Assembly: GCA_026708005.1 (NCBI GenBank)
Contig: JAPOVR010000165.1
Span: 1-38,713, forward strand
Reading direction: 5' to 3'
Origin: Actinomycetes bacterium
GTDB lineage: Bacteria; Actinomycetota; Thermoleophilia; Gaiellales; Gaiellaceae
Length of the DNA stretch: 38,713 nucleotides
The notes under the pieces are model-generated. The model ran no database searches and was not told the origin of the DNA. It saw only the letters and a list, made by a program, of their open reading frames with translations. Made by a program: the position numbers and the translations under genes. Below are positions 1 through 38,713 of this stretch, one piece after another. How positions within the stretch are numbered: position 1 is the first letter of the stretch; each line of letters begins with the position of its first letter.

Positions 1-66
1 AGCGTCCCCCCTTCCCCGACCCACACCCCCACACTCAGAGCGGACCAGCCCCAGAAGGGCAGGTCA
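1..66 (-). mobile_element. IS3-family element, terminal remnant (copy A)
   Basis: This is the outer end of a decayed IS3-family element whose body lies left of the window. Positions 57-66 read GGGCAGGTCA, the reverse complement of the TGACCTGCCC terminus at other copies (4195-4204, 9475, 24844). The first 50 bases resemble the stretch just inside the end of the copy at 4130-4204, including the ACACCCCCACA and GACCAG blocks. By comparison, the transposase would read leftward out of the window. The dnaE2-like frame resumes directly after position 66, so the element sits inside that gene. Confidence 0.72.
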
Positions 67-1629
67 ACCCGGGGCCGCCGGATCATGGACTGGGACAAGG
101 ACTCGGTCGCCGACGCCGGCCTCGCCAAGATCGACCTGCTCTCCCTGCCCGTCCTCGACCAGATAGAGGAGACCCTCGACCTGATCGAAGAGAAGGAGGG
201 GAAACGGCCCGACCTGGCCGGGATCGACCCGGAAGACCCCCGGGTGTACGGCCTGATCAACAAGGGTCTCTGCAAGGGGGTGTTTCTGCTCCAGTCGCCG
301 GCCCAGCTGAAGATCGCCCGGCGCCTCAGATCCCGGAGCCTCCAGGACCTCGCCTACCAGGTCGCGCTGATCCGGCCCGGCGTCGGCGTCCAGGACAGCG
401 CCGTCTCCCAGTTCGTCGAGCGCTACCGCCACAACACCCCCTGGGACTACGACCACCCCCTGGAGGAGCGCGCTCTCAAAAGGGGCTGCGGGATCATCAT
501 CTGGCAGGAACAGGCCGTCCAGCTCATCACCGACGTGGCGGGCATGACCGCGGCGGAGGCCGACGAGCTACGCAGGGCCTTCACCAGACCCAACAACGAG
601 CAGCTGGTCGCCGCCCACCGGCAACGGTTCCTGGCGGGCGCCCGCAGAAACGGTGTCCCCGCAAAGACCGCCGAGAGGGTCTTCGCGAAGATCAACGGCC
701 ATTACATGTTCCCCGAGTCCCACTCCCACGCCTTCGCCGTCACCGCCTACCAAGCCGCCTGGCTGAAACGCCACCACCCGCTCGAGTTCTACACCGCCCT
801 GGTCAACAACCAGCCAACCGGCTTCTACCCGCTCGAAACGATCAAACAAGACGCACGACGCTTCCGAGTCCCCTTCCTCAACCCGTGTGTGAACAGGAGC
901 CAGGTGAAGTGCGCCCCCCACCACGGCTCGGCCAGGCTCGGCCTCAAACTCGTCAAAGACATCGGCGAACAAGCAGCCGCCCTGATCGTCGCAGAACGCC
1001 GCAACGACGGCCCCTACACCAACGCTGGAGACCTCGTACGACGAACAGGCCTCAACCCCCAGGCCGTGCTCTCCCTCATCCAAGCAGGAGCCCTCGACAA
1101 CACCACACCCAACCGCAGACAAGCCCTCTGGGACGCCGGCCTACCCACCCCACCCACCAACAACGGCCAGCGAACCCTGCCCCTCACACAAGGAAACACC
1201 GCGCCCCCACTCCAAGACTTCACCGACTACGAGAAGATGGCCGGCGAATACCAAACCCTCGGCATCTACCCCAAAGGGCACATCATGGACTTCATACGAC
1301 CCACCCTCAACCCCCACATACTCCCGGCCGCGGAGGTCGAGACGCGCGGCGACGGCGAACCAGTCACCGTGGCAGGATGGCCCATAGCCAGACAACACCC
1401 CAAAGGACACAACAACACCGTCTACGTCACCATCGAAGACGAAACAGGACACACCCAACTCACCCTCCCACCCCACACCTACACCCAACACCAGAAAACA
1501 CTCCAACACCACCTCATCCAAGCGACCGGACGCACATCAAAACAAGACGGCACAACCAACCTGAAAGCAACCGACCTGCACGCCATCCCAACCACCATCA
1601 CCATGCCCCCCACCCACAACTGGCACTAG
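67..1629 (+). pseudogene. dnaE2: Error-prone DNA polymerase III alpha (DnaE2-type), 3' fragment cut by IS
   Basis: This is the C-terminal half of a DnaE-family replicative or translesion polymerase subunit. The reading frame is open from the IS end at 67; the ATG at 85 is the internal Met of the family motif MDWDKDSVADAGLAKIDLL. About 514 residues remain of a usual 1000-1100. Visible features are the LIRPGVGVQDSAVSQFVERY block, the FPESHSHAFAVTAYQAAWLK fingers motif, the NNQPTGFYP motif typical of DnaE2 rather than DnaE1, a helix-hairpin-helix region near residues 320-350, and a C-terminal OB-fold near 425-500. The PHP domain and the palm with its catalytic aspartates are missing, so no polymerase activity is expected. 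The tail is rich in Thr, Asn and His. DnaE1 is the alternative, but the NQPxGFY motif favours DnaE2. Confidence 0.85.
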
Positions 1630-1810
1630 AACCAGACGCTCAACCCGCCAAACACCCACACAACAACAAACCCTGCAACAGTCACAAACACAGAAGACTC
1701 TCCCGCCCAGGGCAGCTCCAGGTGTCGGAGCCGAACCCCGGCACCGCAACCCGCTTCGCCGGAGACAACCCACCACCCGCACTCCCTGTTCCCTGTTAGC
1801 TCTCGGCTCG

Positions 1811-1836
1811 CGCCCGCGCGCCCGCGCGCGCGGGCG
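1811..1836 (+). terminator. Very GC-rich hairpin downstream of the dnaE2 fragment
   Basis: Positions 1811-1820 (CGCCCGCGCG) are perfectly complementary to 1827-1836 (CGCGCGGGCG), with a 6-base loop. It lies between the dnaE2 remnant (stop at 1629) and the lipoprotein gene (start 1910). No T-run follows, so it may be a weak terminator or simply a GC palindrome. Confidence 0.35.
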
Positions 1837-1909
1837 GTATGGCAAGGGGCTGGGCGCCCGGTTGCTGGCGGCGGGGGTTCCTGGGGGTGGTCGGTAGGCT
1901 GGTGGCTTC

Positions 1910-2839
1910 GTGGGTAGGGGCTGGGTTCTCGGTTTGTGTGTTGCGGCGGCGCTTGCTGTGTTGGGGGCTGCCTGCGGGTCTGGCTCTGACCCGGGCCTTG
2001 ACCCGCCGCCACCACAGACCCCGCAACCTCCTCTGCCACCCCCGCCGCCGGTTGGGGCTGCTGTCCAGCCTATTGGGGGGTTGTCGGTCAAGGTGGCTGT
2101 CGTGCCGGGTGGGCTGCCTCCGTATGACCGTGGCGACTGGGATCACTGGACCGACGAGGACGGCGACTGCCGGAACACCCGCCACGAGGTTCTGGTCGCG
2201 GAGAGCCAGATCCCGGTGACCTACAGAGACGAGCGGGGCTGCCGTGTCGGCGCGGGACAGTGGCTGGGCGTCTTCACCGCCGCCACTGTCACCGACCCCG
2301 GCGGCCTCGACATCGATCACCTTGTTCCGTTGGCGAACGCCCACAGATCCGGGGGCTGGGCCTGGACGGCAGAGCGCAGGCAGCAGTATGCGAACAGCCT
2401 CGACGACCCTGACCATCTGATCGCCGTCACGGCAGGCGCCAACCGGTCGAAGGGAGCTAAAGGCCCAGAGCAGTGGCGGCCCCCGAACAGGTCCTACTGG
2501 TGTCAGTACGCCACCGCCTGGGTCAGGGTCAAACACGCCTGGGAGCTGACCGTGACACCAGCCGAGGCCGAAGCGCTCCAGGAGATGCTGGCAACCTGCG
2601 CCAACCCGCCGCAGGTCACGACGACCGGGGAAACAGCGGAGCCCGCCCCAAGCCCCACACCGCCTCCGGCACCGCGACCCCAACCGCCGAAGCAGGACCT
2701 GTACGCGTCATGCGACGCAGCCGCGGCTGCCGGCCAACCACGCAGACAGGGCAGTAAAGGCACCGGCCGCGGGTTCCCCGCTCAGCTGGTGCCATCAGCC
2801 CGAGACGGCGACCGGGACGGCGTCGTCTGCGAAAGATAG
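1910..2839 (+). CDS. HNH endonuclease-family lipoprotein with Excalibur domain
   Basis: This is a 309-residue exported protein starting at GTG. Residues 4-22 form a hydrophobic signal ending AVLGAAC, a plausible though not ideal lipobox with C22. A proline-rich linker (29-50) follows. Residues 85-220 form a GmrSD_C/DUF1524-like HNH nuclease domain with DIDHLVPLANAH at 134-145 and NRSKGAKGPEQW at 178-189. A second proline linker (241-261) leads to a C-terminal Excalibur calcium-binding domain (264-309) with the DGDRDGVVCE loop. The family is common in actinobacteria as surface or secreted nucleases. The substrate is not known; a role in degrading external DNA is an inference. It stands alone between a broken dnaE2 and IS copy B. 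Confidence 0.85.
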   Translation: MGRGWVLGLCVAAALAVLGAACGSGSDPGLDPPPPQTPQPPLPPPPPVGAAVQPIGGLSVKVAVVPGGLPPYDRGDWDHWTDEDGDCRNTRHEVLVAESQIPVTYRDERGCRVGAGQWLGVFTAATVTDPGGLDIDHLVPLANAHRSGGWAWTAERRQQYANSLDDPDHLIAVTAGANRSKGAKGPEQWRPPNRSYWCQYATAWVRVKHAWELTVTPAEAEALQEMLATCANPPQVTTTGETAEPAPSPTPPPAPRPQPPKQDLYASCDAAAAAGQPRRQGSKGTGRGFPAQLVPSARDGDRDGVVCER

Positions 2840-2983
2840 AACCGTCACCCCGTCCCGTCAGACCTGGATGTATAGGTGTGGTCGGCTCCGTCCGCGAACC
2901 ACTGGGTGCGTTGGCCCAGCGGAGACGGGAAGACACCGACCTTGATCACCGGTGCCGCCTGGCGGGGCGGTCCTAACTGTGGG

Positions 2984-4204
2984 CGCCAGCCGGGACACCC
3001 CCGGTGTTTGTGCAGGGGTGGGTGTGGTGGTCTGGGGTGTGGATGGACGGTAGGGGGGCTGGGTTGCGGGTCTGGCGCTAATCCTCGACCATGGGCCTGG
3101 GTCTCCCAGGGGGTGGAGAAGATCTCGCGGCCTGTGTAACCGGTCACCGCGGCTTGCCGTTGAAGCCCTGCTTGGGTGTAGCCGTTCCCCCTCTGGGGCT
3201 GCCGGGCCAGGTGAAGGGGCGGGCGGGTCCCGACGCGGTCAAGCAGGCCGGCACGGCCCGGTTGGTGAACCCGGGGTGCGTTGTCCGTCCTCGGGTGCGC
3301 GGGAGACCCTGTAGGCAATCGAACAGCTCCGTGAGGCTGGAGAGCACACTTGTCGGCCTGGATGCGCCGGGCCACCTTGATCGCTAGGAATTGCCGGGTG
3401 TACTCGTCTACCGCGGTCAGCAGCCGCAAGGGCCGCCCGCTGGTGGGTTTGGGCCGCCAACCAGACCGGGTGGGCCCAGACGTGAATTGCGGTAGGTAGG
3501 GCGCAGCCGGATCCGGGACCCGCCGGCCGGCCACAGACGGCCCCGCCTTGGGCTGTCGGCGCGGCACCCCGGGCCCCCTGCCGCCAGATGCTCCCCCACC
3601 CGCTTGCGGCTAGGCCGTCCAGCCCCCAGACCCGGCGGCAGGGCAGCGACACGGCCGATAGCCGTGACCTGCCCAAGCCCACGAGCCGGCCCCACAGTTC
3701 GCGGCCCCCCAGGGCGCCGCCCCGGCTGTCCCGGCCAACGAGCACGGCAACGCCGGCCGGGGCCGGGCTGGCCCAACACCCGGCAGGCCCCATACCACCC
3801 GGGACCGCCAACGCCCGCTGCGCCTGCGTAACGGCCCTCCGCCGACGCGTCCGGCCCCCAAAGGTCCCCTCGGCCGCTTCTCCCAGAGATCTGGTTGGCG
3901 GCCACCGCGTCGGCCACCGCCCCCGCAACCGGGCGTTCTCACCCTCCAACTGCCCCGGCCGTTTGGCCTGGGCGACCCGCATGCCACCGCATCTCCCTTA
4001 CGCCAGCGGTAGTACGTCTGCCCCTGTTACCCCCACCCCACTACAAACCCGGGCCACCGACTAATCCCTGCGCCAAGGCTACCCCGCGCCTCCCGCAGCT
4101 TGCCGATGATCCGCCCCCGCGCCTACCGCCGACGCCCCACCGCGCCCCCACCCACAACCCACACCCCCACATTGAAGGCCGACCAGACTCAGGAGGGCAG
4201 GTCA
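2984..4204 (-). mobile_element. IS3-family element, near full-length but decayed (copy B)
   Basis: This is the longest copy, about 1.2 kb. Read right to left, the right end GGGCAGGTCA (4195-4204) is the upstream terminus. OrfA follows at about 4110-3880, including a GMRVAQAKRPGQLEGENARL-like stretch. OrfB, the DDE (rve) transposase, spans about 3850-3000: RVLGQP at its start, an HVWAH/FTSGPTR block at about 3450-3490, LLTAVDEYTRQFLAIKVARR at about 3360-3430, and the end near 3000. The frame shifts at least three times, so no functional transposase can be made. The left end near 2984 is placed by alignment with copy C and is degenerate. Confidence 0.8.
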
Positions 4205-4294
4205 AGGGCAGTGGGAGCCGTGGAGAACTTCGCCAAAGACCGTATCGATTCCGGCTGAGGTGTTCCAGACCGGGGCTACCAATGTGGTAAATCG

Positions 4295-4323
4295 TTGACT
4301 ACCATTAGCTAATAAGCTAAAGT
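4295..4323 (+). promoter_or_regulatory. Promoter with embedded operator upstream of the XRE gene
   Basis: A -35 box TTGACT (4295-4300) and a -10 box TAAAGT (4318-4323) are separated by 17 bp. The spacer contains the perfect palindrome TTAGCT-AATA-AGCTAA (4305-4320), starting 4 bp after the -35 box and overlapping the -10. The same arrangement recurs at 5528-5556. This is the expected geometry of an autoregulated XRE repressor, here the product of the gene starting at 4364. Confidence 0.75.
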
Positions 4324-4363
4324 TCCGGCCAAGTCCGGCTAAGCCAGAGAAGGGGCGCAGGTC

Positions 4364-4720
4364 ATGGCAGAGCGATTCGGAGATACCCTCAGAAGGACCC
4401 GGCAACAGGCCGAGAAGACCCTAGGGGATGTCGCCAGGCTGTTGCACGTCTCCGTGGTCTACGTATCAGACGTGGAGCGAGGCAACCGCCGGCCCTTCAG
4501 CAACGAGCGTATCCTGAAAGTCGCGAAGTTGCTAGAGGCAGATCCAGCACCGCTGATTGCCGCGGCAGATGTCGAGAAGGGTGTTATCGAGTACGACATC
4601 TCCAAGGCCAAACCGCTGGAGGCCAGAGTTGTTGGAGATCTTGTCAGCGGTCTGGCCCGCGGCGGCGTCACGGAAGACCAGCTGGAGAGGATCAGAACCA
4701 TCCTGAAGGATTCCGAATAG
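4364..4720 (+). CDS. XRE-family HTH transcriptional regulator
   Basis: This 118-residue protein has an XRE/Cro-CI helix-turn-helix at about residues 8-60, with the recognition region around LLHVSVVYVSDVERGNRRP. The C-terminal half (65-118) is short, ends in a helical segment, and could serve in dimerisation or as a protease target. The next gene, an ImmA/IrrE metallopeptidase, starts 5 bases after the stop, so the two form a classic repressor-antirepressor pair. The palindrome at 4305-4320 inside its own promoter and the matching one at 5538-5553 are its probable operators. I infer that it represses both itself and the ubiquitin-like operon. The HTH call is firm; the regulon is inference from sequence. 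Confidence 0.9.
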   Translation: MAERFGDTLRRTRQQAEKTLGDVARLLHVSVVYVSDVERGNRRPFSNERILKVAKLLEADPAPLIAAADVEKGVIEYDISKAKPLEARVVGDLVSGLARGGVTEDQLERIRTILKDSE

Positions 4721-4724
4721 GCCC

Positions 4725-5360
4725 ATGACGATGCGGCAGGGACTAGTGGGAGTGCGTGCGGACCGCGGCTACAGCTACGAGAGGCTGGAGAAGATTGCCG
4801 CCTACGTTCGCGACCGGCTCGGTCACTCTTCGACCGAGGCGATCAATACGCTGCTGCTGTTCGACGGCCTCGACATCGAGGTGCGGGACGGAACCGGCCA
4901 GGATATCCCCTTACATGGCAGTGTGATTGAGATCAACGGTTCTGAAGGGTATGCGAAGTACGATCGGGACCGCTGCGTCATTGAGATCTTGGCGTCGCCC
5001 GAAACCTACGACTGGTTGGAGAAGGGTCACCCGCGCGGCGGTTTCTTCGTTGCCCACGAGCTGGGGCACTGCCTGCTGCACACCGATCAGCTTGTGCGGT
5101 TGGCCCAGATGCCCAAGGTGCAGCAGGCCGCGCTCCACCGCGGCGGGCAGGAGGTCGGTCACAAGACCTACCAGGACACCGAGTGGCAGGCCAACGCATT
5201 CGCCGGCGCCCTGCTGATGCCCGCCCAAGGGCTCCTGATCCTTGAGCAGGAGCACGGTGAGCTCTCACCGGACACTATCACCGAGCACTTTCAGGTCTCC
5301 GCCGAAGCTGCGGGCTACCGGCTCGAACTGTACAACGACAGGAAGGAGCAGCTGCTCTAA
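4725..5360 (+). CDS. ImmA/IrrE-family metallo-endopeptidase
   Basis: This 211-residue protein carries the zinc-protease motif HELGH (residues 111-115) within FVAHELGHCLLH. The third ligand is probably E153, in TEWQANAFAGALLMP, the conserved downstream motif of the family. ImmA/IrrE enzymes cleave a partner XRE repressor in response to a signal, as in ICEBs1 ImmA-ImmR and Deinococcus IrrE-DdrO. The gene is co-transcribed with the XRE gene just upstream. The likely role is release of repression at the two matched promoters. Because no JAB-type deubiquitinase is visible in the operon downstream, a second possible role in removing the ubiquitin-like tag deserves a test; that part is speculation. 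Confidence 0.92.
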   Translation: MTMRQGLVGVRADRGYSYERLEKIAAYVRDRLGHSSTEAINTLLLFDGLDIEVRDGTGQDIPLHGSVIEINGSEGYAKYDRDRCVIEILASPETYDWLEKGHPRGGFFVAHELGHCLLHTDQLVRLAQMPKVQQAALHRGGQEVGHKTYQDTEWQANAFAGALLMPAQGLLILEQEHGELSPDTITEHFQVSAEAAGYRLELYNDRKEQLL

Positions 5361-5527
5361 CAACGTTTCCCCGCCTCATCGGTCACGGCCCACCAGCCGA
5401 GCGGGGGTCGGAAACAGGTCCCACGGGCCACGCCCGTCACTGCCCTTCCATCACGCGGGCGCTAGGGCTCGGCCGGGGACGCTTCCGGAGGTACCTTGCG
5501 GGAGGAATCGGGTTTCCACGCAAGCCC

Positions 5528-5556
5528 TTGACAGTTCTTAGCCTTTAAGCTAACCT
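5528..5556 (+). promoter_or_regulatory. Promoter with matching operator upstream of the ubiquitin-like operon
   Basis: A consensus -35 TTGACA (5528-5533) and a -10 TAACCT (5551-5556) are separated by 17 bp. The spacer holds TTAGCCTTTAAGCTAA (5538-5553), which shares TTAGC-N5-AGCTAA with the operator at 4305-4320 and starts at the same offset, 4 bp after the -35 box. The left arm differs from a perfect palindrome at one base. This is strong evidence for shared control by the XRE regulator. Confidence 0.75.
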
Positions 5557-5630
5557 GCTAACCACGGTCTCCAACCGGGAGGCCGCGGGTCCCAGACCGC
5601 CCCCCTGACTTCAGCGAAGGAGGCTGGCTC

Positions 5631-5915
5631 ATGGTAGCAGAAGACAAGAAGCCCTACCCCATTGATGTGGAGGACCACAAGACGGTCACGATCGTCGTGG
5701 AGGGCACCCCGCACGAGTGGCCCGAGGAGTACATCACCTATGAGCAGGTGGTCACCCTCGACGTGCCCGACTACTCGCCGGACTCGCAGATCACCTACAC
5801 GGTGAAATACAAGGAAGGCCCCCGCAACAAGCCCGAGGGCACCCTCTCCCGGGGCGGCACCGTCAAGGTCGTAGAAAAAATGGTCTTCAGTGTTTCAGGA
5901 ACTGGCCAGTCATAA
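5631..5915 (+). CDS. Ubiquitin-like protein (multiubiquitin-type, single domain)
   Basis: This 94-residue protein matches the pattern of the bacterial multiubiquitin domain (PF14452-like). It has a beta-grasp start KTVTIVVEGTPHEWPEEYIT (17-36), then YEQVVTLDVPDY, ITYTVKYKEGPRNKPEGTL (54-72), and VKVVEKMVFSVSGTGQS at the end. Many relatives have tandem repeats; this one has a single domain. There is no terminal Gly-Gly: the tail is G90-T-G92-Q-S, so trimming after G92 would be needed to expose a glycine. A strong ribosome site AAGGAGG lies at 5617-5623, 7 bases before the ATG. The E1-like gene overlaps its last 26 bases, so the two are translated together. It is the presumed protein tag of the system. 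Confidence 0.85.
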   Translation: MVAEDKKPYPIDVEDHKTVTIVVEGTPHEWPEEYITYEQVVTLDVPDYSPDSQITYTVKYKEGPRNKPEGTLSRGGTVKVVEKMVFSVSGTGQS

Positions 5916-7083
5916 CGACGACTTCCGGCGGCTGCTCGAAAAGGGCTACGCGGTCGCCCTCGACAGCAATCACCTGGTTGTCCGCGACATTCCGTACCTG
6001 AACGGCGAGGGCGAGTTGCGGATAGGCACAATCGTCGCGAAGCTGGAGTTCATCGACCAGGTGCGTGTCACCCAGACGGACCACCAAGTGTTCTTCGCCG
6101 GGTCCGTACCTTATGGGTTGGACGGAAAGCCAATCCCGAATCTGGGCGGGGGTTCCACGAGCATCACTCTGAGCGAGGCCTGTAGCGACGTGGTCGTTCA
6201 GCGGTCATTCTCTAACAAGCCCATGGCCACAGGCAGGTTCGCGGACTTCTTCGACAAGGTCGAGAGCTACGTCGCAATCATCTCGGGGCCGGCGATGGAG
6301 GCTCACGGCGTCACCCCCTACACGTTCCGGTTCGTGGAGGAGGCCTCGACCGATTCGGTGTTCAAGTTCCACGACACCCTGACGAGTCGGGCGGAGATCT
6401 CGGACCTGGCCGCCAAGTTTAAGGACGACGTGATCGCCGTCATCGGCCTGGGTGGCACGGGCGCATACCTCCTGGACTTCCTGGGAAAGACGCCTGTCCG
6501 GGAGATCCGGGCATTCGACCTGGACCCCTACCACGTACACAACGCCTTCCGCTCCCCCGGCCGGCTGGAGCCCACCGAACTGGGGAAGTCAAAGGCGGCG
6601 GTCTACGGCGGCCGCTACGAGAACTTCCGCACGGGCCTGTCTGTGACGCCCGCGTTCATCGACGCGTCCTGCCATGACGAGGTGGACGGGGTCACCTTCG
6701 CATTCGTCTCCGTCGACAGAGGTTCGTCCAGAGCGGGGATCTTCGACCTGCTCATCTCGAAGGGCATTCCCTTCATCGACGTGGGGATGGGACTGAACCG
6801 CAAGAGAGGCCCCATCAACGGCCTGCTGCGCACCACCTATTACTCAGCGGCGCACGGTGAAGAGGTTAGGGAGAAAGGCCTGGCCCCGCTAACGGATGAC
6901 CCGGATGACATCTACCGGACGAACATCCAGATCAGCGAACTGAACGCTCTCAACGCATGCTTGGCTGTCATCAGGTTCAAGCAGCTCAGGGGCTTTTACT
7001 TCGAGGATGCTCCCTATTACCAACTGGTCATGGAAGTGGGCGACTGCAAGACGGCGGGCGAGCTTGAGCTTGGCGAAGATTAG
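5890..7083 (+). CDS. E1-like ThiF-family adenylyltransferase with N-terminal DUF6791 domain
   Basis: This 397-residue protein starts at GTG inside the end of the ubiquitin-like gene. Residues 8-150 match the DUF6791 region (ending near SYVAIISGPAM). Residues 178-365 form the ThiF/E1 Rossmann fold: AVIGLGGTGAYLLDFL (183-198) with the ATP-binding GLGGTG, an acidic switch FDLD (209-212), the conserved HNAFRSPGR (217-225), FVSVDRG (272-278) and FIDVGMGL (295-302). The family activates a ubiquitin-like C-terminus by adenylation. Only four cysteines are present (C98, C261, C357, C386); C261 in DASCHDE is a candidate for thioester transfer. No separate E2 gene is visible, so the N-terminal domain may take that role. 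The start could be slightly downstream. Confidence 0.88.
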   Translation: MFQELASHNDDFRRLLEKGYAVALDSNHLVVRDIPYLNGEGELRIGTIVAKLEFIDQVRVTQTDHQVFFAGSVPYGLDGKPIPNLGGGSTSITLSEACSDVVVQRSFSNKPMATGRFADFFDKVESYVAIISGPAMEAHGVTPYTFRFVEEASTDSVFKFHDTLTSRAEISDLAAKFKDDVIAVIGLGGTGAYLLDFLGKTPVREIRAFDLDPYHVHNAFRSPGRLEPTELGKSKAAVYGGRYENFRTGLSVTPAFIDASCHDEVDGVTFAFVSVDRGSSRAGIFDLLISKGIPFIDVGMGLNRKRGPINGLLRTTYYSAAHGEEVREKGLAPLTDDPDDIYRTNIQISELNALNACLAVIRFKQLRGFYFEDAPYYQLVMEVGDCKTAGELELGED

Positions 7084-7474
7084 ACTCCAGCGAGTGCACT
7101 ACATGCCGAAGGGCCTGAGTCCTGGGGTGCTCTACGTCTCGGAGGAGTTCGGCGCCGCGGCACACCGGTGCGCTTGCGGATGTGGCGAGAAAGTCTCGAC
7201 GCCCCTCGGACCCACCGAATGGTCCCTGGAGGAGACCGATGGCGGGCCGACGCTTCGCCCTTCAGTCGGCAACTGGCAGCTAGCCTGCCAATCGCACTAC
7301 CTGATCACATGCGGTGAGGTGATCTGGGCCGAGCGATGGACCGCTGAACAGATCGCCGGCGGCCGCCGCCGTGAGGAGGAGCGTCGACGCGCCTACTATG
7401 ACGCCCTCGACCGGAAACAACGAAGCATTGTGCGCAGGCTGTGGCGGTGGGTCAGCGGTCTGTTCAAGCGGTAG
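7070..7474 (+). CDS. DUF6527-family zinc-binding protein
   Basis: I place the start at TTG 7070, which gives MAKIRLQRVHYMPKGLSPGV, the usual N-terminus of this family, and overlaps the E1 gene by 14 bases; GTG 7094 or ATG 7103 are alternatives. The 134-residue product has the DUF6527 core: GVLYVSEEFGAAAH (19-32), the cysteine cluster CACGCGEKV (C34, C36, C38), PLGPTEW, RPSVGNWQLACQSHY with C73 and H76, and C81. This suggests a structural zinc site. The C-terminal 35 residues are basic and helical. DUF6527 genes are regular neighbours of DUF6791-ThiF and multiubiquitin genes. The biochemical role is unknown; an adaptor or ligase-like part in tagging is inference. Confidence 0.82.
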   Translation: MAKIRLQRVHYMPKGLSPGVLYVSEEFGAAAHRCACGCGEKVSTPLGPTEWSLEETDGGPTLRPSVGNWQLACQSHYLITCGEVIWAERWTAEQIAGGRRREEERRRAYYDALDRKQRSIVRRLWRWVSGLFKR

Positions 7475-7937
7475 GGCCAAACAACCGGTTCAGAACGGAA
7501 GAAGACTCACGGGACACGGGCACCCTGCGTTCGGCGTGGTCGATGGCCAAGTCGCCGAGCATGTAGGGCTCCGTCGGACGCGCGGCGGTGCCTAGACTGC
7601 CTCTATCGCCTCATGGGGGGCGGCCGATCTGGACAGGACAATCGCCTCGCGGCGGCGGGCCGAGGAGGCGACCGTCGGCAGCAGTACCACCTTCGAGGTG
7701 TTGTTCACCCTGTAGTAGCGCGCTCAATGACAGCGCAACCGCCATTCCTGTCAGCGAATTCGCGCTCGGGATGGATCATGCTCGTCGTGGGTGCCCTGCC
7801 GCGAGCGTTTGCCTCAACATGCGATCGTCCGGCGCAGCCCTGACGCGCCTACACGACAGTCTGGGGGAGTTATTGATGACCGACGAGACGCGCGAACTGT
7901 GATTGCTGGGCGCTGCCGCGCGGACCGCAGTTACCAC
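7475..7937. other. Intergenic stretch with a short protein-tail relic
   Basis: There is no intact gene here. A plus-strand frame without a start runs from about 7596 to a double stop TAG TAG at 7713-7718. It ends TIASRRRAEEATVGSSTTFE then VLFTL, with G/C-rich third positions, and could be the last 40 codons of a lost gene. The rest, up to IS copy C at 7938, shows nothing I can name. Confidence 0.4.
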
Positions 7938-8510
7938 TGACCTGCCTCCGGTGTTTGTGCCAGGGCTTATGTGTTGGTGGGGTGGTGTGAGCCTTCTTTG
8001 GGGTTGTAGTTGGTTGGGGGGTCACGGGCCACGAGGGTGCGGGTATGGTGGTTTCAGGTGCCGGTGGGCGGTACCCGAGGGAGCTGTGGGGGCGGGGCTG
8101 GTTGTAGGTCTGGCGCCAGCCTTCGATCAGAACCTGGGCTTCCCGGAGGGTGTAGAAGATCTCACGGCCTGTGTAGCTCGTCCCGCAGCTTGCCGTTGAA
8201 GCTCTCGACGTAGCCGTTCTCCCAGGGGCTGCCGGGCCAGGTGAAGAGCGGACGGGTACCGACGCGGCCAAGCCAGGTCCGCACGGCCCGGCAGGTGAAC
8301 CCCGGGGTGCGTTGTCCGCACGGGAGCGCGCAGCAGGCCCGTGGGAGGTTCATCCCACTGCCCTGTAGACCTGCGCCACCGACTGCTCCTACGCCAAGGC
8401 CACTTCCGCCTCCCGCAACGTGGCGATCACCCGCACCGGTGTGTGCCATCCCGCCCCCTTGACGACTCACACCCCATATGAATCGCAAACCAGCCCCAGA
8501 GGGGCAGGTT
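7938..8510 (-). mobile_element. IS3-family element, internally deleted (copy C)
   Basis: Both ends are visible: TGACCTGCC at 7938-7946 and GGGGCAGGTT at 8501-8510. Read leftward, OrfB is well preserved at its C-terminal end: FTCRAVRTWLGRVGTRPLF, then WENGYVESFNGKLRDE carrying the catalytic glutamate of the DDE triad, then GREIFYTLREAQVLIEGWR and NQPRPHSSLGYRPPAPE. About 600 bp covering OrfA and the first part of OrfB are missing, with the join near 8330-8350. One frameshift lies inside the rest. It cannot transpose by itself. No matching flanking target repeat was seen. Confidence 0.85.
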
Positions 8511-8521
8511 GCGCCGTTTTG

Positions 8522-9332
8522 CTACGTGCTTAGCCTGAGTAGGTCGGCCATCGTGATCATCGGTAGGTTCGCACCTGGGTCGGCCGCCTTCTCCGCCACC
8601 CTTCGGGTGAAGGCGGTTACTGCCGCTTCGAGAAAGCGCGTCTCCTCTGGTGTGAAATCAGTGCTGCGCCCCTCGGCTCTTCGAGCTACTTGACCACCCC
8701 TTTGCGACGAGAGCCTGCCGACCCTGTCGAGCACCTCCCTTTCTATCTGGTAGTGGTTTGCTGCCAGTGTCCGTTTGCTCCCCGTGGCTCCGGCGGCATG
8801 ACGGGCCGAACCTTCCAGCACTGTGAGGGAGAAGTAGGCCACGCTTGCTAGCGGTTCTCTTCCCTGGCGATAGAGATCGAGACGGGACAGCATGGACGAC
8901 GCGTCGGGGTCGCCAGGATCTATGGCCTGGCCCGGGGGAGGGGGGGGCAGGATACCCAGCCAGTGCCTTAGTTACTCGAACCTGCGTTTCCGGCGCCCGA
9001 AAATGGAAGGTCGCAGGGCTTGCTACTACACCCGCCGGCGTCGGTGGTGGACTGCGGTCGGTGATGTCGACTCTCGCATAAGCCAGCTTGAATTTGCCGG
9101 AGCCGGCACGTAGGGCGGCCTCAAACTCCCACCGGCGAACAAACCCTCCGAGTGCGCTCTTGGCCTCCTCCTCGGTTGCGTAGTGACTCTTCGGCTCGAC
9201 TATCACCTCGCCCTGATCCGCTCGAACACAGAACAGCTGGTCTTCATAGACCAAGGGCACAGCATCCTTGTAGTCGACTGAGTCGTCATGTGCGATGAAG
9301 TAATGGATGGCCCTTACGTGAGGGTCGTTCAT
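8522..9332 (-). pseudogene. Unrecognised protein, single frameshift at a G-run
   Basis: Two frames on the minus strand join into one protein of about 270 residues. The first (from 9332) begins MNDPHVRAIHYFIAHDDSVD and contains LVYEDQLFCVRADQGEVIVE. The second ends FTPEETRFLEAAVTAFTRRV and MITMADLLRLST, with its stop at 8522. The switch falls at the G-runs 8934-8938 and 8940-8947, where one base change restores a continuous frame; this may be a true mutation or a sequencing error. I recognise no family. The C-terminal half is helical. The gene lies alone between IS copies C and D, 11 bp from the end of copy C, in a defence-rich region, so an accessory or defence role is possible but unproven. 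Confidence 0.6.
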
Positions 9333-9474
9333 ACGGCTAGCTTCCCTGTCCCCAGTGCCTCGGCCTTGGGCAACCGGTAACCCACGCGGGGCTCGGCGAA
9401 GATGCAGGTGGAGTTGACTGCCCCACTGTTTGTGTCGGGCCTACGTTAGGGAATTACATGCGGTGGCGGCCGGC

Positions 9475-10404
9475 TGACCTGCCCCTTGCCGCTGGCTCGA
9501 CCTCGATGGGGGGTGCGGGGCGGGAGAGGGGGACGCGGTAGCGCGTTGAGGGCGAACGCCGGGGCAGGTGATCAGCAGTTGCGGGAGACACGAGGTGGCG
9601 CTGGCGCTGGGACGGTTGGGTGCGGCGGGGCGAGTCGCTGGCGCAGGGGGAAGCGGTGACATGCGGGTCATCCAGGCCAGACGGCCCAAGGCGCCTGAAG
9701 GGACTGGAAACGCGTGGCCGCTAGCGGACGAGGGCGGCATCTGGCCCCAGAAGTGCCGTGCCGGCAACCCCAGGCGAGACCGACTGAGCCTGACTGGCAG
9801 ATCTTGCATTCGGCTGCGCCCCGGCCGTCGCATATTCACGTTTGGGCCAACCCGGTCTGATGGCGGCCCGAACCCACCAACGGCCGGTGTCTTGAGGCCG
9901 CCTGTTGTGGCGAGGCGAGACGCACCCGACAACCCCCTAACAACCAAGGCAGCCCGGCAGAGCCTGGGCCGATGATCTACTCCGCAGTCCCACGGAGGCT
10001 GTCTGATCGCCCGCAGACGCTTCCCGCTCGCCCCGGCGCGGACAACGAACCTCGAGATCCACCAACCAGGCCGTGCCAGGGTCGGCTTGGCCGCGCCGGC
10101 ACCTGTCCGCCCTTCACCTGGCTGGGCAGCCCGTGGGAGAACGGCTACGCCGAGAGCTTTAGCTGCAAGTTACGGGGAAATCGACCCAGGCCGCGAGGCT
10201 CCCGGGAACCGCGGGTCACGATCAAGGTTGGCGCCGAGCCCGCAGCCCAGCTCTGCCTCACAACCCCTTCGTGTACCTTCCGTCTCCAGCCGCCCCCATG
10301 ACGCCGGCCCCGCGTTGCTAGCGACCCTCCAGCCACCGACAACCCGAATTGATGCTGCTGTCGTGGCACTAGCATGCCTCTGGCACAAAGCTGGGCGCAG
10401 GTCA
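9475..10404 (+). mobile_element. IS3-family element, internally deleted (copy D)
   Basis: The left terminus TGACCTGCCCCTTGCCGCTG begins at 9475 and the right end GCAGGTCA is at 10397-10404. OrfA is partly visible at 9570-9720, including GSGDMRVIQARRPKAPEG. The frame then jumps to the middle of OrfB, with the block around TFGPTRSDGGPNPP at 9838-9890, and later GTCPPFTWLGSPWENGYAES at about 10100-10160 with the catalytic glutamate. The last 200 bp match copy C (GGCACAAA near the end) but carry no open frame. Several stops and shifts make it inactive. Confidence 0.82.
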
Positions 10405-10590
10405 GGTAGTCCGCGACTTCGGAGTAGGGTGATTTGGTTGTGTGGCTTGCGGGAGACAGGAGTCGATGCTGGTGGGCGCGGTGACCGTTTGGCGGTGTGA
10501 CTGTTGCCTCGGCTTGCGGGGGGCTTGGTGCTTCCCTTCTGGGCGCCTCGCGGGTAGGGCTGGTTTGCTGTCGGTCCAAGGGGTTGTGCG

Positions 10591-12963
10591 GTGCGGGCAG
10601 ACGTCGATAGGCTTGTCCCGGGCGCTACAGTCCGGTTCCCTGGGTTGGACGATCTTGTCGAGATCGTTTCGGTCGAGCCGGGTGAGTACTGGACGTTCAT
10701 CTATTCCGACGCTGACGATTTCGGCAGGTTGACGTTGTCGGAGGAGGAGCTCGGCGGGGTCGTCGTGGTGGAGCAGTCTGACCGGCCGATGTTTGATGGC
10801 GATCCGGGTCGGTTTCGGCTGGGGCTTGAGGCTCGAAGGGTCAGGACGGCGTTCACTTATGAGATGGCTGCGGTTGCGGTGTCGAATGTCCAGCCGTTGC
10901 CGCACCAGCTTGAGGCGGTGTACGACCAGTTTTTGCCGCAGCCTCGGCTTCGTTTCCTCCTTGCTGACGACCCTGGGGCGGGGAAGACGATCATGGCGGG
11001 CCTGTATGCGAAGGAGCTTGTGCTGCGTCGGGCTGGTGATCGCATCCTGGTTGTTGTGCCGGCGAGTTTGCGTGCGCAGTGGGCTCGCGAGCTTGATGAG
11101 CGCTTCCAGCTCTCGTTCGTCGGGATGGACGCGGCCCTCTACGGCTCCGCACCGACAGGGAATCCGTGGGATCTCCATCCTCGGGTGATCGTCTCGCGTG
11201 ACTTCCTGCGTCAGGAGCACGTGCTTGAGGCGTTCCGGGAGGCGGAGCTCCAGTGGGATCTCGCTGTCCTTGACGAGGCCCATGGCTACACGGCGTACGT
11301 TGACGGCAGGGGGTATCTGAAGAGGAGGAGCCAGCGGTACGTTGCTGCGGAGGCGGTCAGTGCCCAGGCCGACAGGTTGATTCTTATGACGGCGACGCCG
11401 CATCGCGGCAAGGACGCTGATTTCTGGGCGCTGATGCGGCTCCTTGATCCTCATGTCTTCGGTGACCGGGCCCCGAGACGGGTGGTGGTTCCGGGGCGAC
11501 TGTGGCGTCGGGTCTCGAAGGAATCGATGCGCGACATGCGGGGCCAGAGGCTTTTCAAGAAACGTCACGCTCGGACGCGCAGCGGCGAGCTGTCGCCTGC
11601 TGAGCAGGAGCTTTACGATGCTGTAACCGAGTTCGTCTCGGAGAAGCTGCGGGAGGTTCGTTCCCAGGAGGGGGCGAGGCGGAACGCGGCCGGGTTCGCG
11701 CTTACGACGATGCAGCGCCGTCTCGCATCGAGCACACGGGCGATTCGGCGAACTCTGGAGCGTCGTGTTGAGCGTATCGAGCGTGCGCTCGAGGATCCCG
11801 AGGGGTACCTGCGCTCAAAGAAGGCGTTCCAGGCCGAGGTTCTCGGAGAAGACGACCTCGATGATCTCGGCGAGCAGGAGCTGTGGCAGCGGCAGGAGGA
11901 GGCGCTGGAGGAGTGGCTGCCGCGGACGGTCGAAGAGTTGCGCGTTGAGCGGGAGCTGCTTGATCCGCTTCTCGCGCTCGCGAGCGAGGCGGAGGAGAGA
12001 CGATCCGATTGGAAGCTACGCGAGCTGCTGGACGTCGTGCAGTCAGAGGGGCTCCGGGAAGACCGCCGGAAGCAGCTGCTGATCTTCACCGAGCACAAAG
12101 ACACGCTCGACTACCTGGTTGAGGAGTTGCGCCCGGACTTCGAGGTCGCGGTCATCCACGGCGGCATGAAGCTCGGGGAGCGAATCGACCAGGAGCGGTT
12201 CTTCCGCGAGCGGGCCCAGATCCTTGTCGCCACCGAGGCGGCTGGGGAGGGTATCAACCTCCAGTTCTGCCATCTCATGGTCAACTACGACATCCCCTGG
12301 TCACCGCACCGTCTTGAGCAGCGGATGGGACGTATTCACCGTATCGGCCAGACCCGTGAGGTGCATATCTTCAATATGGTCGCGGGAAGTACTCGCGAGG
12401 GGTACGTGCTCAAGGCGCTTCTCGACAAGCTCGAGCGCATCGAGAGCACGTTCGGCGACCGGGTCTTTGACGTGATCGGCGGCATCTTCGAGGAGTACGA
12501 CCTCCGCGAGCTACTCGAGAGCGTCCTCCTGGGCGACGTGTCGGCCGAAGACGCGGCCTCGAGGATCGCCGCGAAGGAGACTGATCCCGTCGCGCTTGCC
12601 CGGGCGAACGAGCTGCTCGAGTCGGCGCTTGCGACAGACAACATCGATTGGCAGGAGCAGTCCGACCGTGCGGCAAGGGCACGCGAGCGGCGGCTCCCGC
12701 CCAGCTACTTCAAGCGGTTTCTCCTCGACGCCATTACGGTCGCCGGGGGGCAGGGCGGAGGAGCGGGTGGACAGGACCGTCCGCGTCGAGCGTACCCCCG
12801 ACACGCTGGTGGCACGAAGCCGGGTCGGCAGCGCCACCCGGAGGATCGCACCAACATATGCGCGTCTCGCATTCGACCGGGAGATCGCGATGCGGTCCCG
12901 CGAGGACGACGAGGCAACCCTGGCGGCGGCCGAGCTCTGCGGGCCAGGCCATCCCCTCTTTGA
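10591..12963 (+). CDS. SNF2/DrmD-like superfamily 2 helicase, N-terminal part (frameshifted)
   Basis: This large helicase starts at GTG with AAGGGG 7 bases upstream. Residues 1-95 are the leader domain typical of DrmD/BrxHII-like helicases (GATVRFPG, FDGDPGRFRLGLEARRVR). The motor shows motif I DPGAGKT (127-133), DEAH (228-231), TATPH (267-271), VIHGG (521-525) and ATEAAGEGINLQ with QRMGRIHRIGQT (547-588). It is thus an ATP-driven DNA translocase. Homology ends at residue 720, at the six-G run 12745-12750; the 70 residues after it are frameshift product. The true continuation is the next entry, and the joined gene (10591-13993) would give about 1134 residues. It heads an operon with a DNA methyltransferase and a DUF499 ATPase, which points to phage defence. 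Confidence 0.88.
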   Translation: MRADVDRLVPGATVRFPGLDDLVEIVSVEPGEYWTFIYSDADDFGRLTLSEEELGGVVVVEQSDRPMFDGDPGRFRLGLEARRVRTAFTYEMAAVAVSNVQPLPHQLEAVYDQFLPQPRLRFLLADDPGAGKTIMAGLYAKELVLRRAGDRILVVVPASLRAQWARELDERFQLSFVGMDAALYGSAPTGNPWDLHPRVIVSRDFLRQEHVLEAFREAELQWDLAVLDEAHGYTAYVDGRGYLKRRSQRYVAAEAVSAQADRLILMTATPHRGKDADFWALMRLLDPHVFGDRAPRRVVVPGRLWRRVSKESMRDMRGQRLFKKRHARTRSGELSPAEQELYDAVTEFVSEKLREVRSQEGARRNAAGFALTTMQRRLASSTRAIRRTLERRVERIERALEDPEGYLRSKKAFQAEVLGEDDLDDLGEQELWQRQEEALEEWLPRTVEELRVERELLDPLLALASEAEERRSDWKLRELLDVVQSEGLREDRRKQLLIFTEHKDTLDYLVEELRPDFEVAVIHGGMKLGERIDQERFFRERAQILVATEAAGEGINLQFCHLMVNYDIPWSPHRLEQRMGRIHRIGQTREVHIFNMVAGSTREGYVLKALLDKLERIESTFGDRVFDVIGGIFEEYDLRELLESVLLGDVSAEDAASRIAAKETDPVALARANELLESALATDNIDWQEQSDRAARARERRLPPSYFKRFLLDAITVAGGQGGGAGGQDRPRRAYPRHAGGTKPGRQRHPEDRTNICASRIRPGDRDAVPRGRRGNPGGGRALRARPSPL

Positions 12964-13993
12964 CGCGCTCGTGGAGTGGGTGATCGAGAACACCACCGAC
13001 GACATCCAGAAAGGCGCCGTCTTCGCGGATCCCGACGTCACCGATCCTTGCGTTTTGCATCATCTGCTCGCCGACACGGTCGACGGGAACCGCGAGCTCG
13101 TGCACCAGGCGCTCAGTCTCGCCTCGCAGCGTGGTGGCGCGCTCAGTGCAGGGGCGGGGAAGACGCTGTACGACATGATCCCGCACGAACTACCCGCGGG
13201 CGTCATTCCTCCGGGAAAGCCGGCGGAACTCGAAAACTGGGCGCGCAAGCATCTCTTTGAGGAGACGTTCCAACAGGTGAAAAGCGAACGCGAACGGATC
13301 GCGGGTGTAACCGAGAGGTTTCTTGAGGAGAGCTTTTCGGCTCTCCTGGCCGAGGCAGATCGCCAGATCCTCGGAGCGGAGGATGAGGGCGATCGCGGCG
13401 TCCCGGGGGCGCAGGGACGCGTGCGGCAGGCGGAACTCGCGAAGGAGGCCCACCGGCAGCGGCGAGACGAGCGGGTCGCGATCGCCCGGCGAAGCGGCCT
13501 CGTCAACAGAGGCCAGATCTCGCTGCTCGGCAGTGTCGTGGTCCTCCCGGCCGGTGCCGAAGCGCACGAAGAGGACGAAGAGCCGCATGAGGCTGATCCT
13601 TCCGGTCTGTCAAACGCCGAGATTGAAGCCATTGCCATGGGCGAGGCGACTCGCTACGAAACCGCCCGCGGGGCGAGGTGGGAGAGCACCGAGAAGGACG
13701 GGTGCGGCTTTGACCTCCGTTCTGTCAGCGTGAGCGATCGTCGCTGCATCGAAGTCAAAGGGCGCGCCGGGGTCGCTCAGGTCGGCCTGACCTGGCTCGA
13801 GTACCAGAAGGCGCTTGAGCTGAAGGATGAGTTCTGGCTTTACGTGGTACTCGAATGCGCGACCGCAAGCCCTCGCCTCTACCGCGTCCAGAACCCGGCC
13901 GAGCGGCTCGCCGGAGCGATCACGCCGAGCCTCGACGTCCGCTTCCAGATCAAGCCCGACCCTGTGATCAGCACTGCGGAGGTTGGGGGATGA
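12751..13993 (+). pseudogene. C-terminal part of the DrmD-like helicase with DUF3883 domain
   Basis: After the G-run at 12745-12750 the helicase continues one frame over as GGRAEERVDRTVRVERTPDT and stays open to the TGA at 13991-13993. It includes a substrate-side region (PGHPLFDALVEWVIEN), a long charged helical stretch (about 13260-13480), and a C-terminal DUF3883 domain with IEVKGRAGVAQVGLTWLEYQ followed by FWLYVVLEC. DUF3883 is a nuclease-fold-like domain found at the end of defence helicases. Removing one G makes a single gene. If the shift is real, this part would not be made or would need an internal start. The stop overlaps the methyltransferase start as ATGA. Confidence 0.78.
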
Positions 13994-16650
13994 GGCGCCT
14001 ACTCATCGAAGAGGGCCTGCCCTTCCAGGCAATCAACGAAGCATCCCATCGGGAGAAGAGCGGCAACTCGCCTGGCCACCCGCGGAGGCTCCACCTTTGG
14101 TGGGCTCGCCGACCGCTCGCGATGAGCCGCGCTCTCGTGCTCGGCTCGCTCGTTCCCGCGCCTCTAGACGATTCTGAGCGCAGGAGGATCTTCCGGGCTA
14201 TCGAGGGTTGTTCGCTCTTCAAGGATTCGGGTGTCCCGGCCCGGGTCGAGCCACTTCGCGATCTGATTCGATCGTCGTTCCCGGAGAAGCCGCCAGCCGT
14301 TCTTGACTGCTTCGCCGGCGGCGGCGCGATCCCGCTCGAGGCGCTCCGCCTAGGGGGAGACGTGACTGCCGTCGATCTCAATCCAGTCGCCTATCTGATC
14401 GAACGGTGCATGCTCGAATTCCCGCAGCGTTTCGCGACCGACGACGAGCATGGTAGGAACTCGCTGGCCGAGGATGTCCGTCGATGGGGCGAGGCAGTCG
14501 CCGATAGAGCGGCCGCGCGACTCAGCCGTGCCTTCCCGCACAGCGACGATCAAGGCAGGCCGCTCGTGTGGTTCTGGTCTCGGACGATGCCTTGCCGCAA
14601 CCCGCGGTGCCGACTGGAGATCCCGCTTGTCAAGTCATGGTGGCTCGCCCGGGGGCGGAACCGAGTCTGGCTTGAACCGATCTTCAAGGGCGATCAGAGC
14701 GACTTCGCCCTGCGAAGCGACGATGACCCGGCCGGCCGCAACCGCGACTCCGGCACTGTCAGCGCCTCGACCGTCACCTGCCCCCGCTGCTCGACGACGA
14801 TCTCGGCGGCCGATGTCCGCCGGCACGGAAAGTCCCAGCCGTTCGGGACTCGGCTCAACGCGGTGCTTGAACTCACATCCGCAGGCCGGGCATATCGCCT
14901 CCCGGCTTCGACAGACCTGGCCGGGGTTCGAGCCGCAATAGAAGCCCTGAAGGCGTGGGAGGGCGACGGATCTCTCGAATCGCCTATCCCCGATGAATTC
15001 ATCGACCCGACCAAGTACCGACGTCTCCAGAGTCTCGTGTTCGGTATTGGCCGCTACCGGGATCTGTTCACGCCCCGGCAGCTGCTGGTGCTCGCCACGA
15101 TCTCAGATGCGATCCGGGAGGCGCACCCCGAGATGCTCGACGATGGAATGGAGGAAGACCGGGCCAGGGCAGTCGCGACGTACCTGGGCCTGCTCATGGA
15201 TCGGATTGCCGACTACAACTCATCGTTCTGTTCTTGGCACCTGAGCGGGGAAAAGACAGGCCACACGTTCGCTCGCCAGTCGATACCGATGATCTGGGAC
15301 TTCACGGAGATAGACCCTTTCGCTGAAGTTCCCGGGAACTGGCGTTCGGGTCTCGCTTCGGTCACGGCTGCTATCGAGCGCTGCGCAGAGACTGGATCTG
15401 TCCCGGCGCGAGTGGTTCGCGGTAACGCCCAGGACCTATCACAATTCCCCAACGGTTCGTTCGACGCAGTCGTTGTCGATCCGCCCTACTACGACGCCGT
15501 CCAGTACGCGGACATTTCAGACTTCTTCTACGTGTGGCTGAAGCGATCCGTCGGTTTCCTCTACCCCGACCTGTTTGCCACACCTCTCACTCCGAAGGCG
15601 CAGGAAGTGATCGAGAACACAGCGGACCGGAAGAGCGATGCCTATATCTCCTCGGACGAATTCGAGCGGAGACTCGCGAGGTCGATCGCGGAGATGCGGC
15701 GTTTTGTCAAACCTGACGGTGTCGTCACGATCGTGTTTGCCCACACGGAGTCGGATGCGTGGGAGCGGCTTCTGCGCTCTCTGCTGGCCGCTGGTCTTGT
15801 TGTGTCAGCAAGCTGGCCGATGCAGTCGGAAATGGGCAGCCGGTCAACAGCGAACCTCAGTGCCGTGCTGGGCTCGTCGGTCGTTCTTGTCTGTAGACCG
15901 CGTGTGGAGACTGGGACAGTGTTCTACGACGACGTCGTCCGTGAACTCGACGAGCGGATCGGTCAGCGCCTCGACGAGTTCGAGCGGCTCGGGCTGCGCG
16001 GGGCCGATTTCCTGATCAGCGCCATAGGGCCGGCGTTCGAGGTCTTCGGCAGGTACACGGAGGTTCAGCGCCTGAACGGCGAGGCTGTGACTGTCGGAGA
16101 GCTCCTGGCGCTCGCTCGCAGAACGGTTGCCCGTCACGCGATGCGCCGACTTCTTGGCTCGGAGGCTCTCTCAGCCGTCGACGATGTCTCGCTTTTCTAT
16201 CTCACCTGGCGGTGGGCGTATGGCGCTGCACGCATCCCGGTCGACGAGGCGCAGAAGCTGGGGAAGGCGTTCAACGTTGAGGCGAACGAACTCAACGGTG
16301 TTGACGGGCCGGTCGAGACGTCGCGTCAGAGCTACAGGCTGCGTGGGCCAGACGACCGCAAACGGATCAAGCTCGGTGGGAGCCCGCCGCTGGTCGACGT
16401 CCTTCACTTGGCGTGCAAGCTGTTCGAGCAGGGGCGCCGCACGGAGCTCTCCGAGGTCCTCGCCGGATCGGGCTTCGCGGAGGAGCCCGCGTTCTGGGCT
16501 GCGGCGAGAGCGATCGCCGAGTCACTACCGGACGGTGACCGCGAACGAACCCTGCTCGTCAATCTCCTGGGCGGCCAGTCTCAGACCGTTGAGGCAGCGC
16601 GGCGGGCGGCACCCGACAATGTCCTCCGACTGTTCGAGGTGAACACATGA
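13990..16650 (+). CDS. DUF1156-containing adenine-specific DNA methyltransferase (PglX1/COG1743-like)
   Basis: The start ATG at 13990 overlaps the helicase stop (ATGA) and gives 886 residues. The N-terminal DUF1156 block reads LLIEEGLPFQAINEASHREK and then LHLWWARRPLAMSRA, with W37-W38. The SAM-binding motif is DCFAGGGAIPLEAL, starting at D106, with the acidic VDLNP after it. The catalytic motif IV is DPPY at 497-500, in VVVDPPYYDAVQYADISDFF. A cysteine cluster PCRNPRCRLEIPLVKSWW lies between them. This architecture marks N6-adenine or N4-cytosine methylases of defence islands, including BREX type 3. It presumably marks self DNA while the helicase and ATPase act on unmarked DNA. The target sequence cannot be read from the gene. 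Confidence 0.9.
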   Translation: MRRLLIEEGLPFQAINEASHREKSGNSPGHPRRLHLWWARRPLAMSRALVLGSLVPAPLDDSERRRIFRAIEGCSLFKDSGVPARVEPLRDLIRSSFPEKPPAVLDCFAGGGAIPLEALRLGGDVTAVDLNPVAYLIERCMLEFPQRFATDDEHGRNSLAEDVRRWGEAVADRAAARLSRAFPHSDDQGRPLVWFWSRTMPCRNPRCRLEIPLVKSWWLARGRNRVWLEPIFKGDQSDFALRSDDDPAGRNRDSGTVSASTVTCPRCSTTISAADVRRHGKSQPFGTRLNAVLELTSAGRAYRLPASTDLAGVRAAIEALKAWEGDGSLESPIPDEFIDPTKYRRLQSLVFGIGRYRDLFTPRQLLVLATISDAIREAHPEMLDDGMEEDRARAVATYLGLLMDRIADYNSSFCSWHLSGEKTGHTFARQSIPMIWDFTEIDPFAEVPGNWRSGLASVTAAIERCAETGSVPARVVRGNAQDLSQFPNGSFDAVVVDPPYYDAVQYADISDFFYVWLKRSVGFLYPDLFATPLTPKAQEVIENTADRKSDAYISSDEFERRLARSIAEMRRFVKPDGVVTIVFAHTESDAWERLLRSLLAAGLVVSASWPMQSEMGSRSTANLSAVLGSSVVLVCRPRVETGTVFYDDVVRELDERIGQRLDEFERLGLRGADFLISAIGPAFEVFGRYTEVQRLNGEAVTVGELLALARRTVARHAMRRLLGSEALSAVDDVSLFYLTWRWAYGAARIPVDEAQKLGKAFNVEANELNGVDGPVETSRQSYRLRGPDDRKRIKLGGSPPLVDVLHLACKLFEQGRRTELSEVLAGSGFAEEPAFWAAARAIAESLPDGDRERTLLVNLLGGQSQTVEAARRAAPDNVLRLFEVNT

Positions 16651-19436
16651 CCGAGCTTCCGGCGTGGCGTGACGTCGCCGTCCCGCGCGATGACATACAG
16701 GACGGCTCGTTCGACGAGTCGAGCTTCGCCGCTGATCTCGGTCTCGCCGCAGCGGGGCAGGGTCGGCCCGAGTACCGCGACGCCCGGCTGTTCTTCGAGC
16801 AGACCTACCTGACCCACAACCTCGCCGTCGTGCTCGACGAGCTGATCCGGCGCGTGGATGGCGACCCGGCCGCGGCAGGTGTCTACCGGATGCAGACCGA
16901 GTTCGGAGGAGGGAAGACACACACGCTCCTGAGCGCCTACCACCTCTTCAGAAGCCCAGGCGAGGTGACCGAGACAGCCTGCGGAAAGGATCTCGCGGCA
17001 CGGACGAAACGTTCGGCGTTCCCGTCCGCTCGGGTCGTTGTCCTCGACGGCTCGGCGATACTGGCGGGCCAACCGACCGAGGTCGAGCCGGGCGTCGTCG
17101 CGCACACGCTGCTAGGCCATCTCGCCTACAGACTCGGCGGCGCCGACGCTCTCGCCCGTGTCTCCGAGCAAGACGAGGGGCTTCTCGGGTCGGGCACCAC
17201 GCAGCTCTCCGCGCTGCTGCGCGACTACGCGCCTTGCGTGATCGTCCTCGATGAGGCGCTCGAGTACCTCGTCAAGGCCCTCCCTGTCCGAACGAACGAG
17301 GGCGATCTCGCAACGACGACGCTGACGCTGATCAAGGAGCTCACCACCGCGGTCGCCGGCGTCGAACGGGTCGCGCTCTTGGCGACTCTCACCTCTTCGC
17401 GGCCGGAGAGCTACTCCGAGGAGGGCGAGCGGCTGCTCGAGAGCCTTCAGAAGGTTGTCGGCCGCCAGGAGAACGTGGTGACACCAGTTGAAGGCGACGA
17501 TATCTTCCCGATCCTCGCCCGCCGCTTGTTCAAGACGCAAGGTGGCGAGGCGATCCGCCGCAAGGTGGCCGATGCGTATGCGGCCTACTATGTCGCCGAT
17601 CTCGCCGATTCCGTTCCTGCCGCGTACCGCGAGACGGGCTTCCGTGAGCGGATCGCCGCCGCATACCCGTTCCATCCCGACCTGGTCGATCTGCTGCAGA
17701 ACCGGTGGGGGTCGCTGTCGGGATTCCAGAGAACCCGTGGCGCGCTGCGCCTGCTCGGCCACACGGTCAAGGCGCTCTGGCTGACAAACACCCGGGAGCC
17801 GCTGATTCACCTCGGCGACGTGAACCTCGCGGACGCGGGAGTGCGGGGCGAGGTGCTCAAGGTCACCGGCGAGTCGTACAAGTCGGCCCTCAACGCGGAC
17901 ATCATCCGCTCCGACTCGCAGGCACCCGCAGAAGACCGAAGGCGAGGTGGCCAAGCACAACAGCTGCGAGTCGCCACCGGGCTCGCCGCAGCCGCGTTCC
18001 TCTACTCGTTCGGGCCCGACCGCGTCCTGGGAGGAAGCCAAGCCCAGATGCTCACCGCTGTCGCACGCCCCCGCCTGGGCAAAGGACTCGTCGACGACGT
18101 CCGCGACAGCCTGCGGGAGCTGCTCTGGTACGCGCGCGTCGAGGGAGGCCGGTTCCGCTTCACGACCGAACCGAACCTGAACAAACTGATCCTCGAGCGC
18201 GAGGGGGCGATCAGCGATGACCGGGTCGCCAGCACGGTCTACGAGACGCTCCGCACGGTCGCGCCGGGAACAAAGGAGCTGCGCACAGTTCACCGGATCG
18301 TCGAGTCCGGCGACCTCCCGGACGAGCCGAGACTGACGCTCGCTGTCCTCGATCTCGGCTATCGCATCGGCCCTAACGAGACCCAGGACACACTCCGGCA
18401 CGCCGAGCAGGTGCTGCTCTATCGCGGAAACGCCGGCCGTGCGAACAAGAACGCCGCGCTCCTTGTCGCCGCTGATGCGGCCGCGCTGATGCGCGCCAAG
18501 CAGACCGCACGGTCCCGGGCCGCGATCGAGGACGTGAAAGCAGACAGGGCGCGCTACAACCGGCTGAACCAGGAGCAGAAGGACGAACTCGACACTCGAG
18601 AAAAAACAACAGCAGGCCGGCTTCCCGACCAGGTCGTCATGGCCTTCCGGCACCTGCTGACGCTCGCCCCCGGAGGAACGTCAGGGCTTCAGCTACTTCA
18701 CGACGATCTCGGCCCGGCAGCCGCCAACACCCGCCTCGACGAACGTGTCACCAACCACCTGCTCGAAGCGGACCGCCTCATCACAGGCACCCTCGCCCCC
18801 GCCGCGCTCCTCACCGACCGCTTCGGCGTGTTCACGGCCAGCAGGGACGATGTCGCCCTCGAGGACCTCCGCGCCTACTTCGCCCGACAGCCGCGACTAC
18901 CCAAGCTCGGCTCCACGCTCGTCCTACAGAACTGCATCGCCCGAGGTGTCCGAGACGGCCTGTTCGGAATCGCGCTCGGAGCCAAATGGGACGCCGCAGA
19001 CTCACTCCTACGGATCGACACCGATATCACCCCAGACGAGGTCCAGTTCCAACCGGGCGTCTACCTCGTCAAAGCAGGACCGATCAGAAACGAGATCGGG
19101 AAACGAGCCCCCAGCGCCCCGATCCCGCCCTCCACCGAACCATCACCGGACGAGGGCGTGCCGCCGATCCCGCCCAAGGCAGAGATACCAGAGGCGCCAG
19201 CCTCCCCAAGGGGGCCAGCCAAAGTCCGAGTCGCGCTCACGAAAGTCCCGGCAGACAGAGTCCGCGACGTGCTCAAAGTGGCGGTACTACCGCTGGCCAC
19301 AACCGGCTCCACAGTAGAAGTCGACATGCTCATCAAGGCGAACTCCGAGACCGGGATCCCCAGTGAAACACTTGACCTGACCGTCACCGAAGGACTCCGC
19401 CAACTAGGAATCGAATTCGACATCGACAAACCGTAG
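16647..19436 (+). CDS. DUF499-family AAA+ ATPase
   Basis: This 929-residue protein starts at ATG 16647, overlapping the methyltransferase stop (ATGA), so the three genes are translationally coupled. The Walker A loop is EFGGGKTHTLLSAYHL, with GGGKTH at 87-92. The Walker B is CVIVLDEALEYL, with DEA at 203-205. ALLATLTSSRPESY near 246-259 and the AAYPFHPDLVDLLQNRW segment are also typical of DUF499/COG1483. A proline-rich linker (about 825-865) precedes a C-terminal beta-rich module. DUF499 ATPases regularly pair with DUF1156 methylases and are related to BrxC/PglY of BREX. The likely role is an ATP-dependent sensor or assembly factor of the defence complex. Confidence 0.9.
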   Translation: MTELPAWRDVAVPRDDIQDGSFDESSFAADLGLAAAGQGRPEYRDARLFFEQTYLTHNLAVVLDELIRRVDGDPAAAGVYRMQTEFGGGKTHTLLSAYHLFRSPGEVTETACGKDLAARTKRSAFPSARVVVLDGSAILAGQPTEVEPGVVAHTLLGHLAYRLGGADALARVSEQDEGLLGSGTTQLSALLRDYAPCVIVLDEALEYLVKALPVRTNEGDLATTTLTLIKELTTAVAGVERVALLATLTSSRPESYSEEGERLLESLQKVVGRQENVVTPVEGDDIFPILARRLFKTQGGEAIRRKVADAYAAYYVADLADSVPAAYRETGFRERIAAAYPFHPDLVDLLQNRWGSLSGFQRTRGALRLLGHTVKALWLTNTREPLIHLGDVNLADAGVRGEVLKVTGESYKSALNADIIRSDSQAPAEDRRRGGQAQQLRVATGLAAAAFLYSFGPDRVLGGSQAQMLTAVARPRLGKGLVDDVRDSLRELLWYARVEGGRFRFTTEPNLNKLILEREGAISDDRVASTVYETLRTVAPGTKELRTVHRIVESGDLPDEPRLTLAVLDLGYRIGPNETQDTLRHAEQVLLYRGNAGRANKNAALLVAADAAALMRAKQTARSRAAIEDVKADRARYNRLNQEQKDELDTREKTTAGRLPDQVVMAFRHLLTLAPGGTSGLQLLHDDLGPAAANTRLDERVTNHLLEADRLITGTLAPAALLTDRFGVFTASRDDVALEDLRAYFARQPRLPKLGSTLVLQNCIARGVRDGLFGIALGAKWDAADSLLRIDTDITPDEVQFQPGVYLVKAGPIRNEIGKRAPSAPIPPSTEPSPDEGVPPIPPKAEIPEAPASPRGPAKVRVALTKVPADRVRDVLKVAVLPLATTGSTVEVDMLIKANSETGIPSETLDLTVTEGLRQLGIEFDIDKP

Positions 19437-19972
19437 CCCTCGACACCAACCGACCAGCCCGGTAGACCCGCCGTCAACCCGGATCACCTCGCCACAACGA
19501 CCAGACATCACCGATGACAGGCGCACGCAACTCGCCAACTCGCAGCCTGTCCAACCGCCGTCCGATCTCGACGGCTTCGCCGAGTACCTGCACCGATGGT
19601 CCACGGCCGCCGCGCGAAGCCGCCTAACGATGTAGCCACGATGTTTCGCTAGCCTCTCCTGGGAGACCACGGCATTCGCCCTACCTTCCGAGCCGCAGGT
19701 TTCCGTCGAGACTGACGTCTGATCACAACCGGCCCGTTCGCCTGGCAGCAGTGCTCGGACATCGACTCCCCCCGAATAGCATGTCCACAGTCGCCTGATC
19801 TGCCATCTTGGCACCAAGCCACAGCCCGACAGGGAGCTCCAATCCCGCAGCATCAACACCAGAGCCGGTCAAAGACATCGAGAGCAGGGCATCTGTCTGT
19901 AGACAGCTGAGGCAAGCCTTCTATTCGTACTGCTTGGTGTGATCTCTCACAAGCAGATAGGGATTCTGGTGG
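19437..19972. other. Intergenic stretch between convergent genes, no gene seen
   Basis: It lies between the 3' ends of the DUF499 gene and the HelD-like gene. Open frames here lack family matches, codon bias and ribosome sites. A short plus-strand stretch near 19560-19630 (SDLDGFAEYLHRWSTAAARS) reads like protein, but stops bound it on both sides, so it may be a relic. Confidence 0.4.
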
Positions 19973-22174
19973 TCACCGGGCTAGCCGGATCACGTCCGGG
20001 GCTATGGATGAGCGGGTGCCATACCAGTGGATTTCCAGGTGATGCCGAGCCCGTGTACATGCGAGATAAAGAAGTGTGCGGTCAAAGTCCGACTCGTTAA
20101 AGTTGCCTTTGTGCACGTTGGCGATGATGACGGCGTCGAACTCGAGCCCCTTGGTTAGAACGATCGGACTGACAGTTACGTCGGTCTCTATCATCCCACC
20201 ACGGGTAAGTATCCCGATGTTCTCGATGCCGCCCTGTCTCAAGCTCTCGCCGATATCGTCCGCGGTCCTCCGCCGCTTCGTGAGCACCGCCACAGAAGAG
20301 CCGTCTCCCATATTGGTCAACCGCCGAATAGTGTCGGCGATGGATTCCTTCATCTCCTCGGTGCTCTTTGACCGAACGAGCCTCGGCCGTTCGCCGCTTC
20401 GGTCATAGGGTACGGGAGCCTTGGTGCGCTCAGGCAGACCCTGAAGGATCCGGTTAGCGTACTGCGTTATCTGCCTGGTGCTCCGGTAGGTTAGCCGGCT
20501 GTCGAGCCTCGAAACGTTCTCCCGCTCGAACAGGCTGGCGATCTGGTTCCAGTTGCTGATCGACTTGTAAGGCAACACGCTCTGCCTGAGATCCCCCAGA
20601 ACCGTGAAGGAGTCGTTCGATGAATGCATCTGCATAAGCGATATCTCTAGAGGAGAAACATCCTGGGCTTCGTCGACAACGACGTGCTCGAACCGTTCGC
20701 TCTCGAAACCATTCAGCCTGTAGTCGAAGTAGAGTGCCGCAGCGAGATCAGTAATCCCTAGCGCCTGCCCCATCCCGGAAGGGGCGGTCTCGGCGACCTC
20801 GCCTGCCCCGGAGGAGTCCACGTCCCCCTTCCTCGAGTAAGCCATGATCTTCTCGGGTGACGACACCAGGCTGGCGTATTCTGACCGGAAGTCGACCCTC
20901 TCCCAGAGGGAGCCCAGGCTGCTCTCTACCAGCCTGCTTCCCTCCGCGATCGCCTCCGATGGGCGTACCCCACTGCGCCGGTTAGCTCTCGCCCACTCCC
21001 CTGCCAACGTGTTCACGAGATACCTTCTGGCGGCGTTTGGCTCCGGATGAGTCTCGAAAGCACTCTTAACAAGGCTCGTGAGCGCGGAGGGGCCCACGTC
21101 CATTGGGGAGGCGTCGGGAGGCCCAGGAATGCTGAACTCCGGGGCACGGCTTGCCCGGGCGCGTATCTCCCGGCCGAGGTGGCTCACATAGTTGTCGATC
21201 AATCTCTTCATCTTCAGCCCAGTCTTGAACAGGTGGGCTTCGATCTCAGCCTCCGTCAGCTTGCGGCGGTTGTTCATCAAATCCTCGAAGATCCGGTCGC
21301 CCCGACTGAGCCTCACCCGGGAAGAAAACTGGCCAAGCAACCAATCACTGACCGTCATCTGCCTCACTCCGTGGACGCCCAGACCGGGCAGCAAGGCCGA
21401 CGCGTACTTCAGGAAAGCGGGCGATGGGCCGAACATGATCACCCGTTCAGCTGTCGGGCGACGGAGACTGCCGATGTTGCTGAACGGTGAAAGGATGAAG
21501 TCGATCCTATGCAGACCTATCAGGCTCTTCCCGCTACCAGCGGCCCCCTGCACGATCAGCACCGGCTTCTGAATCGACGCGATCTGTTCGTACTGGTCAG
21601 GCTGGATCGTCTGAACCGCATCCGCGAGCTCGCTGCTTCCCACAGCAGACAGCTTCTCGTCCAGCACCCGCGAGGACGTGGAACGAACCAGGCCAGGACC
21701 CGGCGGCAGCCCCAAGACATCATCGAAATCGACCAGCCGGGCATCCTCAATCGTCAAAGTCCGCTTCAGATGAACCGACGCTTCTATCCGACCGCCCCCC
21801 ACATCATAGAAACCGTCGACCGGCCTGTAGTAAAGTCCTGCGATCGGGGCGTTGCGGCTCGCTATCGAGTACCTAGGATCCTCAGATCTAATGTTGACGT
21901 CGCCGATATATACGGTCTCGACATCCCCATCCAGCCCCGTCGAATAGTCGATCCTGCCGAAGTAAGGACGGCTTCTAGCGGACCGGACATCTTCCAGGCC
22001 GGCATCTAGCAGATCCTGGACAATGTTGGCGGCCTTTCCATCGGCAGCCTGCACAGGACCGCGCCTCTCGCGATACTCTATCGTGACATCTATAGAGGAA
22101 ACAATCTCTTTTAGATTCCGCTCCTCACGACGAAACTCAACCTGACGGTTTACTGTATCCAATGCGCTGTCCAT
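19973..22174 (-). CDS. HelD/UvrD-like superfamily 1 helicase
   Basis: This 733-residue protein has the layout of HelD-type SF1 ATPases. The N-terminal charged region is followed by a SRPYFGRIDY element (68-77) and VYIGDVNI. The Walker A is QGAAGSGKSLIGLHRIDFIL, with the P-loop at 210-217 (Ser in place of the more usual Thr). FGPSPAFLKYASALLPGLG (248-266) follows. Walker B is VVVDEAQDVS (498-507), then LGDLRQSV (526-533), and VLTKGLEFDAVIIANV and LYLACTRARHHL near the end. HelD proteins strip or recycle RNA polymerase from DNA, while relatives serve in defence. The gene faces the DUF499 operon and lies beside a GmrSD nuclease. It has its own AT-rich promoter region (22185-22271). Which of these roles applies cannot be told from sequence. 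Confidence 0.85.
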   Translation of the reverse strand: MDSALDTVNRQVEFRREERNLKEIVSSIDVTIEYRERRGPVQAADGKAANIVQDLLDAGLEDVRSARSRPYFGRIDYSTGLDGDVETVYIGDVNIRSEDPRYSIASRNAPIAGLYYRPVDGFYDVGGGRIEASVHLKRTLTIEDARLVDFDDVLGLPPGPGLVRSTSSRVLDEKLSAVGSSELADAVQTIQPDQYEQIASIQKPVLIVQGAAGSGKSLIGLHRIDFILSPFSNIGSLRRPTAERVIMFGPSPAFLKYASALLPGLGVHGVRQMTVSDWLLGQFSSRVRLSRGDRIFEDLMNNRRKLTEAEIEAHLFKTGLKMKRLIDNYVSHLGREIRARASRAPEFSIPGPPDASPMDVGPSALTSLVKSAFETHPEPNAARRYLVNTLAGEWARANRRSGVRPSEAIAEGSRLVESSLGSLWERVDFRSEYASLVSSPEKIMAYSRKGDVDSSGAGEVAETAPSGMGQALGITDLAAALYFDYRLNGFESERFEHVVVDEAQDVSPLEISLMQMHSSNDSFTVLGDLRQSVLPYKSISNWNQIASLFERENVSRLDSRLTYRSTRQITQYANRILQGLPERTKAPVPYDRSGERPRLVRSKSTEEMKESIADTIRRLTNMGDGSSVAVLTKRRRTADDIGESLRQGGIENIGILTRGGMIETDVTVSPIVLTKGLEFDAVIIANVHKGNFNESDFDRTLLYLACTRARHHLEIHWYGTRSSIAPDVIRLAR

Positions 22175-22184
22175 CTATCTTGTT

Positions 22185-22200
22185 TTACAGTCTTCTGTAA
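22185..22200. promoter_or_regulatory. Inverted repeat in the leader of the HelD-like gene
   Basis: TTACAG (22185-22190) and CTGTAA (22195-22200) form a perfect 6-bp inverted repeat with a 4-base spacer, just upstream of the ATG at 22174. It could be an operator or an RNA hairpin near the ribosome site. No cognate regulator lies next to it. Confidence 0.35.
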
Positions 22201-22242
22201 GGTCGGAGACATGTTACTAGATATCAGTCTACAATAGCATTG

Positions 22243-22271
22243 ATTCTATTCTGATCTTGGAGGAAAGACAA
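22243..22271 (-). promoter_or_regulatory. Putative promoter of the HelD-like gene
   Basis: On the minus strand a -35 TTGTCT (complement of 22266-22271) and a -10 TAGAAT (complement of 22243-22248) are separated by exactly 17 bp. They lie about 70 bp upstream of the start codon, in an AT-rich pocket that stands out from the GC-rich surroundings. Confidence 0.5.
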
Positions 22272-22749
22272 TTAACCTGCACTGTACCTATCCTCTTACT
22301 GAGGCAGTTGCCTAGTTTTGTGGTTTCGGTCAGCGTCGAATAGGAATGATCTGCCTTTTCTGGGGCTGGCTCGTCGTTGGTGTAGGGATGCGGATCGCCG
22401 GATACCCGGTAGCGCATTGGCAGCGCGCGCCGGAGTGGGTCATCGACAGGCTGGGGAGGCCGACGTGGTCCTGTGCAGAGACAGCCAATGGTGGAGAGTA
22501 GCGGACCCCGTGTGGTCTGCTGGGCAGCTTTGAGGAGCTCCGTTGAGACGCTCCCTTTAGACCACGTCGGTCATGCTTCCTCGTCTCGCAGCGGGGTGGA
22601 TCGTTTTCTGCTTCCGATTTGTGGCCTCAGAGGCGTTTCCCGTTTGGGCTTCGTTGGCCAGCGCGTAGCGGAGCCCCCTGGCTGGCGTGATCTCGACTGG
22701 AGGAAGGGGCGCGGTGGCCGTTGGTGGGTACTGAAGCCGGCGAGGGCGG
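22272..22749. other. Intergenic stretch, no gene seen
   Basis: It lies between the HelD-like gene's promoter and the end of the GmrSD-like gene. No frame shows codon bias, a family motif or a ribosome site. A stretch at about 22716-22730 (GGCCGTTGGTGGGT) matches a word in the IS copies, but it is too short to call a remnant. Confidence 0.4.
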
Positions 22750-24603
22750 TCAGTCGGTGATGTGTTCCAAAGCCAAACTGTCTTCCTGCACGAGCTCGTA
22801 CTCTGCAGGTCCCTCGTCAGGCTCCTCGATCTCGTCGGGAAAGGTTTGTTTGCCCATCGCTTTTCTAACCGTGCCGAGAAGTGCCGACTCCCGAGCGTCG
22901 AAGAATCCGTCGAAATCGTTGGCCCAGACATGCGCAGGGTCGACGAGATGCGACCGCAGGTAGCCATCCAGGACGTCCCCGGGAATACCTTCCGAGGTGA
23001 TCCGCTCGAGGTATTCGCTAGGGGACCGGCCGCCTATGCTGCGGTTGGTTCGCGCCGTCAGCGGCGTCTTGTTAACGATCGAGTCGCACCGCTGGGGCTC
23101 AATGGCGTACCAGCGGCACCATTGCTGCGGGAAGATGTGGTGGATGTCGATGCTCTCATCGAAGTACCCCTGTATCGACGACTCCTCGCCTGTCATCAGG
23201 TCACGGGCGCCTTCGCGCAATAGCAGCGCGTAGATTCCCTTGTAGGCGGCGCTGTTGCGCGTGCGAAGCGTCAGCAGTCGGGCGGGAGCGAACTCTGCGT
23301 CGTAGATGGTCCCTGGCTCCTTCCCCCCGTCCCGTACCCAGGCCAGGACTTCGGGGAGGTCCCGGGCGAACCGTGTCTCGGTTGCGCCTCCGTAGAGTTC
23401 CCCGAGCACTCCGCACCAGTACCACCGCGCGAGCTTCTCCCTGGCAGGGTGCGGCTCCCACTCCCTACCCATGACCGTGAGGATCGCCGCCAGCGGGACC
23501 AGCTGGCTTCCGTACGGCAGAAACTGCACGTCATACAAGTGCTGCGAATGGAGGAACCGCGCAGCCGCCTGGAAGCCGTCAAGTAGCGGGTCAGCCCACC
23601 GTTGGTACTCGTTCAGCTCCAGCCGCAGCGTATCCGCGCGCTTACAGCTGACCCCTGGTGCCCTGTCCTCGTCCGTCCCATTGTGCAGAGCGGCGTTTCG
23701 GCGCTCCAAGGAGGCGAGCAGCGTCGCGGCCTGAAGGAAATCCGTGTTGGACACTCCAGACAGGATCGAACGGGAGTGGATGGCACGCTTCCGCTCCTCC
23801 CAATCCGGTCGCAAGTGAAAGTCGTCGGCCGCGAATGTGGCTGTCAGCAGCTCGAACACTGTCAGGGTCACACCGCCGGTGTTCACGTTCTCAAACACCT
23901 GGCAGACCGCCTCCTTCGGTGTATCCTTCCCAAGCTCGATCACCGGCACCTGGTACTGCTCGAAGCGCGTGATCACCTTCTCGTCAAACTCGTTCCACAA
24001 CTCGATCTTCTCTTCGTCGTAACCCCAGAATCGCTCGAAGTCCACCCGCCACCTCCGGGAATCAAATGCCTTGGAGAGCGGGAAAAGCATCGCCTGGTAC
24101 TCCCGCTCAGGCGTCGAGTAGTCCTCCACGACGTCCCGACCGAATCGCGTGATCTGCCGCTTCTCAGGCAACGAAACGATCGCCTCTTCGCGATCGGCAC
24201 TCTCATCGAGCGATAGCCGCATGTCGATGTAGTACCACCGCCTGATGGCACGCCCCCGCTGATCGGTAGTCAGCACCGGCCGATCAAGACGAAGAGACTG
24301 AAACAGTGACGTGAGCCGCTGCTGACCGTCCAAGATCAACCGGTCAGCCTCCCGACCGGATGGCGGCGACGCACCCTCCAAAGGGCGCTCCCTGAAACGA
24401 ACAGTCTCACCGCCCGCCTCGAGCATCATCACAGCACCGATCGGATACCCAAGAGAGACGCTCGCAAGTAGCTTCCGAACGCGCTCGTCGTCCCAAACCC
24501 ACCCCCGCTGGAAATCAGGCAGCTGCGAACTCCCATCCGCCGCCTCCCCGAGCAGCCCGTCGAGTGACTCCTTCTCAATGCCATACTCCGCTACGTTCAT
24601 CAC
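22750..24603 (-). CDS. GmrSD-type type IV restriction enzyme (DUF262 plus HNH)
   Basis: This 617-residue protein fuses both halves of the GmrSD family. The N-terminal DUF262 (GmrS-like, NTP-using) domain shows LPDFQRGWVWDDERVRKLL (28-46), ILDGQQRLTSLF (90-101) and the conserved VFENVNTGGVTLTVFELL (236-253). The C-terminal DUF1524/HNH nuclease domain shows IDIHHIFPQQW (485-495) and NKTPLTARTNRSIGGRSPSE (511-530). Such enzymes cut modified phage DNA (glucosylated hydroxymethylcytosine for the founding GmrSD) or act as BREX-linked partners such as BrxU. Here it sits beside the methylase/helicase/ATPase operon on the other strand, so it may give complementary cover against modified phages. The real substrate is unknown. 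The start is one of two adjacent ATGs at 24603 and 24600. Confidence 0.92.
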   Translation of the reverse strand: MMNVAEYGIEKESLDGLLGEAADGSSQLPDFQRGWVWDDERVRKLLASVSLGYPIGAVMMLEAGGETVRFRERPLEGASPPSGREADRLILDGQQRLTSLFQSLRLDRPVLTTDQRGRAIRRWYYIDMRLSLDESADREEAIVSLPEKRQITRFGRDVVEDYSTPEREYQAMLFPLSKAFDSRRWRVDFERFWGYDEEKIELWNEFDEKVITRFEQYQVPVIELGKDTPKEAVCQVFENVNTGGVTLTVFELLTATFAADDFHLRPDWEERKRAIHSRSILSGVSNTDFLQAATLLASLERRNAALHNGTDEDRAPGVSCKRADTLRLELNEYQRWADPLLDGFQAAARFLHSQHLYDVQFLPYGSQLVPLAAILTVMGREWEPHPAREKLARWYWCGVLGELYGGATETRFARDLPEVLAWVRDGGKEPGTIYDAEFAPARLLTLRTRNSAAYKGIYALLLREGARDLMTGEESSIQGYFDESIDIHHIFPQQWCRWYAIEPQRCDSIVNKTPLTARTNRSIGGRSPSEYLERITSEGIPGDVLDGYLRSHLVDPAHVWANDFDGFFDARESALLGTVRKAMGKQTFPDEIEEPDEGPAEYELVQEDSLALEHITD

Positions 24604-24843
24604 ACGCCCTCAACGCTCGCCGTCGGTCGATCCGCGCGCACCCTACCCCAGCACCCCTGGTATCGCGCTACGAGATAGTCAGCCCGTCAGCCGCAGGCTG
24701 GCGGCCGGCCTTCCGCTCGGGTAGCGATTGAGATGCGAGCCACGTCAACGGGATAGCGTCGACCCATTCGTCACGGTCTTGCTGCCCATCTTTTGGCCTC
24801 TTCTGCCATCTTCTTTCGGGCTGTCGCGGCCTCCGCCTTCCAG

Positions 24844-25675
24844 TGGCCTGTCCTCTTGGGGCTGGTTCATCCGGGCTTTAGGTCGTGGGAGGGGGGACGC
24901 GATGTCGCGTCGGCGGCTCACGCCGGTGAGAATCATCTCCAGGTCGCGGGAGGCCAGGGTGGTCTTGACGCCGGGGCGGTCGGTGGCGGAGGTTTACGGG
25001 GCGGTGGGGATGATGGGGCGGACGTACTGGTGAGACGCAAGGAGGGTATGGTGGTATCCGGGTCGTCCGGGATAGGCGACCCAGGTGGTTGGGGGGGCAA
25101 AAACGCGCGGCCGGTGAAGCAGCGGCCGATCTGGCGGTCGTCAACCAGGTGCTGCTCGATGCGGCTGAGAGGACTCTTCCGGGCTCGACGCGTCGGGTGG
25201 GGCTGCCACCCGGGCGGCGGTCGTTGGGGGTCTCGGAGCGTCGGGCCTGCCGGGTGCCGAGCCAGCCTCGATCGACTCGGCGCTACCGTGCTTGTGAGCT
25301 TGACAACCGGGGCGGCACATCCGGGGTTCCTGAGCTGTGGGGATGGCGCATGGGTTTCGGTCGGTACGGATACCGGCGGATTCGCTGCCTTGCCGCCGGC
25401 CGCTTTCGCGTCCTGCTGCGCCCACCTACTGCAATCACGTCTGGGCCCACCCGGTCCGATAGGCGTCCCGAGCCCACAGTTGAGCGACCCCCAAGCGGCT
25501 GCCGACCGTGGTAGACGAGCACACCCGGCAACGCCCTAGCGACCGGGGCGGACCAGCGGATCCGGGCCGGAAGCTGTGACCCCCGCAGCCTCACCGAGGC
25601 TGTTCGACTGCTCACAGGTCGTTTCCGCGGACAGTGGCCCCGGGCTTCACCTACCAGGCTGCGCCCTCGGAAGCC
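24844..25675 (+). mobile_element. IS3-family element, decayed and 3'-truncated (copy E)
   Basis: The left terminus TGGCCTGTCCTCTTGGGGCT begins at 24844 and matches the consensus end. OrfA reads VRIISRSREARVVLTPGRSV then AEVYGAVG, around 24925-25020, the HTH part of IS3-family OrfA. OrfB starts near 25190 (LGVSERRACRVPSQPRSTRR), continues as FGRYGYRRI (about 25352-25380) and ITSGPTRSDRRPEP (25430-25475), and fades near 25675. Stops and frameshifts interrupt it and no right end is found. This copy keeps the best view of the OrfA-OrfB junction. Confidence 0.82.
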
Positions 25676-26021
25676 GCTTGCTCCATGGGACACCTCTTTT
25701 TGGTGATTTGCAGGTGAAACACTGCTACACAAGGGGGCGCAGGCTTAGCCGGTCGAGGCCCTATCCGAGGCCCTATCGATAGGTCGGCAAAGAGGGGCAC
25801 GGGGTTTGGCATCCGCAGATGCGAATCGACCCTTGCCCCGGGGCCAGCCGGTACCGTCTGGACCTGCTCTCCTACCCGGACTAAAGGGCCCCTGACGGGC
25901 AGCATCCGTCCCTGGGGTCAAAATGCTAGGGGGAAGGAGTGAACCAGACAGGAGACGCCGACAACCCCCGTAACCAGGCGGTGCGGGAGTATCGTCAAGG
26001 GCTCCTAGGGAAGGGGCAGCT
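25676..26021. other. Upstream region of the YwgA-like gene, no gene seen
   Basis: No coding frame is supported. GAGGCCCTATC occurs twice in tandem at about 25756-25780. A purine-rich ribosome site (GGAAGGGG) lies just before the ATG at 26022. No clear -35/-10 pair was found. Confidence 0.4.
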
Positions 26022-26579
26022 ATGAAGAAGCGGCAGAGGCAGGCGGTGGTAGCAGAACTCTCGAAGCAGATGGCAGCCTCTGACAGCTGGTGCGGCGAAA
26101 CTCACCTGCAGAAGTCGGTGTTTGTTCTGCAAGAGGTGTTGTTGGTACCGACTGGATTCAACTACACTCTCTACAAGTACGGTCCGTTCTCTCGCGATCT
26201 CCGAGCTGAGCTTTCAGGCATGCGGGCAGACGGATTCCTCGATGTTGTTGTTCAATCTCCGCCCTATGGCCCTCGCCTGCTCATCAGTGACGCAAGCAAG
26301 GAGCAGCTGCTGCGGCGTTGGCAGAAAACGCTGTCCCTCTACAAGCCGCAGATCGAGTTCGTCGTGGAGCGGCTCGGGTCGAAGATGGGGGTCGAGGCGC
26401 TTGAGCGTCTTACCACCGCCCTATGGATGAGGAGCCGGCAAAGCGAGTCCTCGGAGCTTGAACAGGCTGAGCGCATTAGCGAAGCAAAGCCCCACGTGTC
26501 GATCGAGCAGGCGCTAGAGGCTATAGGCGAAGCAAAGCAGCTTGAGGCTGAGGCGCTTCAAGCAGCCTCAAGCGCGTAG
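26022..26579 (+). CDS. YwgA/Panacea-like protein
   Basis: This 185-residue protein starts with a basic segment. It then has HLQKSVFVLQEVLLVPTGFN (28-47), YTLYKYGPFSRDLRAELSGM (48-67) and a DGFLDV turn. This KxxYxxQ-then-Y(R/K)YGPFS pattern is shared by YwgA-like proteins and by SocA/Panacea (DUF4065) antitoxin-type proteins. The second half is helical and charged. It is expected to be cytosolic, binding a partner protein or nucleotide enzyme. In Bacillus a ywgA gene neighbours the HD phosphohydrolase ywfO, and here an HD phosphohydrolase (27486-28838) is the next intact gene, convergent and separated only by IS copy F. That makes them a probable functional pair. GC content is lower than in surrounding genes. 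The family call is tentative. Confidence 0.65.
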   Translation: MKKRQRQAVVAELSKQMAASDSWCGETHLQKSVFVLQEVLLVPTGFNYTLYKYGPFSRDLRAELSGMRADGFLDVVVQSPPYGPRLLISDASKEQLLRRWQKTLSLYKPQIEFVVERLGSKMGVEALERLTTALWMRSRQSESSELEQAERISEAKPHVSIEQALEAIGEAKQLEAEALQAASSA

Positions 26580-26624
26580 CCGCGACATGTCCTTGGTCTT
26601 TTGCGGTGTAGAGGTAGGGACTTG

Positions 26625-27300
26625 TGTTTTGGGGGTGCAGGGAGGATCTGGTCGGCTTGGTGGCTGGTTATCGTGGCGTGCCGTTGGAGCACTCTCTAGC
26701 TAGCAGTTCCCCCGAGGGGCATCCGAGCTTGGCGGGGATATCGGTGCGGTTTAGGCCTAGCTGGGCGCGGCCTTTTTGAAGCTCGGGGCCAGCAGTCTGC
26801 CGCCAGGTGCATGGGAGAACCGATGAGCGGTCGAACAAGATGGTGGGCTGCGGGGCAGAACCGATCGGCCCGGAATCTGCCGAACCAACCGTGATCGCCA
26901 GACGCTGCCGAAAGGGCTCCTCCGGCACGGCAGGTGACCGCAGGGGCCTCTTTGGTGGGTTCGGGTCGCCATCCGGATCCGTCGGCCCAGATGTGAACGA
27001 CGGTTGGTGCGGCACAGCCCAACCCACAAGCCACCCGCGAGCTCCGAGGCGGTCTTGCCTTGGGTTGCCGGCACGAGTTCTTGAGCCCTCTTCTCCCTCC
27101 AGCTGTGCCCACACCCGGTTGAGGGCCCAGTTCTCGGCCTGCGGCCGACGGTGATCCGCCGGTAGCCACATTCGCCGAGGCTGGCAGCCAGCCTCACCGT
27201 CCATAGCCCCTGGCGCTGCCATCACTTCGGGGATCCAGGACTAACCCACCAGCCTCCCTAAGAGCTCTGCGCCAACGGCAGCACGTTCTCCGCGAATCCG
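26625..27300 (-). mobile_element. IS3-family element, both ends eroded (copy F)
   Basis: Read leftward, it shows ECGYRRITVGRR (about 27150-27180), RAGNPRQDRLG or its out-of-frame form NSCRQPKARPPRS, then TVVHIWADGSGWRPEPTKEA (about 26955-27010). The plus-strand text GGCGTGCCGTTGGAGC at 26675-26690 matches the OrfB end of copies B and C. Terminal repeats were not found. Several frame changes are present, so it is a dead fragment. It lies between the 3' ends of the YwgA-like and HD genes. Confidence 0.72.
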
Positions 27301-27485
27301 GCCTCTACGGCCGACCCCAAAGGAACGAGCTAGCTTTGACATTTGTCTCGCAACCACTAGCGTCAGCCTGCTCGCGCACTGGCTGAGCAACAGGTAGCCA
27401 CAGGGCTGCTGCCTTTCTCAAACCAAAGGTTCCGGACAGATGGCAGCCACTGCAGACCTGAAACCGTAATCTCGTCAACAATCTC

Positions 27486-28838
27486 CTAGATTGCGTCTTC
27501 CGACCTGCCTGAACTCGTCTCCTGCTCCGCGCCACTCTTGATGACACACTCGCGGTTCTGCTGGAGCCACTTGCGTGCGGCATCGCGGTAATTTGCATCG
27601 ACGAAGACGTAGTTGACGCTCAGAGGCGGAACCTGCCCAAGAACTTGGGACTTACCTGTGTATGAGACTACGTCCCCCTCCCTCTCCTGGACCGGAAAAT
27701 CAAATGGCTCGTCTTCCTTTGTGTAGGTGTCCAACCTCACTGCGTCACCCCCGAACTCGCTCGCGGCCGCGGCGGCGATCGCTCTCGCCGCGTCCGCGTT
27801 CTGCCTCAGTTCATCCACCGCAGGCTCGTACATGAGAACGAATCGCTTCGATCTCTCAGTGATGCGACGCGCTAACACACTGAGGCAACCTTTTTTCTCG
27901 CGAGCTGCTGCAAGAATCGCTTGGAGCAACTCGTTGTCTGTCAAAGCTAGGTGTTCGTCGACATTTGTTGCAAAATACCCATCAGCGTCGCGCCGCCACT
28001 CCTTGACAAAGTCGGCAAGATGAAGATCATAAATCCGACGGGTCCGATGGAGGTAGACCTGCTTGAACATGAAGTACCGAGCTAGAAGTAGACCTTCCGC
28101 AGCATGTACTCCTCCCTCTTCGATACCTATGGTTGGTTCACGAACACTAGATTCGGGAATGGGAGGGCTTGGAAGAATCCTCAACGTTTGAACTAATCGG
28201 TCGTAATCGAACCTGCCATAAGCAACACCGCTATGCAGCGAATCACGGAGTAGGTAGTCCATCCGATCAGCTCCGAAAACGTCTCCCTGGATGATCTCCC
28301 TTAGAATCCCTTGCCATGCAGATACTTGGTCGTCCACCGATATCTCACCTACAGCGAGCAGCGCAATGTGTTCTGGGCGCAATGGCGGCTCCATAGAATT
28401 CCAGACTTCTTGAAGCTTGTCGCTGAATATCACCTTACGGGTGATCAGCTCGTGTTTCCATCCTTCAGGAAGAAGGTCTTCAGCTGCATGCGAAAACGGG
28501 AGATGTCCAAGGTCGTGGCACAGTGCCGCAACGCGCAGCACTCGCTTCCAATAGAGAAAACGCGCTGGGTCCTCAGGAATCACTGCATGTGAAGCTTCGT
28601 TGATGGCGTTCGATCGGTCAGTGATAATGTCGAAGATTCTTGTGGATAGCTCCATCACCCCCAGCGAGTGTTCAAAGCGGCGATGCGTAGCCCCTGGATA
28701 GATCAAGTAAGAAAGACCCAGTTGGTGAATAAACCGAAGACGCTGGAACGCTGCCGTGTCCAGGATGGCTTGCTCGCCCCGTTGCAGTCGGATGAATCCG
28801 TAGAGCGGGTCTCGTATCTCTATCTTTGAGCCGATCAC
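27486..28838 (-). CDS. HD-domain phosphohydrolase (SAMHD1/dGTPase/YwfO-like)
   Basis: This 450-residue protein begins with IEIRDPLYGFIRL, the typical start of the YwfO/SAMHD1-like group. The HD metal site is complete: H57 in RRFEHSLGV, H108-D109 in ALCHDLGHLPFSHAAEDLL, and D191 in GDVFGADRMDYLLRDS. The middle region (LLARYFMFKQVYLHRTRRI) is helical. Such enzymes remove triphosphate from dNTPs; SAMHD1 and bacterial dGTPases starve viruses by this route. The neighbouring YwgA-like gene is the likely partner. Coding GC is clearly below that of the helicase operon, suggesting separate acquisition. Substrate and phage role are inference; the HD family assignment is firm. Confidence 0.9.
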   Translation of the reverse strand: MIGSKIEIRDPLYGFIRLQRGEQAILDTAAFQRLRFIHQLGLSYLIYPGATHRRFEHSLGVMELSTRIFDIITDRSNAINEASHAVIPEDPARFLYWKRVLRVAALCHDLGHLPFSHAAEDLLPEGWKHELITRKVIFSDKLQEVWNSMEPPLRPEHIALLAVGEISVDDQVSAWQGILREIIQGDVFGADRMDYLLRDSLHSGVAYGRFDYDRLVQTLRILPSPPIPESSVREPTIGIEEGGVHAAEGLLLARYFMFKQVYLHRTRRIYDLHLADFVKEWRRDADGYFATNVDEHLALTDNELLQAILAAAREKKGCLSVLARRITERSKRFVLMYEPAVDELRQNADAARAIAAAAASEFGGDAVRLDTYTKEDEPFDFPVQEREGDVVSYTGKSQVLGQVPPLSVNYVFVDANYRDAARKWLQQNRECVIKSGAEQETSSGRSEDAI

Positions 28839-29559
28839 GGTGATGCTACTTCCGGCATGATGCTCGATCGCTACTTTCGGAAGCCCTCTATCTGAAGACT
28901 ACAGGCATATCCGCCCAGGCTCCAAATGCTCTAGCGACGGCATCGAAGACGAATCCTGCACACATGGCGCCCGCCACGTGATGTCTGTCTTTGTATGGTA
29001 AACCACACCCTGAGGAAGTTTATTGACCCAGCAATGGCGGGAGGAGCATGCCCACCTAGAGGATTTCCTCGACCAGCTCGACAGCAGCCCCAGCGAGTGA
29101 GACTCCCGCTCGTGGCAAGCCTTGACCGCTCGCTTAGCCACGAGTCGGTCTGTCGAATCCCCGGGTCGAGTAGCGGCCGCCCGTCGGGCAAAGGGCGTTG
29201 GGGTCTGGCCCGGCGTTCGGCGGCCCCAAACGCAGTATTCCTTACCTCCCCGACCCCGGCAACGGAGCCGAGGCAGCCTCAAACAGCCTCAGCTGCTTCG
29301 CAACCATTTGGACACCGGCACGCCAGCCCGCGGCAGCCTCGCAACCCCATAGACACGCAAACGCTCTGGACGGCTGTTGCCTTGTTGCTAGACCAGGGGC
29401 CGGCGTGGCGGGGTCTCGTGCGCCAGCCGCCACCGAGAACAACGGACTCCGGCGGACTCTGGTGGACTGAGGTCATGTCGCCCGCGAACAAACCGGCCAA
29501 GCGGGCTCCCCCAGCAGGAGCAGGATTTTGCCTGGTTGAGGCCGCGGCTGACTTCGAGC
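28839..29559. other. Non-coding or decayed stretch between HD gene and integrase remnant
   Basis: Long open frames exist on both strands but none has a family motif, and their composition is Arg/Pro/Ser-rich, as in chance frames of GC-rich DNA. The integrase remnant next door should continue leftward here, yet its C-terminal catalytic motifs (HxxR and the Tyr motif) are not found. This may be very eroded integrase DNA. Near 29438-29470 the word GGACTC repeats imperfectly three times. Confidence 0.4.
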
Positions 29560-30150
29560 CCAGGATGCATCTACGGAATCTGCGGTTTCACGAACGCACG
29601 GGTTTTGGGTCGAAGGAGCGCTCGATCTAGATGGTGCCGGCGGCGGGATCGACATCAGGCTAGCGCAGCGCCAGGATTTCGCCGCGCCGGAGGCACGCGT
29701 AGAGGACGAGCGCCCAGATCCCCAGCCGCCTGCGGTTGGGAGCACGTCCAAGAGCTGGGCGGCGTGTTGGGGTGAGGCGATCGGGTCGCGCCTGCCCCTG
29801 ACCGCCGGCAGGCGAACATCGGCGCGGGTTGACGGCGACATCACAGTCTTTGAATGCCAGCCGGTAGAGCACTCGGAGCGGCATCAGATAGTTAGGGACG
29901 GTCGGGGGGGTCGGGTCCTTCGGCGAGCATGACCGGCGGCGAGGTGTTGCATGCCCAGGCGCTGTAACTCAGCGAGCTTCAACGCGCCCAGGCTGCGGAC
30001 GATTCGATTGTGGAGAGACACCTGGTAGAAGCGGGGCACGCTGGGTTTGTAGGGGGCGCCGGAGCTGTTGAGGACCCGACCGTTCTCGGTGCCATCCAGG
30101 AGCGCCTCGACGTCCTAACGGACCGTCATCGACCGCATGTGAGAAATGCG
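29560..30150 (-). pseudogene. Tyrosine recombinase (phage/ICE integrase), wrecked
   Basis: Read leftward, the pieces line up in the order of an actinobacterial tyrosine integrase: DVEALLDGTENGRVLNSSGA and YKPSVPRFYQVSLHNRIVRS, LGALKLAELQRLGMQHLAAG (core-binding domain), then LMPLRVLYRLAFKDCDVAVN, RLPAVRGRRDPIASP, and ALVLYACLRRGEILALR, which carries the first catalytic arginine. PDVDPAAGTI and IERSFDPKP follow. At least three stops or frameshifts break it (for example the TAG after LALR at about 29658). The N-terminal arm-binding part and the catalytic Tyr region are absent. It lies about 1 kb from two tRNA fragments and is probably the enzyme that once mobilised the island. Confidence 0.8.
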
Positions 30151-30375
30151 GGGCCGGATCGGGCGGCGGCATTGGTGGGGCTGCGCGGCCGCAGACTGCG
30201 GATGGCGCCGCATCTTGGCTGCCAGTTGAGGCCCGGCGGCGAGAGATGGGGGCAGAGGGCGTGGGGTGAGAGAGAAGCTGCGTGACAAGAAGAGGGATGA
30301 GCTGACTGTCCCCCCAATGCGCTGGGCACGGCCGCGCTGAGGAGGCGATATACAATTTCTGGGTGGCAGAGGTCG

Positions 30376-31122
30376 TTGGGGTCATCGACTTGCCTGAGGG
30401 GTCCGGTCGGGTGGATCAATGTCGTCAAGCAGGACGGATCGGACAAGAGCCCGCCCCGGTGGTGGATCAACCTGTTCATACCCGACGAGCGGCAGTTGCC
30501 GGGCCACCTCACCGTCAAGATCAGAACCGTCAGGAAAAGCCTTGCCTCTGCTCGGCAGGGTCGCCGACGTCGCCTGGAAGGGGACAACCACCGCACCGGC
30601 CCGATCTGGGCTCTCTCACAGGAGAAGGCGGTCAAGGACCTCGCCGCGAGAGTCGGCAACCTGATGATCCGCACCCACGCCGGGGAGTTCCGGGGATGGA
30701 CGCTGCAGGTAGACAGGCGCTTCACTCCCACAGGCCCGGACTGGCAGGCCATCCATCCAGACGATCGGCACTGGCTCCTCTCAGCCCCGCATCCTCCAAA
30801 GCCACCAGGCCCGGCAATCTGCCTTTGGGTAGGCAGCTCGGACACGAGAGAGGCATCTCCTCTCCCGCCGGCCATGGACCGGCCCGAGGCCGGGGACAGG
30901 CGGGTGTGCGGCCGGACTGGCTTCCGGACCACACCTGCACATGGGAACGCACAACCAGCGGGACCCGCCATCTGTGCCGGCCGCCGCGGAAGCACCTCGC
31001 CGGGTCCGTTTACAGATCAGAGAACGGCTGTGTCTAACAAATGTCTAACAGGACTTGACCGAAAACGTCTTCGGCCTGTTACTGGATCTTACCGTCTTAG
31101 GCTCTTAAAAGCTCTTTACTAG
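30376..31122 (+). CDS. Uncharacterised protein next to the attachment scars
   Basis: This frame starts at TTG 30376 and would give 248 residues. Third positions are strongly G/C from about 30420 to 31000, which supports real coding. Segments such as SPPRWWINLFIPDERQLPGH, ALSQEKAVKDLAARVGNLMI and WTLQVDRRFTPTGPDWQAIH look like a folded protein. The last 60 residues are low in order and rich in Arg, Pro and Gly. I recognise no family. It sits between the integrase remnant and the tRNA-fMet fragment, the place where excisionase or cargo genes often lie, but nothing marks it as an excisionase. The start is uncertain, and the gene could be 5'-truncated. Confidence 0.45.
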   Translation: MGSSTCLRGPVGWINVVKQDGSDKSPPRWWINLFIPDERQLPGHLTVKIRTVRKSLASARQGRRRRLEGDNHRTGPIWALSQEKAVKDLAARVGNLMIRTHAGEFRGWTLQVDRRFTPTGPDWQAIHPDDRHWLLSAPHPPKPPGPAICLWVGSSDTREASPLPPAMDRPEAGDRRVCGRTGFRTTPAHGNAQPAGPAICAGRRGSTSPGPFTDQRTAVSNKCLTGLDRKRLRPVTGSYRLRLLKALY

Positions 31123-31170
31123 CAGGGGATTCCCGCAACAGACGTAAACAGACCGGAACAGACCGTACTG

Positions 31171-31205
31171 TCCCCGTCGGGCTCATAACCCGAAGGTCGC
31201 AGGTT
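31171..31205 (+). other. Initiator tRNA-fMet(CAT) fragment, attachment-site scar
   Basis: TCGGG-CTCATAA-CCCGA (31177-31193) is a complete anticodon arm with CAT. The three G-C pairs next to the loop are the hallmark of initiator tRNA. AGGTC (variable region) and GCAGG-TT (first T-stem strand and start of the T-loop) follow up to 31205, after which the match stops. The D-arm, the acceptor and the rest of the T-arm are missing, so it is not a tRNA gene. It fits the identity segment of a tRNA-targeting integrase. Confidence 0.7.
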
Positions 31206-31488
31206 GGTGGGCCTGGAGCCGCCAGCTCCAATCTGGGGTCGGCGCCGGTGGCCCCGCCTGTGTGCGGTGCCGGGCGGCTTCCTTGGCGCGCCGTGTCTTC
31301 CGAGCTAGCAGGTGGGCCCTGTGGGGGCAGGAGCAAACTAGGCCGTGTGGCCCAATAATGGCCTAAACGTCGCAAAGCCCGGTCTCCGTCAGCATTGCGG
31401 ATTCCGGTGTCTACGCTCCTAAAATCCCTGCACGCTGCCAGCGTTTGTACTCGTCTGCGATCAAGTGTTCCTGTCGTCTGACAAGCTC

Positions 31489-31528
31489 GACAAGCTGGGG
31501 GTCACTGGTTCGAGCCCAGTACCGCCCA
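31489..31528 (+). other. 3' half of tRNA-Val(GAC), attachment-site scar
   Basis: From the anticodon onward the pieces are in order: GACAA (31489-31493), 3' anticodon stem GCTGG, variable GGGTC, T-stem ACTGG, T-loop TTCGAGC, T-stem CCAGT, acceptor strand ACCGCCC (31521-31527) and discriminator A (31528). The 5' half (acceptor, D-arm) is absent. A clean 3' half starting at the anticodon loop is what integration into a tRNA gene leaves at the far junction. The element responsible may be the one whose integrase remains at 29560-30150. Confidence 0.75.
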
Positions 31529-31911
31529 CGATGGCGGCCCGGCGGTCGGGGGGAGCCCTTCCCGGCCGGCTTGTCCACGCCCGCGGGGATCAGGAGTTTT
31601 CCGCGCACAGCCGGTTATCCATGGGCGCCGGGTTTTCAGCGTCTGGGGCGGTGTGTGCGCTGGTGCAGGGACTCGACGCTCGTTGTTCGCGGCCACGTCC
31701 GTGATCTCCGCTTGGCGGATGACGGCGTTGCGTTCGTCGAGGCACGCCGCGCCTGGGGGTTGGAGGTGCTCTTCGCGGCTTGTCGAGCTGCTCGTGGAGC
31801 GGCTTGCCGATCGGTATCGGGGTGTCGCGAGCGGGCAGGGAGCCGCCGCTGTTAGACGCCGGTCTCCTCGCTGGCGTCGTCTCCGTTCGCGGCCGCGTAC
31901 GATCTGTTCCC
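31529..31911. other. Junction region upstream of the M28 peptidase, no gene seen
   Basis: Frames here have no family motifs. A minus-strand frame ending at 31411 that crosses the tRNA-Val fragment (RYWARTSDPQLVELVRRQ) is the well-known false protein made by reading a tRNA end backwards. GC content from here on matches the ordinary chromosomal genes to the right. Confidence 0.45.
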
Positions 31912-33210
31912 GTGGTAGCAGCGCTCTCACCGTCGACCTACGCGCCGCTGGGTGAGGGCGACATTCGCGAGGCGCTGCTCGAATTTTGCGGTGTCGGTAA
32001 TCGGTTTGTTGGGAGCGAGGGTGAGCTGGCCGCCCGGGAGTGGCTGCTTGGGGCGCTCGCAGAGGCCGGCCTCGTTGGCGTGCGGGCCGAGTCGTTCGAG
32101 GTGCTCGGCTACCAGCCGAGGTCGAGCTCGTGCTTGGTCGTCCCGGACGGTCGCGGTTTCCCGACTGCGGGGTTTCAACTGACAGCGGCAGGGACCGTCG
32201 AGGCCGAGGCCGTCTATATCGGCCGTCCACAAAGCCCAGAGGACATTGTGGCGCTCGACCGGCAAGGGATCGAGCTGCGAGAGCGGATCGTCGTGCTGAA
32301 CTCGTTCTTCTCCTACCTCTTTATCGACGAGCTCATGGCCCGTGGGCCGGTCGGTATCGTTGTGATCAGTGACGTTCGCGACGGACTGATCGGCCAGTAC
32401 TCGGCGCTCATGTACCCGCCGCCTGAGGCACCGGACTTCGCCGGGAGGCCGCTGCCGATCCCGGGAGTGACGGTGGAGCTCGAGGCCGGGCACGAGCTGC
32501 TCTCGTTGCTGAGCGCGGGGCCTGTGCGCGTTCGGATCGAGCATGGGGCGGCCTACGCCGCCACCGAGACCGCGAACGTGGTGGGCGAGCTGCCTGGCGC
32601 CTCTGAGGAGATCGTCGTCGTCGGCGCCCACTACGACACGCAGCTCGAGAGCCACGGGTACTGCGACAACGGCAGCGGCATCAGCGCTCTCGTGAACATG
32701 GCGCGCTCTTGGCGCGCGCTCGATCTCCATCGCACGATCGTGTTCATCGCGTTCGCCGACGAGGAGCATGGCTCGCCGGGAGCCACCGACTGGTGTCGTC
32801 GACATCGCGACCTGCTCGACCGCACCGTCGCGATGGTCAACCTCGACGCGCTCGGCTGGGCGTATCCCTCGGCGAAGAAGAATCTCTTCGTCGATCCGAG
32901 CCTCGAGGCGTTCGCGCTCGAGAGTGCCGCGGCGCTCCGGTGGCATGCCGACGTCGTGGTCGAGGGCAACTCGTTTCCGGGCTACGACTGCAATCCGTTC
33001 CTCGACGGGGGTGTGCCCACGGCCTGGTTCTGGCGCTTCCCGCCGCAGCATCCGTACTACCACAGCGCGGGTGACACGCCCGACCTGCTCGACTACGGGA
33101 TGATCACGGGCACCGCCAACGTTTCGGCCTATACCGCGCTGCGTCTCGCTCAGGAGCCGGGCCTGAGCCTCGGCCGCGCGCGGCCCTCGCGCACCTGGCT
33201 GGAGCTCTAG
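31912..33210 (+). CDS. M28-family zinc aminopeptidase
   Basis: I choose GTG 31912, giving 432 residues with no signal peptide. The catalytic domain shows the full M28 di-zinc set: VGAHYDTQ with H240 and D242, CDNGSGISAL with bridging D252, FADEEHGSPGA with catalytic E284 and metal E285, MVNLDALGW with D312, and YYHSAGDTPDLL with H384. Residues 100-215 form the inserted PA-like region common in this family. The enzyme removes N-terminal residues from peptides or related amides. It is the first gene of the ordinary chromosomal side, and its codon use (nearly all third-position G/C) differs from the island genes. No operon partner is seen. Confidence 0.9.
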   Translation: MVAALSPSTYAPLGEGDIREALLEFCGVGNRFVGSEGELAAREWLLGALAEAGLVGVRAESFEVLGYQPRSSSCLVVPDGRGFPTAGFQLTAAGTVEAEAVYIGRPQSPEDIVALDRQGIELRERIVVLNSFFSYLFIDELMARGPVGIVVISDVRDGLIGQYSALMYPPPEAPDFAGRPLPIPGVTVELEAGHELLSLLSAGPVRVRIEHGAAYAATETANVVGELPGASEEIVVVGAHYDTQLESHGYCDNGSGISALVNMARSWRALDLHRTIVFIAFADEEHGSPGATDWCRRHRDLLDRTVAMVNLDALGWAYPSAKKNLFVDPSLEAFALESAAALRWHADVVVEGNSFPGYDCNPFLDGGVPTAWFWRFPPQHPYYHSAGDTPDLLDYGMITGTANVSAYTALRLAQEPGLSLGRARPSRTWLEL

Positions 33211-33369
33211 CGCGCGGCGCGCCGCGCCTCGGTGGCGGCAGCGTCGACCGTCATCGTCTCGCGGTCGATGACGACCTCGTAGTCACGCTCCGCCAGCTAG
33301 AGCGTCGTGAAGTCGTTGAGCACGTCCGAGAGCACGAGCTCGGGGTCGCGCTCGGCCGGCTGGGCTCAC
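33207..33369 (-). pseudogene. Hydantoinase B/oxoprolinase-like C-terminal remnant
   Basis: On the minus strand a frame ending at the TAG of 33207-33209 reads PAERDPELVLSDVLNDFTTL, an in-frame TAG (complement of 33298-33300), then LAERDYEVVIDRETMTVDAA and ATEARRAAR. This matches the C-terminal tail of HyuB/acetophenone carboxylase-type proteins (RDP-DV---YGVV-D--T--VD--AT-A-R). Only about 53 codons remain and a stop lies upstream. It overlaps the M28 stop region by three bases and is a relic of a lost amidohydrolase-type operon. Confidence 0.55.
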
Positions 33370-33432
33370 TGTCGCATGCGCCTCTGCGCCTCTAACGGCC
33401 TTTCTCGGGGCGCTCTTCCTCGGTCGCCGCAT

Positions 33433-33465
33433 GCGAGGGGCCGGTCGTTTCGCCGGCCCCCCTCG
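33433..33465. terminator. GC-rich hairpin between the M28 and secreted-protein genes
   Basis: GGGGCCGG (33437-33444) pairs with CCGGCCCC (33453-33460) across an 8-base loop, and outer GCGAG/CTCGC bases extend the stem with a small bulge. It lies between the convergent ends of the M28 gene and the gene ending at 33511, fitting a two-way terminator. There is no T-run. Confidence 0.45.
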
Positions 33466-33510
33466 CGCGTTCGCTCCACCGAACAGCCGTCGGTCGCATG
33501 GGTCGACGGG

Positions 33511-34470
33511 TCAGCCGCCGGTGACGTCGGTCTTGGGATCAGTCGGTACCTCAACGCGGCTCGCGCAGCTTAGCTTCCTCTGGAGCGCTCCGGGCTCGGG
33601 CGCCTGGAGTGCTTCCCCGGTCTTGATCTCGGGAACGCCCCGTGCCTTCGCGTTCACAACCCTGAGACTCTCGGCCGCCAGAAGGGCCCGCTCGTCCGAC
33701 TCAGCGAAGATCACGATCGTTGCATCGCCCGTGTAGACCTCGAGGCGACCCTCGCCAAAGGATGCCGCGGCCGCGCCGCGAATCGTCATCAGCGTGGGCG
33801 AGAAGTCGAGGCCGTAGACCGAGAGATTGCGCTCGCAGGCCGGCCACACTTGGATCTCGACCTCCTCGTCGCAGCGCACGCGCTCGTCGGCGGGGCGGCA
33901 CCCGGCCGCGTAGATGTGGCTGACGAAGTTGGCCACGCGCGGGCGCATGTTCGCGGGCCGCTGGGAATGGTCGATCGGCTCGAGTTGGCGCAGGACCGCC
34001 TTCAGCGGCGTGGATCCGAACGTGTCGCCTGCGTCGTAGACCGTGAAGTCGTCGAACTGCTGAGCATCGGTGTGGCTGATCGCCATCTTGGCTGCTGCGG
34101 CCTCCGCCTCTTCGGGCGTTATCAAACGCGGCGGCGCGAGCGGTGCCCCAGGCACGGCGAACCCCGGCCCAGGCTCCGGCGGCGCCGGCCACTGCGTCTG
34201 ATTGGGCGCATCGTGGGCGTGGGCATCGAAGCCGACGTCGGTGGAACGGGCGAGGACCGCGCGGCCTAGAGCTTCCACAGCGGGTTGCGCGGGATCAGCT
34301 GACGCTGTGGGTTGCCGAGGCTCGGCTGTTGCCCCGGGTTGCGCAGGCTCGGCTGCTGGCTGCGACCCGTCGCCTGACGTGCCGAGCACAGTTCCTGCCC
34401 ACGCTGAAACCCCGACTACCGCCAGCACGAGCGCGGCGCATCCCGCTCGTACGATGGACGAACGTCGCAT
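33511..34470 (-). CDS. Secreted protein of unknown function
   Basis: I place the start at ATG 34470, preceded by a GGGGG site, giving 319 residues. The N-terminus MRRSSIVRAGCAALVLAVVG is a clear signal peptide or anchor. A low-complexity linker rich in Ala, Pro, Glu and Gln with AQPGATAEPRQPT-like repeats follows (about 38-70). The globular part (about 110-290) has ITPEEAEAAAAKMAISHTDA, four cysteines (AAGCRP, VRCDEE, PACERN, LSCASR) that could form disulfides, and FAESDERALLAAESLRVVNA near the end. I recognise no family. It is expected outside the membrane. A remnant of another secreted protein lies just upstream on the same strand. Confidence 0.75.
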   Translation of the reverse strand: MRRSSIVRAGCAALVLAVVGVSAWAGTVLGTSGDGSQPAAEPAQPGATAEPRQPTASADPAQPAVEALGRAVLARSTDVGFDAHAHDAPNQTQWPAPPEPGPGFAVPGAPLAPPRLITPEEAEAAAAKMAISHTDAQQFDDFTVYDAGDTFGSTPLKAVLRQLEPIDHSQRPANMRPRVANFVSHIYAAGCRPADERVRCDEEVEIQVWPACERNLSVYGLDFSPTLMTIRGAAAASFGEGRLEVYTGDATIVIFAESDERALLAAESLRVVNAKARGVPEIKTGEALQAPEPGALQRKLSCASRVEVPTDPKTDVTGG

Positions 34471-34511
34471 GTTTCTACCCCCATTCATTTTGGCCATGGT
34501 CGTGGTCTCGG

Positions 34512-35190
34512 CTAATGGCTGTACGGCAGGAAGATGTATTCGACGAGGCCGTTGCTCGCGACCCACGTTTCGGTGCACTGGGGCCGGCTCTGAGTGTTGC
34601 CCCAGTATTTCGTTTGCCGTAGGTGACCTGCGTACTGGTTCGCACTAGTGATGTACTGGCGCGCATTGTTGAAACCGTTCGGAGGGACCCAGTGGCTGAA
34701 GCACCAGGTACTCCAGATCTCATAGTGCGGCGTCGACGGCGTTGTCACGCCGAAGAAGCGATGGGGAGTAGCGCCGGTTCGAGTACGTATATACCAGCGG
34801 CTACAGAAGAGCCCTTAAACACATGAGCTCTAATCGATATGGCTTAGCAGGCACCATCTATTGTGCTTGAAGCACTGCCGATTGAGCAGAGTGCCGTGCT
34901 TTAGGGTGGTGTGCTTTGCGATGTTTGTGTTGGCGTGTCGCGTATGACCATGCTGGACGAAGACGATCCCGACCGGGTCAATCCTGGCGTTGGTACCACA
35001 GCCAGCCCTGTAACTCCAGTGGCCCATACGTTGGAGCGTGTGCGTGGCGGGTGAATCGGTTTGCGCCGATCGACACGGCAAGGCCGAACAGGGCCGCGAT
35101 CGACGCGAGCGTGAGCAGAAGACGTCGGTTGATCGACCAGCCAGGGCCAGAGGTACTTGGCGATGAGCGTTGGGCGTGTTCAGGGTCGGG
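34512..35190 (-). pseudogene. Secreted aromatic-rich protein, broken by frameshifts
   Basis: Three minus-strand frames line up as one protein. The first (about 35190-35040) has the signal segment INRRLLLTLASIAALFGLAV. The second (to 34830) reads GHWSYRAGCGTNARIDPVGI then VFVQHGHTRHANTN. The third (34748 to 34512) reads TPHYEIWSTWCFSHWVPPNG, FNNARQYITSANQYAGHL and ends GLVEYIFLPYSH. Each part is Trp/Tyr/His-rich and coding-like, and none has a good start of its own except the first. At least two frameshifts separate them. It resembles lineage-specific exported proteins whose function is unknown. The 3' piece ends 41 bases before the next secreted-protein gene. Confidence 0.5.
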
Positions 35191-35220
35191 CTTGAGCCGC
35201 CGGGTGCAAGAATCTATAGG

Positions 35221-35262
35221 GACTCCTTGAGTCGGGGCCGGCGCCTCCGGGTGCCGGCCTTT
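35221..35262 (+). terminator. Tandem hairpins with UNCG-type loop and short T-run
   Basis: GACTC-CTT-GAGTC (35221-35233) is followed by a 10-bp stem GGCCGGCGCC (35236-35245) and GGTGCCGGCC (35250-35259), with loop TCCG closed by C-G and then TTT. This is a convincing intrinsic terminator shape on the plus strand, although no plus-strand gene ends just before it. It may stop read-through toward the TatD-like gene. Confidence 0.5.
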
Positions 35263-35627
35263 GGCTTCGTGAAGCGGGCTGATCGGTCCGCGGGGCGGCC
35301 TCCTCCCGTCGGGCGTTCAGGCCCGTGACCTCGCGGTTTCGACCGCTGAGCAACCCCGCTCCCGGGAACGGGGTGGCAGCGGGGGCTGTTGTGCCGCTCA
35401 GCGCTGGGTGCGGTGCGTCGACGCAGGCTCACCTATAGAAGCCCCCTTGTCGGCATTCGTCTCAGCGACCCGAATTGTTCAGAGTCGTGACACTCTCGGG
35501 CCAGGCTGTGAGGGCGGCATCACGGCTCCTACCGCGATCGAGCCGACGCGCGCCGTCCGCGCAGAGCCGGCGGCAGCCTCTCAGCCTCGTGCCGTGTATG
35601 GTCGTTCGAGCGGATCGAGGAGCCCGC
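35263..35627. other. Upstream region of the TatD-like gene, no gene seen
   Basis: The region holds open frames without start sites or motifs. Arg/Ser-rich translations are typical of non-coding GC-rich DNA. A ribosome site (GAGGAG, 35617-35622) at the right end belongs to the next gene. Confidence 0.4.
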
Positions 35628-36518
35628 GTGGATCGCTTCATCGACAGCCACAATCACCTGCACGCCTTCGGCCACGACGTGTGGGAGCTTCTCGCCATTG
35701 CCGGGATGGCGGGGACGGTGCTTTCGTGCGGCAACCCGCACGTCTATCGGGAGATCTGGCACGAGGTGCCGAGCGCCGGCGACGTGCGCGGGCTGTGGGA
35801 GAGCCCGCTGCGCTTTGCTGAGGCGGCCGAGGAGAAGCACTTCGTGCGGGTGGGCTGTGCGCTCGGCATCAGCTCGATGACTCGTGTGGATGCGTGGGAG
35901 CAGCTGATCGAGGCTCTCCCGGACTACCTGGCCGATCCGCGCGTCGTCGCTCTCGGCGAGGTGGGCCTCGACCCTGGCCAGTACTTCGGCCACGGCTGGT
36001 CGCTTGAGGAACAGGCTGAGTGCCTTGAAGCCCAAGCCCGCATCGCGGCGCAGCTCGGGCTGCCTTTGATCCTCCATACCCCCACGCCCAAGAACACGAA
36101 GGACTTCCTCGGCGGCGTCCAGACCCAGGGGGACGTCGCTCCTGAGGGGTTCCGGCTTCACTACTTCAAGCGGGACCTGGAGATCATCGACCGGGCCGGG
36201 CTGGATCAGTCGCTACTCGTGGTCGATCACGTGGACGGGACGATTGTCGATTACGTCCACGAGGAGACGAGCGCTTGGTGTGCCACCAGCCTCGGCAGCA
36301 CGCTGCGCGTCATTCCGCCTGCCACGGTGGTCGAGTGGGTGAAGCGCCACGGCGCCGGTCGGATCCTGCTCAACTCCGATCTTGTCCCCTACACCTCGAA
36401 CGAGACGCTCTGCATCCCGAAGGCTGCCCGCGCACTCCGGCGGGCGAACGTGCCCGAGGAGGACATCCGCCGGGTCTGCTTCGAGAACGCCAACCACGTC
36501 TTCCGGCTGGGCCTGTAG
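35628..36518 (+). CDS. TatD-like metal-dependent hydrolase
   Basis: GTG 35628, with GAGGAG six bases upstream, gives 296 residues. The amidohydrolase TIM-barrel metal set is in order: DSHNHLH with H8 and H10, ALGEVGLDPG with E111, LPLILHTPTPKN with H150, VVDHVDG with H201, and RILLNSDLVPYT with D251. The TatD family includes DNases and other phosphoesterases; this one belongs to a divergent branch, with a longer insertion near 150-180. The product is soluble and cytosolic. It is a single gene; the nitroreductase remnant downstream points the other way. The real substrate cannot be told from the sequence. Confidence 0.85.
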   Translation: MDRFIDSHNHLHAFGHDVWELLAIAGMAGTVLSCGNPHVYREIWHEVPSAGDVRGLWESPLRFAEAAEEKHFVRVGCALGISSMTRVDAWEQLIEALPDYLADPRVVALGEVGLDPGQYFGHGWSLEEQAECLEAQARIAAQLGLPLILHTPTPKNTKDFLGGVQTQGDVAPEGFRLHYFKRDLEIIDRAGLDQSLLVVDHVDGTIVDYVHEETSAWCATSLGSTLRVIPPATVVEWVKRHGAGRILLNSDLVPYTSNETLCIPKAARALRRANVPEEDIRRVCFENANHVFRLGL

Positions 36519-36653
36519 GCAGCTCTCCCGCGTGGTCTCTCCGCGGAGCGGTGCTTTCTCGTCGTCTTGCGGCTGGCGCGGGTGTTGAGCGGCCGATCTC
36601 TGGGTGGCGGCGTGTGCGGTCGTGGCGATGCGCACCGGGCCGCGCTGCCCCAA

Positions 36654-37291
36654 CTACCAGCAGTCGTGGTGCGTCTTCTCGCCGGCGGGCATCCGTCTGC
36701 GCGGCCTGAACGGCTCGGTTGGGTAGCCGAGCGGGATCAGCGCAACGAGCTGAACAGCCTGGGGCACCCCGAGGAGGTCCTTGAGCTTGCCTTCGCAGAC
36801 GTTCGCGACCGTTGTGAGGCACGTGCCGAGCCCAAGGCCCCGCGCGGCCAGCATGAGGTTCTGCACGGCTGGCATCACACCCGTGTACACGGTCTCCTCT
36901 GCGAAGGCCCGGAAGATGCCGTCCCATGAGTACGGCATCCCCGAGCGGTCGTAGCCGACTACGATCAGGGCAGGCACGTCCTGCAGCGTCTGTGCGAGGT
37001 TGTGGCAGACCAGCGCAGCATCGATCTCGGCGCGGTGCGTGGGTCTGACGCGCTGCGTAGGCTTCCTCGATCTGCCCCGACAGCGGTGCCTCCTCGCTGC
37101 CAGCCTGCCCCGAGCTGGCCTGCTGATTGCTCGGCAGGGAGTCGGCGAGGAGCGCCATCGACGTGCGGTAGATCGCTGCGACCTGTCGCCTCCAGGATGC
37201 GCTGCACGTGAGCGTCGCTCACTGGCTCGTCGGTGTACCCGCGCGCGCTCTGCTGTGTGTGCATGGCTTCGAACAGCTCCATCGATGACAT
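36654..37291 (-). pseudogene. Nitroreductase-family protein, deletion and frameshifts
   Basis: The gene starts at ATG 37291, after a GGGAGCGG ribosome site, as MSSMELFEAMHTQQSARGYT then DEPVSDAHVQRILEAT, the normal N-terminus of an FMN nitroreductase. The next expected block (S-G-N-QPW, which holds FMN and substrate) is missing. The frame then moves to IYRTSMALLADSLPSNQQAS and later to EIDAALVCHNLAQTLQDVPA, LIVVGYDRSGMPYSWDGIFR and NLMLAARGLGLGTCLT. It ends GEKTHHDCW at 36654. So about 25 codons were deleted and at least two frame changes occurred. It is inactive. Confidence 0.8.
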
Positions 37292-37387
37292 CGACCGCTC
37301 CCTCTCTCGCTCGCTGTGCGGGTCAGCTGCCAGTGCAGCGCCCACTTCATCCTGGCAGGGATAGGCACCGTGTAGCTTGGGTCGGTC

Positions 37388-38281
37388 GTGGATGCGCTCC
37401 TCTTTGCGCTGCTGGCCGGTGCGCTCGCGGGCGGGTCGAACGTGGCCACCCGCATTGGTCTTCGGCGCGCCCCGGATGTGGAGGCGGCCGCCCTGACGAT
37501 GACCGTCGCATCGCTCCTGGTGGCGATCATCGCTGCGGCCGCGACGACCCGTCAGCCCGCGGCCTGGCAGGAGCTCTGGCCGTACCTCGTCGTGGGCGTG
37601 TTCGCGCCTGGCCTCGTCTCCATCATCTTCGTCTGGGGTGTCCGCGAGGCCGGCCCGTCGCGCACCGCGGTGCTGATCAACACGTTCCCGCTGTTCGCCG
37701 CCGGGTTGGCGATCGTCTTCCTGGACGAGCCGCTGCGTCTCGGCCTCGCGCTAGGGACGCTGCTCGTCGTGGTTGGCGCGATCGGGATCACCCGCGCCGG
37801 AGACGTTCCCGCGGATATCCGCGGCACGGCCTTTCGCTTGGCCCTGGTGGCCACAGTCGCAGGCGCCCTGATCATCGGCGCTCGCGACACCGTCGTCCGG
37901 TGGGCGAGCGAGGAGCAGGAGATCTCAGCCCTCGTTGCAGCCACGGCGACGCTCCTCTCGGGGAGCGGGACGATCCTCCTGTACCTCGTCCTCAAGCGCG
38001 GTGGCCTGAGCCCCCTCGTGCGCGTGCGGCGCGCGGTCGGCCCCTTTGGCGCGATCGGCGTTCTCATCGGCGCCAACACCCTCCTCATCTTCGAGGCGCT
38101 CGAGCGCGGCCGCGTGACGGTTGTCTCACCGCTGATCGGGACGGCGTCGCTCTGGACGCTCGTGTTCTCCGTCGTGGTTCTCGGCAAGAGCGAGGCGCTC
38201 AGCAAGCGCGTGATCGCTGCCGCCGTCGTCATTGCCGCTGGGGTCGCCCTGATCGGGGTCACGCGCGGCTCCGGCTCCTAG
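37388..38281 (+). CDS. EamA/DMT-superfamily transporter
   Basis: GTG 37388 gives 297 residues with about ten membrane helices in two similar halves, the usual length and layout of the drug/metabolite transporter family. The first half begins LLFALLAGALAGGSNVATRI. EamA-type features include SRTAVLINTFPLFAAGLAIV (about 97-116) with the FLDEPL turn, and in the second half VTVVSPLIGTASLWTLVFSV, VVLGKSEALS and a final helix VIAAAVVIAAGVALIGVTRG. It sits in the inner membrane and probably exports or imports a small metabolite; the substrate is unknown. The spacing to the divergent nitroreductase remnant (96 bp) is enough for promoters of both. Confidence 0.9.
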   Translation: MDALLFALLAGALAGGSNVATRIGLRRAPDVEAAALTMTVASLLVAIIAAAATTRQPAAWQELWPYLVVGVFAPGLVSIIFVWGVREAGPSRTAVLINTFPLFAAGLAIVFLDEPLRLGLALGTLLVVVGAIGITRAGDVPADIRGTAFRLALVATVAGALIIGARDTVVRWASEEQEISALVAATATLLSGSGTILLYLVLKRGGLSPLVRVRRAVGPFGAIGVLIGANTLLIFEALERGRVTVVSPLIGTASLWTLVFSVVVLGKSEALSKRVIAAAVVIAAGVALIGVTRGSGS

Positions 38282-38380
38282 GAGGCTGTAGCGAAATTCG
38301 CTGATCACCTTCGGGTTGCCGACGGGGGGGCTGGGGCCCGATATGCTCGGGACTGGCTGGGGGTTGCCTCGGTTGGCGTG

Positions 38381-38629
38381 ATGGGTGCAGTCTTGATGTG
38401 CGCCGGGCTGGTGGTGGTCGGCCTGGGTGCGCGCGCCTTGACAGGCCCGGAGACGCCTGAGGTTGTTGTTGCCGCCCTGTGGCTGATCATGGGTTTGCTC
38501 GCCGTGATCCGCGGTGTCGGGATGCTCGCCCTCGCTCGAAGATGGCCCCTGTGCGCAACGGGCGCGCTAGCCGTGGGCGCGCTCCGCGACGACGGCTGCC
38601 GGGCGACGCTGGCAAGGCTCGTTGGGTAG
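38381..38629 (+). CDS. Small membrane protein
   Basis: ATG 38381 (or GTG 38378 just before it) gives about 82 residues. Two hydrophobic stretches are seen, VLMCAGLVVVGLGARAL and VVVAALWLIMGLLAVIRGVG, with a basic turn near ALARRWPLC. It belongs to no family I can name. It follows the transporter on the same strand, and IS copy G begins right after its end, so its C-terminus could be altered by that insertion. Confidence 0.45.
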   Translation: MGAVLMCAGLVVVGLGARALTGPETPEVVVAALWLIMGLLAVIRGVGMLALARRWPLCATGALAVGALRDDGCRATLARLVG

Positions 38630-38639
38630 TTGCGGGTGC

Positions 38640-38713
38640 TATAGGCGGGGGCCCGATTGTGGGTTCGGGCCGCCATCAGATCGTAGGCCCAGACGTGATT
38701 ACGGTAGGTAGGG
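38640..38713 (-). mobile_element. IS3-family element, partial at window edge (copy G)
   Basis: The last 74 bases match the middle of OrfB in copy B, on the same strand. GGGTTCGGGCCGCCATCAGA and TAGGCCCAGACGTGATTACG with GGTAGGTAGGG correspond to 3446-3504, the HVW/TSGPTR region. Left of 38640 the match stops, so the 3' part of this OrfB is lost. The remainder may lie right of the window. Confidence 0.75.

Follow-up and report, generated by a model that had tools for sequence, protein, structure and literature searches.

The usual hallmarks of ubiquitin-like proteins (Ubls) are a C-terminal glycine and relay along cysteines. The closest described bacterial counterparts of the locus considered here are the Bub operons, represented by Citrobacter BubA-BubB-BubCD (PDB 9ea4-9eav), and operon type 6e with polyUbl, published in 2006 (Iyer, Burroughs, Aravind; PMC1779556). 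Excerpts of the 2006 paper already record both an E1 in which another N-terminal domain replaces JAB and a solo Ubl; for type 6e they list one to three Ubl repeats, a metal-binding partner with the motif C-x3-C-x35-38-H-x2-C, and an RWD/E2-like gene that is inactive and either fused to the Ubl or separate. A further point of comparison is provided by ThiF, MccB and PaaA, enzymes with a ThiF-fold adenylation domain that act on a protein or peptide terminus.

The window analysed here is a 38,713-nucleotide stretch from an Actinomycetes bacterium (assembly GCA_026708005.1, contig JAPOVR010000165.1, positions 1 to 38,713). It contains an operon that is best read, on its sequence features, as a sister type of Bub: a predicted DNA-damage-inducible Ubl system that would dispense with E2, JAB and thioester. 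Like Bub, it has a multiubiquitin-family Ubl, a ThiF-fold E1 and a DUF6527 partner; unlike Bub, it has no BubB-like E2, its E1 has DUF6791 instead of JAB and lacks three Bub-typical cysteines, and its Ubl ends in Ser rather than Gly. By description it also resembles the type 6e subset without JAB, which likewise has a non-JAB, uncharacterised N-terminal E1 domain; its Ubl consists of one repeat, its DUF6527 protein may correspond to the metal-binding partner, and it differs in having no RWD/E2-like gene in the operon. The Ser tail, the cysteine pattern and the operators are not among the features described in the excerpts of PMC1779556. Compared with ThiF, MccB and PaaA, the E1-like protein adds DUF6791, and its gene is linked with those for a multiubiquitin-type Ubl and DUF6527. 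What is noted here is the shared operator, the terminal Ser, the E1 cysteine pattern and the lack of a Prok-E2_E match in the assembly; an operon type of this sort, and gating of Bub operons, were already known.

Gene organization and conservation

Open reading frames and domain matches confirm the five genes in one direction that a first-pass annotation had described, all on the + strand. These encode an XRE (HTH_31) regulator with a predicted CapH-like role (4364..4720; E=3.8e-13), a CapP-like ImmA/IrrE (Peptidase_M78) metallopeptidase (4725..5360; E=6.5e-15), a multiubiquitin-type Ubl (5631..5915; Multi_ubiq, PF14452, E=3.5e-13), a DUF6791-ThiF E1-like protein (5890..7083; DUF6791, E=1.2e-43; ThiF, E=2.6e-6) and a predicted zinc protein with DUF6527 (7070..7474; E=3.7e-23). 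All five frames are open, and the Ubl and E1 genes overlap by 26 nt. The DUF6527 start is probably the TTG at 7070, which we prefer to a longer ORF from 7007 because the resulting 134 aa matches the length of relatives; with this start, the E1 and DUF6527 genes overlap by 14 nt. Also as annotated, the profile search gives a single PF14452 domain in the Ubl, and the ORF and domain search gives no separate E2 or JAB gene within the operon.

The annotation had called the arrangement unusual and proposed a gene-order search across genomes, in which lack of a conserved neighbourhood would have counted against its reading. That search instead finds a conserved neighbourhood: the E1-like gene directly follows the Ubl in 80 of 80 database loci from many phyla, DUF6527 is downstream in 78 of 80, and an M78 gene is upstream in 59 of 80 and downstream in one, in a sample that consists of the best matches (including two pairs with identical E1) and is therefore biased toward close relatives. 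M78 was not found in about a quarter of the 80 loci. Because the neighbourhood is conserved, the five-gene grouping is not a matter of chance. Moreover, gating is in print for the related Bub operons (PMC13373217, excerpts), in addition to the 2006 precedents noted above (PMC1779556, excerpts). A diverged second copy elsewhere in the genome also has XRE and M78 genes, and its DUF6527 frame is broken.

The two IS copies said to flank the operon stand as IS sequence on both sides, and are decayed IS3-type integrase remnants, both on the - strand: an rve fragment at 2845..3567 (E=1.7e-4, below cut-off) and an rve_3 match at 7870..8271 (E=1.3e-11); the two are 80.7% identical over 249 bp. Such flanks, together with the broken DUF6527 frame of the second copy, could suggest that the cluster is an inactive leftover between decayed IS elements. 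We regard this as highly unlikely, given the five open frames, the intact motifs and the gene order kept in relatives.

Promoters and regulation

The regulator promoter has a -35-like hexamer, TTGACT (4295..4300, + strand; 9/12 consensus matches in the promoter scan), and operator 1, TTAGC-N6-GCTAA (4305..4320, +), lies between -35 and -10 and is predicted to bind the repressor. The Ubl promoter has a -35-like TTGACA (5528..5533, +), which was read from the sequence and was not returned by the scan, and operator 2, with the same TTAGC-N6-GCTAA pattern (5538..5553, +), likewise a predicted repressor site. The scan is weak alone, with one site found versus 0.7 expected. The two operators have an equal 10-nt offset from their respective -35, and TTAGC-N6-GCTAA occurs only twice in the 3.7 Mb assembly, once per operon promoter. 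We infer that the XRE regulator represses through both sites, and the self-regulation proposed in the first-pass annotation gains support from one predicted operator sequence at both promoters. A second site, TAAGC-N6-GCTAA (5546..5561, +), overlaps operator 2. One relative's locus likewise has two overlapping operator-like sites.

CapH+CapP regulators were first known on CBASS. The pair in the window is similar in that an HTH regulator gene, then an M78 gene, stand beside a defence-type operon, where they adjoin its promoter; it differs in adjoining a Ubl operon and not CBASS, a placement already reported for Bub, with CapW or CapH+CapP in 219 of 544 Bub operons according to excerpts of PMC13373217. 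Among PADLOC models, the capP match is clear (E=3.8e-14) and the capH match weak. The peptidase has the HELGH zincin motif and Glu153; E112, H115 and E153 are invariant among 61 aligned candidates, and the HExxH pattern is absent from three of 60 M78 candidates at relatives' loci. The capP match and the defence-type neighbour genes lend support to the earlier suggestion of an inducible stress or defence response, and the biological role is likely to be phage defence or a damage response.

Mobile elements in general can carry XRE+ImmA pairs. It could thus be argued that this pair forms an addiction or mobile-element module of its own, beside the Ubl genes by chance, and the same-direction M78 order is indeed the less common one, with 11 of 60 cases that include one false match. 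Such an origin seems to us most improbable, however, because the assembly has the operator at these two promoters only, because M78 is so predominantly upstream (59 loci, versus one downstream), and because the second genomic copy has the same pair.

The Ubl tail and the DUF6527 protein

The Ubl profile matches PDB 9cd2 (E=9.2e-19), and no chain named BubA is among its matches (one match up to E=1). The protein ends in T-G-Q-S (codons at 5901..5912, +), and Ser is the exact C-terminal residue in 79 of 80 intact Ubls of DUF6791-type loci. By comparison, among 18 Ubls whose operons are of the E2/JAB (Bub) type, 17 either have Gly as the last residue or show TEG/NPG followed by an extension. The Thr at -4 is not universal, the second genomic copy having ADKS and one relative ANRS. 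The Ubl and E1 genes overlap in 72 of 81 loci, and the tail could therefore partly echo the E1 frame. An overlap artefact was nevertheless rejected as the source of tail conservation: the E1 residues in the overlapping frame vary (S 51/75, H 51/75, N 71/75), whereas the Ubl Ser does so in just one of the 80. Six loci, all Bacteroidota, have intact, non-overlapping Ubl and E1 genes, and their tails are also TGQS.

In the DUF6527 protein, C34, C36, C38, C73 and H76 are invariant in 65 sequences. Its motif, C34-x3-C38-x34-C73-x2-H76 plus C36 and H32, resembles the printed type 6e string and is not identical to it.

The E1-like protein

The E1 adenylation domain has conserved GxGGTG and Asp276, which have catalytic roles in such enzymes. 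Its ThiF match scores 27.2 bits, slightly below the Pfam cut-off of 28.1. The fold is of the BubCD kind, with a BubCD profile match that spans residues 173-304 only. An alignment of 87 relatives contains no invariant cysteine. Bub-type E1s typically have four cysteines, of which this protein lacks three; the fourth, at position 274, is Cys in 74 of the 87 relatives and Ser in the window, and a cysteine may therefore play a part in other members of the family. In the N-terminal region, DUF6791 (5920..6378, +; profile match) is the sole Pfam match up to E=10, and one Bub-type E1 gives Prok-JAB there. The AlphaFold topology of DUF6791 (helix, strands, loop, helix) recalls UBC/RWD.

These features raise the question of whether the Ubl is modified without protein tagging. 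The E1 would then adenylate or cyclise the Ubl tail in an MccB- or ThiF-like manner, to give an effector or a sulfur/nucleotide carrier. The fold matches include PaaA, MccB and ThiF, the operon has no E2 or JAB and the E1 no invariant cysteine, and a conserved non-glycine terminus suits peptide-end chemistry; MccB acts on a C-terminal Asn. We consider this explanation rather unlikely, as the Bub-type partners Ubl and DUF6527 are kept in the operon and the ThiF domain matches BubCD as well as ThiF.

Alternatively, an ordinary Bub/6e system might borrow its E2 and JAB from other genomic loci. Completeness of the assembly is 92.67%, and two Prok-JAB matches lie on other contigs, so that a trans-acting E2 or JAB is possible, and Marivita has a complete Bub-type operon and a DUF6791-type operon, evidently on one 102,872 bp contig. 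On the other hand, a profile search found no Prok-E2_E in the assembly, such a match is above cut-off in only seven of 80 carrier genomes, and each operon type has its own Ubl tail and E1 cysteine pattern; borrowing is thus very unlikely. DUF6791 itself was rejected as a hidden E2 and is retained as no more than an idea: when 87 DUF6791 sequences were compared with 17 of E2_E by HHalign, the probabilities were 0.1-2.6% (E=0.018-0.54 across five settings, one aligning 2 columns only). With 75 rows, HHalign probabilities were 0.5% for E2_E and 0.2% for JAB.

Possible mechanism

The reading that we prefer, judged somewhat probable as a whole, is a predicted DNA-damage-inducible Ubl modification that is released by the peptidase and proceeds by activation of the Ser tail, without E2 or a cysteine thioester. 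It builds on features present in the sequence itself, namely the gene order, the two operator sites, the tail, an E1 with no invariant cysteine and an assembly with no E2_E match. The XRE regulator would occupy both operators and repress both promoters. By analogy with CapP, the M78 peptidase may sense single-stranded DNA, and after DNA damage it would cleave the repressor and turn the operon on. The E1 would form a Ubl-adenylate at the terminal Ser; DUF6791, occupying the place of JAB in BubCD, may position the acceptor, DUF6527 may recruit targets, and transfer of the activated Ubl to proteins would require neither a separate E2 nor a cysteine thioester. A maturation protease would be superfluous, since the Ubl as synthesised already exposes its last residue.

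More tentatively, and with some doubt, the locus may define a pathway with its own chemistry, in which a ready-to-use Ser-ended Ubl is served by a one-piece E1 that works without a catalytic cysteine and whose DUF6791 would be a transfer domain. Activation and ligation would be combined in one enzyme, E2, thioester and maturation protease would be dispensed with, and repressor cleavage would be the switch. If there is indeed a widespread Ser-ended bacterial class that can do without a cysteine or an E2, it would reveal how little conjugation requires, and substitution of Ser by Gly or Ala would cleanly test the role of the last residue. The operator pair renders the regulation directly testable by reporter.

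Distribution and comparison loci

A literature search, with the main Bub papers outside its scope, returned no paper in which the terms DUF6791, DUF6527 or "multiubiquitin domain-containing" appear. Matches to the system were found in none of 50,697 phage records and in 115 of 72,556 plasmid records. DUF6527 is annotated in nine of 11 Bub-type regions, several of which have an ImmA/IrrE gene upstream, and the E2_E from one comparison locus matches Citrobacter BubB (1.2e-14).

Organization and regulation of the operon

Five genes occupy positions 4364-7474 on the + strand and encode an XRE regulator, an M78 (ImmA/IrrE) peptidase, a ubiquitin-like protein (Ubl) with one Multi_ubiq domain, a DUF6791-ThiF E1-like protein (E1) and a DUF6527 protein. 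The Ubl and E1 reading frames overlap by 26 nt, and E1 and DUF6527 overlap by 14 nt if the latter starts at TTG 7070, as the lengths of DUF6527 relatives suggest. The first-pass annotation placed the genes, in one direction, between IS copies; the genes and direction stand, but the copies are decayed IS3-type remnants, 80.7% identical to each other over 249 bp.

The 270-nt gap between M78 and Ubl contains a promoter-like region. An operator-like sequence, TTAGC-N6-GCTAA, occurs at 4305-4320 and 5538-5553, each time beginning 10 nt after the first base of a TTGAC(T/A) hexamer and extending to the -10 region. These two sites (0.01 expected in the window) are the only ones in the whole assembly. 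The reversed control pattern has four sites, and TTAGC-N6-GCTAA is therefore not rare by chance; the striking point is that both sites of the assembly lie in promoters of this operon. A promoter scan returned the first promoter alone (1 found versus 0.7 expected). At L008, an Acidimicrobiia locus with an 85% identical E1, the identical 16-mer lies ahead of XRE, and the Ubl gene is preceded by a pair of overlapping sites, one of which reads TAAGC instead of TTAGC; no such site was found at L015, another same-direction locus. Because the sites are shared by both promoters and L008, it is likely that XRE represses both promoters, in keeping with the self-regulation initially proposed.

A precedent comes from PMC13373217, according to which CapP is a peptidase that is activated by single-stranded DNA and cleaves CapH, and CapW or CapH+CapP accompany 219 of 544 Bub operons (bacterial ubiquitination-like operons with an E2 and a JAB-E1). 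In PADLOC, the window proteins match capP (3.8e-14); the capH match is weak (2.9e-4), and HTH_VI is better (4.4e-7).

Conservation of the gene order

Of 8,000 candidates scored against the window E1, 6,481 matched with E ≤ 0.001, and both DUF6791 and ThiF were present in all 120 matches listed. A scan of genome records found at least 576 E1 relatives, of which the best 80 loci, including two pairs with identical E1, were used for gene-order counts; they come from Acidimicrobiia, Bacteroidota, Alphaproteobacteria, Planctomycetota, a cyanobacterium and others. Ubl lies directly upstream of E1 in 80/80, DUF6527 downstream in 78/80, and M78 within 4 kb upstream in 59/80 (75 with room) and downstream in one of 80 (71 with room). 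The neighbourhood sought across genomes is thus conserved, and the initial view of the arrangement as unusual is not supported. Its order and regulation are of known kinds.

Sixty M78 genes were counted, one of them (L086) a UvrD hit that was afterwards set aside as false: 49 are divergent from the Ubl operon, 11 share its direction as in the window, and 57 contain HExxH; Pfam M78 matches 58 of 61 candidates, window and second copy included. The M78 profile did not pick up the product of L052:4651-5760(-), which lies upstream of Ubl; this HTH protein contains an HELGH motif and is a candidate fused repressor-peptidase. At loci lacking M78, the CapW-type domain WYL occurs in 5 of 60 upstream proteins (25 of 32 families listed). 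Five annotated plasmids have the same order under NCBI names, with ImmA/IrrE named in three. E1 matches occur in 115 of 72,556 plasmid records and in none of 50,697 phage records; Acinetobacter is the source of 45 of the 115.

Relation to Bub systems and possible mechanism

In contrast to Bub, the window type has a serine-tailed Ubl, no E2 and no JAB; the E1 encoded in the window itself is missing all four Bub-type cysteines. Among 25 of 138 families listed for 132 downstream proteins scanned, none was an E2 or JAB family. Judged by sequence, this type is a distinct variant. In Marivita geojedonensis, L028 and L108 lie on contigs of equal length (102,872 bp); if these are one contig, a DUF6791-type operon and a complete Bub-type operon, with Ubl, E2, JAB-E1 and DUF6527, would be ~10 kb apart.

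In the simplest scenario, E1 would adenylate Ubl at its terminal serine and the fused DUF6791 domain, in which H65, S108, K110, K123 and Y127 are invariant, would help Ubl transfer. JAB would not be needed for maturation, because Ubl is made without an extension. The leading alternative involves no tagging: E1 would instead modify the tail of Ubl, in the manner of MccB or ThiF. In the tagging scenario, DUF6527 would select targets; its Cys/His residues are conserved, no recognised fold match was found for it, and the zinc-finger protein of such operons was proposed as target chooser in 2006 (PMC1779556). The predicted helix-strands-helix topology of DUF6791 (5890-6354) recalls UBC/RWD domains, an assignment that profile comparison does not support.

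Genomic setting and a second copy

The surroundings look like a defence island. Type IV restriction-like genes of the GmrSD type, for proteins with the C-terminal and the N-terminal GmrSD domain, flank the operon at 1910-2839 and 22750-24603, and an HmaA-HmaB-HmaC-like Hma-type defence set, with HmaA split over two reading frames, lies downstream (10591-19436). This setting lends support to an anti-phage role but falls short of demonstrating it.

The same assembly carries a second set on another contig (L004, G000:C25:80000-97000, 5496-9064), whose E1 is 31-33% identical to that of the window and in which XRE and M78 are divergent from Ubl-E1-DUF6527. Among 399 genomes sampled as relatives, a number that includes this one, 6 carry DUF6791, and the two sets were therefore probably acquired horizontally and separately. 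The second DUF6527 frame is broken, its in-frame profile match covering positions 2-23 of 63, and the set adjoins genes for an AAA_5 ATPase and a McrC-type protein.
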